From NCBI RefSeq assembly GCF_023734095.1, contig NZ_AP024620.1:430501-494500 (forward strand): a stretch of DNA of 64,000 bases, in the 5' to 3' direction. Every line of letters begins with the position of its first letter. Within the stretch, counting starts at the first letter, position 1. The notes beneath the pieces were generated by a model that saw nothing but the letters and a program-made list of their open reading frames with translations, did not search any database and was not told where the DNA came from. This document shows, in pieces, positions 1 to 64,000 of this stretch. The stretch is from Moorella sp. Hama-1. Lineage in GTDB: Bacteria; Bacillota; DSM-521; Neomoorellales; Neomoorellaceae. Both the position numbers and the translations under genes were made by a program.

Positions 1-2
1 TC

Positions 3-1184
3 ATCGGTTTAACCGTAAACAAGGACGGGTTACCCATTTTAGGTCAGAGCCTGGACGGCAATACGAGTGATAAGTCCTGGTATCCTCAGGTTATTGAGGA
101 ATTGGTGCAAAACTTCAGCCCGGCAAAGCTTAAAGAGATCATCTTTGTGGCGGACTGCGCCCTGGTAACCAAGGATAACCTGGCGCTGCTGGTCCAGGAG
201 GAAGAAAACAAACCAGCCCTCCAATTCATCTCCCTGTTACCGGAGAACTTTGGCCTTAACAAGGAGATCAAAGCCGAGGCCTTTCACACCGGCGCCTGGC
301 AGGAGATCGGGAATTTAAGCCAGAAGGAAGACGCCGCCAGGTATAAAAGCCAGAGCTTTGTCCGGGAAATAGACGGCAAGGACTTCCGGTTAATCGTAGT
401 TCACTCCACGACCTTGGATAAACGCAAAGAGAAGAGCCTCTTAAAAAAGTGGGCCAAGCAAAAGGAAACTTTAGCAAAGGCCGCCCGGGAACTCTCCCGG
501 CGTCCCTTCGCCTGTGATGCCGATGCCAGGAAAGCCATAGAGCTCTTCTGCCAGGAATACCGCCACCAACCTTTCATCTTCAAGGGTACAGTTACTGAAG
601 AGATAGAGAGCAGCTATGCCAAACGGGGGCGGCCCAAGAAAGAAGAGCAGCCCCAGAACACAGTTGTTTACCATGCCTACATCCAGGTAGATGAAGATCC
701 GGAAGCAATGGCCCAGGAGAAGGACCTGGCTTCCACCTTCGTCCTTATTACCAATCTCATGGATACCGCAGCCTACCCCGACGGGGAAGTGCTCAAGGAG
801 TATAAGGAACAGAACGCTGTCGAGAGGCAGTTCCGTTTTCTTAAACAGCCGGTCCTCCTGGGGCCTATCTTTCTCAAAAACAAGGACCGGGTAGAAGCCA
901 TGTCCTTCGTCTTTCAGTTAGCCCTTCTGGTGGCAGCTTACCTGGAGTATCGGGTTAGAAAAAATCTGGAGCAACAAGAGGCTCCTTTAATCCTGCCGGG
1001 CAAGAGGAAAAGTACTAACCCTACGGCCCGGGCACTCCTGGAGATGTTTGATTATCTCCTGGTAGTTAAACAAGGTCCGGACAGGGCGTTAATCAATTAC
1101 CACGGTTCGGAGGTGATTAGAGCCCTTGAACTCGCGGGGTTCGGTAAGGAAATCTACCTTTTCCCACCTAGCGGTGGTGGGTAG
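3..1184 (+). CDS. IS1634-type (IS4 superfamily) transposase, 5' part cut by the window edge
   Basis: DDE transposase of an insertion sequence. The frame is already open at base 3, so only about 393 C-terminal residues are visible. The start of the visible part (GLTVNKDGLPILGQSLDGN) is typical of IS1634-like enzymes. A second catalytic Asp is plausible in VADCALVTKDNL, and the catalytic Glu in EYKEQNAVERQFRFLK, a Y-x-E-type signature near the C terminus. The reading frame has no internal stop, so the copy may be functional. The terminal inverted repeat beyond 1184 was not identified because the left end lies outside the window. It is a chromosomal IS, separate from the large element that begins near 11.65 kb. 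Confidence 0.85.
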   Translation: MGLTVNKDGLPILGQSLDGNTSDKSWYPQVIEELVQNFSPAKLKEIIFVADCALVTKDNLALLVQEEENKPALQFISLLPENFGLNKEIKAEAFHTGAWQEIGNLSQKEDAARYKSQSFVREIDGKDFRLIVVHSTTLDKRKEKSLLKKWAKQKETLAKAARELSRRPFACDADARKAIELFCQEYRHQPFIFKGTVTEEIESSYAKRGRPKKEEQPQNTVVYHAYIQVDEDPEAMAQEKDLASTFVLITNLMDTAAYPDGEVLKEYKEQNAVERQFRFLKQPVLLGPIFLKNKDRVEAMSFVFQLALLVAAYLEYRVRKNLEQQEAPLILPGKRKSTNPTARALLEMFDYLLVVKQGPDRALINYHGSEVIRALELAGFGKEIYLFPPSGGG

Positions 1185-1240
1185 GAATATTTTTTAAGGC
1201 CCCCCAAAAATGTTGGTAACTATATCCAGAGGTGCGGAAT

Positions 1241-2728
1241 GTGGGTTATATGTTACTCTGGCAATTACCAGGACGGCAAGCCGGAAAGGATCATCCGGCC
1301 CTGGTATATCACGACGGGACGACTACATACGGTGAACTGATTGAACGGCTCGGCGCTTACGCCAATTTATTCCGCTCCCTGGGCCTGGAGCCCGGTGAGC
1401 GCATAGCCATCTGTGCCCCCAACTGCCCGGAATTTATCTACAGCTACCTCGGGGGTATCCAGGGCGGAGGTATTGTCGTTCCCCTGAATCTGATGCTGAC
1501 CCGGGAAGAAATTGCTTTCATTATCCGTGACTCCGGGTGTAGTATCCTGGCAATTCACCGGTCAATCATTGACCGCCTGGGATTAAAGCCCCAGGAGACG
1601 GCAGCCCTGGGTTTGAAGCGCCTGCTGGTCCTGGAGGAATCTACTACCGCCAGGGCCCTGGCGACGCCGCCGATGCCGCCAGTCGATACAACCGAGGAGG
1701 AAGTCTGTGCCTTCCTTTATACCTCCGGCACTACCGGCCGGCCTAAAGGGGCTATGCTCAGCCACCGCAATTTCCTGGCGGATATAGAGGCCCTAGATGC
1801 CGTTTCTGACCTGGGCCTGGAGGATAATTTCCTCTGCGTTTTACCCATGTTCCACAGCTTTGCCTGGACGACCAGCGTCCTCCTGCCTTTATACCTGGGC
1901 AGCACTATTACTATCAAAGAATCCTTCCAACCCAAAGATACTCTGAAAACCCTGGCGGAAGAAGATATCACCGTCTTTTGCGGCGTGCCTTCTATGTATG
2001 CCATCCTCTGGCGCCTGGCGGAGGAGGGGCAGTTCAAGACTCTCAAGCTTGCTATCTCCGGTGGGGCGCCCTTGGCGGCAGAGATCCAGCGGGGCTTTGA
2101 GGCTAAATTTGCCTTCCCCCTGGTGGAAGGCTATGGCCTTTCCGAAGCGGCGCCGGTGGTTTGCCTGAATCCTTTGGACGGCGTACGCAAACCGGGGTCC
2201 ATCGGCCTGCCCCTACCTGGCGTGGAGGTCAGGGTGGTGGACGATAATGATCGGGATGTACCCCGGGGCGAGGTTGGTGAACTTATCGTCCGTGGACCCA
2301 ATGTCATGTCCGGTTATTATAACCAGCCCGAAGAATCGGCTGCGGCCCTGCGTGGCGGCTGGCTGCATACCGGCGACCTGGTCCGCCAGGATGAAGACGG
2401 CTATCTATATGTTGTTGATCGCAAGAAGGATATGATCATCCTGGGTGGCTTTAACGTCTATCCCCGGGAGGTGGAAGAGGTCCTGCTGACCCACCCGGAC
2501 GTTCTGGAGGCGGCAGTGGTCGGCGTTGGCGACCCGGTAAAGGGGGAGACGGTCAAGGCCTTTATCGTCCTCAAGGAAGGAGCAACAGTGGAGCGGCGCC
2601 AGCTGCAGGAATTTCTGCGGGAGCACCTGGCAATTTATAAGATCCCGCGGCTCTTTGAGTTCGTGCCGGAGCTGCCCAAGGGCCCGACGGGTAAAGTCAT
2701 GAAGAAATTACTCAAGGAGCGGTCATAA
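1241..2728 (+). CDS. Long-chain fatty-acid-CoA ligase (acyl-CoA synthetase)
   Basis: ANL-superfamily adenylating enzyme that activates a carboxylic acid to acyl-AMP and then acyl-CoA in the cytoplasm. The phosphate-binding loop TSGTTGRPKGAML lies near residue 160, followed by GYGLSEAAP, the hinge region HTGDLVRQDEDGYLYVVDRK with the ribose-binding Asp, GFNVYPREVEEVL, and the C-terminal catalytic Lys in PTGKVMKK. At about 495 aa it has the usual length. I prefer GTG at 1241 because AGAGGTG (1228-1234) lies six bases upstream; GTG 1232 overlaps that site and ATG 1250 is the other option. The chain length of the substrate cannot be read from the sequence. It stands alone, between the IS and an HD-GYP gene. 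Confidence 0.88.
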   Translation: MGYMLLWQLPGRQAGKDHPALVYHDGTTTYGELIERLGAYANLFRSLGLEPGERIAICAPNCPEFIYSYLGGIQGGGIVVPLNLMLTREEIAFIIRDSGCSILAIHRSIIDRLGLKPQETAALGLKRLLVLEESTTARALATPPMPPVDTTEEEVCAFLYTSGTTGRPKGAMLSHRNFLADIEALDAVSDLGLEDNFLCVLPMFHSFAWTTSVLLPLYLGSTITIKESFQPKDTLKTLAEEDITVFCGVPSMYAILWRLAEEGQFKTLKLAISGGAPLAAEIQRGFEAKFAFPLVEGYGLSEAAPVVCLNPLDGVRKPGSIGLPLPGVEVRVVDDNDRDVPRGEVGELIVRGPNVMSGYYNQPEESAAALRGGWLHTGDLVRQDEDGYLYVVDRKKDMIILGGFNVYPREVEEVLLTHPDVLEAAVVGVGDPVKGETVKAFIVLKEGATVERRQLQEFLREHLAIYKIPRLFEFVPELPKGPTGKVMKKLLKERS

Positions 2729-2914
2729 GGGACTACTGCTTGATCAGCCACCGGGCCCACCCGGGCCGGTACACCGACCCACACCATACAACCCGGGTGT
2801 CTGTATGGCTGTTTAAGAGGGGCATACCCATGCCGGTACGGACCAGGGTTATTGTCGCGGGCTTTTCCCGATGTGTGAAATATGTTTAATTAAGGTGTTC
2901 TTTGTCAAAGGGAC
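2729..2914. other. Intergenic region with inverted repeats
   Basis: GC-rich stretch after the acyl-CoA ligase. It holds a hairpin, CCATACA paired with TGTATGG around 2787-2811, and nested CCCGGG segments. It may act as a terminator, but no clean T-run follows. Confidence 0.35.
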
Positions 2915-2943
2915 TTGAGAAGGTACATTTTTTAGGTTAAAAT
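2915..2943 (+). promoter_or_regulatory. Sigma-A-like promoter of the HD-GYP-like gene
   Basis: TTGAGA at 2915-2920 and TAAAAT at 2938-2943, separated by 17 bases, about 30 bases upstream of the start codon. Read directly from the sequence; transcription from it is inferred. Confidence 0.6.
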
Positions 2944-2972
2944 GGTAGCAGGCGGGAAGAGGAGTGGTCCCG

Positions 2973-3554
2973 GTGATGGTGGCATCTGAAGCAGCAGTAT
3001 TACTGGAACGCCTGCGTAACCACAGTATGACGACATACCAGCACTCCTGCAACGTTGGTAGCCTGGCCGGGGCCCTGGCGGAAGGCTTGGGGCTACAGCA
3101 AGATGAAGTGAATATCATCGCTCTGGGTGGCCTGCTCCATGACATCGGCAAAGCGCGGGTGCGGGCAGCTATCTTGCATAAGGCGGCCCGGTTGTCCCCG
3201 GAAGAATGGGAAGTTATGCGCCGCCATCCAGACTTCGGCGTCCAGATCCTGGCCGACAAAGAGGAGTTCGAGGTTATCCAGCCCCTGGTGGCCTACCATC
3301 ACGAGCGCTGGGACGGGCATGGCTACCACGGGCTGGGAAGGGAGGATATCCCCCTGGGGGCCCGGATTATTACCCTGTCAGATGCCTTTGACGCCATGAC
3401 CTCCAGCCGGGCCTACCAGTATTCCAAGAATCTGCAGGCCGGTATCCAGGAACTGGCAGCCGGAGCAGGTAAGCAGTTTGATCCCCGCCTGGTGGAATTG
3501 TTTTTCGAGATCATGCCGGATGTATTGAAGCGTAACAGCCGCCGGGCGTCGTAA
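2973..3554 (+). CDS. HD-GYP-like phosphohydrolase
   Basis: Stand-alone HD-domain protein of about 193 aa, related to cyclic-di-GMP phosphodiesterases of the HD-GYP type. It shows an early His (YQHSCNVG), the metal-binding HDIGK near residue 56, and the downstream HHERWDGHGY segment near 110. The next residue is His where HD-GYP proteins usually have Pro, then LSDAFDAMTSSRAYQ. No sensory or receiver domain is attached. GAAGAGGAG at about 2956-2963 favours GTG 2973 or ATG 2976 over GTG 2964. The substrate is not proven: the altered GYP motif could mean another nucleotide. A candidate promoter lies at 2915-2943 and a hairpin follows the gene. Confidence 0.8.
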   Translation: MMVASEAAVLLERLRNHSMTTYQHSCNVGSLAGALAEGLGLQQDEVNIIALGGLLHDIGKARVRAAILHKAARLSPEEWEVMRRHPDFGVQILADKEEFEVIQPLVAYHHERWDGHGYHGLGREDIPLGARIITLSDAFDAMTSSRAYQYSKNLQAGIQELAAGAGKQFDPRLVELFFEIMPDVLKRNSRRAS

Positions 3555-3608
3555 TAGCAACAGTTGACGATAGAGATTCAGGTGCTTAGTACAACGGGTA
3601 ATAAGCAA

Positions 3609-3636
3609 AAGCCACCGTATGCCGCGGTGGCTTAAA
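3609..3636. terminator. Hairpin terminator between convergent genes
   Basis: AAGCCACC at 3609-3616 pairs with GGTGGCTT at 3626-3633. It lies between the HD-GYP-like gene (+) and the 147-aa gene (-). The T-run is weak on both strands. Confidence 0.55.
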
Positions 3637-3688
3637 TGTTGGTGCCGACAGTAGGAAGCGATCGTCACTATAGATTGGGCCAGAAAGG

Positions 3689-4132
3689 TCAATTCCCTTT
3701 CCGGTCCTGGTAGGCCTTTAGCAACCTGGCCCCGATTTCCCGATTATGACGGTTGAGCTGCATTAGGTAGGTGAAGACGCTGCCTTCATAATCAAAGTTT
3801 TCGCCCAGGAGGGCCAGTTCCAGGGCGCGGCGCGTTACATTGATAACGCACTCCTCCTCGTGGTTGTCGCGGCAATTCTGGCATTGGAGCAGAACCTCCA
3901 CCAGGGCGTTGATTAAGTCCTCTTGATAATAGACCCGCAGGTCGTCCTGGGGGACCAGTTCATGGCCCCGGGGGATGCGGGAGGTGTTTTTCTGCCGGGC
4001 GTAGGCCAGGGCCGTCTGGGCGAAGCCAACAAGGCAGTGGGTCCGGTTGCAGGTGCCGCACTCACTCTCGGTTTTACAGCAGCGATCGATAAACTCTTGC
4101 ATCCTGTCCAGGTCAATGTTACGTGCAGCCAT
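3689..4132 (-). CDS. Conserved hypothetical Cys-rich protein
   Basis: Soluble 147-aa protein of unknown function. It begins MAARNIDLDRMQEFIDRCC and carries several cysteines: CCKTESECGTCNRTHC in the N-terminal third and CQNCRDNHEEEC in the middle. They are spaced as if to bind zinc or an Fe-S cluster. The rest is predicted helical. ATG 4132 is preceded on the minus strand by a good GGGAGG site. It is probably transcribed with neighbours near the siroheme reductase, which lies upstream on the same strand with about 150 bases between them. No family function is claimed. Confidence 0.65.
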   Translation of the reverse strand: MAARNIDLDRMQEFIDRCCKTESECGTCNRTHCLVGFAQTALAYARQKNTSRIPRGHELVPQDDLRVYYQEDLINALVEVLLQCQNCRDNHEEECVINVTRRALELALLGENFDYEGSVFTYLMQLNRHNREIGARLLKAYQDRKGN

Positions 4133-4285
4133 GATAAAAGACCTCCCTCTTTTAAGGTCACTTTTGAATGTAAGTAGCTCTTCAGTGGCCGGGTATCCCT
4201 ACGTTCGGGCGGGTAGATCTAAAAGACATTGCCAGCAGCTGGCAACAGCCAGGACCAGAGCGGGTCGGATGGTTACAGCGTGCGG

Positions 4286-4996
4286 CTAAAACCCGGCAAA
4301 GCTCAAAAAATCATTTTCCTCCGGCGGGCGGTAGGGATCCAGGAAGCCCTCCGGGGGGAGAAAGTCCTCCAGGCCGACTCGTTTGATAGTGTTGCAGAGG
4401 CGTTCCCTGGGCTCGGCTAGGGCGTCGTAGCGCTCCAGGACTTGCTCCAGCAGGGCACTGACCCCATCGCCGGTAATGCCGGCGGCTATCCGGGTGGCGT
4501 GGACGGGTTTGCGGCTGCCGCCCCGGCCGCCTATGTAGATGTCATAAGTATCACTGCCGGTGGCGATGATACCGTAATCAGCGCAGAGGGGATCGGTGCA
4601 ACCCCGGTGGCAACCAGCCAGGGCGATTTTGAAATCACAGGGTGTGCGCCGGTTCATAAAGCGGTCCTGGAGCTGGCCGCCTAGTTCAAAGACGTCGCTT
4701 AAGGCCCGCTGGCAGAGGTCTTTATTACCGGCACAGGCTTTGACGTTGCGTACTGTCTCGCCGAAAACGCCGACCTTTAATCCCAGGGCGGTAACACCGG
4801 CCCGCAGCTCCTCCAGGCGGTTTTCCGGGATGATAAAGATCAGGGTCTGGCGCGTGGTCATCTTGCAGTACCGGCACTCCAGGGAGCGGGCCAGGGTCCC
4901 AAGGCCGGCCAGCTGTTCTGGAGTCAGAAGGCCACATCGGCCGACGATACCTACCCCCAGATAACCGGAGCGTTGTTGAAAGATAGCATCACCCAT
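4286..4996 (-). CDS. Small siroheme/[4Fe-4S] nitrite-sulfite reductase-like protein
   Basis: 236-aa protein with the ferredoxin-like half-domain early (residues 1-75) and a siroheme/4Fe-4S binding domain. The cluster ligands are ACAGNKDLC (Cys-x5-Cys, near residue 87) and AGCHRGC (Cys-x3-Cys, near residue 127), as in nitrite/sulfite reductases. A single-domain enzyme this short resembles the low-molecular-weight assimilatory-type sulfite reductase of anaerobes. It probably reduces sulfite or a related oxyanion in the cytoplasm; the electron donor is not encoded nearby. About 220 bases of AT-rich upstream DNA separate it from the divergent zinc-ribbon gene. Confidence 0.82.
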   Translation of the reverse strand: MGDAIFQQRSGYLGVGIVGRCGLLTPEQLAGLGTLARSLECRYCKMTTRQTLIFIIPENRLEELRAGVTALGLKVGVFGETVRNVKACAGNKDLCQRALSDVFELGGQLQDRFMNRRTPCDFKIALAGCHRGCTDPLCADYGIIATGSDTYDIYIGGRGGSRKPVHATRIAAGITGDGVSALLEQVLERYDALAEPRERLCNTIKRVGLEDFLPPEGFLDPYRPPEENDFLSFAGF

Positions 4997-5219
4997 AGTT
5001 CCACCTCCAATATTAATAGTAATAATTCTTCATAAGGGGAGGGAATTCCTGCTTATAGGGAAAACTTAACCGGGCCATAATAAACTTAATGATTTATTGC
5101 CTGGAACCTCTTTTGTCACGGGTCTGATTTGCTTTATCCATACTGGAAAATGGCAAAGCAGTTTAGAGGTTCCGGCAAAGAATCACAGAATAAATAGGAA
5201 CTAAGGAGGGACTTAAGCC

Positions 5220-5375
5220 ATGGGCGCTGATAATGCCCCCCTGAGTTATCGCTGCAGTCGCTGCGGCAACACCTTTAAGGTCAACCCTGGTAATCCCAAC
5301 GTTTGCCCTATCTGTGGCTTTAACTGCGGCCCGGATAAATGCCGACGATTGGAAACCTCTGATGAGGGCTATTAA
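5220..5375 (+). CDS. Small zinc-ribbon / rubredoxin-like protein
   Basis: 51-aa protein beginning MGADNAPLSYRCSRCGNTF. The Cys pairs CSRC and CPIC, with further cysteines in FNCGPDKC, match a small zinc-ribbon or rubrerythrin-like metal knuckle. The start is well supported by AAGGAGGG at about 5203-5210. It lies divergent from the siroheme reductase gene and upstream of queG. The function may be redox or structural; the family is not certain. Confidence 0.7.
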   Translation: MGADNAPLSYRCSRCGNTFKVNPGNPNVCPICGFNCGPDKCRRLETSDEGY

Positions 5376-5585
5376 GATCAGGCAGGGGCTGGCCGGCATA
5401 GGTGGAGCCAGGCAACACCACCGCTGAGTAAGACCCGGCATCAAGCTGCCGCGCCGGGAACCACTGAACACGGAGACAAGCCCGGAATAAGGCTTTGACT
5501 GGATGCCGCAGCAGAAGCCTGTTTCAGGTAGGGTTTTTGCTGCAGGTGAGGATAGACGGAGGATAAGGGAAGGGGGGAGTAGGAG
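5376..5585 (+). other. Possible structured leader upstream of queG
   Basis: 210 bases without a credible gene but rich in inverted repeats: GGTGG/CCACC near 5400-5425, CCCGGC/GCCGGG near 5431-5460, AAGCC/GGCTT near 5480-5500, and a GCAGC-bracketed element ending in GGGTTTTTGCTGC near 5505-5545. It could be a leader RNA or just GC-rich spacer. I looked for a cobalamin riboswitch, because QueG uses cobalamin, and could not match its core. Confidence 0.3.
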
Positions 5586-6740
5586 ATGCGGACTAAAGAA
5601 CTGCAGGCCTGGGCTGCGGCCCGGGGTCTGGTCCTGGGGGTGGCCCCGGTGCGGACCTTCGAGGAAGGCCGGGCGGCCCTGGAGTGGCGTACCCGGCAGG
5701 GCTTCAGTACGCCCTTTGCCGCCGGCCGGCCGGAGGAGCGTTACCGGCCGGAGCTCCTTTACCCGGAGGCCCGCTCCCTGGTGGTGGTAGCCCGGCCCCA
5801 TCCCCCGTTCTTCCTGCAGCCTGGACCGGGGCAGGGGGTTATCGCCCGCTATGCCCTGGGGCCCGATTACCATGAAGAATTGGGGGACGATTTGCGGGAA
5901 CTGGCCGGGCTCTTAGAGGCGGCCGGTGCCCGCCTGGCAATCGTCCAGGTAGACAGTGGCCCCCTCCTGGAGCGGGAGGCAGCCCGGTTGGCCGGCCTGG
6001 GGTACTACGGTGCCAGCTGCAACCTGATTATTCCCGGCCTGGGAACAGCCTTTAGCCTTGGCCTGGTTATTACTGACCTGGAGCTGGAGCCTGGCGAACC
6101 ACTGGCCATGGCCACCTGCCGCAACTGTGGCCGCTGTCTGGCGGCCTGCCCCACCAGCGCCCTCCTGGCTCCCGGGCGCATGAATCCCGAACTCTGTCTC
6201 TCTTACCTGACTCAGAAGCGGGGGTTTATCCCACCGGAGCTGCGGCCGGCCCTGGGGGGCCGTATCTGGGGCTGCGACGCTTGCCAGGAGGTCTGCCCTG
6301 AGAATCGCCAGGCGGGGGGGGCTGCATCCCTGCCAGGAGATAGACTGCTACGCGCCGGTTCGTCCTGCCCAGGGGCCAGCGATGCTGCCGGTAGTCCCCC
6401 GGCCGAGCCTTACCATTTAACCTATCCCGACTTGGCGACCATCCTGGCCCTGGATAAGGCCAGCTTTAACCGTATCTTCAAGGGTACGGCCCTGGCCTGG
6501 CGGGGGAAGACCGTTCTGCAGCGCAACGCGGCCATCGCCCTGGGCAACCTGGGCGATCCGGCGGCCCGGGTACCCCTCCAGCAGGCCCTGCACACCCCGG
6601 CGGCCATCCTGCGGGCCCACGCCGCCTGGGCCCTGGGCCGCCTGGGACCGGCCGGCCGCCGGGCCCTGGCCGGGGCTATAGCTACAGAGGGAGATCCCCT
6701 GGTCCGCCGGGAGATTCAGGCGGCCCTGGACGGCCGCTGA
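5586..6740 (+). CDS. queG: Epoxyqueuosine reductase QueG
   Basis: Cobalamin-dependent iron-sulfur enzyme that reduces epoxyqueuosine in tRNA, the last step of queuosine synthesis. The 384-aa protein has the N-terminal DUF1730-like reductase domain, the first cluster motif CRNCGRCLAACP near residue 178, and the second, CDACQEVCPENRQ, near residue 230. A HEAT-like C-terminal region (LGNLGDPAARVPLQQAL, LGRLGPAGRRAL) is typical of the tRNA-binding end. The insert after the second motif (GGAASLPGDRLLR and onward) is longer than usual. ATG 5586 follows a GGGGGGAGTAGGAG site. A strong terminator lies about 160 bases downstream. Confidence 0.92.
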   Translation: MRTKELQAWAAARGLVLGVAPVRTFEEGRAALEWRTRQGFSTPFAAGRPEERYRPELLYPEARSLVVVARPHPPFFLQPGPGQGVIARYALGPDYHEELGDDLRELAGLLEAAGARLAIVQVDSGPLLEREAARLAGLGYYGASCNLIIPGLGTAFSLGLVITDLELEPGEPLAMATCRNCGRCLAACPTSALLAPGRMNPELCLSYLTQKRGFIPPELRPALGGRIWGCDACQEVCPENRQAGGAASLPGDRLLRAGSSCPGASDAAGSPPAEPYHLTYPDLATILALDKASFNRIFKGTALAWRGKTVLQRNAAIALGNLGDPAARVPLQQALHTPAAILRAHAAWALGRLGPAGRRALAGAIATEGDPLVRREIQAALDGR

Positions 6741-6897
6741 AGCCGGTAGCGGCTTAGAGCTAAGTTAACCAGGATGAAGAACATGCCGCCATATGAACAT
6801 GTCGCTCTTTGGAGCCGCTGGAGCGGGGACAATACCAGGCCCCTGGGCCGCCCGTGCCAGGACCCAGGAACAGTGTGATGGCCATTAAAATCGCTAA

Positions 6898-6930
6898 AAA
6901 CCCCCGGCGAGTGGAAACTGCCGGGGGTTT
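6898..6930. terminator. Bidirectional intrinsic terminator
   Basis: AAACCCCCGGC (6898-6908) pairs with GCCGGGGGTTT (6920-6930). The A and T ends allow it to work for both convergent genes, queG and pgiA. Confidence 0.85.
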
Positions 6931-6953
6931 GCTATTTCGGGTGAACCTGGCCT

Positions 6954-7688
6954 TTACTTCAAGAGCTTAAAGGCCTCAGGTTCAGCTACAAAGGCCTCAT
7001 AGAGGGACTTGTTTTTCACCGCAGCTACGGGTTGGGTCAGGCTGGGGGCGGCCACCAGCTTCAGGGCGACGGAATTCTGGTAGCGGGGATTCTTGACGAA
7101 ATCACCTTTCCCGTCCTCACCCTGGAGGTAGTAGTATGCTGCCCCGCTTTTTTCCCGGAAGGGGCCGTAGAGGGAAGAGAAGTGGCTCTCAATTAGGTTG
7201 GCCATGACCAGGGGCTTGTCGCCCGGGTTGATGGTTACGTGGCCATAGGCGGGGGGAATAAAAACCTTGTCACCCTTTTTGGCTTCGATGGCCATGACCT
7301 CTTCGACATCGCCGCTGCGATTATTCTTTTGAAAGAGGTAAATGGCCTCCCCCTCCAGGACCTCGTAGTATTCGGGGTAGGTCTCGGAGGAATGGGGTTT
7401 CAGGGGGTGAAAGTGGCCTACGGTTTTAATGTATTCCTTGCCGATGGTACCGGGCAAGACGACAGTAAGGTCATAGCGAATATCGTGCTGCTGGTAGAGT
7501 TCCTGATCATTATCCAGGTACACGCCCCGGTACATATAATAAAGGGGCCGGTCGCTGGGGGGGACTTCGGCGTATAATACCGGCAGGGCGTCGGCCAGGC
7601 GCCGGACGTCTGGTTCCGGGGCCTTAACCCCGGGGGCAAAGGTCAACAGACCGCTTGTTTCGACGGTAAAATGCTTACCTGAAAGCAT
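6954..7688 (-). CDS. pgiA: Cupin-type (archaeal-type) glucose-6-phosphate isomerase
   Basis: Metal-dependent cupin isomerase interconverting glucose-6-phosphate and fructose-6-phosphate. The 244-aa sequence carries the GHFHP motif, the SETYPEYYEVLEGEA metal-binding segment, and a second cupin motif FIPPAYGHVTINPGDKP. This family is unrelated to the common PGI fold and occurs in archaea and a few anaerobic bacteria. ATG 7688 has AAGGAGGTCAG upstream. A single-gene unit, closed by the terminator at 6898-6930. Confidence 0.9.
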   Translation of the reverse strand: MLSGKHFTVETSGLLTFAPGVKAPEPDVRRLADALPVLYAEVPPSDRPLYYMYRGVYLDNDQELYQQHDIRYDLTVVLPGTIGKEYIKTVGHFHPLKPHSSETYPEYYEVLEGEAIYLFQKNNRSGDVEEVMAIEAKKGDKVFIPPAYGHVTINPGDKPLVMANLIESHFSSLYGPFREKSGAAYYYLQGEDGKGDFVKNPRYQNSVALKLVAAPSLTQPVAAVKNKSLYEAFVAEPEAFKLLK

Positions 7689-7771
7689 GGAGGCTGACCT
7701 CCTTGAAGATTTTTCTTTTCCATTATAACCTAATGGTACTAAAAAACAACCCTTTCCCGGTTTCCTAGGTG

Positions 7772-8140
7772 TTAAGATTTCTGCTGGCCGTACATTTCCC
7801 GGAAAATTTTGGTGATAACCCGCTTTTCCTCTTCGTCAAAGAGACGGGTAACGGAAAACTCCACTACCGTCGTCAGGGAACCATCCGGCAACTCGTAGAT
7901 CTCCGATTTGACAATGCGGCCGTAGCCCAGGACCTCTTCACTTTTGGTGACAATTAGGGCCTCCATGCCTACCGGATGGGCCAGCTTATGGCCCTGGCGA
8001 AAAAAGCCCAGGATGATATTGCCGCTGCTCCGTTTCCACAGGAGCAGGTTTTCCCCATCCCCTTTTTGCTCGCACGGTTCCTGGGGCAGTTCATCCACAG
8101 GCAGGCGGATCAGCCAGGTAAACTCGTATTTATACCCCAT
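7772..8140 (-). CDS. Conserved hypothetical protein
   Basis: About 122 aa beginning MGYKYEFTWLIRLP, rich in beta strands (FTWLIRLP, GNIILGFFRQGHKL, TTVVEFSVTRLF). There is no signal peptide or membrane segment. GAGGTG about six bases before ATG 8140 supports this start; ATG 8146 is possible. A longer reading from 8185 lacks a suitable ribosome site. Divergent from prkA. Function not recognised. Confidence 0.6.
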   Translation of the reverse strand: MGYKYEFTWLIRLPVDELPQEPCEQKGDGENLLLWKRSSGNIILGFFRQGHKLAHPVGMEALIVTKSEEVLGYGRIVKSEIYELPDGSLTTVVEFSVTRLFDEEEKRVITKIFREMYGQQKS

Positions 8141-8308
8141 ACCCATCACCTCGCCGCTATTTTTTGCCGATCCTCCTATTATCATTCGGCCTTTTATCGT
8201 TTTTTCCTGCTTCTGTCAGTTCCCTTCTTTTTTGGGGAGCAACTTCATATTATATAATACTCCCGCATATGGCAGCCTGCTATTTTTACCGGGAAGGAGG
8301 AAGAGCCG

Positions 8309-10201
8309 GTGGAGATACTGCAACGGTTGGAGGAATACCGCCAGGAAGCTAAAAAACTTCACTGGGAAGGAACTTTTGCCGATTATTTGCAGATGGTGCT
8401 TGCTAACCCCAAACTGGCGCAGCTGGCCCATGCCCGTATCTATGAGATGATTGCCAGCGCCGGGGTAAAAGAGGTCGACGGCGTTAAGCACTACCGGTTC
8501 TTTGAGGGGGAGATTTTTGGCCTGGAACGAACTCTGGCCAAGCTGGTGGAAGAGTATTTCCATTCCGCCGCCCGGCGCCTGGACGTCCGTAAGCGGATCC
8601 TGCTCCTCATGGGTCCCGTGAGCGGCGGTAAGTCGACTATTGTAACCATGTTAAAGCACGGCCTGGAGAAATACAGCCAGACCGACGCCGGTGCCCTCTA
8701 CGCCATTAAGGGTTGCCCCATGCACGAGGAGCCCCTGCACCTGATTCCCCGGGAACTGCGCCTGGACCTGCAGCGCGAGTACGGCCTTTATATCGAAGGC
8801 AACCTGTGCCCGGTTTGCCAGTTGATGCTGGAGGAAAAGTACGGCGGCCGGGTGGAGGAGGTCCCGGTGGAACGCATCATCCTTTCCGAGGAAAAGCGGG
8901 TCGGTATCGGCACCTTCAGTCCCTCGGACCCTAAATCCCAGGATATTGCCGAGCTCACCGGCAGTATCGACTTCTCGACCATCGCCGAGTACGGTTCCGA
9001 GTCCGACCCCCGGGCCTATCGTTTTGACGGCGAACTTAACAAGGCCAACCGGGGAATAATGGAATTCCAGGAAATGTTGAAATGCGATGAAAAATTCCTG
9101 TATAACCTGCTCAGCCTCTCCCAGGAGGGGAATTTCAAGGCCGGACGTTTCGCCCTGATCTCGGCCGACGAGATGATCATCGCCCATACCAATGAGGCCG
9201 AGTACCGGGCCTTTATTAGCAACCCCAAGAACGAGGCCCTGCAGTCGCGGATTATGGTCGTCCCCATTCCCTATAACCTCAAGGTCAGGGACGAGGTGAA
9301 GATCTACCAGAAGCTCATCCGCCAGAGCGATATCGACGTCCATATCGCTCCCTATGCCCTTCAGGCGGCGGCCATCTTCTCCATCCTCTCGCGCCTGAAG
9401 GAATCGAAGAAGCAGGGTATGGACCTCTTGAAAAAGATGAAGCTCTACGACGGCGAGGATATCGAGGGCTTCAAGCAAAAGGACGTTGTCGAGCTGATGA
9501 ACGAGGCCGAGGCCGAGGGTATGAGCGGCGTTGACCCCCGCTATGTCATCAATCGGATCTCCAGCGCCCTCATTACTGCCGATACCCGTTGCATTAATGC
9601 CCTGGATATCCTGAGGGCCTTGAAGGATGGCCTGGACCAGCACCCCTCCATTACCAGGGAGGAGAAGGAGCGCCTGATTAACTTTATCGCCATGGCGCGC
9701 CAGGAGTACGACGAGTACGCCAAGAAGGAGGTCCAGCGGGCCTTCGTCTATTCCTACGAAGAATCCGCCCGGGCCCTGTTCAACAATTACCTGGATAATG
9801 TCGAGGCCTTCGTCAACAAGACCAAGGTCCGCGACCCCATCACCGATGAGGAACTCGACCCTGACGAGAAGCTGATGCGCTCCATTGAGGAACAGATCGG
9901 TGTCACCGAAAACGCCAAGAAGGCCTTCCGGGAGGAGATCTTGATCCGCTTATCCTCTTACGCCCGCAAGGGTAAGACCTTTGATTTCAACTCCCACGAG
10001 CGCCTGCGGGAGGCCATTGAAAAGAAGCTCTTTGCCGATATGAAGGACATCGTCAAGATTACTACCTCCACCCGTACGCCGGACCCAGAACAACTGAAAC
10101 GCATCAATGCCGTCATCGATCGCCTGGTTTCCCAGCACGGCTACTGCCCGGTCTGTGCCAATGAACTCCTGAAATACACCGGCAGCCTGCTGAACCGTTA
10201 A
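8309..10201 (+). CDS. prkA: PrkA family serine protein kinase (AAA+ type)
   Basis: 630-aa protein matching PrkA throughout: an N-terminal AAA+ module with Walker A GPVSGGKST near residue 101, the stretch DAGALYAIKGCPMHEEPLHLIP, Walker B-type SADEMIIAH, and a C-terminal kinase-like region. In sporulating Firmicutes it acts with YhbH and SpoVR in stationary-phase and sporulation physiology, and that order is kept here. GTG 8309 sits eight bases after GGAAGGAGG. A TATAAT-like element at about 8255 may be a promoter. The gene is intact even though spoVR downstream is broken. Confidence 0.95.
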   Translation: MEILQRLEEYRQEAKKLHWEGTFADYLQMVLANPKLAQLAHARIYEMIASAGVKEVDGVKHYRFFEGEIFGLERTLAKLVEEYFHSAARRLDVRKRILLLMGPVSGGKSTIVTMLKHGLEKYSQTDAGALYAIKGCPMHEEPLHLIPRELRLDLQREYGLYIEGNLCPVCQLMLEEKYGGRVEEVPVERIILSEEKRVGIGTFSPSDPKSQDIAELTGSIDFSTIAEYGSESDPRAYRFDGELNKANRGIMEFQEMLKCDEKFLYNLLSLSQEGNFKAGRFALISADEMIIAHTNEAEYRAFISNPKNEALQSRIMVVPIPYNLKVRDEVKIYQKLIRQSDIDVHIAPYALQAAAIFSILSRLKESKKQGMDLLKKMKLYDGEDIEGFKQKDVVELMNEAEAEGMSGVDPRYVINRISSALITADTRCINALDILRALKDGLDQHPSITREEKERLINFIAMARQEYDEYAKKEVQRAFVYSYEESARALFNNYLDNVEAFVNKTKVRDPITDEELDPDEKLMRSIEEQIGVTENAKKAFREEILIRLSSYARKGKTFDFNSHERLREAIEKKLFADMKDIVKITTSTRTPDPEQLKRINAVIDRLVSQHGYCPVCANELLKYTGSLLNR

Positions 10202-10333
10202 GCAGGGGTGAGGCCTGATGAGTTTTAAGGCCCCCGGTTCTGCGGGTTAACCGCGGGTTAGTGCTGTTTAATGTGAGTTGCTACTCCGGGGAGGTCCGGT
10301 AGTGATGGTAGTTTTCAAGGAAGGTGAGGGCTG

Positions 10334-11497
10334 ATGACCGTCGAATATAACCTTTCCCGGGAAGATTGGTCCTTGCACCGCAAGGGTTACCTGGATCAGC
10401 AACGGCACCAGGAAAAGGTGCGGGAGGCCATTAAGAAGAACCTGCCCCACATTATCGCCGAAGAGAGTATCATTATGGGCCAGGGCAAAAAGGTGGTCCG
10501 GGTGCCCATCCGCAGCATGGAGGAGTATCACTTTCGCTTTAACTACAACCAGGGGCAGCACGCCGGCCAGGGCAGCGGCGGCACCAAAAAGGGTACTGTT
10601 ATCGGCCGGGAGGGCGCCGGGGGTGCCGGCCAGGGACCGGGGGCCGGCGACGAGCCAGGGGTGGATTACTACGAAGCCGAGGTTACCCTGGAAGAGGTCC
10701 AGGAGATGCTCTTTCGGGATCTGGAACTCCCCAACCTCCAGGAGAAAAAGAAGCCGGTCCTGGCTTCCCCGACTTATGAGTTTCGGGACGTCCGCCGCAA
10801 GGGGCTCATGGGCAACTTGGACAAGAAGCGGACCATCCTGGAGAACCTGAAGCGCAACGCCATGAAGGGCAAGCTGGCCATCGGCGGCATAACCCCGGAG
10901 GACCTGCGTTTCAAGACTTGGGAGGAGAAGATCCGCTATGAGACCAGTGCCGTGGTCCTGGCCATGATGGATACCTCGGGTTCCATGGGGACCTATGAGA
11001 AGTATATCGCCCGGACCTTCTTTTTCTGGATGGTGCGCTTCCTGCGCAGCAAGTACCAGCAGGTGGAGATCGTCTTTATCGCCCATCATACCCAGTCCCG
11101 GGAGGTCACGGAGGAGGAATTCTTCGCCAAGGGGGAGAGCGGCGGTACCCGTTGTTCCTCGGCCTACCGTCTGGCCCTGGAGATTATCGACCGCCGTTAT
11201 TCTCCGGCGGACTATAATATCTATCCCTTTCATTTTACTGATGGTGACAACCTGCCCAGCGATAACGAGGCCTGCCTGGAGGCGGTCCAGGAACTGCTGC
11301 CGAAGGTCAACCTCCTGGGCTATGGGGAGATTGTCAACCCCTATTATCGCACCAGCACCCTGATGAACGTCCTGAAGCGCATCAAGGATGACCGCCTGGT
11401 GACGGTGGCCGTTAAGGATAAGAGCGAGGTTTACCAGGCCCTGCGGCAGTTCTTCGCCGGATCGAAGGGGGGAGAAATGGGTGGAACAAGAGTTTGA
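10334..11497 (+). CDS. yhbH: YhbH family (DUF444) sporulation-associated protein
   Basis: 387-aa cytoplasmic protein of the UPF0229/YeaH-YhbH family. N-terminal basic region, Gly-rich linker ([26 protein letters not shown]), then a von Willebrand A-like domain with a MIDAS-type MDTSGSMG near residue 213, and HFTDGDN later. It is the conserved partner of PrkA. ATG 10334 follows AAGGAAGGTGAGG. Its end overlaps the start of spoVR by 17 bases, the usual operon layout. Confidence 0.92.
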
Positions 11498-11669
11498 GGT
11501 CCTGGTCCGGGCCATTGAGACCATCCATGACCAGGCCAGAAAGTTTGGCCTGGATTTTTTCCCCATTTACTTCGAACTCTGCCCGGCCGACGTCCTTTAT
11601 GCCTTTGGCGCCTACGGCATGCCGACCCGGTTCGCCCATTGGACCTTCGGCAAGCTAAACTTACCATAA
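11481..11669 (+). pseudogene. spoVR: Truncated spoVR, interrupted at the left end of the element
   Basis: GTG 11481 with an AAGGGGGGAGA site starts a normal SpoVR N terminus: [20 protein letters not shown] followed by [17 protein letters not shown], the family signature. After the Lys codon at 11652-11654 homology ends abruptly and four unrelated codons lead to TAA. SpoVR proteins normally run to several hundred residues. The break falls where the mobile element begins, with the integrase 0.6 kb away, so I infer that insertion split the gene. The other part should lie beyond the right end of the window. Confidence 0.85.
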
Positions 11670-11689
11670 GAGACAAAAACTTTTTGGGT

Positions 11690-11718
11690 AGCGTGGGGAT
11701 CTCCCACGCTTTATTTTT
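11690..11718 (+). terminator. Intrinsic terminator after the spoVR stub
   Basis: AGCGTGGG pairs with TCCCACGCT, followed by TTATTTTT. It would stop prkA-yhbH transcription at the element border. Confidence 0.8.
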
Positions 11719-11862
11719 GGTTGCTATGTTCAAACATTAAGGGAAGCAAAGAAAAATATTGGCAAACTGTTTGATGTAAAGTAGAATATTGCATGAGGGG
11801 AACGATAGCCGGAGAAAAAGGCCCTACCTGCCGGGGAATTTTCCCGAAGGGAGGTGGGGCCG

Positions 11863-11952
11863 GTGATCACAGTATCCGAGATGCTACAAATCATCGGAAC
11901 TCTGCTGTCTCTTCTGACCCTGATGGTGGCTATCACCATGCTGCGGAAGTAA
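11863..11952 (+). CDS. Holin-like small hydrophobic toxin
   Basis: 29-residue peptide starting at GTG 11863 behind GGGAGGTGG. One hydrophobic helix (MLQIIGTLLSLLTLMVAITM) ends in a short basic tail RK. Size and pattern fit the putative holin-like toxins of Firmicutes, usually type I toxins with an antisense RNA. Inverted repeats follow at 11960-11990 (CCCTTGA / TCAAGGG). No antitoxin RNA can be proven here. It sits between the spoVR junction and the integrase, where an addiction gene would keep the element in place. Confidence 0.6.
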   Translation: MITVSEMLQIIGTLLSLLTLMVAITMLRK

Positions 11953-12051
11953 TTGAAAACCCTTGAGGCTGTTGCAGCAGCTTCAAGGGTGGTAAATGAA
12001 ACCCCGGTTGGTGGGGCTCCAGAAGGTCACTCCGGTTATTAGCGTTCCCCT

Positions 12052-12080
12052 TTATTACCTTTGTAATACCTTTCTAATAC
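12052..12080. repeat. Tandem ATTACCTTT / TAATACCTTT / TAATACA units
   Basis: Three imperfect copies spaced about 10-11 bases apart, one helical turn, 190 bases upstream of the integrase. Candidate integrase arm-type or regulator sites. Confidence 0.4.
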
Positions 12081-12218
12081 AGATTATCCTCTATGGACAG
12101 ATAATAGTCAAGGGATGATTTAAAAAATCTTTATTGGTGCGGCTGGATAGTCGTTAAAACGAACGAAAAAGAAATGGCGCAAAATAACTACGCAAAATAC
12201 CCCAAATACGAACTAAAA

Positions 12219-12250
12219 GCCCCTTTCCATGCCAGGGAAGGGGCCTTTTT
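12219..12250 (+). terminator. Intrinsic terminator just upstream of the integrase
   Basis: GCCCCTTTCC (12219-12228) pairs with GGAAGGGGC (12236-12244), then CTTTTT. It ends 14 bases before the integrase ATG, so it may insulate int or attenuate read-through into it. Confidence 0.75.
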
Positions 12251-12264
12251 ATGGGTGATAACGC

Positions 12265-13152
12265 ATGAAAAACAGTTCGCAATACGATTTTACCGCATTT
12301 TATCTATGGCTGATGGAACAGGGTTGTACCCCCGGGACTGGGAAAGGTTACCTGCAAAACCTGCAGGATTTCGCATCCTGGTTTAAGGGGACGAACGGGG
12401 TGTTCTCCCCGGCAGCCGTTACCGGCCTGGACCTGCGCGATTACCAGCAATATTTACTGGCTGTCAGGGGGCTGAAACCCGGGACCATCAACAGACGCAT
12501 GGCGGCTATCAGGAAGTGGCTGGCCTGGACGGTGGAAACCGGGGAGCTGAAGGAGCCGCCGAAATTTCCAAAATCCGTTAGAGAGCAGGAAAAGGCGCCA
12601 AAGGCCCTTAGCCGGCGGGAACAGAACCGGCTGTTGCGGGCCGTGGAAAAGGCCGGGAAGCCCAGGGATGCGGCCCTGATAAGGTTGATGCTTAATGCAG
12701 GCTTGCGAGTCGGGGAGGTGATGGCTCTCAAACTGGAGGATATCGAGATCGGGGAAAGGCACGGCAAGGTGGTGGTCCGGAGCGGCAAAGGGATGAAACG
12801 CCGGGAGGTGCCCCTGGGGCCGGAAACCCGCGCTGCGGTTAAAGAATGGTTGGCGGTCCACCCTGGCGTCGAATGGCTTTTTCCAAGTAAAAAAAGGACC
12901 CGAATGACCAGCCGGGCCGTCCAAAAGATGCTAAAGAAATACGCCTACCAGGCCGGGCTACCGCTGGAGTCCGTGCATCCCCACGTCCTGCGCCACAGCT
13001 GCGCCACTAATCTCCTTAACGCCGGCGTGGACCTGGTGAAGGTGGCCAGCATTCTTGGCCATGAAAGCCTGGATACGACGGCGGTCTACACCCGGCCAAA
13101 AGCGGCCGAACTGGAGGAGGCGATTGAGAAGGGTGAAACATTTACGCCCTGA
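12265..13152 (+). CDS. Tyrosine recombinase / integrase
   Basis: 295-aa XerC/D-like recombinase, the likely integrase of the element. It has an N-terminal SAM-like core-binding domain (YDFTAFYLWLMEQGCTPGTG; LKPGTINRRMAAIRKWLAW) and a catalytic domain with Arg in AGLRVGEVMAL near residue 147, HVLRHSCATNLL near 240 with the His and second Arg, LGHESLDTT, and the nucleophile in AVYTRP near 275. All active-site residues are present, so it is probably active. The ribosome site before ATG 12265 is weak. It is compact, without the long arm-binding domain of Tn916-type integrases. Its last bases overlap the convergent orphan hicB. Confidence 0.92.
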   Translation: MKNSSQYDFTAFYLWLMEQGCTPGTGKGYLQNLQDFASWFKGTNGVFSPAAVTGLDLRDYQQYLLAVRGLKPGTINRRMAAIRKWLAWTVETGELKEPPKFPKSVREQEKAPKALSRREQNRLLRAVEKAGKPRDAALIRLMLNAGLRVGEVMALKLEDIEIGERHGKVVVRSGKGMKRREVPLGPETRAAVKEWLAVHPGVEWLFPSKKRTRMTSRAVQKMLKKYAYQAGLPLESVHPHVLRHSCATNLLNAGVDLVKVASILGHESLDTTAVYTRPKAAELEEAIEKGETFTP

Positions 13153-13306
13153 ACTCCAAGCATAATTTAATAGCTTCTTGGATCCTGGCTTCAAGATCAT
13201 TAAGGTTATCGGCCTGGGTGTGGCAACCGGGTAGTGCGGGCACTGAAGCCACGTATTTGCTATCCTCGTCTTTTTCGATAATTACGGTAAAGTGATGTTT
13301 TGCCAT
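13142..13306 (-). CDS. Orphan HicB-type antitoxin
   Basis: 54-aa protein: MAKHHFTVIIEKDEDSKYVA, then SVPALPGCHTQA and a helix. This is the RNase H-like HicB fold with the conserved LPGC segment. No hicA neighbour is visible, so it is either an orphan antitoxin or a remnant. It overlaps the integrase 3' end by 11 bases, convergently. Confidence 0.7.
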   Translation of the reverse strand: MAKHHFTVIIEKDEDSKYVASVPALPGCHTQADNLNDLEARIQEAIKLCLEFRA

Positions 13307-13543
13307 TGTTGGTCATTCCTTTCGATTTAATCACTTCCAGCGTTTTTCAAGATGGGTTGGAATGACTTTTCCATCCGAAACCAATGGGTATTTACTCAAA
13401 AATAAGGAAGGATTTCTGGAAACCTTATAGAATGATTTAACTTCGAAAAGGATAAGCTAAATGAGGCGTCGTAGCGTTCTTATGAGTAAGGAGAAGCATC
13501 TAATGCTTCTTCGATTCAATAAAAGATTAAGGATCTGATAGCC
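13307..13543. other. Intergenic AT-rich spacer
   Basis: 237 bases between hicB (-) and the sce7726-type gene (+). It must hold their divergent promoters. No convincing structure was seen. Confidence 0.3.
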
Positions 13544-14149
13544 TTGAAATTACGTGACGTAGACATTCGCGCAGCGCTAAAAAGTAGGTTGCGAAAAGAA
13601 TATGCTGGCACTAACACAATAATTGTTGACGAACTCTCTATTTCTTGGGGAGATGCCAGAATAGACATTGCCGTCGTTAATTGTAGTCTCATAGGGTATG
13701 AAATTAAAAGCGATCGCGATACTTTGGAGCGGTTGCCACATCAAATGAAGTATTACAACAAGATATTCGATATGGTCACCCTCGTATGTAGCCATCGATT
13801 GGTTTCCAAGGCCAAGGGTAAAATCCCAGACTGGTGGGGAATTTTGGTTCCCGTGGCCGATGATAACGAGCCTTGGGGTGTCCGCTTTGAATCGGAGAGA
13901 AATCCACAGGTCAATGAAGATGTAGAGCTTCGAAGCCTGGTTGAGTTGACTTGGAAAGAAGAAGCTATTGCTATTCTTTCAGCTCATGGGTTGGCCCGTG
14001 GGTTTCGCAACCGCCCCAGGTGGGATATATGGGATCATTTAGTTAGGAATGTAAACCCAATAGAGATCAAGGAAGCCGTCCGCGAATGCCTCAAGGCGCG
14101 GCAAGGATGGCGGAAACCTGAGACACTACAAAGGTTATGTGTTGATTAA
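13544..14149 (+). CDS. sce7726 family protein (nuclease-like)
   Basis: 201-aa protein of the sce7726 family, whose molecular function is not established. The core ARIDIAVVN, IGYEIKSDRDTLERLPHQMK, YYNKIFDMVTLVC has an Asp followed by E-x-K, as in PD-(D/E)xK nucleases and mobile-element restriction-like proteins; that is inference. It starts at TTG 13544, with AAGGA about ten bases upstream. Its 3' end overlaps by 59 bases the convergent gene for a beta-family protein. Families of these two types tend to occur together. The codon use is more AT-rich than in the conjugation genes. Confidence 0.72.
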   Translation: MKLRDVDIRAALKSRLRKEYAGTNTIIVDELSISWGDARIDIAVVNCSLIGYEIKSDRDTLERLPHQMKYYNKIFDMVTLVCSHRLVSKAKGKIPDWWGILVPVADDNEPWGVRFESERNPQVNEDVELRSLVELTWKEEAIAILSAHGLARGFRNRPRWDIWDHLVRNVNPIEIKEAVRECLKARQGWRKPETLQRLCVD

Positions 14150-15113
14150 CATCATTTGTCACCCAATTTGTTGGACTGCCAGGGCCCCATGTTCCGTCCG
14201 CGCATTGACGAAGCCTCATTTCACCGAAACTATGTTGTGCCCCGCGGAAGAATGGGGCATTCGCTATAATCATGGCCTGCTCTTGGCGCTGGTTATCTCT
14301 TTGCCGTTGACGGTGTCCCCTGATTACGAACCATTCCTTCTCCAATGTATACCTGATTTTTGGCGGTCCTTGATACTGAACCTCCCTAAATAAACATGGA
14401 ATGATAGTATAGTCGCCGAATAATAATTGTGGGAACCGGCGGCGAGCCCGGAGCCACAACTGCCAATCATAACGGGGAATTCTTTTACTTTCGTCAGTAC
14501 CAACGTGATCTCTAATTTGTTGTGGAACGGCACCACTTACGAGGATGGTTCTGCGATAATTGGCTCCGAACAGGCTAATCAGTGCATTAAGCAATATGAG
14601 TTTTTGATTAATGGCTCCATCAGAAATGTCGCAAAGATCGATTATTAAGTCAATGTCTGGAATATCCATTCCCAGGTCATTTATTATCGTCCGAACAGCA
14701 AGGACTGCGTCATCCTCTTCATTCGCTGTAATTCGTAAAGCTACATTCTTAAAGCTACTCTCCTCATGGGCTTGTTTAATGGCCTCCAATAAACTTGGGT
14801 CCATATCGGGTGTTAAGACCGGTATGATGGCCAGTTGTTGCTGCTGCCCAGTCCTCAAAAGGCTCAAGGCAGGATGTTCATCTTTAGGTGCTTTGTCATA
14901 GTTCACAGTGGATAGATCTAGGTAGAAAGGGCGTCCAACGCCCCAATCGTGGGTTGCAGTGGTACAAAAATTCCCAAATTTGGGGTCAATGTAATTACAA
15001 TCAAGCGGGAACCCGATTATTGGGGCAATTTGGTCTTTCACCGTAGGAATTAAATTTTCGAGGGCGCAGCGTTCGCCGAGTTTCCAACGTAACGCCGGAA
15101 AATAAATTGCCAC
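14091..15113 (-). CDS. Beta-protein family (phage-type) protein
   Basis: 340-aa soluble protein resembling the beta family of phage-associated proteins. It contains GRPFYLDLSTVNYD, LAIIPVLTPDMDP, PDIDLIIDLCDISDGA, RTILVSGAVPQQIRD and PRYDWQLWLRARR. The alternation of strands and helices looks like a TIM-barrel-type fold. The function is unknown; association with defence or mobile DNA is inferred from its partner and location. A minus-strand start at 15113 is supported by GGGAGGGA. It is convergent with, and overlaps, the sce7726-type gene. Confidence 0.68.
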   Translation of the reverse strand: MAIYFPALRWKLGERCALENLIPTVKDQIAPIIGFPLDCNYIDPKFGNFCTTATHDWGVGRPFYLDLSTVNYDKAPKDEHPALSLLRTGQQQQLAIIPVLTPDMDPSLLEAIKQAHEESSFKNVALRITANEEDDAVLAVRTIINDLGMDIPDIDLIIDLCDISDGAINQKLILLNALISLFGANYRRTILVSGAVPQQIRDHVGTDESKRIPRYDWQLWLRARRRFPQLLFGDYTIIPCLFREVQYQGPPKIRYTLEKEWFVIRGHRQRQRDNQRQEQAMIIANAPFFRGAQHSFGEMRLRQCADGTWGPGSPTNWVTNDVNQHITFVVSQVSAILAAP

Positions 15114-15150
15114 TGTTGTTTCCCTCCCGGTAATAAAATAAAAAATATTT

Positions 15151-15375
15151 CTATTTTATTTCCTGATTTTCCATTTTATGGAGAGAGCTGTCTATATGCT
15201 GAAACCGCCATTTCCGGCGGTTTTTTGCTTTATGGGTGGCAACAATAGCAAATCGAGTGGGATCTTCCGCGTGGCGGAGAAAATTATGGCTTCCCTTCCT
15301 GCGGACAACATAAAAGCCTAAACGTTGCAAGGCACGGATCAATTCCGGACCAGTTATATGAGGAAGATTGCTCAC
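15151..15375 (-). pseudogene. hicA: hicA toxin with divergent, probably frameshifted, C terminus
   Basis: The N-terminal two thirds is HicA: LPHITGPELIRALQRLGFYV, VRRKGSHNFLRH and the catalytic GSH. After VATHKAK the residues stop matching. In the neighbouring frame, entered at the A-run near 15221, PPEMAVSAYRQLS resembles the normal HicA end (PPGTLRSILRQ). So a one-base indel in the A-run is likely. GTG 15375 overlaps the hicB stop, the classical order hicB-hicA. Inactivation fits the broken antitoxin upstream. Confidence 0.65.
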
Positions 15376-15603
15376 ATGGCCACCTCAATCCTGGTAGAGA
15401 CGCTCCGGTCTTCCGGGATGGATTTGCCGTCGTTGATCAGGACCTCCAGGTAGAGTTCAATTGCTTCTTTAATTTGCTTCTTTAATTCTTTCCAAGGCCT
15501 GCTGCTGGGTGCTGCCCCAGGTAGCGCAGCCCGGAAGGGTAGGAACTTCGGCCGTCCAGCGGCCATCATCTTCAGGAATAAGGATAACCGTGAATTTACG
15601 CAC
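15372..15603 (-). pseudogene. hicB: hicB antitoxin broken by a 13-bp tandem duplication
   Basis: From GTG 15603 (AGGAGG upstream) the frame reads RKFTVILIPEDDGRWTAEVP, TLPGCATWGSTQQQALERIK and then stops at 15469-15471. Removing one copy of the perfect 13-bp tandem repeat at 15461-15486 restores a full HicB ending YLEVLINDGK...RIEVAM. As 13 is not a multiple of 3, the duplication shifts the frame. The downstream frame stays open to the hicA start. Confidence 0.8.
15461..15486. repeat. 13-bp perfect tandem duplication inside hicB
   Basis: TTGCTTCTTTAAT occurs at 15461-15473 and again at 15474-15486. It looks like replication slippage and explains the hicB frameshift. Confidence 0.95.
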
Positions 15604-15676
15604 GATCTATGCCTCCTGTCTCCGAGGTCTATACGCCTATATTAAAAGGTCAAAGAGGATCAGGGGGGTTCCGCAT

Positions 15677-16066
15677 TTAATTTGTCCGCCTTCTTCTTGC
15701 CGATTTACCTAGCCCCAAAGAAAGGAGATAAATAGCCATTTGATTAAGGCTAACACCATCTTCTTGCGCTTTGGTGGCAATTGCCTTGTGAAGGGACTTA
15801 GGAAGGCGAACGGTAAATTTACCGCTATATTTTTCAGGGTTATCCGGTTCAGGAATATCCCTTTGTAACGCCAAAGCGGTTTCTATCCAACCCCTTTTAG
15901 CCTCATCCAGATTAACCAGGGCCTCTGCCGGGGTTTCCCCGTCCGACATACAACCAGGTAAAAGGGGTATGCTGGCAAGCCATCCACCGCCCTCTTCCTC
16001 TGTAAGGCGGCGAAGGTATACCTCATAATTGAGGTTAAGATAGTAATCTAACGTTTTGTCACCCAT
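15677..16066 (-). CDS. hicB: HicB-type antitoxin with C-terminal ribbon-helix-helix
   Basis: About 129 aa. N-terminal HicB domain (YEVYLRRLTEEEGGGWLASI, PLLPGCMSDGETPAEAL) and a C-terminal RHH DNA-binding part (GKFTVRLPKSLHKAIATKAQ, EDGVSLNQMAIYLLSLGL). It should bind the HicA toxin and its own promoter. AAGGAAGGG lies seven bases before ATG 16066. It overlaps the upstream hicA by eight bases, with toxin first in this pair. Confidence 0.85.
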   Translation of the reverse strand: MGDKTLDYYLNLNYEVYLRRLTEEEGGGWLASIPLLPGCMSDGETPAEALVNLDEAKRGWIETALALQRDIPEPDNPEKYSGKFTVRLPKSLHKAIATKAQEDGVSLNQMAIYLLSLGLGKSARRRRTN

Positions 16067-16310
16067 TAGATTTCCCTTCCTTAAGCTTTTCAATTAATTC
16101 TAGCGCTTGTATCACATATATGGCCTTAACCGGTCTCCTGCGGGGAATTGTTAAAATCTCAACAAGTTCAGGGTGATAGTAATTATAATGACTGCCCCCT
16201 TGATGGCGACAATTAAAACCATAATACTTGAGCGCTCTATCAATATCTTCCCAGGGCACATCCCTGGGATTTCTTTTTATCGCCCTGAGAAGTTTGTCAA
16301 TTTGGCTCAT
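16059..16310 (-). CDS. hicA: HicA-type mRNA interferase toxin
   Basis: 83-aa toxin: MSQIDKLLRAIKRNPRDVPW, then GGSHYNYYHPELVEILTIP with the catalytic His in a GSH motif, and a C-terminal strand and helix. It differs from the decayed HicA at 15.2 kb, so the two pairs are separate acquisitions. GGGAG lies eight bases upstream of ATG 16310. Transcribed with hicB downstream. Confidence 0.82.
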   Translation of the reverse strand: MSQIDKLLRAIKRNPRDVPWEDIDRALKYYGFNCRHQGGSHYNYYHPELVEILTIPRRRPVKAIYVIQALELIEKLKEGKSNG

Positions 16311-16420
16311 TTATTTCTCCCGCCTCTGAAAAAATGGTATCAAATATGCCACCATTTATCAAGTGCTCCCTCAATAAATTAAGGGGATTATTGCCCCCTC
16401 ATACTCCCCCGTTATTCTAA

Positions 16421-16486
16421 TATATTCGCCGTTACTCATTCCATATCCTTACAAGACAAAATAAAAAGTTCCTGGAAGAGGGTTTA
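16421..16486. repeat. Left copy of a 65-bp repeat bracketing the XRE cluster
   Basis: Begins TATATTCGCCGTT, then TTCCATATCCTT-CAAG, AAAATAAAA and a GGAAGAGG-type end. An imperfect second copy lies at 18473-18537 in the same orientation. Confidence 0.8.
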
Positions 16487-16491
16487 AGAGA

Positions 16492-16749
16492 CTATTTCAC
16501 CCTACGTATATGGGCAGTTTCCATCTGCAAGACATCAATTTTAGCTTCAATGCGTTCGAGAGTGGAGAAGATCCTGGCGTTAATATCCTCTTGTACCGAG
16601 CGGGCATCGAAAAGGGCGCCGATCTTTTGGATGACTTCGTTCTCCAGGCGAATTTCGGCTGCGCGTTGGCCTTTTTCAAGCGAATCGAGTTTATCGTGGA
16701 CCTTACTGAACTGTTGCAGCACAAGTTCCTGAAATTTCTCGTTGTCCAC
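16492..16749 (-). CDS. Small coiled-coil protein
   Basis: 85 aa, nearly all heptad-like: LQQFSKVHDKLDSLEKGQRA, IRLENEVIQKIGALFDARSV, IFSTLERIEAKIDVLQME. No membrane segment or DNA-binding motif. GTG 16749 lies three bases after the XRE gene stop, so the two are co-transcribed. Proteins like this often accompany XRE regulators, perhaps as partners; no function is claimed. Confidence 0.6.
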   Translation of the reverse strand: MDNEKFQELVLQQFSKVHDKLDSLEKGQRAAEIRLENEVIQKIGALFDARSVQEDINARIFSTLERIEAKIDVLQMETAHIRRVK

Positions 16750-16751
16750 GG

Positions 16752-17057
16752 CTATTCCCCTTTCATACTCCTAATGAACTCTACCAGTTTTTTACGCTGG
16801 GATGGCGTGAGACTTTCAGCTTCCCTGAGTAGCTGACGAAGGTCTGGAGGGATATTAAATTGATACCCGTCAAAAAACTCAATTGGTGTCACGCCCAAGC
16901 CCTTGCAAATCAAAAGGAGAGTATCGACGGTTGGATTTTTTTGCCCCATCTCGATATAGCTTAGTGTTGATTGGCCTACTCCGGCCAGTCGGGCAAGCTG
17001 GTTCATACTTAAGCCCGCGGCCTCCCGAAGTTGTTTGATACGCTTTCCAACATCCAT
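16752..17057 (-). CDS. XRE-family transcriptional regulator
   Basis: 101 aa with an N-terminal helix-turn-helix (GKRIKQLREAAGLSMNQLAR, LAGVGQSTLSYIEMGQKNP) and a C-terminal segment LPPDLRQLLREAESLTPSQR ending FIRSMKGE. That tail is almost identical in DNA and protein to the tail of the XRE gene at 17419-17733, although the HTH parts differ. It should repress from the divergent intergenic region (palindrome 17099-17111). Confidence 0.85.
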   Translation of the reverse strand: MDVGKRIKQLREAAGLSMNQLARLAGVGQSTLSYIEMGQKNPTVDTLLLICKGLGVTPIEFFDGYQFNIPPDLRQLLREAESLTPSQRKKLVEFIRSMKGE

Positions 17058-17098
17058 TTATTGAGGCCCCTTATACCTGATTATGGAATATCCTAATA

Positions 17099-17111
17099 GT
17101 GATTCTATCAC
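17099..17111. promoter_or_regulatory. Operator candidate between divergent XRE genes
   Basis: GTGAT-TCT-ATCAC, a perfect inverted repeat with a 3-base centre, between the genes starting at 17057 (-) and 17197 (+). It has the size expected for a small XRE dimer. Confidence 0.55.
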
Positions 17112-17143
17112 GAGAATGAGAAGAAGATTAATCCCATTGGGGA

Positions 17144-17172
17144 TTGACAAATAAACCCTAAAGTGATAAGAT
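17144..17172 (+). promoter_or_regulatory. Sigma-A promoter of the XRE gene at 17197
   Basis: TTGACA at 17144-17149, 17-base spacer, TAAGAT at 17167-17172. The same -35/-10 pair and spacing recur at 17801-17829. Confidence 0.8.
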
Positions 17173-17196
17173 AATATTCACAGAGGTGATTGCTAA

Positions 17197-17409
17197 ATGC
17201 TCCGCCTCAAAGAAATGAGGCTTAAGGCGAAATTATCACAGCAGGAATTAGCCAAAAGGGCTGGGATTGGCCAGTCAACGATCCATTACATTGAAACCGG
17301 ACGTAAAAGCCCTACATACAAGGTACTAGAAAAACTTGCCACCGCCCTTGATGTATCAGTAGCCGATCTTTTAGAAGAAAGGCATAGCTCATTAAGCAGT
17401 ATAAGTTAA
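17197..17409 (+). CDS. XRE-family regulator (small)
   Basis: 70-aa single-domain helix-turn-helix protein: LKEMRLKAKLSQQELAKRAG, IGQSTIHYIETGRKSP, then the helix LEKLATALDVSVADLLEE. A minimal Cro/CI-type repressor. GAGGTGAT lies seven bases before ATG 17197 and a consensus promoter sits upstream. It stands between two minus-strand XRE genes. Confidence 0.85.
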   Translation: MLRLKEMRLKAKLSQQELAKRAGIGQSTIHYIETGRKSPTYKVLEKLATALDVSVADLLEERHSSLSSIS

Positions 17410-17418
17410 ATTCAACGG

Positions 17419-17733
17419 CTATTCACCTTTCATGCTCTTAATGAATTCTACCAGTTTTTTACGCTGGGATGGCGTGAGACTTTCAGCTTCCCTGAGTAGC
17501 TGACGAAGGTCAGGGGGAAGGGAAGGGGTTTCTTCTGAAAAGAATTCGGCCATAGTGAGGCCAAGCCCCTTTACGATACGCTCCAAGACATCAAAAGTAG
17601 GTTGACGTTTACCATTTTCTATTTCACTTATAGCAGATTGGGAAGCCCCGGATCTTTTAGCAAGCGCATTCATGCTTAAGTTTTGACGCTCTCTAAAAAA
17701 CTTAATTTTTAACCCTATATCCAATATGTACAC
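17419..17733 (-). CDS. XRE-family transcriptional regulator
   Basis: 104 aa with the helix-turn-helix IKFFRERQNLSMNALAKRSG, ASQSAISEIENGKRQP and a C-terminal tail nearly the same as that of the 16752-17057 regulator (LPPDLRQLLREAESLTPSQR...FIKSMKGE). The shared tail spans about 95 bases and is close to identical at DNA level. This suggests gene duplication with HTH replacement, or recombination through the tail. Confidence 0.85.
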   Translation of the reverse strand: MYILDIGLKIKFFRERQNLSMNALAKRSGASQSAISEIENGKRQPTFDVLERIVKGLGLTMAEFFSEETPSLPPDLRQLLREAESLTPSQRKKLVEFIKSMKGE

Positions 17734-17800
17734 CTCAATCTAGGCTATCTTAATTCAGATTGTACCATAGAAAATTTAATGATAATTATCCGATTACGTA

Positions 17801-17829
17801 TTGACAATATATCTAAAAACAGATAAGAT
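17801..17829 (+). promoter_or_regulatory. Sigma-A promoter of the XRE gene at 17858, with adjacent palindrome
   Basis: TTGACA at 17801-17806, 17-base spacer, TAAGAT at 17824-17829. Just upstream, GATAATTATC at 17781-17790 is a perfect 10-bp palindrome, a possible operator between the divergent XRE genes. Confidence 0.75.
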
Positions 17830-17857
17830 ATTATTTGAGAATGGTGAGGGAAGGTCA

Positions 17858-18061
17858 ATGAGTACATTATCTCAACGTTTAATTGAATTAAGGGGTAATC
17901 TTAGTCAAGCTGAGCTGGCAAGAAAAGCTGGAGTTCCGCAGTCTGCAATAAGTAATATAGAAAACGGTAAACGAATTCCCCGAATTGATACACTCCAGAA
18001 AATAGCCCTGGCCCTAGGTGTTAGAACCTCCGACCTCCTCGACGAAGATAAGGCGAGCTAG
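17858..18061 (+). CDS. XRE-family regulator (small)
   Basis: 67-aa helix-turn-helix protein: MSTLSQRLIELRGNLSQAEL, ARKAGVPQSAISNIENGKR, then a helix LQKIALALGVRTSDLLDED. ATG 17858 has GAGGGAAGG upstream. A longer reading from 17801 would begin inside the promoter and is rejected. It probably controls the downstream small genes. Confidence 0.85.
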   Translation: MSTLSQRLIELRGNLSQAELARKAGVPQSAISNIENGKRIPRIDTLQKIALALGVRTSDLLDEDKAS

Positions 18062-18083
18062 CGGTACATAAGGGGGGTGCCAA

Positions 18084-18269
18084 ATGGCCAAACGGCAACC
18101 GCAAGAATGGCCGCGAGATATAGAGTATATCCCCATATTTGAGCCTGATATGACCCGCATGGTCAAGGCCCTACAAATTCTTCTGGATTACAATCCAGAG
18201 GAAAAAACTAAGACTATCAATCAGGAGAACCCGACTAAGGATATATGTTTTTTAAATACAGAAGGATAG
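18084..18269 (+). CDS. Small hypothetical protein
   Basis: 61 aa: MAKRQPQEWPRDIEYIPIFE, a helix DMTRMVKALQILLDYN and a polar tail. AAGGGGGGTGCC lies just before ATG 18084. It follows the XRE gene by 22 bases and is probably in its operon. Phage- and ICE-like in style; function unknown. Confidence 0.55.
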   Translation: MAKRQPQEWPRDIEYIPIFEPDMTRMVKALQILLDYNPEEKTKTINQENPTKDICFLNTEG

Positions 18270-18283
18270 GGGGGTAACTTTAA

Positions 18284-18455
18284 ATGCGGGTGTACCTTCT
18301 AGCCCGTTACCGTAAAGAGGGAAATTATTGGAGAGCTACCCCCTGATTCGAATTATTGGGACGCAATAGTCAACTTCCTGTTAAAATGCATGAAAGCTGA
18401 TGGGTGGCTACCGCAGCCGGACCAAAGGCCCTTAAAAAGAACGGCCGTCAGTTAA
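18284..18455 (+). pseudogene. Probable frameshifted small gene
   Basis: ATG 18284 starts MRVYLLARYRKEGNYWRATP and stops. In another frame from about 18318 a protein-like stretch (EIIGELPPDSNYWDAIVNFL, LKCMKADGWLPQPDQRPLKR) runs to TAA at 18453-18455 without a start. Together they look like one short gene, about 60 aa, broken by an indel. It may equally be chance reading in a non-coding spacer. Confidence 0.35.
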
Positions 18456-18472
18456 TTAAAAGGTATTGCGAT

Positions 18473-18537
18473 TATATTCGCCGTTTCGTGTTCCATATCC
18501 TTCCAAGGTAAAATAAAAGCTCCAGGGAGAGGATCAA
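18473..18537. repeat. Right copy of the 65-bp repeat bracketing the XRE cluster
   Basis: Matches 16421-16486: TATATTCGCCGTT, TTCCATATCCTT-CAAGG, AAAATAAAA, GGGAGAGG. It lies directly in front of the gene at 18539 and contains that gene's ribosome-binding site. Confidence 0.8.
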
Positions 18538-18538
18538 A

Positions 18539-19078
18539 ATGCTGGAGGAGCAATATATGGGTGTAGTCTGCCCATCGGGAAATGTGAAAAACCCCGGTGG
18601 CAGGCCGCAGGTGATAGACCTCGAAAAACTCAAAGAACTCCATGCTAAAGGAATGACCGACGGTGAGATAGCGGCGGAAATAGGGATGGAGCGGACAACA
18701 GTGGCTAAAGCGCGTAAGCGCTTAGGCTTGTCAGCTAACAGGAAGGTAGGGGGGCATGGGAAGGTAGGAGTAGTGTACAACGAAGAAGAAGCCGCTATCA
18801 TGGCCTGGCTCCAATACCAGCAGGCCGTCAACGCCGCCGAAATGTCTGCCAGGAAGGTGCAGGTAGGCGGCGGGGACTGGCTGAGGTGGGCCGGCAGCGC
18901 CTATGAACTGGACGGTAACCGCAATAAGTACATATGTACCTTAGACCCCACCAGCCGGCCGGCTGACCTGCCGTTAAAAATATCAGCGACAGGCAATATC
19001 CCCGTCGCCAGCGGATTCAAGAAAGGCAAGGGCGGCGGCAAAAAAGCCATAGAATTCCCTGTTAAAAATGGACTATAG
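18539..19078 (+). CDS. Helix-turn-helix DNA-binding protein
   Basis: 179 aa. After a short lead, GGRPQVIDLEKLKELHAKGM and TDGEIAAEIGMERTTVAKAR form a resolvase/sigma-region-4-like HTH (residues about 20-60). The C-terminal half is unrecognised and ends in a Lys-rich tail (FKKGKGGGKKAIEF). No recombinase catalytic residues are present. It may regulate the element's early genes. Confidence 0.6.
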   Translation: MLEEQYMGVVCPSGNVKNPGGRPQVIDLEKLKELHAKGMTDGEIAAEIGMERTTVAKARKRLGLSANRKVGGHGKVGVVYNEEEAAIMAWLQYQQAVNAAEMSARKVQVGGGDWLRWAGSAYELDGNRNKYICTLDPTSRPADLPLKISATGNIPVASGFKKGKGGGKKAIEFPVKNGL

Positions 19079-19151
19079 CTATTGCTAGAGTTGTTTTTTA
19101 CCGATATCCTTAAACCCAAAGAGTGAAGTTGTTATAGAGGGGAAGGGGAAG

Positions 19152-19832
19152 ATGGTGGTTAACGAAAAAGTTCTGGAAAAAGTTAAAAAAATATTAGCTC
19201 TGGCTAGCAATAATCCCTCCGAAGAAGAGGCCCAGGCAGCCATGTTAATGGCCCAGCGGATCATGGCGGAAAACGGGATCACCCTGGCCGAGGTTGAAGG
19301 TTTTACCAATGAAGTCGTTGATGTTCCAATAACCCAACCTCATAGAACGCGCTGGTGGTATAAGATACTGGCGACGATAATCGCAGATAATTTCCGGTGC
19401 GAAGCATATTTTAATACCATAAACAGGATGAGCCGGCTTATGCTTATCGGTTTAAAGCAGGACACGGAAGTAGCCACAAAGGTTTTTAATTATGCAGTAG
19501 ACGCTGTCAGGTATCACACGGCAAAATACGTTGAAAAGATAAAAAGGGACAGCGTTAATAATAAGCCCCTCGATCTTACTGGTATCCGAAACGATTATAT
19601 ATTAGGATTTTTGGACGGGCTAAAAGATAAATTTAAGGAGCAGGTGGAAAAGAACAACTGGGGTTTAATCTTAGTTAAGGATAACTCCGTATTAAAAGCG
19701 GTAGAAAAGAAGGGCTTACAACCTGGCCGCAAACCCGTAATTAATTTCGCTCGTAGTAATAACGCTTATGCCAGCGGTTACCGGACTGGTAAAGAATTTG
19801 AGACAAGGGAAAGGTTGACAGAATGCATATAA
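19152..19832 (+). CDS. DUF2786 domain protein
   Basis: 226 aa starting MVVNEKVLEKVKKILALASN, NPSEEEAQAAMLMAQRIMAE, the DUF2786 signature. A second half follows (YKILATIIADNFRCEAYFNT; YAVDAVRYHTAKYVEKIKRD) of the type commonly linked to DUF2786 in phages and plasmids. Molecular function unknown. An intrinsic terminator follows at 19852. Confidence 0.78.
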   Translation: MVVNEKVLEKVKKILALASNNPSEEEAQAAMLMAQRIMAENGITLAEVEGFTNEVVDVPITQPHRTRWWYKILATIIADNFRCEAYFNTINRMSRLMLIGLKQDTEVATKVFNYAVDAVRYHTAKYVEKIKRDSVNNKPLDLTGIRNDYILGFLDGLKDKFKEQVEKNNWGLILVKDNSVLKAVEKKGLQPGRKPVINFARSNNAYASGYRTGKEFETRERLTECI

Positions 19833-19851
19833 AACCCACAGTAAAAATTTT

Positions 19852-19877
19852 GCCGGACAGAAGTCCGGCTTATTTTT
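19852..19877 (+). terminator. Intrinsic terminator
   Basis: GCCGGAC pairs with GTCCGGC across a 4-base loop, followed by TTATTTTT. Confidence 0.85.
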
Positions 19878-19898
19878 AACTCCCAAGGAGTATACGTT

Positions 19899-20219
19899 AT
19901 GCGTAAATTTATTAGTTATGGGATGGACGGGAAGCTTATGAGGTTTAAAGCTGTGATAAGTTCACTAAAGCGCATTTGGGATTTTCCACCACCCAGGATG
20001 TATTATAAAAATGACTCTAGGAGGGATTTGGGGCTACGATATGCTTCTAGGTTTATTCTTACTTTGATTACAGGTACGATGCTTGGCGAGTTTGTGGCTT
20101 GGCTTCCCAGGTTGAGTAAAAGCAATCGTTTTTTGGTCGGCTGCATAGTCCTTCTAACTTGGGTTTCTGTGTATTTCGTTTATTGGTTGTGGAAAAATGA
20201 CCAACGCGATGGAGATTAA
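19899..20219 (+). CDS. Small two-helix membrane protein, type shared with the 62.66 kb gene
   Basis: 106 aa. A polar N terminus with SLKRIWDFPPPRMYYKNDSR is followed by two membrane helices (FILTLITGTMLGEFVAWLP and FLVGCIVLLTWVSVYFVYWL). The protein at 62662-62937 has the same plan: ALKRIWAFPKPHTFFRDIYK, then two helices ending FYFIKWL. AAGGAG lies before ATG 19899. Function unknown; a role such as exclusion or inhibition is only speculation. Confidence 0.65.
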   Translation: MRKFISYGMDGKLMRFKAVISSLKRIWDFPPPRMYYKNDSRRDLGLRYASRFILTLITGTMLGEFVAWLPRLSKSNRFLVGCIVLLTWVSVYFVYWLWKNDQRDGD

Positions 20220-20242
20220 TATGCCTTGAAAGAAGGGGAGTT

Positions 20243-20302
20243 ATGAGCTTTCGTTTTTTTAAATGGTCAGCAACTACCAAGGAGGCGCTCCCTTATGCGT
20301 AA
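20243..20302 (+). CDS. Possible 19-residue leader peptide
   Basis: ATG 20243 with GAAGGGGAG upstream encodes MSFRFFKWSATTKEALPYA. Its TAA at 20300-20302 overlaps the start region of the next gene (ATG 20295), which would couple translation. It could be chance. Confidence 0.35.
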   Translation: MSFRFFKWSATTKEALPYA

Positions 20303-21494
20303 ATCCATCCTGCTTGTTCCGTTATTACTGGCATTCCTTATCACAGTACTTCCCATATTTCCGGCCACAGCGGCCCAATCCTATCAGGACCCCAACGGCG
20401 TTTACTACAAGCAGGCCCGCGTTTTCGGCAAGGAAGTAACCTTCGACTCCCAACGCAACCTGGCCATCATCTTCGGCTCCATCTACGTCTATGAACCCGA
20501 CAGCGGCTGGCAGCTGGTGGACTCCCGCAAGTTCCACCTGGTGGCGCCGGTCAACTACCGGATCGGCGACAGCCTGGCTGGAGCCGTCAACAAAACGGTG
20601 GCCGTGGAAGGGCCGTACCAGGCCTGGCCGGGGCAGAAGGAGGAGGTGATTGAAGCCCATAAAATCGAGCTTGCTGATTACCCGATAGAAACGCCGCCCT
20701 GGTACGCTTTCGGCAAGACTGTCACCACCGATCACATCGTCAAATTCAACCTCAGCCAGGCCACTGACCTGGTGGATGTCCTGGCCGGTATTCAGAAGAC
20801 GGCCGGCATTCCCCAGGACCGCAGGTTAGCCCCCGAAGAAGTAAGCCGGCTGGTCGGAGAGATTACCCACCCGAGCGACGATGCCGGCCGTAGCCTGGCA
20901 ACTCGAATGCAGGCTGAACTGGCCAAAGCCTGGAACGACAAATATGTGGTCACCAAAGATAACGCCGCCGCCAACGACCTGCGGGCCGGGGTAGGGGGCT
21001 GGCAATTTTACCAGGGCCTCCTTGGCTACAACAACTCCTATATCGAAAGAGCCCCTTTGATCCGCAAAAACTTAGACGCCTTTATGGACGCCGTCCATCC
21101 CGGCGGCGGCGCTCCTGAAGAAGAAGGCCCGGCCGCCATGTACGCCCTGGTTAAAGCTGAAAGGGACAAATACGGCAAAATAATCAAAGTAACAGCCTCA
21201 GGCGTCCTGATGGACACCGTGCCGGGCCTGCTGCGGGCAATAGCCGATCCATCCAGCGCATCTATAGAAACCTGGCGCCTGGAAGGTTGGAACGAAAAAG
21301 AGGCCGAAGAGATGGACGGCCGCTACTGCTGGCTTTCCGGCAGCCGGGTCCTGGTATACGAAGAAGATAAGGAGACCGGCGAAAAAGTCTTGGTAGACCA
21401 GTACTATAGCCTGTGTAACTATCTAACCCATGACGGGTTTAACAACACCCTGGACATCACCAGGGATGTGATCGGGGAAGGAGGTGTTTTCTAA
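20295..21494 (+). CDS. Exported protein at the head of the conjugation operon
   Basis: 399 aa with a signal peptide (MRKSILLVPLLLAFLITVLP, cleavage likely after ATAAQ). The mature part has YQDPNGVYYKQARVFGKEVT and many charged loops; it has no membrane helix, no lipobox and no known domain. It probably lies outside the membrane. AAGGAGG precedes ATG 20295. The stop TAA overlaps by one base the apparent start of the TcpC-like gene, so the genes are translationally linked and it is likely part of the transfer machine. Confidence 0.7.
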   Translation: MRKSILLVPLLLAFLITVLPIFPATAAQSYQDPNGVYYKQARVFGKEVTFDSQRNLAIIFGSIYVYEPDSGWQLVDSRKFHLVAPVNYRIGDSLAGAVNKTVAVEGPYQAWPGQKEEVIEAHKIELADYPIETPPWYAFGKTVTTDHIVKFNLSQATDLVDVLAGIQKTAGIPQDRRLAPEEVSRLVGEITHPSDDAGRSLATRMQAELAKAWNDKYVVTKDNAAANDLRAGVGGWQFYQGLLGYNNSYIERAPLIRKNLDAFMDAVHPGGGAPEEEGPAAMYALVKAERDKYGKIIKVTASGVLMDTVPGLLRAIADPSSASIETWRLEGWNEKEAEEMDGRYCWLSGSRVLVYEEDKETGEKVLVDQYYSLCNYLTHDGFNNTLDITRDVIGEGGVF

Positions 21495-22417
21495 CGGAAA
21501 GGAAGCTGTTCTACCGCTGGCTGGCCGGCGGCCTTTTCTGGCTGCTGCTTTTCGGCGGCGCCTTTTTATCGATCCGTAGCGCCAACATTGTCCGCCAGGC
21601 CGCCGGCCAGATTGCCGCTAACGCCATCACCCGCAACCAGGAACAGGCCATAACCAGCGCCCGGGAAGTCGCCCGGGCGCTGGCCGTAGAATGGGCCACC
21701 TGGAACGGCAGCCCGGACGATTACAACCGCCGCCTGGGAGCCTTTTTTAAAAACGCCGGCGGCTTCACCCTCCCAGACGGCATCCAGGAGGTGGTATCAG
21801 CCTCAGTCATATCGGTAACCGGCCGGGAGCCCCAGTACCGGGTACAGGTCCTGTTGCACCTGCGCCGGTTGGTGCCGGCCACCCCGGCCGAAGCCCAGGC
21901 CGCGGCCCCGGTCAATGTCCCCGTGACCCAGGAAGACCTCTTGCGGTGGAAGCAGGGCGGGACGTTGGACCAGCAGAAGACTGTGCCGGTCTGGAAGGAT
22001 TACCTGCTCAAGGTGGAAGTGCCGGTGCAGGCTAAAGAAAACCAGGCCCAGGTGGCCGGCCTGCCGGTAGTTACCGCCAATAACCAGGGAGAGGGGGTGA
22101 TTAAGGAACCGGGGTACAACGAAAGCGCCCCGCAGCAGTTTACAACCTTCATCAACCAATTCTTGAACCTTTATTATGCCGGCGGGTCCCTGGCCAACTT
22201 CCTGGCGCCGGGCGCCGCTATAACCGCCGCCGGGGGGTGGAAACTGGAGAGCGTCGATGAGGTGCTGGTAGACAACAGCGCTAACCCCGGCAGGGCCTGC
22301 GTCCGGGCGACAATATCCGCGCCAGGGGCCGGGCGCCTGGCGCAAAGGATGTTCCTCAAAATCAAGATGGAGAGGGGGAGTTATCTGGTAGATGACGTAA
22401 GTGCGCAGCCGCAGTGA
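21494..22417 (+). CDS. tcpC: TcpC-like (VirB8-type) conjugation protein with ACG start
   Basis: About 307 aa. One N-terminal membrane helix (FYRWLAGGLFWLLLFGGAF), then two NTF2-like external domains, the second containing FINQFLNLYYAGGSLANFLA. This is the architecture of TcpC/ConC-type proteins of Gram-positive conjugation systems, which form part of the channel. The frame has no ATG, GTG or TTG before residue 100, where GTG 21791 would delete the membrane anchor. AGGAGGTG (21479-21486) is seven bases upstream of ACG 21494, which overlaps the previous stop. I therefore propose ACG initiation; CTG 21506 is a poorer choice. Confidence 0.75.
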   Translation, partial: TERKLFYRWLAGGLFWLLLFGGAFLSIRSANIVRQAAGQIAANAITRNQEQAITSAREVARALAVEWATWNGSPDDYNRRLGAFFKNAGGFTLPDGIQEVVSASVISVTGREPQYRVQVLLHLRRLVPATPAEAQAAAPVNVPVTQEDLLRWKQGGTLDQQKTVPVWKDYLLKVEVPVQAKENQAQVAGLPVVTANNQGEGVIKEPGYNESAPQQFTTFINQFLNLYYAGGSLANFLAPGAAITAAGGWKLESVDEVLVDNSANPGRACVRATISAPGAGRLAQRMFLKIKMERGSYLVDDVSAQPQ

Positions 22418-22459
22418 CGCGGCCATAATTATTAATCTTCCCAAAGGAGTTGATGGACC

Positions 22460-22798
22460 TTGCGCTTCAACCGTTATTTTCCCCTCCTGGTACGCCTGGG
22501 ACCCATGCTGCTGGCGGCCCTGGCCTTCGCCGGCGCCGTCCTGGCCCCGGATATCGCCTATGCCTACGATCTCAAGGCTGGCGCCCAGGGCATCCTGGAC
22601 CTGGCCAAGATAGTGGTCATGATCGCCGTCCTTATCGGGGCTGTCTGGGCCTTCTTTAAAAACCAGGTATCGGTCGCGATGGTCATAATCGTAGTCGGCG
22701 CCGTCTTAATCGCCATCACCACGCCGGGCCTCATGGAAGGCCTCGGCAAAGCGGTTATCTCCCTGGTGGGCGGCAATTCCGGCAGCGCCTCGCCCTGA
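22460..22798 (+). CDS. TcpD-like / VirB2-type small membrane protein (candidate conjugation pilin)
   Basis: 112 aa. A signal-like segment (LLAALAFAGAVLAPDIAYA) is followed by two membrane helices, IVVMIAVLIGAVWAFF and VAMVIIVVGAVLIAITTPGL, with a positively charged loop between them. Size and plan match TcpD and VirB2 pilins. It starts at TTG 22460 after AAAGGAG. Two terminators in a row follow it, so it is probably made in excess over downstream genes. Confidence 0.75.
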   Translation: MRFNRYFPLLVRLGPMLLAALAFAGAVLAPDIAYAYDLKAGAQGILDLAKIVVMIAVLIGAVWAFFKNQVSVAMVIIVVGAVLIAITTPGLMEGLGKAVISLVGGNSGSASP

Positions 22799-22810
22799 TT
22801 AAACTCGAAA

Positions 22811-22839
22811 GGCAACTCCCACGCGGGTTGCCTTTTTTT
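22811..22839 (+). terminator. First intrinsic terminator after the TcpD-like gene
   Basis: GGCAAC pairs with GTTGCC, followed by a run of seven T. Confidence 0.85.
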
Positions 22840-22871
22840 GTGCTCCCAATTTTCCTCTCCCTACATTTTAC

Positions 22872-22902
22872 GGGCGGCCCTTATGGGCCGCCTCTTTTTT
22901 TG
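22872..22902 (+). terminator. Second intrinsic terminator after the TcpD-like gene
   Basis: GGCGGCCC pairs with GGGCCGCC across TTAT, followed by CTCTTTTTTT. It ends about 12 bases before the next start codon. Confidence 0.85.
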
Positions 22903-22913
22903 AGGTGGCAACC

Positions 22914-23300
22914 GTGGAAAAGCAAGAAACGCGAATGTACAACAGCTATAAGTCGCTGTTCCACATCAGATTCAAAATCCATAACTTCGGCGACAAGACC
23001 CTGCCGCGGGGGTTATCCATTGAAACCCTGGCCATGTTCGTTATCCTGTACCTGCCCCTCTGGCCCCTGGGCCGCCTGCTGTACCCGGCCCACCCCTGGA
23101 TCGGGGCGGTAATTACTGCCGGGGCGGCGGCCTGGTTACTGGCCCAGTCCGACCCCCAAGGCAAATTCCTGCCCCTGTTTATCCTGGGCCTGGCTGAATA
23201 TGTGGTCAGGCCCAAAACTACCGACTACTCCGGCCGGGCCGTCTCCCGCCGCCGCAAAAGCCGCCTGGAGTGGGAGCTAATGGAGGTGGACGACGATTGA
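22914..23300 (+). CDS. tcpE: TcpE-like conjugation membrane protein
   Basis: About 128 aa. The cytoplasmic start is followed by two close membrane helices (TLAMFVILYLPLWPLGRLL; WIGAVITAGAAAWLLAQ), then GKFLPLFILGLAEYVVRPKT and a basic tail SRRRKSRLEWEL. This is the TcpE/ConD pattern. GTG 22914 follows TGAGGTGG; GTG 22905 is the other option. It overlaps the VirB4-like gene by four bases, as in related systems where TcpE/ConD precedes the ATPase. Confidence 0.8.
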   Translation: MEKQETRMYNSYKSLFHIRFKIHNFGDKTLPRGLSIETLAMFVILYLPLWPLGRLLYPAHPWIGAVITAGAAAWLLAQSDPQGKFLPLFILGLAEYVVRPKTTDYSGRAVSRRRKSRLEWELMEVDDD

Positions 23301-25720
23301 AATTCCCCCTCATCGCCTTCAAGAACAACATCGTCTTTAACAACCAGGGCGAAGCCTACGCCATCTACCGCCTCAAAGGCGAAGCCTATAACCACCTGCC
23401 CCTGGCGGAGAGGCAGATGGTCATCAAGCGTTTGGAAGAAAGCTTCTACGGTTACGAAGGCAAAGGGCAGATCCTCCTGCTATGCGAAGAACTGCGCCTG
23501 GACGAAGGCGGCTACCTGGCTAGCGCCGGCGTCACCTACGACCTGCCCCGGGAGGCGGCCCAGGAGGCCTCCCGCCACGCCCGGTCCGTGCGGGAAGCCT
23601 TAAGCTACGGCGCCCGCCGCCGGCGCCGTTACCTGGCCCTGCAACTGCGCCTGGCCCCCCAACTGGATGATATCAAAACCTTACTGGCCGAAGCCCGCGA
23701 CCTGGCCCTGGGCACCTTCCTGCGCTCGGAAAAGTGGCTGCTCTCCCCCCGGCGCCTGCAGGAAGCCCTGGAGGCGGAAGAAGAACTGTACCACCGCCTC
23801 CGGAACATCACCGCCGGCCGGGCCGATTTCGGCGACCTGGACTTCATTATCCGCCGTAACACCCGCCGGGTAGGGGTCCTGCCGCCGCCGTTGCCGTCCC
23901 GCGGCGCCGGCCGCTTCACCCCGGCCATCATCAGCGCCTTCAGCGACGGCTGCCTCCTGGAAGAGCACCCGGGCTATATCGCCATCACCGAAGGTAATGA
24001 CGAAACCCATTACCAGCTTTTCATCACCTTCCCCGACCTCCCCAAAAGCATCCCGGAGACAGGGGCCGAATGGCTGGCCAGCCTGGATGTCAACGAAGCG
24101 GCTATCGACGCCGTGGTCCACTTCCAGGTTACCCGGCCCTTCAAGGCCAAGAAAACCGCTGAAAGCCGCCGGCGCTTTCTGAAGGGCCAGATCGAGGAAG
24201 CGATAAAGGGACGGGACGAACCAAGCGTAGACGAAGAATATGGTATCACAGAGGGAAGATACCTGGAAAGCAAGATCCAGTCCGGCCAGCCCCTGGCGGC
24301 CATAGCCGTCACCCTGGCTGTGGCCGGCAAAGACCTGAAAGCGGTCCGGGCCACGGCAACCAGGACGGTGGAAAGGTATACTTCTTCCGGTTACCGCGCC
24401 GTCCGGCCGGTAGGCGACCAGGTCAAGTGCCTGTACTCCTTCCTGCCCGGCGCCCCGCCGGCTGCGCCCCTGATCGAGTGCGACCCGGGCTTCATCGCCG
24501 CCGCCGGCCCTCACATATCCCTGGAGACCGGCGACGGCAAAGGCTTTTTTCTGGGCTGGTCCGGGGCGGCCCCGGTCTGGTGGCGGCCGGGCTACGCAGC
24601 TAAAGAATTGGGCCGTTCCAACGCCGTCTTTATCACCGGCGGCCTGGGCGGCGGCAAGAGCATGACCATCAAGACCATGGGCTATTTCATTCACCTGGCC
24701 GGCGGCGTGCTGTTCGTCATCGACCCCAAGAAAAACGAATACCGGGCATACGAGCGCCTGTTTCCTATTAAGCGTATCGACCTCTCTCCCGGCGGCGACC
24801 AGGAATTGAACCCCTTTATGCTGGCCGCCGACGAGCGCCGGGCCAAGGGAATAGTCCTGGATTTTTTAAGCATCGCTTTAAACCTCCGCGACGACAATGA
24901 CGTGCGCCGGGTGGCCGTAGCCCAGGCGGTAGAAAGGGTGGCCGTCCGGCCGCCGGCGGAGCGTAACCTTGAGGTTTGCCTGAAAGAATTGAACCGGATG
25001 GCCGGGGAGAAAGTTCATCCCCAGGTCGCCCAGGAGGCCGGCCAGTGCGCCCTGCTATTAGAATCCCTGCGGGACGGCTCCCTGGGCCACCTGGTCTTCG
25101 GCAAAGGAATGGAGAATAAGATCGCCCCTGTCACGGTGGTCAGCCTCCAGGGCTTGCCCCTGCCGCGCACCGCCCAGAACCTCCTGGCCGGCCGGATAAC
25201 CGAAAGCGAGCGCCAGGGCCTGGGGATGCTTTACCTGGCGGCGGCCATGGCCCGAGAGGTGGCTTTCTCCCTGCCGGCGAATATAACCAAGGGCCAGATT
25301 TTCGACGAAGTCTGGATGCTGGCCGGCATCTCCGAAGGCGCAAGGCTGCTGGACGAACTGATCCGGATGGGCGCCCGGAGCTATAACGCCATCCCCATCC
25401 TGGCCACCCAGAACGCCAGCGACGTGGCCAACATGCAAACGATTAAAAACAACGTCAGCTACGTCCTGTGCTTCCGGGCGCAGGATAAAAGCGAGATCCG
25501 TAGTAATATAGAGCTGTTGGGCGCCGATGTAGAAGAGGAAGAAGGGAAGAAAGGGGCCGGGCTCACCAGCCTCTTCCGTTCCCTGGAAAGCGGCTGGTGC
25601 CTGATGAAGGACGCCCAGGGCCGCATCGGCCAGGTATACATCGATCCCCGGCCGGAATACCTCTTGCAGGTGTTCGACACCACGCCGGGGAGGCAAGGGG
25701 AGGAGATTAAGAGTGGTTGA
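23297..25720 (+). CDS. VirB4/ConE-type conjugation ATPase
   Basis: About 807 aa, the motor of the type IV secretion machine. Walker A is GGLGGGKSMTIK near residue 450; FVIDPKKNEYRAYERLFP is the typical post-Walker element; Walker B is GQIFDEVWML near 668; then GARSYNAIPILATQNASDVA. The N-terminal half is the usual variable VirB4 domain. TTG 23297 after GGAGGTGG fits MKFPLIAFKNNIVF, which is the normal VirB4-like beginning; an earlier in-frame start at 23270 would run deep into tcpE. It overlaps the AAA+ gene by eight bases. Confidence 0.92.
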   Translation: MKFPLIAFKNNIVFNNQGEAYAIYRLKGEAYNHLPLAERQMVIKRLEESFYGYEGKGQILLLCEELRLDEGGYLASAGVTYDLPREAAQEASRHARSVREALSYGARRRRRYLALQLRLAPQLDDIKTLLAEARDLALGTFLRSEKWLLSPRRLQEALEAEEELYHRLRNITAGRADFGDLDFIIRRNTRRVGVLPPPLPSRGAGRFTPAIISAFSDGCLLEEHPGYIAITEGNDETHYQLFITFPDLPKSIPETGAEWLASLDVNEAAIDAVVHFQVTRPFKAKKTAESRRRFLKGQIEEAIKGRDEPSVDEEYGITEGRYLESKIQSGQPLAAIAVTLAVAGKDLKAVRATATRTVERYTSSGYRAVRPVGDQVKCLYSFLPGAPPAAPLIECDPGFIAAAGPHISLETGDGKGFFLGWSGAAPVWWRPGYAAKELGRSNAVFITGGLGGGKSMTIKTMGYFIHLAGGVLFVIDPKKNEYRAYERLFPIKRIDLSPGGDQELNPFMLAADERRAKGIVLDFLSIALNLRDDNDVRRVAVAQAVERVAVRPPAERNLEVCLKELNRMAGEKVHPQVAQEAGQCALLLESLRDGSLGHLVFGKGMENKIAPVTVVSLQGLPLPRTAQNLLAGRITESERQGLGMLYLAAAMAREVAFSLPANITKGQIFDEVWMLAGISEGARLLDELIRMGARSYNAIPILATQNASDVANMQTIKNNVSYVLCFRAQDKSEIRSNIELLGADVEEEEGKKGAGLTSLFRSLESGWCLMKDAQGRIGQVYIDPRPEYLLQVFDTTPGRQGEEIKSG

Positions 25721-26960
25721 GCTTAAGGGCGTTATCCTCGATTTCCGCCAGGCGGTAATGGCCCAGAACTTAAGCAAGGTCGCCTTTGACGCCGCCCTGA
25801 CGGTGGGCGTCCTCGTCCTCCTGGCCGAGGTGGCGGCCAATTACAAAAAGCGCCAGTACGTAAAAAACGCCCTGGTCGGCCTCATCGCCTTCAGCATTAC
25901 CTTCGCCTTCATCCGTTACTTCCCGGCCAGGGGCTCCGAATTCGAGCTGGTGGCCATGCTCCTGGGGCTCTGGTACGCGGCCCAGGTTATCTACAATCTT
26001 GCCGGCCGCGCCTTGAAGATATACAGCGAAGCCTTCAGCGGCGGCTGGCAGGCCTTCAGGCAGGCGGTCAACGGCAAAAAAGCCTACCAGCATAGCTACC
26101 GGCAAACCTACCAGGCTTACCAGGAAGCCGGCCGGAACACGGCCCAGGAAGAAAAGGATCCCAAGGAAGACATCCCGCCGGGGGTGGAGTACCTGCCGCC
26201 CCGGCGGCCGGACCCCGGGGCCTTCGACGGCCTCATCGGCCTGGACAAAGCGGTGGACGCCATTAAGACGGCCCTGGAACTCCCCTTAAAGCAGCCGGAG
26301 AAAATCAGGGAGTACAACCTGGAGTTGCCGCGGGGGATCCTGCTCTACGGCCCTCCCGGCACCGGCAAGACCAGCTTCGCCCGGGCCGCGGCCCGGTATT
26401 TCGGCTGCTCCTTCTACGCCGTCAACGCCTCTTCCCTCATCGGCCGTTACGTCGGCACCAGCGAGGCCAATTTGCGCGACCTCTTCGCCCACGCCCGCCG
26501 CCACCGGCCGGCGGTGATCTTTTTCGACGAGATCGACGCCATCGGCCGCCGCCGCGACGGCAGCAACCTGAACCGCGCCTCGGACATCCTCTTGCAGCTG
26601 CTCCTGGGCGAGCTGGACGGCTTCGCCGGCCGGGAAGGCATCTTTATTATCGCCGCCACCAACCGCGCCGACGTTCTGGACGAGGCCCTGGTGCGGCCGG
26701 GCCGCCTGGACCAGAAGATCGAGCTGCCCCTGCCGGGCGACCGCGCCCGCCGCCGGCTCTTTGAGGTCTACCTCCGGAACAGGCCCACCGAATTAAACGA
26801 AACCGACTACCAGAACCTGGCGGCCAGGACGGCAGGAGCCTCCGCCGCCGACATCAAGGCCGCCTGCGACCGCGCCGCCTGGGCGGCCTCCCGCGTCCGG
26901 GCCAGGATTGACTGCGCCTACCTGATGGATGCTATTAACGAAGTAAGGGGGAAAGGATAA
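25713..26960 (+). CDS. Membrane-anchored AAA+ ATPase of the FtsH/Cdc48 type without protease
   Basis: 415 aa. Two N-terminal membrane helices (about residues 22-42 and 46-65), a third hydrophobic stretch near 75-95 and a linker. Then one classical AAA domain with GPPGTGKTSFARAAARYF near 212, VIFFDEIDAIGRRRD near 267 and second-region-of-homology ATNRADVLDEALVRPGRLDQ. Nothing like the FtsH HExxH protease follows. It may remodel or disassemble the secretion complex. Such an ATPase is not a standard part of Tcp-type systems. It overlaps the VirB4 gene and abuts the next gene, so it belongs to the operon. Confidence 0.85.
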   Translation: MVELKGVILDFRQAVMAQNLSKVAFDAALTVGVLVLLAEVAANYKKRQYVKNALVGLIAFSITFAFIRYFPARGSEFELVAMLLGLWYAAQVIYNLAGRALKIYSEAFSGGWQAFRQAVNGKKAYQHSYRQTYQAYQEAGRNTAQEEKDPKEDIPPGVEYLPPRRPDPGAFDGLIGLDKAVDAIKTALELPLKQPEKIREYNLELPRGILLYGPPGTGKTSFARAAARYFGCSFYAVNASSLIGRYVGTSEANLRDLFAHARRHRPAVIFFDEIDAIGRRRDGSNLNRASDILLQLLLGELDGFAGREGIFIIAATNRADVLDEALVRPGRLDQKIELPLPGDRARRRLFEVYLRNRPTELNETDYQNLAARTAGASAADIKAACDRAAWAASRVRARIDCAYLMDAINEVRGKG

Positions 26961-27511
26961 TGCGAGGCAGCACGCACCTCTTCAGCGGCCTGGCCGCGGC
27001 CTCGCTGCTCGGTACGGATTTGCCGGGGCTGGGGATGGCCGCCCTGGGGGCTTTGCTCCCGGATATAGACCACCCGGACAGCTTAATCAGCCGGGAAATC
27101 ACACCCGGGGCGCCCCTGGGCCGGATAGGGCGGGGCTTAATCGGGCTGGCCATCCTGGGAGCCTGGTATCAGACCAGGCTTCCTTTGTTGCTAACGGTAG
27201 GGATTACCTTTGTGGCGCTGGCGTTTCTTCCCCACCGGGGGATAACACATTCCTTGTTGGGTCTGGTGTTGGCCTGGCTGGCGGTAAAGGCGTTGGGCTG
27301 GCCGCAGGCGCCGTTCCTGATCGGCTACGGGATCCACCTGGCGGAAGACTTGTTGACCCCTTCGGGCATACCCCTGCTGTACCCCTGGCAGGAGCGCATG
27401 CGCGTACCCCTGATACAGACTGGGGGGATAATTGATAGAGCTCTGGGCTTAACAGCCATGGTTATCTTCTTGATAGCCGCATGGAGATACGTACCGGTTT
27501 TATTGCACTGA
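26960..27511 (+). CDS. Membrane-bound metal-dependent hydrolase, YdjM type
   Basis: 183 aa with five or so membrane helices. The motif HLFSGLAAASLLG near the start, LLPDIDHPDS, LPHRGITHSLLGLVL and GYGIHLAEDLLTPSGIPLLY are the His/Asp metal motifs of the YdjM/LexA-regulated membrane hydrolase family. The natural substrate is unknown; a lipid phosphate is possible. The ATG overlaps the AAA+ stop by one base (TAATG). Confidence 0.82.
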   Translation: MRGSTHLFSGLAAASLLGTDLPGLGMAALGALLPDIDHPDSLISREITPGAPLGRIGRGLIGLAILGAWYQTRLPLLLTVGITFVALAFLPHRGITHSLLGLVLAWLAVKALGWPQAPFLIGYGIHLAEDLLTPSGIPLLYPWQERMRVPLIQTGGIIDRALGLTAMVIFLIAAWRYVPVLLH

Positions 27512-27543
27512 TTTACTTTCGAAAGGAGGCGCAGAACCTCTAA

Positions 27544-29001
27544 ATGGCTAAACACCTTAAGAAATTGTGTATGGTGCTTTTAACCATCCTGCTTGCCTTC
27601 AACGTTTTGATGCCCGCCGCCCTGGCGGGCATCGGCGATCAACCGGCAAAAGATTGGAACCTCCAGGGCGACATCGAATCCGAGAAGGCCATTGAAGGGC
27701 AGATGTTCAATATCGCCAGCATCACCTTCTTGAACCCGGCTACTACAACTACAGCCGTCACCGCGGTTGGCCCCTTTGGGCTTCTGACCGTAGGCGCCGG
27801 CGCGGCTGCCGCCGGCTTGGCGGAAATCGCCAGACCCGAAAACGCCATCTGGGAGAACTGGCCCCTGGGCAGATACGTTTTTTACCATTACGCGCCGGAT
27901 AAATACCTGGGCATGGTGCCGACCGCCCAGCACGCCACCAGTGCCATCGGCGACATGATCGCCAATTTAATATTTTCCCTGAGCAAATCAATTACCCGAA
28001 CCTCAATCAACATTATGGTCCTGGCTTTCCACACCGATATCGTCAGCGGCATGATCCCCTGGGTCTCCCGGGGCGTGGCCGATATCTTCACCAACCCCCA
28101 GAACGATCTGACGCCGGTTTTGCTCATATTAGGCATGAGCCTGCTATTGATTTACAGCGTCTTTAAGCTCTTACGCGGCCAGGCCGTTTCCGTAATAGGG
28201 TCACTCTTAATCGCCCTTTTAGGCGTAGGGGGCGTTTTCTTTTTCAGCGCCAACGCGGAAAAACTAACCGGCGACTTCACCCGGTTCACCGATAACACGG
28301 CGGGGCTTTTCCTGGGCGCCATCAGCAGCTATACCGCTAAAAGCCAGGATGTAAATATCAGCAACCCCATCGACCGGGGCCTGGTTGCCGCCGGGCAAAC
28401 GGCCTGGGATACGATCATCGCCCGGCCCTGGGCCGTAACCATGTTCGGCACGGCCGACGAAAGCAAGCTCAAGCTCACCCAAGACGAATACGACAAAATG
28501 GATAAAAGCTCCTTCCCGGCCGAAAGCCTGGCTAAGATCCAGCCAGGCATGCGCATCGACACTCTGTTCCTGGGCTGCGGCGGCGACGCCCGGGACGCCG
28601 TGGCCGACATCCTGGGCCGGCCCAATAAACGCTACCTGCTCGTAACAAGGGAAGACATCGACCACGGCTTCCATCCCGGGACCATGATCGGTTTCAACCC
28701 CGCCAATACCCTGAATCATATCGAAGCGGCCCTGCTGACCCTCCTGCCGGCTGGCGCCTTTGCCATCCTGATCGGCCTGGTAGGCCTCAGCATCATCGTC
28801 TGCCAGGCCGTCCTGGCGGCCCTGCTCCTGGTGCTACCCCTGGCGTTATTCGCCTTGATGATCCCGGAGACCGGCTGGACCCTGGCCAACCGCTACTTCC
28901 GCACCTTGATCGGCTTTTTTGCCGTCAAGCTCATTTACGGCGTCTACCTGTCCCTGGTCCTGGTGGTGGCCACCAGCTTTACGAAGGCGGTGATGGGCTA
29001 A
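27544..29001 (+). CDS. VirB6/ConG-like multi-pass channel protein
   Basis: 485 aa. Signal-like N terminus (LCMVLLTILLAFNVLMPAAL), an external segment, then membrane helices near residues 195-212 (VLLILGMSLLLIYSVFKLL), 220-235, 395-415 (AILIGLVGLSIIVCQAVLAA), 418-432 and 450-475. Extended TrbL/VirB6-like architecture. GAAAGGAGG is upstream of ATG 27544. The stop overlaps the next start. Assigned by plan and operon position; no sharp motif exists in this family. Confidence 0.7.
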   Translation: MAKHLKKLCMVLLTILLAFNVLMPAALAGIGDQPAKDWNLQGDIESEKAIEGQMFNIASITFLNPATTTTAVTAVGPFGLLTVGAGAAAAGLAEIARPENAIWENWPLGRYVFYHYAPDKYLGMVPTAQHATSAIGDMIANLIFSLSKSITRTSINIMVLAFHTDIVSGMIPWVSRGVADIFTNPQNDLTPVLLILGMSLLLIYSVFKLLRGQAVSVIGSLLIALLGVGGVFFFSANAEKLTGDFTRFTDNTAGLFLGAISSYTAKSQDVNISNPIDRGLVAAGQTAWDTIIARPWAVTMFGTADESKLKLTQDEYDKMDKSSFPAESLAKIQPGMRIDTLFLGCGGDARDAVADILGRPNKRYLLVTREDIDHGFHPGTMIGFNPANTLNHIEAALLTLLPAGAFAILIGLVGLSIIVCQAVLAALLLVLPLALFALMIPETGWTLANRYFRTLIGFFAVKLIYGVYLSLVLVVATSFTKAVMG

Positions 29002-30143
29002 TGCTGGGATTAGCCATGATCCTGCAAGCCGCTATATTCCTGGCGGCCGCCTTCTATCGCAAGAAATTCTTAAACTTCATCATGGAGAGCGTCCAGGAAG
29101 GCGCCTCCAAATACCACGAAAAGGCTACCGAACGCATAATCCAGGCCAACGCCGCCCTGGCCCGCCGCCTGGGACTGACCGACATGATCAGCGACTGGTG
29201 GATCGCCAGGCATAACAGGGGGGCAGGGGGAGGGCCCCCGGATGAAGATCACAAAGACGCCGCTTTAGGCGGCGTTTGGGAGCAGATGCCGCCCCCGCCG
29301 CCCCGGCCTTCCAACGCCAAGCAGCTGCCGCCCGGAGGCCCGCCCACTATCGACATCGAACCGGAGCCGGAAGCCTGGGAGGGCCAGCCGCCCCAGGGTT
29401 ATCCCTTCAAAGAACTGGGAAACGGCCATGAAGAAACCGGTTTCATCATGGTAAATAAAGACAGTGCCCCTGGAACCGGCCTGGATACGGCGGCGGCGGT
29501 GCCCAGGGGGGTCAACGCAGCCAAGAAAGCTACTATTAATGTAGCTGGTGGCAGTACAACTGCCGCAGCTGCCGCAGGGGGGATGGCAGGAAAAGCTGCC
29601 GCGGGGCCACCGGCCGCCCTGGTGGTGGATATGGCTGTGTCCGCCGGCAAGAGAGTTAAAGAAGGCATCCAGGGAGAGGCGCAGGCAGTGGCCAGCCCGG
29701 CCGCCGGCCAACCGGCACGGGTGGCAGGAGTACGCCTGGAAGGGGGCAGAGAAGCCGGCAATTTACCGCCGGCGGCAGGAGCCGGGGCCATAGCCCCGGA
29801 GCAGGGGCAAGCCTTGGGTACAGCCAAACAGGCACCGGAGCCAGCCAGGCTTGACCCCCGGCCTGTTGTAGCCAACCGGGAGGCGCCGACGGCGTCCGGG
29901 GAAATGTGGAGGTCGGGAGCTACGGTTACTGGTACAGCCGGTACTTCCGGCACGCGCCGCGAACCAGCAATACCGGCACAGCCAGTTCCCCCTGGCGGGC
30001 AAGAGGGCCCTGCTTCTCAAGCTATCTACCGGTCCCAGGAACCCTTTGCTGCCAAACCGGCTGCCGCCTCCCACAAATCGGACGGCGGGCCGCCCCACCA
30101 TTCCGGTATGCCGGTAGCAAACAAAAAGCAGCAGGAACGCTAA
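29001..30143 (+). CDS. Membrane-anchored Pro/Ala-rich protein following the VirB6-like gene
   Basis: 380 aa. One N-terminal membrane helix (LAMILQAAIFLAAAFYRKKF), a basic amphipathic segment, and a long low-complexity tail rich in Pro, Ala and Gly (EQMPPPPPRPSNAKQLPPGG). It may be the detached tail of a ConG/TcpH-type protein, split from the gene upstream by the TAATG junction. It ends inside the terminator hairpin 30125-30160. Confidence 0.6.
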   Translation: MLGLAMILQAAIFLAAAFYRKKFLNFIMESVQEGASKYHEKATERIIQANAALARRLGLTDMISDWWIARHNRGAGGGPPDEDHKDAALGGVWEQMPPPPPRPSNAKQLPPGGPPTIDIEPEPEAWEGQPPQGYPFKELGNGHEETGFIMVNKDSAPGTGLDTAAAVPRGVNAAKKATINVAGGSTTAAAAAGGMAGKAAAGPPAALVVDMAVSAGKRVKEGIQGEAQAVASPAAGQPARVAGVRLEGGREAGNLPPAAGAGAIAPEQGQALGTAKQAPEPARLDPRPVVANREAPTASGEMWRSGATVTGTAGTSGTRREPAIPAQPVPPGGQEGPASQAIYRSQEPFAAKPAAASHKSDGGPPHHSGMPVANKKQQER

Positions 30144-30160
30144 CCCGCGCCTGCTGCTTT
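30125..30160 (+). terminator. Intrinsic terminator closing this operon segment
   Basis: AAAGCAGCAGG pairs with CCTGCTGCTTT, with the stop codon of the preceding gene in the loop. Confidence 0.75.
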
Positions 30161-30212
30161 AAACTACTTAAGCCTGATTTTGATCCCGGCATCAACGCCC
30201 CGGCAGCCTTTT
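30161..30212 (-). pseudogene. Remnant of a higA 3' end
   Basis: On the minus strand this reads like the last 15 codons of the higA gene at 31086-31355 (K-A-A-G-A-L ... G-I-K-I-R-L-K-stop against KVARALDAKIEIKLK), with one frame change. The DNA matches 31084-31135 closely, starting AACTACTTAAG on the plus strand. Together the two copies bracket the VapBC genes. Confidence 0.75.
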
Positions 30213-30228
30213 GCCCCCCACCCGTTTA

Positions 30229-30654
30229 TCAGGGGTACTCACTTAATAAACGGACAAATTTGAGGTCATTTTTTACGGCGTTATGCAACCTTTGGTCCGC
30301 GGTGAAAAGTTCACATCCCTTTATTTGGGCCGCCGCGATATAGGCTGTATCGTAAGCGCTTATCTGGTACTTGCGGCTTAAAGAAAAAATCCTATCAGAC
30401 TCTTGTTCGACATCTATCCAGGCGATCTGTAGGGCGGTAATCTCCTTAGCTGTTTTAATGAAAACTTCATCGCTGATCCTGCGGCGTCTTGAGGCTACCA
30501 GGCACGCATTAATCAGTTCAAGAGCCAGCAGTCTTGGGCCGAAAAGATTGGTTCGGCCCAAAGCGTAGTCCAGCATCAATTTTTTAGCCTTGGAGGAAAG
30601 CTCGTCGGGGAAATAGGCACAAAGGATGGCGCTTGCGTCCGCTACAACGTCCAT
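30229..30654 (-). CDS. vapC: VapC-type PIN-domain toxin
   Basis: 141 aa, PIN ribonuclease. MDVVADASAILCAYFPDEL has the first catalytic Asp, LLALELINA the Glu, YDTAYIAAA and FTADQRLHNAV the later Asp residues. All acidic residues are present. It follows the antitoxin gene with its start next to the stop (30654). Part of the cargo inserted behind higBA. Confidence 0.88.
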   Translation of the reverse strand: MDVVADASAILCAYFPDELSSKAKKLMLDYALGRTNLFGPRLLALELINACLVASRRRRISDEVFIKTAKEITALQIAWIDVEQESDRIFSLSRKYQISAYDTAYIAAAQIKGCELFTADQRLHNAVKNDLKFVRLLSEYP

Positions 30655-30914
30655 TATTTTTCCCTCGCTTCGAGTTCCTGCCGCGAAGCCCGGAAAATTT
30701 CCCCTGCGGTTATCCCCGAATCCTTCATGGCCTCAGAAATCTCCTGCATGGCAAGGTAATTTTTGATGCGGCTTAGGTTGGCGTATTCTTCATAAGGAAG
30801 GAGAGCGGCCACCGGCTTCCCTCTTTTCTCCAGAACTACGCTTTCCCAGCCCTCTACCCTTCTAATTAAATCAAGGAAAGATTCTTTGGCCTGGGTTACA
30901 TTTAGAGACATCAT
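30654..30914 (-). CDS. vapB: Phd/YefM-type antitoxin of VapC
   Basis: 86 aa: MSLNVTQAKESFLDLIRRVE, then VVLEKRGKPVAALLPYEEY, the Phd/YefM fold that binds DNA, and a helical C terminus that wraps the toxin. GGGGGTGA lies upstream. The palindrome CCATATTATATGG at about 30935-30947 may be the operator. Confidence 0.87.
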   Translation of the reverse strand: MMSLNVTQAKESFLDLIRRVEGWESVVLEKRGKPVAALLPYEEYANLSRIKNYLAMQEISEAMKDSGITAGEIFRASRQELEAREK

Positions 30915-31042
30915 AACTAGTCACCCCCACTAACCATATTATATGGCTGTTGTATAGGGAAAGCAAGTGCAGCAAGGAGAATGAAAATGGGTAAATGTCA
31001 TTCCAAAGAAAACGCGCAACTTAGGGGGGAATCCTACGGAAG

Positions 31043-31075
31043 CCCCTCCCTAACCACGGAGGGGTTAGGGAGGGG
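31043..31075. terminator. Perfect 13-bp hairpin between higBA and vapBC
   Basis: CCCCTCCCTAACC (31043-31055) pairs with GGTTAGGGAGGGG (31063-31075). There is no T-run on either side, so it may be a structural or insertion-related element instead of a terminator. Confidence 0.5.
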
Positions 31076-31085
31076 TAGTTCAGAA

Positions 31086-31355
31086 CTACTTAAGCTTGAT
31101 TTCGATCTTGGCGTCTAGCGCCCTGGCGACCTTTTTTAAAAAACGAAGGGAGGGATTATAGGTTCCGCTTTCCAATCTGGCAATGGCTGATTGGCGCGTT
31201 CCTACTTTACGCGCCAGTTCAGCCTGGCTGATGCCTTTGAGTTTTCGTTGTTCAATGATAGACTTGACAAGTTGGTATTCCGGCTCCAGGTCATCATAGG
31301 CCTGGCGAAAGGCTGGTTCCTTCATCAGTTTGTTTTTGAATTCCTTCCACTTCAT
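31086..31355 (-). CDS. higA: HigA-type antitoxin
   Basis: 89 aa with an HTH_XRE domain (IIEQRKLKGISQAELARKVG, TRQSAIARLESGTYNPSLRF). It should neutralise HigB and repress the pair. ATG 31355 overlaps the higB stop by four bases. Its 3' end is partially duplicated at 30161-30212. Confidence 0.88.
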   Translation of the reverse strand: MKWKEFKNKLMKEPAFRQAYDDLEPEYQLVKSIIEQRKLKGISQAELARKVGTRQSAIARLESGTYNPSLRFLKKVARALDAKIEIKLK

Positions 31356-31705
31356 TTAACTCCACCCGTCCTTTGCTTGTAATCCTTCATCCTGCTAAGA
31401 GCAGTTTTAAGTTCCTTTTGTGGTGCTTTTGAAGTTTTCTTGGAAAAAGCATGGGCTACGACCAAAGTGTTACCCGAGATGAAAAATAATAACCTGAACG
31501 CTTGGCCTCCGAAGGGAACCCGTAATTCCCAGAGGTCGCCGGCCATATGCCGGACATAGGGCATCCCGATTGAAGGTCCATACTCTTTAAGAAGGTCAAT
31601 GGCCCGGGCTATTTTCGCTTGCTCGCCGGGTTTTAGCGTTGCGATAAAGTCAACCACCGGCTGGTTGCCCGAAGCGCTTTCGTATAACTCGATTTCCCAC
31701 AGCAT
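31352..31705 (-). CDS. higB: HigB-type toxin (RelE superfamily, Gp49-like)
   Basis: 117 aa: MLWEIELYESASGNQPVVDF, LKPGEQAKIARAIDLLKEYG, HMAGDLWELRVPFGGQAFRL, the phage-derived Gp49/HigB signature. ATG 31705 has GAGG eight bases upstream. An imperfect palindrome ATAACATATGTGTTAT (about 31725-31740) probably serves as operator. Confidence 0.88.
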   Translation of the reverse strand: MLWEIELYESASGNQPVVDFIATLKPGEQAKIARAIDLLKEYGPSIGMPYVRHMAGDLWELRVPFGGQAFRLLFFISGNTLVVAHAFSKKTSKAPQKELKTALSRMKDYKQRTGGVK

Positions 31706-31813
31706 AAAACAATCCTCAATTGATATAACATATGTGTTATATATTGTAGCCGGGAATCTTTTTGTCGTCAACTTGAAACCTAGCAGGCCGATAGTAGTTA
31801 CAATCTCGGAGAA

Positions 31814-31841
31814 GGGAGCCTGAAACAGGGCTCCTTTTTTT
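31814..31841 (+). terminator. Intrinsic terminator before the cell-wall hydrolase gene
   Basis: GGAGCC pairs with GGCTCC, followed by seven T. Confidence 0.7.
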
Positions 31842-31857
31842 GATGGGGGGGATATTT

Positions 31858-32883
31858 ATGGACCCGTTGATAGCGACAGCAGCGATTAACACAGCAAAAA
31901 AAGCTGGCCAGCTGGCCACGTCGGCTCGGGTCAGAGAGGCCCTGGCCGTAAAGATTGAATACCTGGCGGTAGGCATCTTTTTTCTTATTCCAACCCTGCT
32001 TATATCCCTGGTCCTAATATTTTTCCTGGCCCTGGGAATGGGTGATCAGGGCAAAACCACCGGCTTCCGGTCCGGCGCCCCGACGGCCTTCGCCGTGGCC
32101 GACATTCCCTCCCAGTACCTGCCCATTTTCTTAAGAGCCCAGGAAAAATACGGGGTATCCTGGGCGGTCCTGGCAGCCATCGCTAAAATAGAGTCGGGGT
32201 TCGGCAGCGATATGAAGGCTTCAAGCGCCGGGGCGATAGGCTTTATGCAGTTCATGCCGGCCACCTGGGAGCAATACAAGCAGGACGGCGACGGGGACGG
32301 CCGCATGGACCCCTATAACCCCTACGACGCCATCTTTGCCGCCGCCAACATGCTTAAAGCCGACGGCTTCGCCACCGACCCCCGGGGGGCCATCTTCGCC
32401 TATAACCACGCCAACTGGTATGTCGATATGGTCATGAGCCAGGCGGTGGCCTACGCCTCCACCATGCTCCCGGTAGGCCAGGGCGTTTGGCCCCTCCCGG
32501 CCCAGTATAAAACAGTCACCGACGGCTACGGCATGCGCTGGCACCCGATTCTAAAAAAATACAGCTTCCACGACGGCATCGACCTGCCGGCGCCGGAAGG
32601 CACGCCGGTGTTCGCGGTCAAAGACGGCAAAGTAACCTGGGATCGGGAGAACGGCGCCTACGGCCTTACCGTCATGCTGGACCACGGCGGCATGGAGACG
32701 AAGTACGGCCACCTGTCCATGGTGGCTGTAAGGAAAGGCGAGCAGGTCAAAGCCAACCAGTTAATAGGTTATGTTGGGAACACCGGCCTTTCCACCGGAC
32801 CCCACCTGCACTTCAGCGTTTACATTAACGGCCGGCCGGCCAACCCGGAAGAGTGGTTGAAAATACCTTCGGGCAACAATTGA
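31858..32883 (+). CDS. TcpI-like cell-wall hydrolase: lytic transglycosylase plus M23 peptidase
   Basis: About 341 aa. A membrane helix near residues 40-62 (VGIFFLIPTLLISLVLIFFL) is followed by an SLT domain with the catalytic Glu in AKIESGFGSD near 112 and GAIGFMQFMPATW. The C-terminal M23 endopeptidase has FHDGIDLPAPEGTPV near 237 and the HxH of GPHLHFSVY near 315. It opens peptidoglycan for the conjugation channel, as TcpI/CwlT do. ATG 31858 follows a run of G; an upstream ATG at 31840 lies in the terminator tail. Confidence 0.92.
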   Translation: MDPLIATAAINTAKKAGQLATSARVREALAVKIEYLAVGIFFLIPTLLISLVLIFFLALGMGDQGKTTGFRSGAPTAFAVADIPSQYLPIFLRAQEKYGVSWAVLAAIAKIESGFGSDMKASSAGAIGFMQFMPATWEQYKQDGDGDGRMDPYNPYDAIFAAANMLKADGFATDPRGAIFAYNHANWYVDMVMSQAVAYASTMLPVGQGVWPLPAQYKTVTDGYGMRWHPILKKYSFHDGIDLPAPEGTPVFAVKDGKVTWDRENGAYGLTVMLDHGGMETKYGHLSMVAVRKGEQVKANQLIGYVGNTGLSTGPHLHFSVYINGRPANPEEWLKIPSGNN

Positions 32884-32908
32884 AATTGCAGGAGAAAGGA
32901 GTAAGAGA

Positions 32909-33988
32909 ATGTGGTTACAGAAATTCCTAGCGCAACTCAAGCATAAAGGGAAGCGCGAGAAAGGCCGGGAGGGGGTAAATGAAAGAAACCCCTGCCGCAT
33001 CTATACCGTAGGGGACATAGGCATCACCATCCCCGGCGCCCGGGCCTGGGGCGGCGGCGAAATACCCGCCTCAACGAAATTAATTTTTATGGCGCCCCAG
33101 GAAGAAGCCGGTCCCAACAATTTCCCGCCGGAAGCAAAGGCATATATCGTCGGCCACGGACTGGCAGCCTGGCGGCTGGCCGTAAGCAAAGGACTTCCCG
33201 CCATCACCCCGGAAAAAGCCCTGGCCCTGGCAGGCGAGATGACACCGCCAGCGGAGAACGGCGGCCAGGTCCAGCCCCAACCCGGTAAAACCGGGAGGGG
33301 AAACTCCGGGGCAACCATCATCGTCGTCTATTCATCAAAAACCAGTGTTGGCAAGACCTCCGTCACCGCCAACCTGGGCACTATGCTGGCCAAAGAAGGA
33401 AAGAAGGTATGCCTGGTGGACGCCGACCCCGGCGGCCGCACCTTGACCAACTTGGCCTTAGGAATAGCCACCACCGGGGATATAGCCAGCCCCCAGAAGA
33501 TCCCCTGGGGCCTGGACCTGGTGCCTTCCCTGCCTGATAACCCGGCAATAAGCATGACAGAAGCTAAAAACAGCATCAGAGAACTGGCCGGCGGCTACGA
33601 CATCATCCTGGTCGATGCCCCCGGCCGCCTGGAATTGCCCCTGTACACCAGGGCCTTTTTAGAAACCGCCGGCCATATAATCCTCATGGCCAGCTGCGAC
33701 CACGCCGCCGTGGCTGCCGTCCGGGCCTTCGTAGCCGGCAAGATGGATGAGCTCCAAATCCGGCCCATTACACATCTGGTAGCCAACCAAACCCAACCCT
33801 TGCCGCCGTTAAAACCTGGGGAGGTCGCTAAAAGGGTGGGGCTGGAGTTAACCGGGGTCATCCCCCACGACCCCCTGGTAGACAGGATGTTCGCCGAAGG
33901 GAAACCAATACCGCTGATGCGCCTGGGCCGTAAAGGCTCAGTTTTTTTAAACGCCCTAAAAGAACTTAAGACGAAAGGAGCGTATTAA
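32909..33988 (+). CDS. TadZ/CpaE-like ParA ATPase 1
   Basis: 359 aa. A receiver-like N-terminal region without clear phospho-acceptor is followed by a MinD/ParA ATPase domain: YSSKTSVGKTSVTANLGTML near residue 141 with the deviant Walker A (K-x4-GKT), CLVDADPGGR and IILVDAPGRLELP. It is the first of three related ATPases in this pilus cluster. TadZ localises the Tad pilus machine to the pole or membrane. AAAGGAG precedes ATG 32909. It is followed directly by the second ATPase. Confidence 0.82.
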   Translation: MWLQKFLAQLKHKGKREKGREGVNERNPCRIYTVGDIGITIPGARAWGGGEIPASTKLIFMAPQEEAGPNNFPPEAKAYIVGHGLAAWRLAVSKGLPAITPEKALALAGEMTPPAENGGQVQPQPGKTGRGNSGATIIVVYSSKTSVGKTSVTANLGTMLAKEGKKVCLVDADPGGRTLTNLALGIATTGDIASPQKIPWGLDLVPSLPDNPAISMTEAKNSIRELAGGYDIILVDAPGRLELPLYTRAFLETAGHIILMASCDHAAVAAVRAFVAGKMDELQIRPITHLVANQTQPLPPLKPGEVAKRVGLELTGVIPHDPLVDRMFAEGKPIPLMRLGRKGSVFLNALKELKTKGAY

Positions 33989-35221
33989 ATGCTGGAGAAC
34001 AAAAAATTTCTCTTGGCCGCCGGCCAGACCCCGGCGGCGGCCTGGCTCAAGGCCCGTTACCCCGAGGCCGATGTCCAGGCCCAGATCAGCGACGGCTGGC
34101 TGCCCGACGCAGTAGTGGCCGTGCGTAAATCCCGTATGGGTGGGGTTGAGGACCCGGTTAAAGTCATCGAAGAGGCCCTGGCCCGGGGCAGCCTGCCGGT
34201 TACGGTGATCGTGGCCGGCAGGAAAGACCGGGAAGGCGAGAATATCGCCCGCCGGGCCGCCGCCCTGGGCATCCCGGCAAACTATATCCTCTTCGCCGGC
34301 GAAGAAGGCATCACCGCCCCGGCCATCGCCCAGGTACTGGAAGAAGCGGTCAACAAGGACGCCCGGCCTGCCCCCCTGATCTATTACGCCAGTGACGAAA
34401 GCGACGGCTGCGAAAACGAAGACCCGGAGGAAACATCCCCCCGGTCCGGTGACAAGGATCGGGAAAGTAAAGATGCAAGGACACCGGCGCAAACAAGAGA
34501 AGAATTCTGGCTCTCACCGGGGGAACCTGCCCCGGCTGCGGGACAAAGGCCGGAAGAAAATATCGACTGGTCCTTACTTGCTCCTTATAAAGAATTGATA
34601 ATTACAATGGTAAGCCCCTGCGCCGGGGTGGGGAAAACCACCCTGGTAGCAGCCCTGGCAGCCTACCTCACATCCCAGGGGGAACAAGTAGCAGTAGTTG
34701 ACCTGGAGACGCCGCCCATGGCCCGGCTGCACATGGGCAACACCGCCCTGGAGCGCCAGGGGAACTGGCAGTATACTGCGACGCCCTGGGGCGAGTTATG
34801 GCTGCCAGGGCAATATACCCCGGCCGAACTACTGGACCTCCTGGCCCGCCTGGCCGGCAACAGTTACCGGGTGCTTATCGACGCCGCCCGCCTGCCGGTG
34901 CCCTGGAATACTTTTTCCCGGCAGGTAGAAGTAATAGGCGGTGACCTGCGGGCGTTATACGCCTGGGAGCAACAAGAAAACGTAGAAGGCACCATCCTGG
35001 TCGCCAACCGCGTCCCGGCAACTTCCTTAAGCATCTGGCCCTCGGTAGTGGAAGACGTGTTAGGTAAGGAACCCCTAATAGTAATTCAAGATGATCCGGA
35101 AGGCTGCCAGGCCACGGTGGCCAGCATGACCCCGGCGATAATCTCGCCCGGCAGCGACTCCATCGCCGCCGGCACCGGCAGCCTGGCGGCCCTCCTGTGG
35201 CCCGAAAGAGGTGAAAGCTAA
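33989..35221 (+). CDS. TadZ/CpaE-like ParA ATPase 2
   Basis: 410 aa. An N-terminal Rossmann-like half (LPVTVIVAGRKDREGENIAR), an acidic linker (residues 135-185), then an ATPase domain with ITMVSPCAGVGKTTLVAALA near 205. It lacks the signature first Lys of the deviant Walker A (Cys-Ala in SPCAGVGKT), and the Walker A' position reads VVDLETPPM where VD-x-D is usual. It may bind nucleotide poorly. It overlaps cpaB. Confidence 0.72.
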   Translation: MLENKKFLLAAGQTPAAAWLKARYPEADVQAQISDGWLPDAVVAVRKSRMGGVEDPVKVIEEALARGSLPVTVIVAGRKDREGENIARRAAALGIPANYILFAGEEGITAPAIAQVLEEAVNKDARPAPLIYYASDESDGCENEDPEETSPRSGDKDRESKDARTPAQTREEFWLSPGEPAPAAGQRPEENIDWSLLAPYKELIITMVSPCAGVGKTTLVAALAAYLTSQGEQVAVVDLETPPMARLHMGNTALERQGNWQYTATPWGELWLPGQYTPAELLDLLARLAGNSYRVLIDAARLPVPWNTFSRQVEVIGGDLRALYAWEQQENVEGTILVANRVPATSLSIWPSVVEDVLGKEPLIVIQDDPEGCQATVASMTPAIISPGSDSIAAGTGSLAALLWPERGES

Positions 35222-35222
35222 T

Positions 35223-35864
35223 ATGCGCTTTTTTAAAAACTACCGCCTGTTACTGGCACTGGCGGCTGTCTGCGCGGTGGTGGCGGCCCTGGCCGCAACA
35301 ACCGCCCTTAATTCCTACTTAGGCCTGACCCCGGTTGTAGTAGCCGGCCGTGACATCAAGCCCAACGAGCTTATCAGCGAACGCGACCTGGCCATAAAAG
35401 AATTCCCGGCGCGAATGGCAGCCAACAACTGGCTTAGAAGCCCAGCCGGAATAGCAGGTAAAGCCAGCCAGGGCTTTATCCCGGCTGGCATGCCGCTCAC
35501 CGCGTCGATGCTGGCCGACCCCATGGCAACGGGGCTGGCCGGCAAGCTGAAAGCCTATGCCGGAACGGTAGCCTTAAGCATTGAAGCCAAAAACGACACC
35601 ACCGTAGGGAGCAGCATTAAACCCGGGGACATCGTAAATGTCTACGCCTTAACAAAAAATAGCGGCGCCGGGGGCAAGGCCGGCGCCCAGCTTATCGTAG
35701 CGAAAGTCCCCATCCTGGCCACGCCGGGAGGGGATACCACAAGCGCCAACCCGAATGCCAAAGGGGTAGTCCTGGCGGTAACGCCGGAGCAGGCCAGCCA
35801 GATCTTAAACGCCCTGGCGGAAGGCAGCAGCCTGGCCTGCACCCTGGAGAAGGCTGGGGAGTAG
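35223..35864 (+). CDS. cpaB: CpaB-like pilus assembly protein (SAF domain)
   Basis: About 213 aa. One N-terminal membrane helix (LLLALAAVCAVVAALAATTA), then the SAF domain VVVAGRDIKPNELISERDLA, FIPAGMPLTASMLADP, and the CpaB C-terminal part GSSIKPGDIVNVYAL. In Tad systems CpaB/RcpC sits outside the membrane. ATG 35223 has GAGGTG nine bases upstream; GTG 35211 is internal to the previous gene. Confidence 0.88.
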   Translation: MRFFKNYRLLLALAAVCAVVAALAATTALNSYLGLTPVVVAGRDIKPNELISERDLAIKEFPARMAANNWLRSPAGIAGKASQGFIPAGMPLTASMLADPMATGLAGKLKAYAGTVALSIEAKNDTTVGSSIKPGDIVNVYALTKNSGAGGKAGAQLIVAKVPILATPGGDTTSANPNAKGVVLAVTPEQASQILNALAEGSSLACTLEKAGE

Positions 35865-35865
35865 G

Positions 35866-36126
35866 TTGTTAAAAGTGTTTGACAATCAGCATGGAGCAAA
35901 CAAGATAAACAGCAAAGAAAATCCAGTTGTGATAAAACCTCAACATTACCCGACCACCTTTAAAGAGTTTAAAGAAGCGGTAAAGGACGCGAGAAGTGTG
36001 GAAGAGGCAATATGGTATTTAAGGTATTACCAGGCTAACGATATTGGGCTACTTTTACGCTTGAATTTTCTAGTGGTTTTGTTTTGGTTGTTCGCCTTAT
36101 TACTAGGTTATTTTCAAACCTGGTAA
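35866..36126 (+). CDS. Small hypothetical membrane protein in the Tad operon
   Basis: 86 aa from TTG 35866. A polar N terminus (VVIKPQHYPTTFKEFKEAVK, DARSVEEAIWYLRYYQAND) is followed by one membrane helix LLLRLNFLVVLFWLFALLLG. AT-richer than its neighbours, so possibly cargo inserted into the operon. Like the small membrane proteins elsewhere in the element, it has no recognised family. Confidence 0.5.
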   Translation: MLKVFDNQHGANKINSKENPVVIKPQHYPTTFKEFKEAVKDARSVEEAIWYLRYYQANDIGLLLRLNFLVVLFWLFALLLGYFQTW

Positions 36127-36198
36127 ATCCTCCGGGTTATATTTCTCCCTAACCCTCCAAAATCCTGTTTTAGGCAAAAAAAGGCGGGTGATAATCAA

Positions 36199-37500
36199 TT
36201 GCTCCTTGTATTCGGCGACAAAGAGTTTACCGGCATGTTTCTCAATAAAGGTTTTCCCTACCCGGTGGTAGGGGTAGCCAACGATACCATGACGGCCACG
36301 GCCATGCTCCAGGAGGCAAACGCCAGGGAAGTAGTAGTCGGTTTCCCCGGCCAGGAAGGGGTGGAATTCGCCCTCCACGCGGCGGAGCTATACCGAAACC
36401 GCCGCTTTTACCTGGCCCTGAATAACCCGAAGCCCACCGCCGCCCTCTTCGCCCAGGCTGCCGCCAAAGGTGTGCGGATTATCAGCTACCGTTCGGCGGC
36501 GGCCGACATGGTACGCGCCTTGGGCGCCGCCATACCCGATACCGGATCGTTAACCAGCCGGGAGCCGGCGGAGGCCCCGGTGTTGCAGGCGGCCAGCCAG
36601 GAATACCTGGCGGCGAAAACGGCGGCCTTAAGGCCCCTGAAACACCAGCGGGTGGCCGTCTACTCCGTCAAAGGGGGCGCCGGCAAGACGGCCATCGCCG
36701 CCAACCTGGCGGCCTGCGCCGCCGGCTGGGCGCAAGGCAAGGGACTAAAATACCGGGTGGTCCTGGTAGACGGCGACATCGGCGGGGCCAAAACGGCCGG
36801 GGACTGGCTGCGGGTACCGGAAAACGCGACCCAAAACCTCCTGGTCTGGGAGAGCCTGCAGGGCCTCCCCGGCTGGGATGTGGTCGAAAAGATGCTGGTC
36901 AAAGTCCCCGGCAAGATAGATAACCTGTATTTTCTCCCCTCGCCCCAGCAGACGGGGGCGGAAACCATCAGCGGCGAACTGATGATGAAAGTTTTGTCCA
37001 TCCTGGACCAGTATTTCGACCTGGTGGTGGTGGACCTGAGCACCAGGGTGGAAGACGACGCCACCCTGGTAGCCCTGCAGACGGCGACAACGACCCTCCT
37101 GGTAGTAACCCCGGAGATCGGGGTCATCAAGCGCACCGAAAGCCGGTTCTTGCGGCCGGCGGCCAGGCTGCAGGTAAACCTGGCCTCCATCCGAGTGGTA
37201 CTGAATCGTACCAATGCCAAAGTGGCTTTTAAACCGGCCGACATCGCGGCCCAGTTCGGCGGCATCCCGGCCTTTCCGGAGGCCATACCGGAAGATGACA
37301 GCGTCCTGGCCTGCCTGAATGACCCCGGCGCCGACGGCCCGGTGGTCCTGGCGCGGCCGGAAAGTGCCTTTGCCAAACATATCGTCGCCCTGACCGGGGC
37401 CGTCCTGGGCCTGGAGATGGCGAAACCAGCAGCCAAGCGGAAGAATAAGCTGCTGGCCTGGCTGGGGCGCCTAACGCCGGGCCGCAAGGCAGCGCTGTAA
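36199..37500 (+). CDS. TadZ/CpaE-like ParA ATPase 3
   Basis: 433 aa. An N-terminal receiver-like part (residues 1-100) is followed by a canonical MinD/ParA domain: AVYSVKGGAGKTAIAANLAA near 154 with the deviant Walker A Lys, VVLVDGDIGGAKTAGDWLRV and FDLVVVDLSTRVEDDATLVA. The most complete of the three. TTG 36199 after GGCGGGTGATAA is the best start. It precedes cpaF by 17 bases, the normal TadZ-TadA order. Confidence 0.88.
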   Translation: MLLVFGDKEFTGMFLNKGFPYPVVGVANDTMTATAMLQEANAREVVVGFPGQEGVEFALHAAELYRNRRFYLALNNPKPTAALFAQAAAKGVRIISYRSAAADMVRALGAAIPDTGSLTSREPAEAPVLQAASQEYLAAKTAALRPLKHQRVAVYSVKGGAGKTAIAANLAACAAGWAQGKGLKYRVVLVDGDIGGAKTAGDWLRVPENATQNLLVWESLQGLPGWDVVEKMLVKVPGKIDNLYFLPSPQQTGAETISGELMMKVLSILDQYFDLVVVDLSTRVEDDATLVALQTATTTLLVVTPEIGVIKRTESRFLRPAARLQVNLASIRVVLNRTNAKVAFKPADIAAQFGGIPAFPEAIPEDDSVLACLNDPGADGPVVLARPESAFAKHIVALTGAVLGLEMAKPAAKRKNKLLAWLGRLTPGRKAAL

Positions 37501-37517
37501 AGGGGAGGTGGAGGATA

Positions 37518-38786
37518 ATGGTTGCCCAATCGTTAGCGGCAAAGCTTTTATGCAGCGAGCAAACATGTTTAACCAGCGATGAAGTTGAAGAATTGCGCGC
37601 CCGGGTGCTGGCCAGGGTGCGGCGGGAGAACCCCAAAGCCCTGAAGGACCCCCGCAACAACGAAGGTTACCTGCGCGGCATCGCCATGATGGAAAGGGGC
37701 GCCACGCCGGAAATAGTGGACAGCGTGGTCAATGACATGTTGGGCTACGGTCCGCTGCAGCGCTATATCTTCCCTATAGAAGAACGCTACCGTAACGTCA
37801 CTGAAGTCATGGTACCCAGCTATGATAAGGTTTACGTGGAAATCAACGGCAGCCTAAAAAGAACGGAAACCCGGTTCCGCGACGAAGAACACCTGCGGGC
37901 CGTAGCGGAAAAGATCGTCATGTCCTGCGGCCGGCGGGTCAATGAGTCCGAGCCGGTGGTAGACGCCAAGCTGCCCGACGGCTCGCGGGTGAATGTCATC
38001 ATCCCGCCGATAGCCAGGGGCGGCACCACAATGGTTATCCGCCGCTTCCCCCGCCCCATAGCCCTGGAAGACCTGATAAGCAGCGGCGCCATGACGGAGG
38101 ATCTGGTCGCTTACTTACGCGAAGTGATCGCCAGGGGCCTGAACGTGGTGGTGACCGGCCCCATGGGCAGCGGCAAGACCACCATCCTGAACGCCCTGCT
38201 GTCCCTGGTGACAGGGACCTGGGGGCCGGACGCCAGCGTGATCATCTTTGAAGATATAGCCGAACTGCAGCCCCGGCATGAAAACGTCCGTTGTTTCGAA
38301 AGCCGGCCGCCAGGACTGGACGGCCAGGGCGAAGTAAGCATCGTCAGCCTGGCCCAGGCATCCATGCTGCGCCTGCGGCCGGACTGGATCATCCTCGGGG
38401 AATGCCGGGGCGCCGAGGCCTATTACGTCCTGCAGGCCATGTGCGTCGGCCACCCGGCCATGACCACCTTCCACGCCATAGACGCCGTGGATGCCGTCCT
38501 GGGCCGCCTGCCGGCTATGGTGATCATGTCGCGGGAAGGCCAGGCCGAAGGCCGGGCCGCGGCCCTGGACCGCATCGCCAGCGCCGTCGATGTTGTCCTG
38601 CACGCCACCAAGGTAATAAAAGGCAACCGGCGGGAGAGGAGGATCGTCCAGGTGGCCGAGGTGATGGCCCAAGAAACCCCCACCGGCCGGGTGCCGGACC
38701 CCCGGACAGTCTTCCGTTTTGACGGCGAAAAGCTGGCCCAGGTAGCCGACCCCATTATCTTCAACAAAAAGAAGGTGGTGTTCTAA
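37518..38786 (+). CDS. cpaF: CpaF/TadA secretion ATPase
   Basis: 422-aa hexameric ATPase that powers Tad pilus assembly. It contains NDMLGYGPLQRY, VDAKLPDGSRVNVIIPP, Walker A GPMGSGKTTILNALL near residue 214, the Asp box IIFEDIAELQPRHENVRCFE, Walker B-like WIILGECRGAEAYYVLQAM and the His box HPAMTTFHA. AGGGGAGGTGGAGG precedes ATG 37518. The gene is followed at once by tadB. Confidence 0.93.
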   Translation: MVAQSLAAKLLCSEQTCLTSDEVEELRARVLARVRRENPKALKDPRNNEGYLRGIAMMERGATPEIVDSVVNDMLGYGPLQRYIFPIEERYRNVTEVMVPSYDKVYVEINGSLKRTETRFRDEEHLRAVAEKIVMSCGRRVNESEPVVDAKLPDGSRVNVIIPPIARGGTTMVIRRFPRPIALEDLISSGAMTEDLVAYLREVIARGLNVVVTGPMGSGKTTILNALLSLVTGTWGPDASVIIFEDIAELQPRHENVRCFESRPPGLDGQGEVSIVSLAQASMLRLRPDWIILGECRGAEAYYVLQAMCVGHPAMTTFHAIDAVDAVLGRLPAMVIMSREGQAEGRAAALDRIASAVDVVLHATKVIKGNRRERRIVQVAEVMAQETPTGRVPDPRTVFRFDGEKLAQVADPIIFNKKKVVF

Positions 38787-39665
38787 GTGTTGGCCTTCTT
38801 TTTCTTCGTCGCCTTCATGGCGGCGTTTTTCGTTGCCGCCGGGGTTATTGCCTACCGCGGCCGCAACCCCCTGGCGGAGATCATCGCCGCCCACCAGCGC
38901 CAGCAGGTGCGGCGGGAAAAGGCAGGGGGGCATAACCTGCTGGCCGAGCTCTGGCAGACGGAGGAAGACGTGCTGCCGGTGGCCGTAGCGGCAGGCCTGG
39001 CCGCGGCCCTGATAGCCCTTGCCCTGGGAAACCCCATCCTCATGGCCGCCGCAGCCCTGGCGGCCTTTATCTTTGCCCCCCGGGCGTACGTGCAGCTCAA
39101 AAAGCGCCGCCGCCAGGCCCTCTTCCTGGGCCAGCTGGGGCGGGTGGTGGAAAACCTGGCCTCAGCCATCCGCGCCGGGGGCTCCCCCCTCCAGGCCGTC
39201 CAGTACGCGGCGGCAACCTCGCCTGAACCTATCAAAAGCGAGATGGAAAGGGTGCGCGATGACGTCAACGCCGGGGTGCCCTTTGAAAAGGCCGTCAAGG
39301 ATATGGCGGCCAGGATTGGCCTGCTGGAAGCCCACGTCCTGGCGGACGGCCTGGCCCTCCTGGCCGAAGCCGGCGGCGGGACCGACGCCGTGCTCCTCCT
39401 GGAAGGCGCCGCCGAGTTCGTGCGCGAGCGCAAGCGCCTTAAGGCCCGGATCGCCGCCGCCACCGGCGACGTGAGGCTTGGATTTACTATCGCGACATTC
39501 ATCCCCGTGCTCCTGGGAGTGGTGATGTACTTCGCTATGCCAGAATACCGGGATATCGTGGCCACGGCCAGGGGCCGGCTGGTGCTTCTGGCTGGGATAG
39601 GATGCCTGGTTGCCGGCCACATCATGGTCGCCCGCATCCTGAAGTCCGGGGAAAACATGCTCTAG
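38787..39665 (+). CDS. tadB: TadB-like inner-membrane platform protein
   Basis: 292 aa, T2SF domain. Membrane helices near 5-22, 62-82 (VAVAAGLAAALIALALGNPI) and two at the C terminus (TIATFIPVLLGVVMYFAM; VLLAGIGCLVAGHIMVARI). The T2SF core LASAIRAGGSPLQAVQYAAA is present. GTG 38787 lies directly after the cpaF stop. Works with TadC as the assembly platform. Confidence 0.88.
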   Translation: MLAFFFFVAFMAAFFVAAGVIAYRGRNPLAEIIAAHQRQQVRREKAGGHNLLAELWQTEEDVLPVAVAAGLAAALIALALGNPILMAAAALAAFIFAPRAYVQLKKRRRQALFLGQLGRVVENLASAIRAGGSPLQAVQYAAATSPEPIKSEMERVRDDVNAGVPFEKAVKDMAARIGLLEAHVLADGLALLAEAGGGTDAVLLLEGAAEFVRERKRLKARIAAATGDVRLGFTIATFIPVLLGVVMYFAMPEYRDIVATARGRLVLLAGIGCLVAGHIMVARILKSGENML

Positions 39666-39683
39666 GTAAAGGCGGGAAAAGGC

Positions 39684-39986
39684 ATGGAAAACTTCCTCAC
39701 GGCCCAGGCCGAGATTGAAAGGCTCATGCGGGTAATGCCCGGCATGTTCCTGGGCGCGGCCACCGCCTTCCTGGGTATGGCCATCGCCCGGGCGTTTATC
39801 CGGGCCGCCGTTTCCTCCTTGCTGGGCCGGGAGGAAGGCCGGCTGGTCTGCGGATTGCTGGAGATGCTGGTGGCGGTCCTGGCCATGGTCAAGTTCTACC
39901 AGCAGCCCGGCGTCCTCTTCACCCTATTGGGCTGGTGCGCCGGCCTCTCCGGGATGTTGCTTAACAGGTATTTTAAACTGGTATGA
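39684..39986 (+). CDS. Small membrane protein between tadB and tadC
   Basis: 100 aa. Membrane helices at about 20-42 (GMFLGAATAFLGMAIARAFI), 55-72 (LVCGLLEMLVAVLAMVKF) and 75-95. No recognised domain. Tight spacing to both neighbours suggests it belongs to the pilus platform; the standard Tad set does not include it. Confidence 0.65.
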   Translation: MENFLTAQAEIERLMRVMPGMFLGAATAFLGMAIARAFIRAAVSSLLGREEGRLVCGLLEMLVAVLAMVKFYQQPGVLFTLLGWCAGLSGMLLNRYFKLV

Positions 39987-40002
39987 AGGGAGGCGTGTAG
40001 TA

Positions 40003-40869
40003 ATGACCTTTGCCCTCTCAGCCGCAGCGACGGCTTTTTTCTTTATCATGGGCTTAGCCGGTATAGCCGGCAGGAACCCCCTGGCGGAGACCCTGGAACA
40101 GTTTAGCCGGCCCCGGATACCCCTCAGAGAAAAGGCCAGGCGTTTCGCGGTGAAGCTGGGCGATCTAACCCGCAAACTGCCGCTGGCCCGCGACTTCCTG
40201 GACCAGGAAGCCCTGGGCAACCGCCTGCGGCTGGCAGGATACGGCTTCAGCGTCGAAGAATGGCTGGGATTATGGCTGGCGGCAGGTGCCGGGACCTTGC
40301 TGGCGGCGCTGCTCCTGGCCTGGACCGGCCTCATCCCGCCGTTCCTGGCCCCGGCCTTGCCCCTATTGGGATTTTTACTGCCCAAAGCGATGCTTGACCA
40401 CCGGGCATCCCAGAAACGCCGGGACCTGACCCGCGAATTCATGGTGTTTGTGGAAAAGATAGCCCTGGCCGTAAGCGCCAACGTGCCCCTGATCGCCGCT
40501 TTCCGTAATGCCGCCGGCACGCCGGGGGTTTTAGGGCCGGAGATAGCCCTGCTGGTGGAAGATTACGACCTGGGCACCCTGGATAAGGCCCTGGATAACT
40601 TCGCCGTGCGCCTGGATATGGAAGAGGCCGACGACTTCGTCGCGGCCATCAAGAACGCCCAGCGCCACGGCGGCAGCCACCTGCCCAACGTGCTTTTAGG
40701 CTATGTCCGGGAGATGCGGCGTATGCGGGAAATGCGCATCGAAGAGATAGCGCGGAAAATGGAGTCCAAGACCATTGTGCCGGTAGTCCTGACAGTCTTC
40801 CCGGCCGCCGGGTTGATTGTCCTGGGGCCGATTGTCATCAACGTCATTAAGGCCCTGATGGGGGTTTAG
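40003..40869 (+). CDS. tadC: TadC-like inner-membrane platform protein
   Basis: 288 aa, second T2SF-domain protein. Helices near 5-20, 90-108 and 112-130, T2SF core FVEKIALAVSANVPLIAAFR and NAQRHGGSHLPNVLLGYVRE, last helix VVLTVFPAAGLIVLGPIVIN. GGGAGG lies upstream of ATG 40003. Confidence 0.88.
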   Translation: MTFALSAAATAFFFIMGLAGIAGRNPLAETLEQFSRPRIPLREKARRFAVKLGDLTRKLPLARDFLDQEALGNRLRLAGYGFSVEEWLGLWLAAGAGTLLAALLLAWTGLIPPFLAPALPLLGFLLPKAMLDHRASQKRRDLTREFMVFVEKIALAVSANVPLIAAFRNAAGTPGVLGPEIALLVEDYDLGTLDKALDNFAVRLDMEEADDFVAAIKNAQRHGGSHLPNVLLGYVREMRRMREMRIEEIARKMESKTIVPVVLTVFPAAGLIVLGPIVINVIKALMGV

Positions 40870-40873
40870 TTAC

Positions 40874-41437
40874 ATGCATCGTAGCGTTTTCCGGGACCAG
40901 CGCGGGACCCTGGCCACCACGCTGGCTTTACTAATACTTCCAATAGCCCTGCTTATAGGGATGATCGTCCTGGATATCGGCCGCATCAACTCCACCCGGG
41001 GCCAACTGCAGGCGGCGGTGGACGCCGCCGCCCTGGCGGGCGCCCTAACGGCCCAGGTAGTGCCCCAGTATGAGTATGTCCCGATAACGGATGGGAACGG
41101 GAATATAACCGGGGTCAGGCAGGAACTGCTGGGCCTTCATGCCGAGATTGACCCGGCGGAGGCGGAGAACGCCGCCAGGGCGACCCTGCGCCAGAACATA
41201 GCTGACTTGAACGGAGAACAAGGCCGGGCACGGATGATGGAACTTAACGTCCAGCCGGCGCCGGCCGCAGATGACTTTAAGGGAAGGGTCATAGAAGCTA
41301 ATAAGTACTTTGTCCAGGTAATAGGCAAACTGAAAACCTTCGCCGCCGAACCGCTTTTCAACCTCTACGGCCAGGAAAAGGCATTAAAACCCCTGGGCTC
41401 GACCGGCATAGCCGAGGCGGTGGTCGTCCAGCCATGA
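40874..41437 (+). CDS. TadG-like pilus assembly protein
   Basis: 187 aa starting MHRSVFRDQRGTLATTLALL, then ILPIALLIGMIVLDIGR and AAVDAAALAGAL, the TadG/Flp-associated N-terminal helix pattern. The rest is a short external domain. Shorter than classical TadG because no von Willebrand domain follows. Its stop overlaps the prepilin-peptidase start (ATGA). Confidence 0.78.
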   Translation: MHRSVFRDQRGTLATTLALLILPIALLIGMIVLDIGRINSTRGQLQAAVDAAALAGALTAQVVPQYEYVPITDGNGNITGVRQELLGLHAEIDPAEAENAARATLRQNIADLNGEQGRARMMELNVQPAPAADDFKGRVIEANKYFVQVIGKLKTFAAEPLFNLYGQEKALKPLGSTGIAEAVVVQP

Positions 41438-42135
41438 AGGCCTTTTATCTTGCAGCCGGCTTTACCTATGGGGCCATCCTGGCCAGCCACGCCGGGCTGC
41501 TGGCCTACCGCCTGCCGCGGGGGGAAACGGTAATCCGGGGACGGTCCCACTGCGAAAACTGCGGCCGGGTCCTCTCCTGGTGGGAGCTACTGCCTGTACT
41601 GGGATTTATCCTGGCGCGGGGCAGGTGCCGGCGCTGCGGCCGGGAGATCCCCCGGCGCTATCCCCTGGCTGAAGCACTGCTGGGCCTCATATCCGCCTGG
41701 CTGCTGGCGGCGAACCATTTTTCCCTGGCGTACTTCCGAGGCATGATAATCCTCACCCTGGCCCTGGCGGCGGCTTTGAGCGACCTGGAGAAACGGGTGA
41801 TCCCCGACCAGGTTTCCATCGCCCTGGCCGTGGCCGGGGTTTTCTTATGGTGGCTCGGCGGCCGGTGGCTGGAACCACTCAAGGGGGCCTTAATAACCCT
41901 GCCGTTGACGCTGCTGGCTTTTATTTACCCTCAAAGCATGGGAGGTGGTGATGCCAAATTCATGCCGGCCCTGGCGGCAGCCCTGGGCGTTGCCGCCGGC
42001 GCCAAAGCCCTGTCCATTGCTTTTATCGCCGGGGGCGCCCTGGCGCTGGCGCTGAAGTTAAAGGGCAGGCACCTTGACGGCCTGCCCCTGGCGCCGTTCC
42101 TTTTCGCCGGGGCGGTATTCGCTTTGTTGTCCTAA
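41434..42135 (+). CDS. Prepilin peptidase (A24 family)
   Basis: 233-aa membrane aspartyl protease, which cleaves and methylates pilins. N-terminal zinc part with CENCGRVLSWWELLP and CRRCGREIPRRYP; catalytic Asp residues in LSDLEKRVIPDQ and MGGGDAKFM. The full-length type with the Cys motif, as in TadV/PilD-like enzymes. It should process the Flp pilin and pseudopilins on both sides. Confidence 0.92.
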   Translation: MKAFYLAAGFTYGAILASHAGLLAYRLPRGETVIRGRSHCENCGRVLSWWELLPVLGFILARGRCRRCGREIPRRYPLAEALLGLISAWLLAANHFSLAYFRGMIILTLALAAALSDLEKRVIPDQVSIALAVAGVFLWWLGGRWLEPLKGALITLPLTLLAFIYPQSMGGGDAKFMPALAAALGVAAGAKALSIAFIAGGALALALKLKGRHLDGLPLAPFLFAGAVFALLS

Positions 42136-42169
42136 GTTGTTTTAGCCGGGCGGGAAGGAGGTGATTGCC

Positions 42170-42370
42170 ATGGCCAACATGGCGTTAAAGGCCTATTGCT
42201 GGATCGGGGCTAAAGCAGCCGCCCTAAAGAAGAACAAAGGGTTTACTACCCTTGAAATGATGCTGATCCTGGGGACGGCGACAATACTTTTGATTGGCAC
42301 CTATTTCGGCGTCAAAGATTATGTAATTCCCTGGTGGAATAACCATATCGTGCCCCAGTTCCCTGCATAA
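42170..42370 (+). CDS. Flp-type pilin
   Basis: 66 aa. Basic leader ALKKNKGFTTLEMMLILGTA with the prepilin cleavage signature G-F-T-T-L-E, Glu at +5, a hydrophobic helix and a short C terminus. The typical small Flp pilin. ATG 42170 lies seven bases after GGAAGGAGG. Two terminators follow, so the pilin transcript is likely abundant. Confidence 0.85.
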   Translation: MANMALKAYCWIGAKAAALKKNKGFTTLEMMLILGTATILLIGTYFGVKDYVIPWWNNHIVPQFPA

Positions 42371-42383
42371 TACCTTTCGGCAT

Positions 42384-42420
42384 GCCCGCCTGGTCCTATT
42401 CCGGTGGGCTTTTTCTTTTT
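42384..42420 (+). terminator. First terminator after the Flp pilin
   Basis: GCCCGCC (42384-42390) pairs with GGTGGGC (42403-42409), then TTTTTCTTTTTT. Confidence 0.75.
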
Positions 42421-42457
42421 TGGGGGAGGCAGTTTCCCCAGCCTTTCCTCCACATAC

Positions 42458-42493
42458 GCCCTCCCTGCAGCCCCTCAGGGAGGGCCTTTTTTT
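42458..42493 (+). terminator. Second terminator after the Flp pilin
   Basis: GCCCTCCCTG (42458-42467) pairs with CAGGGAGGGC (42476-42485), then CTTTTTTT. Near-perfect and strong. Confidence 0.88.
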
Positions 42494-42512
42494 AAGGGAG
42501 GTGACCGGCCAA

Positions 42513-43028
42513 GTGCAAGACCAAAAAGGCATAACTACGTTAGAAGTGCTTTTAATAGCGCCTTTTGTCCTCTACTTCACCCTGGCTGGCGTGATGCTGG
42601 TGCATCTCTATGTGGCCAAGACGGTGGCCATCTCGGCGGCCAGGGAAGCGGCCCGGACCCTGGCCGTCTACCATGACGGCATCCAGGCCCGGGACAAAGC
42701 GAAGGAGGTGATCGCCAATACCCTGCCGGTATCAAAAAACGGCGGCCAGAGCGCCGAAGTGCTTAACGGCCCGCCGCCGCCGGAAAGCGGCACCAGCCAG
42801 ATCGGGATAAGCAGCGCCCCTGCCCCGGTAAAGAATTACCCCGGGCCGTTTGACCCGGCGGCGGACGTCAAACTGTATGACGACGGGACCTATTGCACGG
42901 CTATCGTGAATTACCATGCGGACAATTTTTGCCCCGGCCTGCCGGTCCTGATCAATCCTGGCGCAAGCTTTTGGAGCAAATGGATCGACATCCCGGCCCG
43001 GGCGGTATTTAAACGCGAGCAAATCTAA
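42513..43028 (+). CDS. TadE-like pseudopilin
   Basis: 171 aa from GTG 42513 behind AAGGGAGGTG. It begins MQDQKGITTLEVLLIAPFVL with a prepilin-like G-I-T-T-L-E site and hydrophobic helix, then VAKTVAISAAREAARTLAVY, a TadE hallmark. The external domain has two cysteines (YCTAIVNYHADNFC). It is the last gene of the Tad cluster. Confidence 0.85.
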   Translation: MQDQKGITTLEVLLIAPFVLYFTLAGVMLVHLYVAKTVAISAAREAARTLAVYHDGIQARDKAKEVIANTLPVSKNGGQSAEVLNGPPPPESGTSQIGISSAPAPVKNYPGPFDPAADVKLYDDGTYCTAIVNYHADNFCPGLPVLINPGASFWSKWIDIPARAVFKREQI

Positions 43029-43055
43029 CAAAAATAAGCGAAGGGAGTAATGCTT

Positions 43056-43577
43056 ATGCGTAAGAGTATTTTAGCAGTAATAATTACGGGGGCTTTTATA
43101 GCCGGAGTGGCTACTGGTTTCGGCGGCGGGTATTACAAGTATGTGGCCGCCCCGAAAAAACAGGCTGTAGCGATGGCCCAGAAGCAGCAGGAAGAGATGA
43201 ACAAGATGGTGCGGCATGGTACCTTAACGGCTGTGGAGCCGGATAAATTGACTCTTAAAGTTGAAAAAGGCGGCGGGGATATCGGCCAGACGTTAACCCT
43301 GGCCACTAACGAGTATACTTCTATCCAGGTGGGGATGGGCTTTATGAATAAGCCGGGAGAAAAAGCAGACCTCACGAAATGGTTTAAAGCCGGCGATACC
43401 ATTGACGCCTTGGTGAAGGACGGCCAGGCCCTGGCCCTGCACCGGGAACCCCGTCCGGGGGAACAGGAGCAGCAGGGACAGGTTAGCGCCTTGCCTGGCG
43501 GCCAGCCGTCCCCCAGCCCGGGCCAAACGGCCACGGGGCAGGGGCAGGCGGTACCGGGACAGGGACAGAAAAAGTGA
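43056..43577 (+). CDS. Exported protein whose 3' end is repeated twice downstream
   Basis: 173 aa. N-terminal membrane anchor or signal (MRKSILAVIITGAFIAGVAT GFGGG, no clear cleavage site), a short helical stem, a beta-rich domain (LTAVEPDKLTLKVEKGGGDI) and a low-complexity Gln/Pro/Gly tail (PGEQEQQGQVSALPGGQPSP). Start at ATG 43056, nine bases after GGGAG. The last third of the gene and about 60 bases beyond recur at 46245 and 47440, between cargo modules. Function unknown; perhaps associated with the pilus. Confidence 0.7.
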   Translation: MRKSILAVIITGAFIAGVATGFGGGYYKYVAAPKKQAVAMAQKQQEEMNKMVRHGTLTAVEPDKLTLKVEKGGGDIGQTLTLATNEYTSIQVGMGFMNKPGEKADLTKWFKAGDTIDALVKDGQALALHREPRPGEQEQQGQVSALPGGQPSPSPGQTATGQGQAVPGQGQKK

Positions 43578-43633
43578 TACCGTAAGGACAGCAATACGAG
43601 GCATTGAGAAGGGGGCCGGGGTAACCCGGCTCC
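43389..43633 (+). repeat. Copy 1 of the gene-end repeat (parent copy)
   Basis: From GCCGGCGATACCATTGACGC to the hairpin GCCGGGGTAACCCGGC. It covers the last 63 codons of the gene at 43056 and its 3' flank. Confidence 0.9.
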
Positions 43634-43890
43634 TAGTGTTGGGTCAAGATATAAGATTGCGCCGATCATGGTAGTTCGCATTCCAACGGTGAACGATAAG
43701 GCCGTTTAAGATATAATGGTTCATGATCGATCTGGACCAGACAATCAAGCAATAAATCTGTCATATTAAGTAAAAATCGGCCATGTATGTGAAAAAGCCG
43801 ACTTTGAAATGCAGGAATCCTCTCGCTTCCGAAGAAATATGGTATGTCAAGGGAATGGGCTGTTATGGCCTTTTGGAAGGGGAGGAAATG
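43634..43890. other. Spacer at the left border of the ParB-Dam cargo
   Basis: Contains GATATAAGAT at 43648-43657, which recurs at 46210-46219, the right border of this cargo. The remainder is AT-rich and carries the promoter and ribosome site of the next gene. Confidence 0.5.
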
Positions 43891-45318
43891 ATGTCAACGT
43901 ACACCCAACTCAATCTAAACATTACCGACCTGCTCTTGAATACGTCAAATCCTCGATTTGACCCTGTGGATCATCAACGCGAGGCCATTGAGGAAATGAT
44001 TAAAGACCAACAAGGAAAGTTGGTTGTTCTAGCACGGCATATAATGGAATTTGGGCTTAACCCTATTGACCCATTGTTAGTGAAGCCTCATAAAGGACAA
44101 TGGGTCGTGAAGGAGGGAAATAGGCGCGCGACAGCACTAAAGCTGGTAAATCAACCATCTTTAATTCCTGTGACTCAGCCTGAGTTAAGGAGAGCTTTCG
44201 AGACTCTGAGCAAGCAGGTTAGCAGTAATTTGCTAAGAAGCATCCCCTGTATTGCTACAGAAGATGATACCCTTATTAATGAATGGGTGAGGCTTAAGCA
44301 TACCGGGCAGAATGACGGCGCAGGTACGGTGGGATGGGATGGCACGCAGACAGCTAGGTTCAGGTCAATGGTTGAGGGCAAACCCGACATGAGGCTTGAG
44401 TTCCTGGACTATCTGCGTGGCCTTGATGAGATACCTAATGACCTAAAGGCCAGGTTTTCCCAAATTATGAAAACAAATTTCGACCGCCTAATGGGTGACC
44501 CCGACGTCCGAGCACATTTCGGGTTGGATATCAGAGAAGGGATAATGCGGCCGGTAGACGGGGTGAATGAGTTACTATTGCTCGCTCTTGATGATCTTTC
44601 TGGAGGAGACTTCAGTGTAGCGAGAATCTATACAAAAGACCTTCGAAGAGAGTATATTGATGAACTGATCAAGCGTGCCGAGGAACGATGGACGGCTGAT
44701 AATACTAATAGGCAAGAGTATGATGAGAAGCCAACAAACAGTGAAGATGGGCATTCGGGTGGAGAAGCGGACGAGGCTGGGACGGTCAGGAAAGGCAGGG
44801 AAAACGAGGGTAGCTACGGAGAGGATACTGGGGGGAGCAGCACAGACTTAGGTGGAGGTAGCAAACCCAAGGGAAAGAAGAGTTACCCTATCAATAGGAA
44901 AACATTGGTACCATCTTTCCACAAGTTGCCGATAGACCATCCACGCCTTTCGAAAATATTTGCGGAGCTCAAGACCCTCAATGTTAAGGAATTCGCTAAC
45001 GCAGTTGCCGTCTTGCTTAGAACTTTCATTGAGTTGAGCGCGGATTACTACATAGGTGTGAAGGGAATCAATAAGGTCAATGTTGATAGCAAACTAGGAA
45101 ATAAAATAGATGCTATCGCGGATGATATGAAGGCCAAAGGCATAATGACAGATCATGAACTGCGGCCTATCCGGCAAATGACTTCCAGTCCGGCACAGAC
45201 CCAGTCAGTGAAAACTTTTCACAGCTACGTACACAACTTGGATGTTACTCCACTGGCAGATGACCTGAAGAGTGCATGGGATGATATCTGGAGATTTGTC
45301 GAAAACATGTGGCGGTGA
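43891..45318 (+). CDS. ParB/sulfiredoxin-like nuclease-domain protein
   Basis: About 475 aa. The N-terminal third has a ParB-type fold with DLLLNTSNPRFDPVDHQREA, PLLVKPHKGQWVVKEGNRRA (ParB box EGNRR) and LKLVNQPSLIPV. The middle and C terminus are unrecognised, separated by an acidic Gly/Ser linker (residues about 290-335). No HTH like that of chromosomal ParB is seen, so segregation is unlikely. ATG 43891 after AAGGGGAGG. It is followed, six bases after its stop, by a DNA adenine methylase, and the pair forms one cargo block. Confidence 0.72.
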   Translation: MSTYTQLNLNITDLLLNTSNPRFDPVDHQREAIEEMIKDQQGKLVVLARHIMEFGLNPIDPLLVKPHKGQWVVKEGNRRATALKLVNQPSLIPVTQPELRRAFETLSKQVSSNLLRSIPCIATEDDTLINEWVRLKHTGQNDGAGTVGWDGTQTARFRSMVEGKPDMRLEFLDYLRGLDEIPNDLKARFSQIMKTNFDRLMGDPDVRAHFGLDIREGIMRPVDGVNELLLLALDDLSGGDFSVARIYTKDLRREYIDELIKRAEERWTADNTNRQEYDEKPTNSEDGHSGGEADEAGTVRKGRENEGSYGEDTGGSSTDLGGGSKPKGKKSYPINRKTLVPSFHKLPIDHPRLSKIFAELKTLNVKEFANAVAVLLRTFIELSADYYIGVKGINKVNVDSKLGNKIDAIADDMKAKGIMTDHELRPIRQMTSSPAQTQSVKTFHSYVHNLDVTPLADDLKSAWDDIWRFVENMWR

Positions 45319-45324
45319 TAAAGG

Positions 45325-46206
45325 ATGATTTATCCATCCCCACTCCGTTATCCTGGGGGTAAGCGCAAACTGGCACGATTTATTGCTGATATCATGGTTG
45401 AGAACGGAATGGCTGAAGGAACTTATGTTGAGCCATTCGCGGGTGGAGCGAGTGTTGCTCTTACTCTGTTGTTCCAAGAATATGTGGGCAGGGTCATTAT
45501 CAACGATCTTGACCGGTCAATTTATGCTTTCTGGCATGTTGTTCTCAATGATCCCGAAAGGCTCTGTCGCCGGATCGCGGATACAGCAATAACAGTGGAA
45601 GAATGGGAAAGACAGCGGAAGGTTCAGATAGCAAAGGATACAGCTGATTTCCTTGACTTGGCGTTCTCAACCTTCTTTCTTAACAGGACCAACAGGTCGG
45701 GAATCATTAAAGGTGGTATTATTGGAGGCAAGAAGCAAGCGGGGAATTGGCATATGGATGTTAGATTTAACAAGGATGACCTCATTAAAAGAATAGAGAA
45801 AATCTCGTTGTACAGTCATCGAATTCATCTTTATGGTCTTGATGCCATGGATTTTATAGGCCTTATTGAGGGTGAACTTGACGATAAAACATTAATATAC
45901 TTCGATCCGCCGTATTATAGCAAGGGCGGCGCTTTATACGTGAACCACTACAAGCATCAGGACCACGAAAAGCTGGCTGGTTTTATCCAGGGCCTCAATG
46001 TGCCATGGATCCTTACTTATGATAGCTCCCCGCAGATACTTGACATGTATGCTAGAGTAGAGAAGCGCTTTCTATCTTTGAATTACACTGCTACTAATAA
46101 AAAGAAGGTTTATGAGATGATCGCCTTTAGTAATGGCCTATCCATTCCGGAGCACAATTACCCTTCAATAAGAATAGAATCAGCCATGTTGCCGCTTAAG
46201 GCATAG
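45325..46206 (+). CDS. DNA adenine methylase (D12 class)
   Basis: 293-aa N6-adenine methyltransferase of the Dam/D12 type. Motif I is in LRYPGGKRKLARFI and VEPFAGGASVALTL, the catalytic DPPY in YFDPPYYSKGGALY near residue 193, and FFLNRTNRSGIIKGGI between them. All motifs are intact. It probably methylates a short site; specificity cannot be read. No cognate restriction gene is adjacent; the ParB-like protein is its partner. Confidence 0.9.
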   Translation: MIYPSPLRYPGGKRKLARFIADIMVENGMAEGTYVEPFAGGASVALTLLFQEYVGRVIINDLDRSIYAFWHVVLNDPERLCRRIADTAITVEEWERQRKVQIAKDTADFLDLAFSTFFLNRTNRSGIIKGGIIGGKKQAGNWHMDVRFNKDDLIKRIEKISLYSHRIHLYGLDAMDFIGLIEGELDDKTLIYFDPPYYSKGGALYVNHYKHQDHEKLAGFIQGLNVPWILTYDSSPQILDMYARVEKRFLSLNYTATNKKKVYEMIAFSNGLSIPEHNYPSIRIESAMLPLKA

Positions 46207-46244
46207 TTTGATATAAGATGTTCGCTAGGAGTGAATGTATTGAA

Positions 46245-46466
46245 GCCGGTGATATCATTGACGCCCTGGTGAAGGACGGCCAGGCTTTAGCCCTGCACCG
46301 GGAACCCCGGCCGGGGGAACAGGAGCAGCAGGGACAGGTTAGCGCTCTTCCTGGCGGCCAGCCTTCCCCCGATACCGGCCAGGCGACCCCGGCGCAGGGG
46401 CAGAAGAAGTGATGCCGTAAGGACAGCAATGCGGGGCATTGAGAAGGGGGCCGGGGTAACCCGGCC
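46245..46466 (+). pseudogene. Copy 2 of the gene-end repeat
   Basis: Near-identical to 43389-43633, including the reading frame (DALVKDGQALALHREPRPGE) to TGA at 46410-46412 and the 3' hairpin. It differs by a shorter Gln/Gly tail. No signal peptide or start belongs to it. It closes the ParB-Dam cargo. Confidence 0.88.
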
Positions 46467-46501
46467 ATTATTATTGGCCCGGGCAAGAAAGGATGCCCGG
46501 G

Positions 46502-47038
46502 TTATTTTTTAAGGGACAATTTATACCATGCGTGGAATTTGGGTTTGTACCATCCCTTTATCAAAATAAACCTGAGAACTGCAGATAGCCACATTCCTAC
46601 ACTGGCAAGGATTTTCTGGAGTTTTGATGGTTTAATTTCTATGTATTCAGGTTTTAACGGTAGATATTTTAATACGCTAGGGGAAATGAGATGGGTGATA
46701 ACAACCAATGTATGTCCTTCAGGAATCTTTGCTAGGGTGGTTGGCAGGGTATTTTCTATCATATCCCGGTATAGTTTTTTTAAAGCTCCAGGTGGTGGAT
46801 TCGTCGATAAGAGCCAGAAAGAAGGGACTATATTTTTTTGGAGGTGCCATTCGTGCCGGGCTTTGCGAACCAATCTGAAATAGGAACTGACGCTAAGGGC
46901 AACAATATTGTATATGACGTAAGTAATAATAATGGATCCTATTACAAAAATATTGCCAGGAAAGGCGAGAACGATTGCGATTGTTTCCCAAACAATAATC
47001 GCGTCGATGTTAATAATAATTGCAGTGCGCTCAAGCAA
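46502..47038 (-). CDS. Hypothetical membrane protein in cargo block 2
   Basis: 178 aa from TTG 47038, with AAGGGAG eight bases upstream. Two N-terminal membrane helices (TAIIINIDAIIVWETIAIVL; NIFVIGSIIITYVIYNIVAL), a polar middle (HEWHLQKNIVPSFWLLSTNP) and a C-terminal region with ILASVGMWLSAVLRFILI. AT-rich, with codon use unlike the pilus genes. It overlaps in antisense the first 200 bases of the next frame, so at most one of the two uses that DNA fully. Confidence 0.5.
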   Translation of the reverse strand: MLERTAIIINIDAIIVWETIAIVLAFPGNIFVIGSIIITYVIYNIVALSVSSYFRLVRKARHEWHLQKNIVPSFWLLSTNPPPGALKKLYRDMIENTLPTTLAKIPEGHTLVVITHLISPSVLKYLPLKPEYIEIKPSKLQKILASVGMWLSAVLRFILIKGWYKPKFHAWYKLSLKK

Positions 47039-47443
47039 ATAAAAGGCTCCCTTATTTTTATATCAATTGGCTTTTTAATACTAGCAGTGGGATATGTTAT
47101 CTATTCGGTATTTATTTCGCCATCTTTGACTAGTTTCCTACATTTTCTTTACAACCCTTCTTTTTTAGGGGAGAAGTTTTCGTCGGAGGTGAATTATGCT
47201 AGAGTTATAGCACTTTCTTTAACTTCATATACTGGTTTACTTTTAGGTGTGAAAGGGATATATAATACTTTGCCGCTAAAGATTGCCGATTCATGGGTAG
47301 TAGTAATAGGATTGTTAGTTTTCCTGCTTTCGCCTTTAGGTTTGATATGGATTTTATGGCATTTTCACTTCGTGGATAAATTAGGTTGGACAATTGTTTA
47401 CTTAATGCAAATATGGATGCTTTTTGTCTTGCCGGAAATGTGA
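46838..47443 (+). CDS. Hypothetical membrane protein, 5' part doubtful
   Basis: The second half, from about 47040, has four hydrophobic helices (LIFISIGFLILAVGYVIYSV; VIALSLTSYTGLLLGVKG; VVVIGLLVFLLSPLGLIWIL; TIVYLMQIWMLFVL). The first 67 residues are Asn-rich and lie antisense to the gene at 46502-47038, so the true start may be later or the gene may be 5'-truncated. It ends right at the border of repeat copy 3. Confidence 0.4.
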   Translation: MEVPFVPGFANQSEIGTDAKGNNIVYDVSNNNGSYYKNIARKGENDCDCFPNNNRVDVNNNCSALKQIKGSLIFISIGFLILAVGYVIYSVFISPSLTSFLHFLYNPSFLGEKFSSEVNYARVIALSLTSYTGLLLGVKGIYNTLPLKIADSWVVVIGLLVFLLSPLGLIWILWHFHFVDKLGWTIVYLMQIWMLFVLPEM

Positions 47444-47629
47444 AGGACGGCCAGGCTTTAGCCTTGCACCGGGAAGCACGGCCGGGGGAACAGGAGCAGA
47501 AGGGACAGGGTAGCGCTCTTCCTGGCGGCCAGCCGTCCCCTAATACTGGCCAGGAAGTCCCGGAAAAAGTGAGGCTGAAGAAATAACAGGACGTTATATT
47601 GACAAAGGGGGCCGGGGTAACCCGGCTCC
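47440..47629 (+). pseudogene. Copy 3 of the gene-end repeat
   Basis: Begins abruptly at GTGAAGGACGGCCAGG and runs through VKDGQALALHREARPGEQEQ to a changed ending and TAA at 47584-47586, then GGGGGCCGGGGTAACCCGGC. It is the most diverged copy. It closes cargo block 2. Confidence 0.85.
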
Positions 47630-47660
47630 CTGGCATATTAATCTAGTGGAGGTGGCAGGA

Positions 47661-47966
47661 ATGGATCCGGTTTTATTCCTTCTCGTCCCGTTTGGCTGGT
47701 TTTTGATCTTCGGGCTGCTAGCCAGATCTTTCTGGGACCTGGAAGCTCATCCCTGGTTGTTGCTGGTTATTATCCCCTTTAGCCTGCTGGCGTCAATCTG
47801 GTCGTTTGATTTATGGGAAAATCGTTTTTACGTATTTGCAGGCGTTAAGGGGTTTATAGCGAAATTTATACATCGCTGGAAAAAAAGGAGCATGACCAGC
47901 AATCTAACGCCAAAAGAAAAAAGAGGACGCTACCTGGATTTCTGGTATGAGGAAAGGAGAGAGTAG
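47661..47966 (+). CDS. Small hypothetical membrane protein
   Basis: 101 aa from ATG 47661 after GGAGGTGG. Two membrane helices (VLFLLVPFGWFLIFGLLAR; LLLVIIPFSLLASIWSF) and a basic tail (IHRWKKRSMTSNLTPKEKRG). Two bases separate its stop from the next gene. Function unknown. Confidence 0.6.
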   Translation: MDPVLFLLVPFGWFLIFGLLARSFWDLEAHPWLLLVIIPFSLLASIWSFDLWENRFYVFAGVKGFIAKFIHRWKKRSMTSNLTPKEKRGRYLDFWYEERRE

Positions 47967-47968
47967 CG

Positions 47969-48655
47969 ATGGAGAAGGTTATACCTGTCACGGGCGCGTT
48001 TTTCTTTGTGATATGGCTGCCGGGAATAATCTGCCTTTGGCGAATAAGGAGCTTAAGGGGCATCAATATCGGTAGCTTTATGCTTGAGGGCTTGATTTAT
48101 GGGTGTATTAGCATGGCAGTAACTTTCCTTGTGTTTACTGCCTTCTTTCGGGGCACCGGGGAAGATATCTTAACGGGAATGGTCATCATATTTACAAAGG
48201 GCTTCATAGAACTGATGAAAGATAAAAGCGGGTTGCAAACAGTTGTTTTTTTGGCGACCCTATACATAACCACCTTTGTTGTTGCGACTTTGTGGAGATG
48301 GCGTATGGGAAATAAAAAACGGGAGTTCTCGTTTATACCCGAATCCGCATTGGATGCCCAGCTTTTGCGGATTAGAGACAGAAGAGAGCTGGCGAGAATG
48401 ATGATAGAAACGGCGGATGGCAAAAAGCTGGAAGGAATTTGCCGGATATATACATTTACCGAGCCCCGCGAAGTATTGCTGGAGATTAAGGAGCAGGATG
48501 AGGAGAAGTGCTTATGGCTGAAACTTGATGAGGGGATAGCCAAAATTGAAATCCAAACCGAGCCAGCTGGAGAGGATTGGATACTTACTAGGGTTATAGC
48601 TTTGCTGGAGAACCTTAAGGCTATGCTTAGAAAAAAGAAAGAAGATAAGACTTAA
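47969..48655 (+). CDS. Hypothetical membrane protein with cytoplasmic C-terminal domain
   Basis: 228 aa. Helices near 8-24 (GAFFFVIWLPGIICLW), 40-60 (LIYGCISMAVTFLVFTAFF), 68-82 and 95-112 (VVFLATLYITTFVVATLW). The soluble part from 120 has a beta-rich segment (YTFTEPREVLLEIKEQDEEK). AAGGAGAGAG lies before ATG 47969. Probably forms a pair with the gene upstream. Confidence 0.6.
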   Translation: MEKVIPVTGAFFFVIWLPGIICLWRIRSLRGINIGSFMLEGLIYGCISMAVTFLVFTAFFRGTGEDILTGMVIIFTKGFIELMKDKSGLQTVVFLATLYITTFVVATLWRWRMGNKKREFSFIPESALDAQLLRIRDRRELARMMIETADGKKLEGICRIYTFTEPREVLLEIKEQDEEKCLWLKLDEGIAKIEIQTEPAGEDWILTRVIALLENLKAMLRKKKEDKT

Positions 48656-48685
48656 CAAGAAGGCTTTCGCTTCATAAAAACATAC

Positions 48686-48714
48686 TTGCAATATGATCCA
48701 TTATTTGCTATACT
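48686..48714 (+). promoter_or_regulatory. Sigma-A promoter of the second VapBC pair
   Basis: TTGCAA at 48686-48691, 17-base spacer, TATACT at 48709-48714, 34 bases upstream of the antitoxin start. Confidence 0.75.
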
Positions 48715-48748
48715 ATTATTGGCAATACAGTTAAAGGAGTAGCTGTTA

Positions 48749-49051
48749 ATGTATATGGCTAATGTGACAGATATCCGGCAGAACGCCAGCAAGATAATCG
48801 CCCGAGTGGTAGAAACGGGTGAGCCGGCGGTAGTCTTGCAACGGTCAAAACCAGTCGTTTACATTGTAGAGGCTGCCGCTTATGAAACAATGCTGAAAAA
48901 ACTTGAAGCGGCGGAGAACCTGTTCCGGGTTGAAGAAACCAAGAACGCCTTACAAAAAATTGCCGGGCTGCGGGAAAGGATGGCCCCAAGGGGCAAACAG
49001 ACTGATTCCGTGCCCCTGCTCCGGGAATTGCGGGAGGGCGAGGGCCGTTGA
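48749..49051 (+). CDS. vapB: Phd/YefM-type antitoxin
   Basis: 100 aa: MANVTDIRQNASKIIARVVE, TGEPAVVLQRSKPVVYIVEA, the Phd/YefM fold, then a helical C terminus rich in charged residues. AAAGGAG nine bases before ATG 48749; ATG 48755 is also possible. Overlaps vapC by four bases. Confidence 0.85.
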   Translation: MYMANVTDIRQNASKIIARVVETGEPAVVLQRSKPVVYIVEAAAYETMLKKLEAAENLFRVEETKNALQKIAGLRERMAPRGKQTDSVPLLRELREGEGR

Positions 49052-49524
49052 ATTATGTCTGTTTGGATAGCAGCGTATTGCTTAAACTGCTCACCTGGGA
49101 AGACGGGAGTGAAGCAGCGGCGGAATTAATGGAGCGCATAGTCGAATCCGGCCAGGTGGTTATTCTACCGGCTTTCGCCTGGGCCGAAGTGGGCAGCGTA
49201 TTGCGTAAAAAGGCCAGGAAAAAAGAAATTACACATGAAGAAGCGGGAGAAGCCTGGCATCTGTTCTGTCAGCTAAAGATTATTTCTTACTTGGAGAGCG
49301 AAAAAATAGCCGGCGCGTCATGGGAGATTGCCGTGAAAGAAAATCTTCCCACTCTTTATGACGCCGCTTATCTGGCCGTAGCGGAAAGCGCGGCGCAGGA
49401 CTGTGGGGGAACTTGTGAATTCTGGACTGCCGATGAAAGAATGGTAAACGCCCTGGGCGGAAAGAAGAAGTATGTGAAGCTGTTGGAAACAGAAAAGACG
49501 GCCATGGCGGGTAAGGAAAAGTAA
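49048..49524 (+). CDS. vapC: VapC-type PIN-domain toxin
   Basis: 158 aa from TTG 49048, which overlaps the antitoxin TGA. MNYVCLDSSVLLKLLTWEDG with the first Asp, LPAFAWAEVGSVLRKKA with the Glu, LYDAAYLAVAE and FWTADERMVNALG with the later Asp residues. The active site is complete. A separate family member from the VapC at 30.2 kb. Confidence 0.88.
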   Translation: MNYVCLDSSVLLKLLTWEDGSEAAAELMERIVESGQVVILPAFAWAEVGSVLRKKARKKEITHEEAGEAWHLFCQLKIISYLESEKIAGASWEIAVKENLPTLYDAAYLAVAESAAQDCGGTCEFWTADERMVNALGGKKKYVKLLETEKTAMAGKEK

Positions 49525-49623
49525 TATTGCTTAGATGGTAATTTTGGAGTAAAATGGAGGTAGACAGAAGTCAGAGTTACCCGGTTGACCAGTAAACAGT
49601 AGGGTCTTTATAAGGGAGCTGCG

Positions 49624-49875
49624 ATGAAACGCTATTGTTATTACTGCGATAAGGAAGTAGGCTATCAGGTTATTGAGAAGGAAATTGAACTAGAGATTAA
49701 GGGTGTTAAAGTAACGTATCCGGGTAAAATAGCCTATTGCAACGAATGCGGCCATGAAATTGACCTACCTGCGCTGGATGATGAAAATATCAAAAAAGCC
49801 AACCTGGAGTATAGAAAAAGGTTGGCTGCCGCGTTATATGCTGAAAGGAGATATCGGGGAAAGGTGATAAAATGA
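49624..49875 (+). CDS. YgiT/MqsA-type zinc-finger protein, HTH absent
   Basis: 83 aa with two CxxC pairs (YCYYCDKEVGYQVIEKEIEL; GKIAYCNECGHEIDLPALDD), as in the N-terminal domain of MqsA-type antitoxins. The usual C-terminal HTH is missing: the protein ends in RKRLAAALYAERRYRGK. It may be a truncated antitoxin or a short zinc-finger variant. No toxin neighbour. Confidence 0.65.
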   Translation: MKRYCYYCDKEVGYQVIEKEIELEIKGVKVTYPGKIAYCNECGHEIDLPALDDENIKKANLEYRKRLAAALYAERRYRGKVIK

Positions 49876-49937
49876 AGGATCTAGGCTTGAATTGGATGTT
49901 GTATAGTAGTAAAAAGGAGAAAAAGGGTAACCTATAC

Positions 49938-50912
49938 ATGTCCTATAAAATAGTCTTTATGGCCCTATGTCTTATATATTTAATTTGTTTCCCCGCGCCA
50001 CTTGTTTATGGTGAAACTCAAAGGTCATATATTAACTACTATGGTAAAGTTATTGACGTTAAACCCCATGGGTTTACAATAAAAGTAGATAAGATAGAAC
50101 CCATCGTGGATGAGCCATATATTAATGGTTCAAGTATAACTAAACTGTTAAAGCTTACAAAGGATGAGGTAAAACTTATTGGGCAAAACCTTACTTTGGA
50201 CATCAATCAATATACTTATGTTACTATTGGCGACGAACATGTTTCTCCACCATATGGAATTCCACTTGATAAAGCAAAGGCAATAGATCTCACCAAATAT
50301 TTATACCCTAACGATTATATCTTTGTTACCGCTAAAGATAAAAACGCATGGAATCTTAAAGTAAATAGCCCTATGTTAAAGGCTAACCCTGAGACCTCAA
50401 ACACTATTCCATCCAACCTAAGGGATGGTGCCCTAAGAGCTATTTTTAGGATGGGCCAGGAAGAATACACCATCGATGGACGGTCGTATCCAATGAATGC
50501 GGTACCTTTTATGGAAAACAATCGCGCCTATATCCCTGTGCGCTACCTGGCTTATGTGATTGGTATAAATGGCGATATGATCACGTATGATAACGGCTCT
50601 ATTATAATTACCCACTTTGTAAAGAAAACAGGTTCAGAGATATATCCCATAAATGATAGGTTCAAAGGGACCGATAGCTATTATAGGCGTTTAACAATAA
50701 AAGAGGGAAGCAAAGTCTTAACTATTGAGGATTTTGGCCCCGCGTATGCAGGAATATCCAATTTTGAAGTTATAATGGATGTGGCTCCGATTATCAGAGA
50801 AGGCCGCGCCTATTTACCGGCACGGTACATAGCTCAAGCCCTGGGATACGAAACACAATGGGATGAAAAAAACCAAGATATGACAATATGGAATAGCGGA
50901 GAAGTTGAATAA
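49938..50912 (+). CDS. Exported copper-amine-oxidase-N-domain protein 1
   Basis: 324 aa. Signal peptide YKIVFMALCLIYLICFPAP, then a beta-rich region and two blocks typical of Cu_amine_oxidN domains: VPFMENNRAYIPVRYLAYVI near 190 and VAPIIREGRAYLPARYIAQA near 290, ending LGYETQWDEKNQDMTIW. These are surface or stalk domains in Firmicutes, not oxidases. ATG 49938 chosen for the signal peptide. Confidence 0.8.
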   Translation: MSYKIVFMALCLIYLICFPAPLVYGETQRSYINYYGKVIDVKPHGFTIKVDKIEPIVDEPYINGSSITKLLKLTKDEVKLIGQNLTLDINQYTYVTIGDEHVSPPYGIPLDKAKAIDLTKYLYPNDYIFVTAKDKNAWNLKVNSPMLKANPETSNTIPSNLRDGALRAIFRMGQEEYTIDGRSYPMNAVPFMENNRAYIPVRYLAYVIGINGDMITYDNGSIIITHFVKKTGSEIYPINDRFKGTDSYYRRLTIKEGSKVLTIEDFGPAYAGISNFEVIMDVAPIIREGRAYLPARYIAQALGYETQWDEKNQDMTIWNSGEVE

Positions 50913-50995
50913 TATTAACCTTTAACTTCATGTTGAATAAAGCGCCGGGCGCGCCGGTGCTTTTTGATTCCTACAAAACAAAGGAGGCTGATACC

Positions 50996-51481
50996 ATGAC
51001 CCGTAAAATTAACCTTCTCATTGCTTTCCTCCTGGCCGTAACGCTGGCCCTGGCGGCCGGGGGCGTTGCGGAAGCGAAGAATTTAAGTGCTACGTTTGTG
51101 GTGGATTACAATGTTTTTGCATATATAACGCCGGAAGATACTCGCAAGGCTGTGAATTGCAAGATGGACGTAACGCCCTTCATCGAGAACAACCGCGCCT
51201 ACGTTCCGGTGCGCTACCTGGCCTACGGCCTGGGCGTGGCGGAGAAGGACGTAAATTGGGATGAGGCAAGCCAGACCGTAACTTTGAGCATGGAGGGCAC
51301 CAAGGTGAAGCTCGAGGTGGGCAGCAAGACTATTTACGTCAACGGCAAGCCCCAGGAGATGGACGTGGCCCCGCTCTTGAGAGACGACCGCGTGTTCCTG
51401 CCCGCCAGGTTCGTGGCCGAGGCGTTTGGGTACGAGGTAGGCTATAGGGACAACTTTGTATTCATTGATTTGAAGAGGTAG
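50996..51481 (+). CDS. Exported copper-amine-oxidase-N-domain protein 2
   Basis: 161 aa. Signal peptide MTRKINLLIAFLLAVTLALA (cleavage near GGVAEA), then one complete domain: VTPFIENNRAYVPVRYLAYG, NWDEASQTVTLSMEGTKVKL, VAPLLRDDRVFLPARFVAEA. Closely related to the protein encoded just upstream. AAGGAGG lies before ATG 50996. Confidence 0.85.
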   Translation: MTRKINLLIAFLLAVTLALAAGGVAEAKNLSATFVVDYNVFAYITPEDTRKAVNCKMDVTPFIENNRAYVPVRYLAYGLGVAEKDVNWDEASQTVTLSMEGTKVKLEVGSKTIYVNGKPQEMDVAPLLRDDRVFLPARFVAEAFGYEVGYRDNFVFIDLKR

Positions 51482-51517
51482 GAGACTTTAAAAATCCAAT
51501 ATTCAGGAGGTGAGCGG

Positions 51518-51538
51518 CCCCGGCAGCCTGTGCCGGGG
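51518..51538 (+). promoter_or_regulatory. Hairpin between the ribosome site and start of the 51.5 kb gene
   Basis: CCCCGGCA (51518-51525) pairs perfectly with TGCCGGGG (51531-51538). AGGAGGTG at 51505-51512 lies just upstream and ATG 51548 just downstream. Folding would bring the ribosome site near that ATG. Confidence 0.45.
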
Positions 51539-51547
51539 CTGGCGGCT

Positions 51548-53350
51548 ATGTACGGAAGGAGAGGCTTTCTCTCCTCTTTTCTTTCTCTGGCCTTAGTAAT
51601 GGCGCTGGTGCTTTCCCTGCCGCGGGAGGCCAGCGCGTGGGCGCCTACGATGCAAGGCCCCTACGGCCTAAAATACGCCTACACCGAGGGTGCATTCTTC
51701 CAGTTCTACTTGGTGAACCCCTTCGAGATAGGGCAGTTTAACCAGAATAACCTGCCCAGCGATACCCAATTTGTCAATATGCCCCCGGAGAGCCGCTTTG
51801 CGCCGGACCTGCTCTTCGCGCCCATAGACTGGTCCACGGGCAACCTCAACATCGGGAAAGGGTACGGCTTCACCGTCCCCGGGGCGATACCCGCCGACCT
51901 GGACTTCTGGTTTAAGGCGTTAGAATGGCCCACGACCGACGGCTATTACAACGTCACGGACGCCCACCACCCGGACAAGCAGGGCAGCACCGCCGTGAGG
52001 AACATCTTCTACCACAACGTCTACGGGACGTGGTTCCAAGCCGTACCGAACCCCACCAGCGCTTCGCCGACCGACCCCCTCGACATGGGGGACAGCGGCA
52101 GCGGCACCAGCTGGGTCGTCAAGATCAACGACGGCCAATACGACTTTACGCCTCGATCTTATGACTCTAGCCTTCCCGAGATAGGTGAAAACTGGCAATT
52201 TATTTACTTCTACAGCTTCACGAAGGAAGGGGCCATCGGCTTCCTCTCCCGCATGTACCAGGTGTTTTCGGGTGATCTTCAGTTCCTGATGCCCGATGGC
52301 GGGTGCGAGCAGAAGAAGGTGGCCTTCACCATCGACCTCAGCATCCCCCAGGTGTCGTGCGGCGCGCCGGGGGCAAACGGCATGTCTCCCTTCGCGGTGG
52401 TTATTAACAACCTCTCGCCGTTCGACGCCAATGGCGTTAATCTCAAGCTTTACACCTATTCCGACGGCGACCAAGAGCCGGTGCTGGTAGACGACCGGAC
52501 GATACCCCGCATCAGCCACGCTTCGGTGGCCGCGGGGACGCCCGGGTCAACGACCGTCACCGGCTTTATCCCGGCGCCGTCCAAAGACTTCAAGCTGATA
52601 GCCGTGGTCAACGTAATGTATTCTCCCGGCGGTTTCACCGTCAACGGCGTACCCGGCGCATGGGCGGCCAATGGTTTCTACCAGCCGACTTTCAACGGCC
52701 AATCCCCGCCGGGGTTGGGGGCCACCGTGGCGGAACCGTATTTACACAACAATGTCAATATCTCCGGGACGACGACCGGCGCCCCCGGCGGAGGCGGCGA
52801 TGGAGGGGGAGATGAGATAAGCGCCAACCTGGTGGCGCTAAACATCACCTGCGACCCGGACAACGGCAACACAGTGGCGAAGTTTCGGAACGCTTTCCCG
52901 GTGAATGGCCGGGTTAACGTGAGGTTCTACTTCCAGCCGGAAGGGGATAACATGAAACTTGTAGACCAGCGCCTGGGGATGGCTGTCCAGGCCGGGAGCG
53001 AGTTCACGGTCACAACTACCATACCAGATGCTGCCGCGGGCAAGGGGACAGTGACCGCCACAGTGGACTTAAGGCTTTCCGGGAGCTCCTGGGTGCCCGA
53101 GAAGTACCGGGGGGACGACGGGAAGGAATACGACGAGACGACCTATGAGGATAATAAGACGTCCTGCGCCGTGGCAAAGAAAGAATACTACCAGGACACG
53201 CCGGAAGACCATCCCGCCTGGTATTTCCCCGTGAAAGAAGAGTGGGTGCCAAAGTACGAGGAGTACACCGAACCGGTATATGGCTGGAAGAAGGTGCCGT
53301 TTATAAAGGATCCTGCTACCGGTAAAATCCGGGTACTGTTGGTGGAGTAA
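51548..53350 (+). CDS. Large exported protein (surface or pilus-associated)
   Basis: 600 aa. Signal peptide GRRGFLSSFLSLALVMALVL, cleavage near REASA-W. The mature part is beta-rich, with GDSGSGTSWVVKINDGQYDF, a Gly-rich linker (GAPGGGGDGGGDE near 420) and a second half with immunoglobulin-like strands and two cysteines. The end is Tyr/Trp/Pro-rich (EEWVPKYEEYTEPVYGW). It may be an adhesin or tip protein; no family recognised. GTG 51530 is an alternative start. Confidence 0.65.
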   Translation: MYGRRGFLSSFLSLALVMALVLSLPREASAWAPTMQGPYGLKYAYTEGAFFQFYLVNPFEIGQFNQNNLPSDTQFVNMPPESRFAPDLLFAPIDWSTGNLNIGKGYGFTVPGAIPADLDFWFKALEWPTTDGYYNVTDAHHPDKQGSTAVRNIFYHNVYGTWFQAVPNPTSASPTDPLDMGDSGSGTSWVVKINDGQYDFTPRSYDSSLPEIGENWQFIYFYSFTKEGAIGFLSRMYQVFSGDLQFLMPDGGCEQKKVAFTIDLSIPQVSCGAPGANGMSPFAVVINNLSPFDANGVNLKLYTYSDGDQEPVLVDDRTIPRISHASVAAGTPGSTTVTGFIPAPSKDFKLIAVVNVMYSPGGFTVNGVPGAWAANGFYQPTFNGQSPPGLGATVAEPYLHNNVNISGTTTGAPGGGGDGGGDEISANLVALNITCDPDNGNTVAKFRNAFPVNGRVNVRFYFQPEGDNMKLVDQRLGMAVQAGSEFTVTTTIPDAAAGKGTVTATVDLRLSGSSWVPEKYRGDDGKEYDETTYEDNKTSCAVAKKEYYQDTPEDHPAWYFPVKEEWVPKYEEYTEPVYGWKKVPFIKDPATGKIRVLLVE

Positions 53351-53369
53351 CCTAGGAAGGAGAGATTAG

Positions 53370-55487
53370 ATGGTGAAAAGGCTGATCATGTGGGGGGTAT
53401 TGGCGCTTATTTGTAGCCTTGCCCCCCTGGATGCCACGGCTGCTCCCCATCCTGGCGGCCTCCAGTGGGCCGAAATGGTGACCGGAGTAGATGGGGGCGG
53501 CAACCCCACAACCACGGAGGTCTTCGGCTACTATGCCGATGCCGGGGGACTCCAGGTCTTCATCGCCTGCGACCCAGCTACCGGGGAGGAGACGGGGGAG
53601 GCCTACGTCCCGGGCGCGGTAGTCGGAGAAAGAAAGGTGAAAAAATTTACCGGGTATGAGTATGTGAAGAAGGTTGACACGGATAGGAAGAAGTACCTGT
53701 ACGCGCCCAAAGTATTCCCTTTACCCTTGTGGAAGGGCGACGTCGGGCTGTCATTGGCGACTTATTCCGACTATATCAAACCGCTGCAGGTAACCCTGCC
53801 ATATGGTGACGATCCGGCCAGGTGGCCTGAGTACTGGAAATGGATCTTTTACCCGCTTGAGAATAAAAACGGCTGGCCGGTCGAGTTCAGGATGAACGCC
53901 GAGGGCAACTACGGGGAGGGCTACCTCTCCCCCGGGGAGACAAAGTATTTCCGGCGCGTCTTGAGCAATGAGGAGTGTAATAAAGACAAATACGTGGGTA
54001 GTTTTGTGCGCGTCGACGTTACAAAGAATTATGACCCCGAGGCGCCAGCGCCGGTCGGCCCGGGAGGGTATTACGATTGGCCCGCCTGGTGGGGTGAGAT
54101 ACAGTTTGACCCGTTGTGGTTTAATGGCTACCTCGATAAGCGCCCCTCCTTTGCCGGACTCTGGACGCTGGAACCTTGTTTCAAAAAAATCCCCAAATTT
54201 ATCCCTGACGCGCCAGGGTCACCCATAGGCATCCTGGCCTATGACACAAAGCCGGCCTACCGCTGGGTGAATACACCCGCCAGTACCAGCGGAAGATGGT
54301 GGGAAACCAACTCCAAGGTAGGTTTTAACGGCGCCTACAACCCGAGCCCTGTAGGAGGGAGGCTGGTTCCCTACGACCCCGCCCTGCCAGGGCCGGTATA
54401 TTTATATCAAAAGGCAGTTTATGAAGGGGATGGTCCAACGTACAGCACCACCAGAGAGAGGTGGGAAACCCTGCGGGAGGAAAAATACCCGCGAAGAATC
54501 CCTATTTCAACTTCTTCAAGTTACACTGGGGACTTATTCTTTGCGGACGAATCCAGAACAAAAGTTGTGGTTACCTATACCAAGTGGGGGAGTTTTTACT
54601 ACAGAGAAATCCCCCTTAAAAGCCAAGATCCAGCAAACATAAATCCTTTTGAGGGCAAAAGCTATCTTGTTAATGGCGACCACCCTTCATACGCCCCCGC
54701 AGGGGAAAATAGTAAAAACTACTATGGCGCTGTTCATTACAATGCGTATAGTTGGGAGCCATATGAGGTGTATGTTACGGCATATTCACCACCTTTGAGC
54801 ATCCTGGGTAGTTATAGCCAGGTTTTAAATGTCACCCGGGATAAAGACGGGCGCTTGAAGACACTGGAGGATCGTTACTTTGCAGTATTTTATAACCCGA
54901 CTGATCATCCCATGAAAGTCACGCCTCTCCAGGCTTGGATGATCGATGACTATGACGATAAAAGTTATTATGGGAAACTTATCCCGGAGACAGGAACTGT
55001 GGTAATCCCCCCGAACAGTTACGGCGTTATCCCGATAAAAGGGATATTCGCAGGAACGGTTCCAAAAGAGTTCGAAAAAGACAGTAAGGTATCTAACCTT
55101 GACGGGGTAGCAAGGTTGGGGCACCCAGGGGAAAGTTTGATGCCGGGCTCCCTCACCCCTGTCTGGTCTTACAATGAATGGATGAACGCTCTGAGCTACT
55201 ATGACGGACTGGCGGTGTCTTTGGAAGCGGAGGTAACCGACAATGTAGTGGGAGTCGATTCGGGTCCCACCTATAGAGGCGATTGGCTTGATAGCGCCTA
55301 CAAGATCGACGGCTACCTCTTTGAATACGAAAAAGCAATGACGCCGGAAGAACTAGTTATCTTCGCCAACGCCCGCCTGGATGGGGGTACGAGGAACAAT
55401 GTGCTTGGGATAATACAAAACGGGGTATGCACTAAGAAGATGCGAACTCTGGGATCAAGCTGGTACTGGACGTATGTGTACCCTTAG
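53370..55487 (+). CDS. Large exported Tyr/Trp-rich protein
   Basis: 705 aa with signal peptide VKRLIMWGVLALICSLAPLD (cleavage near ATAAP). Very rich in Tyr, Trp, Pro and Gly (YYDWPAWWGEIQFDPLWFNG), beta-type throughout, a few cysteines, no membrane anchor or repeat domain. GGAAGGAGAG precedes ATG 53370, 20 bases after the previous gene, so the two are made together. No homologous family recognised. Surface role inferred from export and context. Confidence 0.65.
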   Translation: MVKRLIMWGVLALICSLAPLDATAAPHPGGLQWAEMVTGVDGGGNPTTTEVFGYYADAGGLQVFIACDPATGEETGEAYVPGAVVGERKVKKFTGYEYVKKVDTDRKKYLYAPKVFPLPLWKGDVGLSLATYSDYIKPLQVTLPYGDDPARWPEYWKWIFYPLENKNGWPVEFRMNAEGNYGEGYLSPGETKYFRRVLSNEECNKDKYVGSFVRVDVTKNYDPEAPAPVGPGGYYDWPAWWGEIQFDPLWFNGYLDKRPSFAGLWTLEPCFKKIPKFIPDAPGSPIGILAYDTKPAYRWVNTPASTSGRWWETNSKVGFNGAYNPSPVGGRLVPYDPALPGPVYLYQKAVYEGDGPTYSTTRERWETLREEKYPRRIPISTSSSYTGDLFFADESRTKVVVTYTKWGSFYYREIPLKSQDPANINPFEGKSYLVNGDHPSYAPAGENSKNYYGAVHYNAYSWEPYEVYVTAYSPPLSILGSYSQVLNVTRDKDGRLKTLEDRYFAVFYNPTDHPMKVTPLQAWMIDDYDDKSYYGKLIPETGTVVIPPNSYGVIPIKGIFAGTVPKEFEKDSKVSNLDGVARLGHPGESLMPGSLTPVWSYNEWMNALSYYDGLAVSLEAEVTDNVVGVDSGPTYRGDWLDSAYKIDGYLFEYEKAMTPEELVIFANARLDGGTRNNVLGIIQNGVCTKKMRTLGSSWYWTYVYP

Positions 55488-55497
55488 TGGGGGTTGG

Positions 55498-55531
55498 AGC
55501 CAGGGTGGATTATCACCCTGGCTTTACTTTT
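55498..55531 (+). terminator. Intrinsic terminator after the exported-protein operon
   Basis: AGCCAGGGTG pairs with CACCCTGGCT, then TTACTTTTTG. It belongs to the duplicated block whose second copy has the terminator at 56057-56090. Confidence 0.82.
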
Positions 55532-55577
55532 TGAAAGAGCTGTACCTTTAACTGAACTTAAAAAGGAGCGTGGTTTT

Positions 55578-55649
55578 ATGCTGGTACTTCAAACCAATTC
55601 CCAACCGGCGGCTCTGGCCACGGTCAAGGCCGTAGGTGCAGGCGCATGA
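55578..55649 (+). pseudogene. Truncated copy of the parM 5' end
   Basis: ATG 55578 behind the same AAAAAGGAGCGTGGTTTT leader as parM reads LVLQTNSQPAALATVKAVGA and stops. Its first 15 codons match parM (LAIQTNPQPAALA), then homology ends. The upstream terminator is duplicated too. The next gene overlaps its stop. Confidence 0.85.
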
Positions 55650-55996
55650 AAGTTTCAAAACCAGCCATGGTAGATCGAAGAGATACCTGGCGTTTTATTA
55701 CTAAAGCTTTATGCCGCATACTCTGGTATTCTTCTTGGGTGTTGCTCTTTTGGGATGTATTCACGTTTTTCCTCATGATAATAGCTGCAGTCCTGCTGTT
55801 TACACAGGGTTTTAAAATTGAAGCCCTTCGCTTAATTAAGCTGGGGGGTGTTTTCTTTTTGACAGGACTTCTTATAGCCTTTTGGGGGATGTTAATTTGT
55901 TGCCTCGCAGATCCAGGTAGAGGGTTAAATTTATTGCGCTATAAATTTTTAAATTGGGACGGCGGAGATAAAAGGGATAAATTAAGCCCTGGTTAG
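55646..55996 (+). CDS. Small hypothetical membrane protein inserted before parM
   Basis: 116 aa from ATG 55646, overlapping the fragment's stop (ATGA), so its translation may depend on the captured parM leader. Polar basic N terminus, then membrane helices ILWYSSWVLLFWDVFTFFLM, IIAAVLLFTQ and LGGVFFLTGLLIAFWGMLIC. AT-rich. No family recognised. Confidence 0.55.
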   Translation: MKVSKPAMVDRRDTWRFITKALCRILWYSSWVLLFWDVFTFFLMIIAAVLLFTQGFKIEALRLIKLGGVFFLTGLLIAFWGMLICCLADPGRGLNLLRYKFLNWDGGDKRDKLSPG

Positions 55997-56056
55997 TATA
56001 AAAAGGGTATGCCGGTAATGGAATAAGAACGAACAGATATAATGTTGGAGGCATGG

Positions 56057-56090
56057 AACCAGGGTAGATCTACCCTGGTTTTTCTTTTTT
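56057..56090 (+). terminator. Intrinsic terminator before parM
   Basis: A perfect 24-bp palindrome at 56057-56080 centred on AGATCT, with AACCAGGG at its left end, followed by TTTCTTTTTT. Confidence 0.85.
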
Positions 56091-56136
56091 AAGGGCTTAT
56101 ATGTTCAACTTAACCATTAAAAAGGAGCGTGGTTTT

Positions 56137-57183
56137 ATGCTTGCAATTCAAACCAACCCCCAACCGGCGGCCCTGGCCATCGACGTGGGCTTCGGTTATA
56201 CCAAAGCGGTATCTTCAGCCGGCAGTAAAGTTATCTTCCCTTCAGTTGTCGCCCCGGCAGGTTCTCCCGACGCCTTTGAAAGGCTAGATAAAAGCGATAC
56301 CGGCTACCGGGTGCGGATTAAAAAGTGGATTGACGGCCCTGTAGAAGAATGGCTGGTAGGCGAACTGGCCCTGAAGGAAGGGCGGGAGGTGCAGTATTTC
56401 CAGGACTGGGAGAAACACAGCCACCCGGCCCATGACGCCGTATTGCTGGCCGCTGCTGTTTTAACCTGGAACTGGCCCCGGGCCGGTAGCGGTATCATCG
56501 GGATCAGCAGCCCTGCCCTGGTGGTAGGGCTGCCGGTGGATGTCTGGCGCGACGAACTGCAGCGGGAAGGCCTTAAGAGGCACCTGGCGGGCCTGGTAGC
56601 CGAGGTGAGCGTCGACGGGAACGACCCGGTGCGGGTGACCTTCAGCAAGGTTTATGTCTACCCCCAGGCCGCCGGCGCTTTCCTTACCGTTCCTGATCTT
56701 CCCGACAGCGGCATCGTGGCCCTGGTAGACGTGGGACAGAAAACCACTGATAGCGCGGCGATAGAGATTGTCAACGGCCGGCAGAGGCTGGTAAAAACCA
56801 TGTGCTTCAGCATCAACAAAGGCATGGCGGCCCTGGTGGAAGCCGTGCGGGAGGAATTCCGGCGGCAGACCGGGGCGCCCCTGCCGCCCCAGCAGGCCTG
56901 GGAGACGGTAAAAAGCGGATCCCTCTGGTACCGGGGCAAGCAGATTGATATGGCCCCGGCGATTAAAAAGGCCCGGTCGGAGATAGCCCGGGCCATAGCC
57001 GACCAGGTGCTGGCCGGGTGGGGCGAGAGGGCCGATTTTGTCAGGAAAGTATACCTGGCCGGCGGCGGGATATTAGACTTGCCGGATTTAAAAAATATGT
57101 TCCCGGCGGCTGCGGTCCTGCCTGGTCCCCAGTGGGCCAATGCCCTGGGGTTCTTAAAAGTAGCGAGAGGACTGGCTGTTTAA
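56137..57183 (+). CDS. parM: ParM/StbA-type actin-like plasmid partition ATPase
   Basis: 348 aa, actin-fold filament protein. Phosphate 1 loop is ALAIDVGFGYTKAVS near residue 12, then GISSPALVVGLPVD, phosphate 2 VALVDVGQKTTDSA near 200, FSINKGMAALVEAVREEF, and the adenosine motif VYLAGGGILDLPDL near 310. It would move copies of an extrachromosomal form. ATG 56137 behind AAAAAGGAG. The palindromic sites and small gene downstream complete a type II partition system. Confidence 0.88.
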   Translation: MLAIQTNPQPAALAIDVGFGYTKAVSSAGSKVIFPSVVAPAGSPDAFERLDKSDTGYRVRIKKWIDGPVEEWLVGELALKEGREVQYFQDWEKHSHPAHDAVLLAAAVLTWNWPRAGSGIIGISSPALVVGLPVDVWRDELQREGLKRHLAGLVAEVSVDGNDPVRVTFSKVYVYPQAAGAFLTVPDLPDSGIVALVDVGQKTTDSAAIEIVNGRQRLVKTMCFSINKGMAALVEAVREEFRRQTGAPLPPQQAWETVKSGSLWYRGKQIDMAPAIKKARSEIARAIADQVLAGWGERADFVRKVYLAGGGILDLPDLKNMFPAAAVLPGPQWANALGFLKVARGLAV

Positions 57184-57188
57184 TAGGC

Positions 57189-57299
57189 CTGTACGTACAG
57201 CACAAGTCCAGGCATATCAAGGTTTTAGGCCTTGTTTATGGGCTTTAAAAACGTACAAGGGGGCGGGGGACTGGCAGACCAGGTGATGGTGTACGTACA
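57189..57299. repeat. Palindromic TGTACGTACA sites, candidate centromere or operator
   Basis: CTGTACGTACAG (57189-57200) and TGTACGTACA (57290-57299) are palindromes 101 bases apart, with a partial ACGTACA near 57251. They lie between parM and the ParR candidate. The second overlaps the spacer just upstream of its ribosome site. Confidence 0.6.
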
Positions 57300-57311
57300 G
57301 GAGGGGCAAAA

Positions 57312-57572
57312 ATGACCCGTGAAGGCATGAAAAGACTGGATATATGGCTTCCGTACAACCATCCTATATGGGATTACCCGCCGGGACTAAGGGCAAGAAA
57401 GGCTAGGGAATGGTTGGACATTGCTGCAATGCTAGAGACGCGCCTGGCTAGGCTGGAAGAAAAAATAGAAGCGGTATTGGAGCATGGTATTGCTGGCACT
57501 GGAAACTCATCAGGACAATCCGCAGTGGAAACGGAAACCCCAATTAACCCTGATTTATTTCTAGACCTGTAG
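57312..57572 (+). CDS. ParR candidate (small ribbon-helix-helix-like protein)
   Basis: 86 aa: MTREGMKRLDIWLPYNHPIW with a possible beta strand, then DYPPGLRARKAREWLDIAAM and a coiled helix ETRLARLEEKIEAVLEHG. This is the plan of an RHH DNA-binding protein with a partner-binding tail. Position after parM and next to palindromes supports ParR. GGAGGGG precedes ATG 57312. Assignment is by context and fold only. Confidence 0.6.
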   Translation: MTREGMKRLDIWLPYNHPIWDYPPGLRARKAREWLDIAAMLETRLARLEEKIEAVLEHGIAGTGNSSGQSAVETETPINPDLFLDL

Positions 57573-57590
57573 GAGAGGTGGTGGCCAGAG

Positions 57591-57902
57591 GTGGGGGAGA
57601 AAAACCCGTTTGTACCGGTACACGTGATAATCTCCGATCTGGTCCTGGTGCCGGAGAGCGAGATTATCGTCATGAAGCTGCCCGGGCAACCGCCCTTGAC
57701 GGTTTACCGTATCGGGCCGGCCCAGGTGAAGAAGGTCGAAGAGTACTTTGCCAAGCAAAAACCTTATAGCCCCTGGCAGAAAGGCGGTAAGCATATTGCT
57801 AAGCAAGAGGGAAGTCGAAGCGGTAATAAGGCACCCCGAAAGGATACGGGTCTACTACCAGCCGGTAGTGAATATCCAGTCCGGGCGGCCCTGGGGGTAT
57901 GA
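57591..57902 (+). CDS. Hypothetical protein overlapping the EAL gene
   Basis: 103 aa from GTG 57591 behind AGAGG. The first 65 residues look protein-like (VPVHVIISDLVLVPESEIIV, VYRIGPAQVKKVEEYFAKQK). The last 35 are low-quality because they overlap the EAL gene in another frame. The true end may be affected by an indel. Function unknown. Confidence 0.5.
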   Translation: MGEKNPFVPVHVIISDLVLVPESEIIVMKLPGQPPLTVYRIGPAQVKKVEEYFAKQKPYSPWQKGGKHIAKQEGSRSGNKAPRKDTGLLPAGSEYPVRAALGV

Positions 57903-58500
57903 AGCCCTGGTGCGCGGCGATGGGGTGCTGGCTAAGCCGGGGCGGCTTTTTAAGAGCGCGGGAGCCTGGGGGTTTTTGGGAGAACTGGATGCCGCCTGCT
58001 TTAAGGCCGTGCTGGCCGGGGGAATGCCGAGGGAAGGGGTTTTGGCGGTCAACGTTACTGCCGCCGGCCTCGTCAACCTTGACGCCGCTGCTTACGCCAA
58101 CCCATCCCTGATCATCGAGTTGACCGAATACGGCCAACGGGAACCCCGGGAATTGGCCGGGGTGCTGGAAAGGTGGCGCCGGGATGGAGCCAGGGTAGCC
58201 ATAGATGACGTCGGCCAGGACTCAGGCCAGCTGCGGGCGGCGCTGTACCTGAAGCCGGATTTTATCAAGCTGGATCGTTCCCTGGTGGCCGGCTGCGACC
58301 GCCATTCTTCAAAGCGATTATTTCTAGCTCAAGCTCTGGAGGTATGCCGTTTCCTGGGGGCGGGAGTAATCGCGGAGGGCATTGAGAAGCCGGGCGAGTT
58401 GAAGGTCTTGCGGGATCTGGGCGTAGAATACGGCCAGGGTTACCTGCTGGGCAGGCCGCAGCCTGGATGGGAAAAGGCCATTATGGCTGGTGAGGGGTGA
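57748..58500 (+). CDS. EAL-domain cyclic-di-GMP phosphodiesterase
   Basis: 250 aa, a stand-alone EAL domain: YYQPVVNIQSGRPWGYEALV with the EAL-type motif near 55, GVLAVNVTAAG, LIIELTE, VAIDDVGQDSGQLRAA, DFIKLDRSLV, GVIAEGIEKPGEL and YGQGYLLGRPQP. Most catalytic acidic residues are present, so activity is plausible. No sensor domain. Start uncertain: ATG 57748 or TTG 57796. It may tune c-di-GMP, which controls Tad pili and biofilm in other bacteria. Confidence 0.85.
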   Translation: MPSKNLIAPGRKAVSILLSKREVEAVIRHPERIRVYYQPVVNIQSGRPWGYEALVRGDGVLAKPGRLFKSAGAWGFLGELDAACFKAVLAGGMPREGVLAVNVTAAGLVNLDAAAYANPSLIIELTEYGQREPRELAGVLERWRRDGARVAIDDVGQDSGQLRAALYLKPDFIKLDRSLVAGCDRHSSKRLFLAQALEVCRFLGAGVIAEGIEKPGELKVLRDLGVEYGQGYLLGRPQPGWEKAIMAGEG

Positions 58501-58505
58501 TATTC

Positions 58506-59084
58506 ATGCGTATCGGGGTTGACCTTTGCAACACTATTGCCAATGTAAACGCCGTGCTAGTTATGGAATTTACCCGCCTATCGTTAACCCGTTACCCTGA
58601 CCCGGAAATACCGGCAGGGTTTTTTCATACCCCGGAGGGCCTGGAACTACTAAGCAAGGCCCAACCTTTTCCCTATGCGGCGGTAACATTAAGGTTTCTG
58701 GCCTCCGCCGGGCATGAGGTTATCTACCTCACCAGCCGGCCGGTCCTGGCCGCCGGGTTGACGCGGGAGTGGCTGGCGGCGAACGACTTCCCCGGCGGGG
58801 CACTGGTCTTTCTTCCCCGGGGTTATAAGGCAATGTTTGCCCGGTATTACGGGATTGAATGGTTCTTTGAGGATGATCCCCTGGAAGCCTTGAGACTGAA
58901 TGATGTAGTGAGCCGGGTTTTCTTGAAGATATGGCCATATAACCTGGGGGTTCAAGGTCCGGGGATAGTGAGATTTGTTAACTGGCGCGAGGTTTTGTTT
59001 CTTGTGTCCGGGAGGAAAAGAGCAGGGGCGGGGGTTGTGCATGAGCGACATGATTATGGCGCCCGTATCGGAGCCCAGGGATGA
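58506..59084 (+). CDS. HAD-family 5'-nucleotidase-like phosphatase
   Basis: 192 aa. HAD motif I in IGVDLCNTIANVNA (D-x-C-N-T), motif II in VIYLTSRPV, motif III in the FFEDDPLEALRLND region. The DxCNT form is found in 5'(3')-deoxyribonucleotidase-like enzymes. It may clean up nucleotides or act on another phosphate. Overlaps the next gene by 44 bases, and the Lys/Arg tail beyond 58990 looks poorly conserved. Confidence 0.75.
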   Translation: MRIGVDLCNTIANVNAVLVMEFTRLSLTRYPDPEIPAGFFHTPEGLELLSKAQPFPYAAVTLRFLASAGHEVIYLTSRPVLAAGLTREWLAANDFPGGALVFLPRGYKAMFARYYGIEWFFEDDPLEALRLNDVVSRVFLKIWPYNLGVQGPGIVRFVNWREVLFLVSGRKRAGAGVVHERHDYGARIGAQG

Positions 59085-60042
59085 ACTGCATGATAGCAGG
59101 AGAAAAAATTGGTTCTGGGATAACAATTGCATCTTTGACCTGGGGCTTTCCTGCTACGCTATAGTAGTCCGGCTATATTTGGCCAGGTGCGCCGGGGAAA
59201 CTCGGAAAGCCTGGCCGTCCCTCTCAAATATCGCCGCCCATTGTGGCATTAGCCGGAAAACGGCCAAAAGGGCTATTGATGAGCTAATCGAGAGGGGGTT
59301 GCTGGCCAAAGAAGCGCGGGTAACCGATCTGGGTGACTATACCAGCAATATTTATACTCTCAAGGAACCCGGAGAATTCACAGCCATGCCATCCGGGGAG
59401 GGGGGTAGGGTACCACAGACCCTACCCTGTAACGAAATGCCAGGGGTAGGGTACCACAGACCCTACCTGGGGTCAGACAGACCCTACGTAGGGTCTGAGG
59501 TACACTCGAAGAATACTAAGTTAAGAATAACCAGTGAAGAAGATGTTGTTGTTGTAAAGGCTGCTCCAGGCGAAAAATCGGCTGGCGCAGGGGGGCAGCA
59601 AGAACCTACCCAATGCGCCGACATGGTAACCGGCCTACCAGCAAGCACCGGACCTGTTCTTCAGGAGGTTCCACCTGTGAATACCGAAGGGGATGGAAAC
59701 AAACCGGGAACTACCGGCAACGAGCAAGACCGGCCGGAAAGCCTGGAGGTCCCGGAAGCGGCTGCCCAAATACAGGAGTTATTTATAAAAACCGCAGGAT
59801 ACCCGCTACCTGAAGGGGCGCTTAAGGAACTCGCTGGTTACCCGCCGGAATACGTGACGCAAAAAATCAAAATGCTTGAGAATGGGAAAGAAAAAGCTAA
59901 TGCGGTGGGCTGGCTCCTGGAGGCCTGCCGGGAGGACTACCGGCACCTGCCGCGGGCCAAGAAGGGAAAAAGGAAGTTGCCTAGACCGCCGGGGTCCAGC
60001 AAAGAGCATGACAAGTACCGGGAATTATACAGATTAGTCTGA
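59041..60042 (+). CDS. Putative replication initiator (HTH, DnaD-like C terminus)
   Basis: 333 aa. N-terminal winged helix: SCYAIVVRLYLARCAGETRK, WPSLSNIAAHCGISRKTAKR, AIDELIERGLLAKE, the form found in plasmid and ICE replication proteins. The middle is low-complexity; its DNA carries the repeat array at 59402-59497. The C terminus (AAQIQELFIKTAGYPLPEGA, VTQKIKMLENGKEKANAVGW) resembles DnaD-like regions. With parM it would support autonomous replication of the excised element; this is inference. Confidence 0.65.
   Translation: MSDMIMAPVSEPRDELHDSRRKNWFWDNNCIFDLGLSCYAIVVRLYLARCAGETRKAWPSLSNIAAHCGISRKTAKRAIDELIERGLLAKEARVTDLGDYTSNIYTLKEPGEFTAMPSGEGGRVPQTLPCNEMPGVGYHRPYLGSDRPYVGSEVHSKNTKLRITSEEDVVVVKAAPGEKSAGAGGQQEPTQCADMVTGLPASTGPVLQEVPPVNTEGDGNKPGTTGNEQDRPESLEVPEAAAQIQELFIKTAGYPLPEGALKELAGYPPEYVTQKIKMLENGKEKANAVGWLLEACREDYRHLPRAKKGKRKLPRPPGSSKEHDKYRELYRLV
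59402..59497. repeat. Iteron-like array inside the putative replication gene
   Basis: A perfect 25-bp direct repeat at 59402-59426 and 59443-59467, with 41-base period. Each unit is itself an inverted repeat, GTAGGGT - 7 bases - ACCCTAC. Next comes the 20-bp perfect palindrome CAGACCCTACGTAGGGTCTG at 59478-59497. In all, six or so copies of the GTAGGGT half site. Confidence 0.9.
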
Positions 60043-60075
60043 TTAATAGCGGGAGGGGAAAGGAGATGAGGGGAC

Positions 60076-60264
60076 ATAGCCAGAAAAACTGTATCCGGGA
60101 GTACTGCAAAGGCTTTACAGCAACCGGCGGCCAAAGTATGCGCTGCCTGCCGGCATTACTGGGGCAAAAAACGCGGACATTGCGAAATAACCGGTAGAAG
60201 AGTTAACCCGTACAGGGCCTCCTGCTGGTATTTTGCAATCCACCGGGAACCACCGCAAAAATAA
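60076..60264 (+). CDS. Small Cys-rich protein with no canonical start (ATA proposed)
   Basis: Open frame from 60070 with the protein-like sequence ARKTVSGSTAKALQQPAAKV, CAACRHYWGKKRGHC, NPYRASCWYF: a C-x2-C, C, C zinc-knuckle pattern. The frame has no ATG, GTG, TTG or CTG. AAAGGAG at 60059-60065 is ten bases before ATA 60076, which would give M-A-R-K-T-V-S. ATG 60066 is in another frame that stops at 60195-60197. Conserved-looking; function unknown. Confidence 0.55.
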   Translation: MARKTVSGSTAKALQQPAAKVCAACRHYWGKKRGHCEITGRRVNPYRASCWYFAIHREPPQK

Positions 60265-60282
60265 CGAAGGGAGGCGATCATC

Positions 60283-62658
60283 ATCAAAACCCTTATTATC
60301 ACCGAGAAACCATCTGTCGCCCGTGACCTGGCCGCCGCCCTGGGCAGTTTCCGGAGCCAGGGCGGTTACCTGGAAAACGGGCAATACTACATCTCCTGGG
60401 CGCTGGGGCACCTTTTAGAACTGGCCGAACCTGAGGACTACGACCCTACCCTTAAAAAATGGTCCCTTGAGCAGTTGCCCTTTATCCCCAGGGAGTTTAC
60501 CCTCAAACCTATCAGTAGCGGCAGGAAACAGCTGGCTGTAATCAAGGGTCTGGTACAGGCCCCGGACGTAAGCGCTGTGGTGAACGCCTGCGACGCCGGC
60601 CGGGAAGGAGAACTCATATTCCGCCGCATCTACACCTGGTGCAAAGGTCAGAAACCCGTCAAGCGCCTCTGGCTCTCGGAGGCCACGTCGGCGGCCATCA
60701 AAGAAGCCTTTCGTCACCTCCGCGTAGGTGAAGAATTGGATAACCTGGCGGCGGCCGCCGAAGCCCGGGCACAGGCCGACTGGCTGGTAGGCATCAATGC
60801 CACCAGGGCCTTCACCTGCCGCCACAAGAGGTTGCTTTCGGTCGGCCGGGTCCAGACCCCCACCCTGGCCCTGGTGGTGGCCAGGGAAAGGGAGATCCGT
60901 GCTTTCAAGCCGGAACCCTATTTCGAGCTTTGGGCCACCTTCCGGAAAAACACCGGAGCAACCTACCAGGGCAAATGGTTCCAGGAAAAGCAGGACCGGC
61001 TGCCGGAGAAAAAAGAAGCCGGGGACCTGGCCGGGCGAATAGGCGCTGGCGGCGCCGTCGAAACAGTGGAACAGAAGGAGGCCCGGGAACAGCCACCGCA
61101 GCTGTTCAACCTCAACGACCTCCAGAAAGAAGCCAACAAAAAATACGGCCTCACCGCCCAGCAAACCTTGGACGCGGCCCAGGCCCTGTATGAAAAACAT
61201 AAGCTTCTGACCTACCCCCGCACCGACAGCCGCCACCTTACGGCGGCCCTGGTCCGGGACACCCTGGCCGGGCGCCTCCAGGCCCTGGCCGGCATACCGG
61301 CCTACGCCAGCCTGGTACCAAAGACCCTGCCCCAGCTGGGCAAGCGGTACGTAGACGACAGCAAAGTCAGCGACCACCACGCCCTCATCCCCACGGCCGC
61401 AAGCCCCGATTCCAGCAAATTAAACCCGGCCGAGCAAAAGGTATACGACCTGGTAGCCCGGCGTTTCCTGGCCATCTTCTACCCGGATGCCCGGTACGCC
61501 GTGACCAGGGTGGTCACCACTGCCGGCGGCGAGAGTTTCTTATCCCAGGGCAGGGTGGAGTTGGATCAGGGCTGGAAGGCCGTCTACGGCCAGCAGGAAG
61601 AAGGCGGGGCAGAAAACAAAGACGAAGAAAGCCAGGCCCTCCCCCAGCTGGCGGAAGGCGAAGCAGTCGCCGTTCAGGGAGTAGAAGTAAAGGCGAAGCA
61701 GACCAGGCCGCCCCAGCGCTATACCGAAGCCACCCTCCTGGCGGCCATGGAGAACGCCGGCCGCCTGGTGGAAGACAAAGAAATGGCCGATACCCTGAAG
61801 GCCGCCGGCGGCATCGGCACCCCCGCCACCAGGGCGGCCATTATCGAGCGCCTTATCAAAGTCGGGTACCTTCAGCGGGAAAAGAAAAACCTGCTGCCTA
61901 CCGAAAAAGGTGAAACCCTTATCGGCCTGGTGCCGGAAGAGGTGAAGTCGGTCGAATTAACGGCCCGATGGGAGGAGGGGTTGAAAGAGATTGAAGAAGG
62001 GCGGCGCGACTGTAAAGAATGGCTGGAAGGAATAAAGAATTTCACCATGGAGGTGGTCCAAATGGCCAGGGAACAGGAAGCAGCCCCGGCGGCCGAGCCC
62101 GGCCGGGAAGCCCTGGGGCAGTGCCCCTTATGCGGCCGGGAGGTGATGGAATACCCTAAAAGCTACGGCTGCAGCGGCTACAAAGAAGGCTGCAAATTCG
62201 CCATCTGGAAAGAGATAGCCGGCAAAAAAATAACGGCCGGCCAGGCGAAGGAACTGCTGCAAAAAGGGAAAACCGGTGTAATTAAAGGCTTCAAGTCTAA
62301 GGCCGGCAAAAAGTTTGACGCCGCCCTGGCTCTGGGAGAAGAAGGCAGAGTAGGATTTGAATTTGCCGGGAGGGACAGCGAAGCCCTGGGGAAATGCCCT
62401 CTGTGCGGCAAAGACGTTATTGAGTCCCAGAAAGGGTACGGTTGCTCCGGGTGGAAGGAGGGTTGTAAATTCGTCATCTGGAAAGAAATCGCCGGCAAAA
62501 AGATTACCGCCGGCCAGGCGAAGGAGTTGCTGCAAAAAAGGAAAACTGGAGTGATAAAAGGATTTAAATCCAGGTCAGGCAAAGAATTCGATGCGGCACT
62601 AACGCTTAGCAATGATGGAATAGTAGAACTCGATTTCGGCAAAAAGCAGGAGGAATAA
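60283..62658 (+). CDS. topB: DNA topoisomerase III with two zinc-domain repeats, ATC start proposed
   Basis: About 791 aa, type IA topoisomerase. It begins KTLIITEKPSVARDLAAALG, the Toprim start, with ACDAGREGELIFRRI (Toprim DxDxE region) and the active-site Tyr in LTYPRTDSRHL near residue 310. Two tandem C-terminal modules, each with a CPLCGR/KxV zinc pair and IWKEIAGKKITAGQAKELLQ, follow. No canonical start exists upstream of TTG 60475, which would remove the Toprim core. AAGGGAGG at 60267-60274 is eight bases before ATC 60283, the codon in the M position of MKTLII. Conjugative elements often carry such enzymes. Confidence 0.9.
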   Translation: MKTLIITEKPSVARDLAAALGSFRSQGGYLENGQYYISWALGHLLELAEPEDYDPTLKKWSLEQLPFIPREFTLKPISSGRKQLAVIKGLVQAPDVSAVVNACDAGREGELIFRRIYTWCKGQKPVKRLWLSEATSAAIKEAFRHLRVGEELDNLAAAAEARAQADWLVGINATRAFTCRHKRLLSVGRVQTPTLALVVAREREIRAFKPEPYFELWATFRKNTGATYQGKWFQEKQDRLPEKKEAGDLAGRIGAGGAVETVEQKEAREQPPQLFNLNDLQKEANKKYGLTAQQTLDAAQALYEKHKLLTYPRTDSRHLTAALVRDTLAGRLQALAGIPAYASLVPKTLPQLGKRYVDDSKVSDHHALIPTAASPDSSKLNPAEQKVYDLVARRFLAIFYPDARYAVTRVVTTAGGESFLSQGRVELDQGWKAVYGQQEEGGAENKDEESQALPQLAEGEAVAVQGVEVKAKQTRPPQRYTEATLLAAMENAGRLVEDKEMADTLKAAGGIGTPATRAAIIERLIKVGYLQREKKNLLPTEKGETLIGLVPEEVKSVELTARWEEGLKEIEEGRRDCKEWLEGIKNFTMEVVQMAREQEAAPAAEPGREALGQCPLCGREVMEYPKSYGCSGYKEGCKFAIWKEIAGKKITAGQAKELLQKGKTGVIKGFKSKAGKKFDAALALGEEGRVGFEFAGRDSEALGKCPLCGKDVIESQKGYGCSGWKEGCKFVIWKEIAGKKITAGQAKELLQKRKTGVIKGFKSRSGKEFDAALTLSNDGIVELDFGKKQEE

Positions 62659-62661
62659 AGC

Positions 62662-62937
62662 GTGGCTATTAATAAAATCAAGGCACTCAAACGAATATGG
62701 GCTTTTCCGAAGCCACATACCTTTTTCAGAGATATTTACAAAGATACTGAATGCCGTTTGGGGATTAGATTGGCAATAACTTGTATAGGAGTAAGCTTAA
62801 TCTCCTTATTTTTTTCCCTATTTGGTTTAGGCATTACACCTCCAGAGATATTTCAAATCTCGAAAATAGCCATTTTGAGGCTGATGATTCTTTTCGTGTG
62901 GGTGTATTTTTATTTTATAAAGTGGCTTCATGGTTAA
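62662..62937 (+). CDS. Small two-helix membrane protein, type shared with the 19.9 kb gene
   Basis: 91 aa from GTG 62662, three bases after topB, with GCAGGAGG upstream. Motif ALKRIWAFPKPHTFFRDIYK followed by two helices (GIRLAITCIGVSLISLFFSL; AILRLMILFVWVYFYFIKWL). Same design as the 19899-20219 protein. AT-rich, first gene of cargo behind topB. Confidence 0.62.
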   Translation: MAINKIKALKRIWAFPKPHTFFRDIYKDTECRLGIRLAITCIGVSLISLFFSLFGLGITPPEIFQISKIAILRLMILFVWVYFYFIKWLHG

Positions 62938-62945
62938 AAACCCTA

Positions 62946-63581
62946 TCAAGATTGATTTTGTTTTGTTTCCCTAATAGTGATGGGTTGCTTGATTATAAGA
63001 GGATCAACGACCGTAATTTTTATTGAATTAGGTTTCACCCCGCCGATAGAAACCAAATCATATAGAAACACCCATGAAAAAAGCAATAACGTAATCATAG
63101 CAAAGGGGAATGATATTATGAGGCCTAATATTACCAGCGGGTCAGTTGTGGAAAGAGGGGTTTTGATTAATGTGGGTATTGCTTCAGATCCCCCAAATAA
63201 GTAAAGAAAACCATAGAGAATCCACATCCAAAGAAACCCTACAGAAGAAATATTAAATGTGCCATTAACCCAATTTGGTACGGTGAGGTTATTACTGAAG
63301 TTGAGCTTGGTTTCCAAAAAATATTCGATCCCTTGGAGAATAAGGAAAGCAAAAAACAAGAAGCACCCCAAAAAGCCATATATAGCGCAACACACGCAAG
63401 CAATTTTTAAAGAAAGGAGAATTAAAGGCGCAGAAACGTATTTAAAAATTAGAGCTGCAAATTGGTCGAATAATCCTGGTTCTATACGCTTTAAGATACT
63501 CAGAACTATCAACGTTACCACGAGTTTATCCGGCTTTTTAGTTATAATGAAAAGGTTTTCAACGAATGATAGAATTTGCAT
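62946..63581 (-). CDS. Hypothetical multi-pass membrane protein
   Basis: 211 aa from ATG 63581 behind GGGAGG. Hydrophobic segments near 15-30, 50-80 (LILLSLKIACVCCAIYGFLG; CFLFFAFLILQGI), 110-130 (VGFLWMWILYGFLYLFG) and 145-175 (LVILGLIISFPFAMITLLLF). AT-rich, opposite in direction to its neighbours. No family recognised. Second gene of the topB cargo. Confidence 0.6.
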   Translation of the reverse strand: MQILSFVENLFIITKKPDKLVVTLIVLSILKRIEPGLFDQFAALIFKYVSAPLILLSLKIACVCCAIYGFLGCFLFFAFLILQGIEYFLETKLNFSNNLTVPNWVNGTFNISSVGFLWMWILYGFLYLFGGSEAIPTLIKTPLSTTDPLVILGLIISFPFAMITLLLFSWVFLYDLVSIGGVKPNSIKITVVDPLIIKQPITIRETKQNQS

Positions 63582-63684
63582 GTTTTTCCTCCCACGATAC
63601 TAAAAGTGATTTAATATGCCGCTCCCATTAATTCAATAAGTGACTATTATTTTCCTGCAGATAAGCAAAAAGGAGGTTCATATC

Positions 63685-63973
63685 ATGCTTCCCGAAAATT
63701 TCAAACTAGGAAATGCCCGTTATACAGCAAAGAAGTTACCCCGGAAAGGATACGGCTGTTCCGGCTGGAAAGAAGGCTGCAGGTTTGTCATCTGGAAAGA
63801 AAATCGCCGGTAAAAAGATTATTGCCGGCCAGGCGAAGGAGTTGCTGCAAAAAGGCAGGACCGGGATACTCAAAGGCTTTAAGTCCCGGGCCGGGAAGGA
63901 ATTCGACGCCTCCCTGGTCCTGGGGGAATATGGTAAAGTAAATCTCAAATTTGAAAAACAGCAGGAGGGATAA
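63685..63973 (+). pseudogene. Partial, frameshifted copy of the topB zinc-domain end
   Basis: From about 63706 the DNA follows the last topB repeat (62386-62655): YGCSGWKEGCRFVIWKE, then IAGKKIIAGQAKELLQKGRT and FKSRAGKEFDASLVLGE. The first Cys pair has decayed. One extra A near 63800 shifts the frame, so ATG 63685 (AAGGAGG upstream) gives only 42 residues. It closes the membrane-protein cargo. Confidence 0.85.
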
Positions 63974-63977
63974 TACT

Positions 63978-64000
63978 ATGCGTTTAGCGCCGGAAGGGCT
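63978..64000 (+). CDS. Start of a further gene, cut by the window edge
   Basis: ATG 63978 after GGAGGGA reads MRLAPEG. The downstream frame is outside the window; nothing more can be said. Confidence 0.5.

Follow-up and report, generated by a model that had tools for sequence, protein, structure and literature searches.

How can a mobile element take up one block of cargo after another behind the same gene and keep that gene whole? The question is raised by a locus of Moorella sp. Hama-1, where direct copies of one gene's 3' end alternate with two blocks of cargo. We analysed a window of 64,000 nucleotides around this locus and compared it with related elements in other genomes. The gain of defence genes by mobile elements without a transposase or an integrase is a mostly open question, and this element family offers both ordered layers (copy 3, then copy 2, then copy 1) and a parallel in another species. 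In our best reading, the locus is a hot spot for defence cargo inside an ICE-like element, with gene-end repeats that are unusually long and no recombinase.

Three copies of one gene end in a putative ICE-like element

The window carries genes for a tyrosine integrase (12265-13152, PF00589, E 1.9e-43) and, by Pfam, for TcpC (21791-22417, E 1e-20), TcpE (22905-23300, E 1e-14), a ParM-like actin (56101-57183) and a topoisomerase (60475-62658). A Tad pilus locus and the array behind it thus sit inside an ICE-like element. M. mulderi and genome G001 each hold two relatives of the element, and a further one lies on a separate 50-kb contig of genome G009. The prkA genes of G001 and M. stamsii are broken at nt ~857-867, and the element lies between the parts or at the break.

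The last gene of the Tad locus, which we call the hot-spot gene, supplies the repeated sequence:

43050-43577, plus strand: intact hot-spot gene, last of the Tad pilus locus (ORF)
43387-43633, plus strand: tail copy 1, the 3' part of the intact gene and a hairpin at 43615-43630
46243-46466, plus strand: tail copy 2, start and anchor absent, hairpin at 46450-46465
47440-47629, plus strand: tail copy 3, the probable ancestral gene end, hairpin at 47611-47626

A repeat search recovered the copies as one three-member family, with members starting at 43378, 46234 and 47405 (ungapped 86% and 68%). With gaps allowed, identity is 88% over 198 nt between copies 1 and 2, 83% over 183 nt between copies 2 and 3, and 79% over 185 nt between copies 1 and 3. 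The sequence-only reading had described three direct copies of one gene 3' end, a description to be given up if they matched through low-complexity composition alone. Local alignment of the pairs scored 147, 108 and 77, whereas 500 dinucleotide shuffles reached maxima of 19-23; because even the lowest score lies far above 23, low-complexity matching is excluded. As had also been claimed, copies 2 and 3 are devoid of the start and of the membrane-anchor region, and one cargo block precedes each. In gene coordinates, the left end of copy 2 lies ~26 nt further upstream than that of copy 3. The end of copy 3 has drifted: its frame closes with ...VPEKVRLKK-stop, not with ...QGQKK-stop. The phylogeny of the copies that had been proposed was run on these short sequences and gave bootstraps of 21-40 except at one node.

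The flank said to be common to all copies is indeed shared. The same hairpin, GCCGGGGTAACCCGGC, with the loop GTAA, closes all three, and the pattern GGGGCCGGGGTAACCCGGC, at up to one mismatch, occurs at only these three places in the 3.32-Mb genome (one contig). The hairpins fold better than their shuffled counterparts, with z scores of -3.7 to -4.4 (-3.7 for copy 1), and an Rfam search of 42-50 kb gave no match. A role as terminator is predicted and likely, but unproved: in the related tail of genome G005, a hairpin of like kind is followed by a T run.

Cargo between the copies

The two blocks differ in composition from the Tad genes upstream (61% GC):

43634-46242, no strand: cargo block 1, 45% GC
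43894-45318, plus strand: predicted PD-Lambda-5 A (PADLOC PDLC03998, E 1e-142), ParB-like in the sequence-only reading
45325-46206, plus strand: predicted PD-Lambda-5 B, D12-class adenine methyltransferase (PADLOC PDLC04018, E 2.7e-120)
46467-47441, no strand: cargo block 2, 37.5% GC
46502-47038, minus strand: membrane protein A of cargo 2 (homologue searches empty)
46838-47443, plus strand: membrane protein B of cargo 2, ORF without a family, start position uncertain

Cargo 1 makes up a complete two-gene PD-Lambda-5 system, for which an anti-phage role is predicted. The match of the A protein is nearly full length (residues 7-473 on positions 6-464 of a 466-position profile). The B gene lies directly downstream on the same strand, the ORFs being 6 nt apart; its product matches PF02086 (E 3e-21) and keeps the DPPY motif intact (YFDPPYY in the ORF). 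PD-Lambda-5 was first described in E. coli, through functional selection, as a compact prophage-borne anti-phage system (PMC9519451). Both genes are present here in the E. coli order, but their carrier is an ICE-like element and their host a thermophilic acetogen. The A protein was absent from the ten other Moorella genomes searched (11 in total).

Cargo 2 consists of two divergent membrane ORFs, AT-rich and with no known relatives. We found no homologue of membrane protein A in the other 10 Moorella genomes, in plasmids or in viral contigs, and searches of plasmids and viral contigs with the cargo 2 proteins were likewise empty. A single-sequence fold of membrane protein A reached a pLDDT of 51. 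The stop codon of membrane protein B falls within the first bases of tail copy 3. No recombinase gene was found in either cargo block.

The copy farthest from the gene is probably its original end

We asked which of the three tails once ended the gene. Two genes follow copy 3:

47646-48655, plus strand: small membrane protein gene and DUF6338-like gene, neighbours of the putative original 3' end (PF19865, alignment)

Directly behind the hot-spot gene, M. mulderi contig 32 and G001 both have the small membrane protein gene; in Desulfovirgula it also follows the hot-spot gene, with a HerA insertion between. The next gene is DUF6338-like in M. mulderi (PF19865, E 7e-6, against 3.8e-5 in the window), and Desulfovirgula has a similarly placed, like-looking one. 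Moreover, the bases after the hairpin of copy 3, CTCCCTGGCATATT, are common to both M. mulderi loci. Since its neighbours and its post-hairpin bases match those behind the single tail of the relatives, copy 3 is most probably the ancestral gene end; both cargo blocks stand between the gene and this tail. Copy 3 changes faster than the other copies, too (relative-rate p = 3e-5 to 0.02 with different outgroups). The earlier remark that it is the most diverged copy, and perhaps the oldest, is therefore borne out by its rate and by its conserved neighbours.

A parallel array in M. mulderi

The draft assembly of M. mulderi holds two paralogous Tad elements, which we compared. In contig 10, the hot-spot gene is followed by a first tail, a different divergent membrane pair, a second tail and the small membrane protein gene; contig 32 is an empty copy of the same locus. 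Over ~240 bp the gene bodies of the two contigs are 100% identical, up to ...GAGCCCCG. From GGCCGGGGGA on, contig 32 instead follows the second tail of contig 10 for ~550 bp with very few mismatches. The end of the first tail and the start of the second tail of contig 10 both differ from contig 32, and the two identity tracts switch within ~2 bp of the same homologous position. The two loci are thus connected through one switch point inside the tail, as by a single reciprocal crossover (insertion or loss).

Could the draft assembly have collapsed a repeat? The diverged stretch within the shared downstream part argues against this. The direction of the event, insertion or loss, is not settled: the divergence of the second tail's start, compared with three outgroups, gave p = 0.005, 0.34 and 0.53, so that a direction rests on one of the three tests. 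Occupied and empty copies in one genome form a natural pair, which makes the mode of cargo gain directly testable.

How the array may have formed

On balance we think the array arose by two successive cargo insertions behind one gene, probably through recombination between related elements. Copy 3 would be the starting point, as the gene's original 3' end. Cargo 2 would have entered between the gene and this tail, bringing a second tail; cargo 1, with PD-Lambda-5, would later have entered in the same way and brought a third. Because each cargo would arrive with its own tail, the gene beside the Tad operon would stay complete after each step. The partners may have been related copies of the element (a resident and an incoming one, or two in one cell), with the gene tail as homology for the recombination that does the work; the far side of the cargo would be closed by an illegitimate join, with no cargo-borne integrase. 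Tail-mediated recombination of this kind would explain both the mosaic tails and the switch in M. mulderi. The derived bases GCTCTTCC are present in copies 2 and 3 and absent from copy 1, which would fit a tail 1 acquired from another lineage.

The sequence-only reading had likened the array to tandem accretion at a hot spot. Serial, stepwise insertion at one site is supported by the apparently ancestral copy 3, whose neighbours are those of the relatives, and by the same layout with other cargo in M. mulderi. For insertion by an integrase at a common att site we found no support: the cargo holds no recombinase, the tails have unequal left boundaries, and the M. mulderi loci differ by a crossover in the tail. 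Accretion is thus probably right in outline, with a mechanism that is wrong or unproved.

A site-specific mechanism nevertheless has much of the layout on its side. Each cargo would be a decayed integrative element (CIME-like), placed by an integrase at an att site in the gene's 3' end, and the replacement tail of the element would have displaced the resident one, as in the e14 insertion in icd. An intact gene, an element-borne tail, a displaced tail, tandem units and a restored 3' end all fit, as do the directly repeated 3' ends of the target gene that mark every unit boundary and a switch point confined to ~2 bp in M. mulderi; displaced tails and tandem units are documented for e14/icd (PMC11148124) and for CIMEs (PMC5704250), respectively. 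We nonetheless regard this origin as unlikely, if still a serious contender. No cargo holds a recombinase, and searches of 11 Moorella genomes, plasmids and viral contigs turned up no integrase-bearing unit with this tail. Homology runs tens of nt onto the wrong side of the switch point, it starts at different places in copies 2 and 3 (~26 nt apart), and the target sequences of other inserts in the element are unrelated.

Alternatively, all tails could descend from one gene in this lineage, the resident gene end having been doubled during insertion by a staggered break, by replication slippage or by unequal exchange between sister copies. GGAGCAG and the GTAA loop are derived features that all three copies carry and that were not seen in relatives; they speak against our favoured reading, as they also fit such in-place duplication or gene conversion. 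A perfect 32-bp repeat in G001 looks freshly duplicated as well. However, copy 2 is 88% identical to the functional copy 1 and 89% identical to the tail of another species (M. mulderi contig 32); moreover, copies 2 and 3 have states in common that are missing in copy 1. We hold this origin to be improbable. The direct order of the truncated copies behind the intact one would also suit whole-gene tandem amplification, after which unrelated cargo insertions removed the 5' halves of two copies. That seems very improbable indeed: we found nothing left of the gene's 5' half in front of copy 2 or copy 3, the points of truncation lie near one another in two species, and the cargo-free relatives have one copy.

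Two other familiar kinds of system were rejected. An integron cassette array would call for structured attC sites, but the cargo here is separated by gene tails of ~190-245 bp with a plain hairpin at the end, Rfam gave no match in 42-50 kb, and the element's integrase at 12265 scores 94.5 bits, below the integron-integrase cutoff of 265. A transposon with long target duplications finds no counterpart in the inserts, which have no transposase and in which we found no terminal motif common to the ends.

We prefer, then, cargo insertion through recombination in the gene tail, and compared it with known systems. In E. coli, e14 and phage 21 insert in the 3' part of icd (icdC); the gene stays intact thanks to the tail that the element brings, and a slightly different displaced tail, 165 bp with 12 changes for e14, lies at the far end (PMC11148124). 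The array resembles this arrangement, but e14 is a prophage with its own integrase, whereas here 1-2.6 kb of cargo without a recombinase is found twice in series. Units stacked in tandem behind a single gene, with a copy of its 3' end closing each of them and recombination genes missing from some, are also known from CIMEs (ICESt1 family) and from the ssrA islands of Dehalococcoides (PMC3146451, PMC5704250). The ssrA islands differ by a 20-bp repeat and by integrase-bearing relatives at the same site; the repeats here measure ~190-245 bp at 79-88% likeness, and an integrase-bearing relative was not found. Related ICEs of the SXT/R391 family recombine in one cell and so diversify. We know of no case in which that exchange builds serial gene-end copies around each cargo, whereas here recombination would leave tail arrays.

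Other inserts in the element family

We compared eight members of the element family pairwise, setting aside two repeats (repeat a, 34 bp, with similarity to ribosome-binding sites, and repeat g, dispersed and intergenic). Several inserts are flanked by direct repeats in which the start, the end or a junction of the neighbouring gene is duplicated, and many others have no such repeat. One example in the window concerns the ParM-like gene:

55558-56196, plus strand: 116-aa membrane ORF between two copies of the ParM-like gene start (80 bp, 83%; copies at 55558-55637 and 56117-56196)

The start of the same gene is repeated in G001 around a larger cargo with a defence pair, an sce7726-family protein and a PD-Lambda-2_C match. 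The perfect 32-bp repeat of G001 lies at a pilin gene junction, around another divergent pair. A 52-bp repeat surrounds a pair in the window (30213-31083) whose ORFs look like a PIN-type toxin-antitoxin system, and in M. stamsii a 122-bp repeat surrounds a block whose ORFs look like the nucleotidyltransferase/HEPN type. We do not claim that the membrane pair of the window is akin to those of M. mulderi and G001, or these to each other, as BLASTP between them was not significant; the score observed for their A proteins was reached by 1-7 of 200 shuffles.

We looked for similar arrays chromosome-wide by searches and in one control region of ~170 kb, where none of seven inserts was repeat-flanked, a number too small for significance. 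A greater share of repeat-flanked inserts in the element than in the chromosome is thus only suggested. Selection could plausibly produce such repeats: in packed operons, only insertions that duplicate a boundary, and so leave both neighbours whole, would survive. More broadly, and rather doubtfully, the family may gain defence cargo integrase-free, using its own gene ends, starts and junctions as recombination sockets, with cassettes that carry a piece of the socket gene. If so, any insertion or exchange would leave the socket gene whole and offer the next socket.

The protein encoded by the hot-spot gene

An alignment of nine homologues was made for the hot-spot protein, which has an N-terminal membrane-anchor helix, a small beta-barrel domain and a disordered, Gln/Pro-rich C-terminus. 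It matched no Pfam or NCBIfam family, and a fold search gave OB-like matches such as CusF, none at E <= 0.001. The AF2 model has a mean pLDDT of 69, with strands in residues 54-132 and values below 50 in residues 144-175. Together with the terminator-like hairpin, this disordered C-terminus may provide a tolerant docking place for cargo.

Cargo elsewhere in the element and at the hot-spot gene of relatives

The start of the ParM-like gene is present twice, both in the window (55558-56196) and in G001, another Moorella genome (L021:15957-18289). The first, truncated copy terminates in GCATGA, where its stop codon and the start codon (ATG) of the membrane ORF in the insert overlap. This overlap suggests that the cargo borrows the translation start of its ParM-like host gene. 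Also in G001, a perfect 32-bp direct repeat flanks a divergent membrane-protein pair (L021:7941-9014) and sits where two pilin-like genes join. This pilin-junction insert is missing from M. mulderi contig 32 and from M. stamsii.

We found the hot-spot gene without its 5' half in G005, a further genome (L022:9443-9830): the tail and its hairpin are retained, no Tad genes lie upstream, and the 5' half was apparently lost to a transposase fragment. HerA-like ATPases are frequently linked to defence, and their genes are a further cargo type at the 3' side of the hot-spot gene, lying directly 3' of it at two loci:

L015:10545-11975, HerA-like ATPase gene, Desulfovirgula
L020:8770-10131, HerA-like ATPase gene, G001

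Apparent toxin-antitoxin pairs, and repeats

Reading of the ORFs inside the window's element revealed two apparent toxin-antitoxin pairs:

30162-31134, apparent PIN/Phd-like pair
48749-49524, apparent PIN/Phd-like pair

A 52-bp repeat (73%) borders the pair at 30162-31134. The left part of the element (16421-18518) carries a 46-bp repeat (85%) with a spacing of 2.05 kb and a 106-bp repeat (93%) with a spacing of 667 bp.

Insertions in prkA

The sporulation-associated serine kinase gene prkA is unbroken in the window (8309-10201) and interrupted in three other Moorella genomes:

G001, C3:30580-91402, split prkA
G002, C21:45384 and C70, split prkA
G003, C7 and C17, split prkA

The break lies at nt ~857-867 of the gene, and it is there that the Tad element sits in G001 and in M. 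stamsii. A second break, at nt ~760 in G001 and G003, comes from a second, smaller insert. The prkA inserts of Moorella recall the skin-type elements found within sporulation genes.
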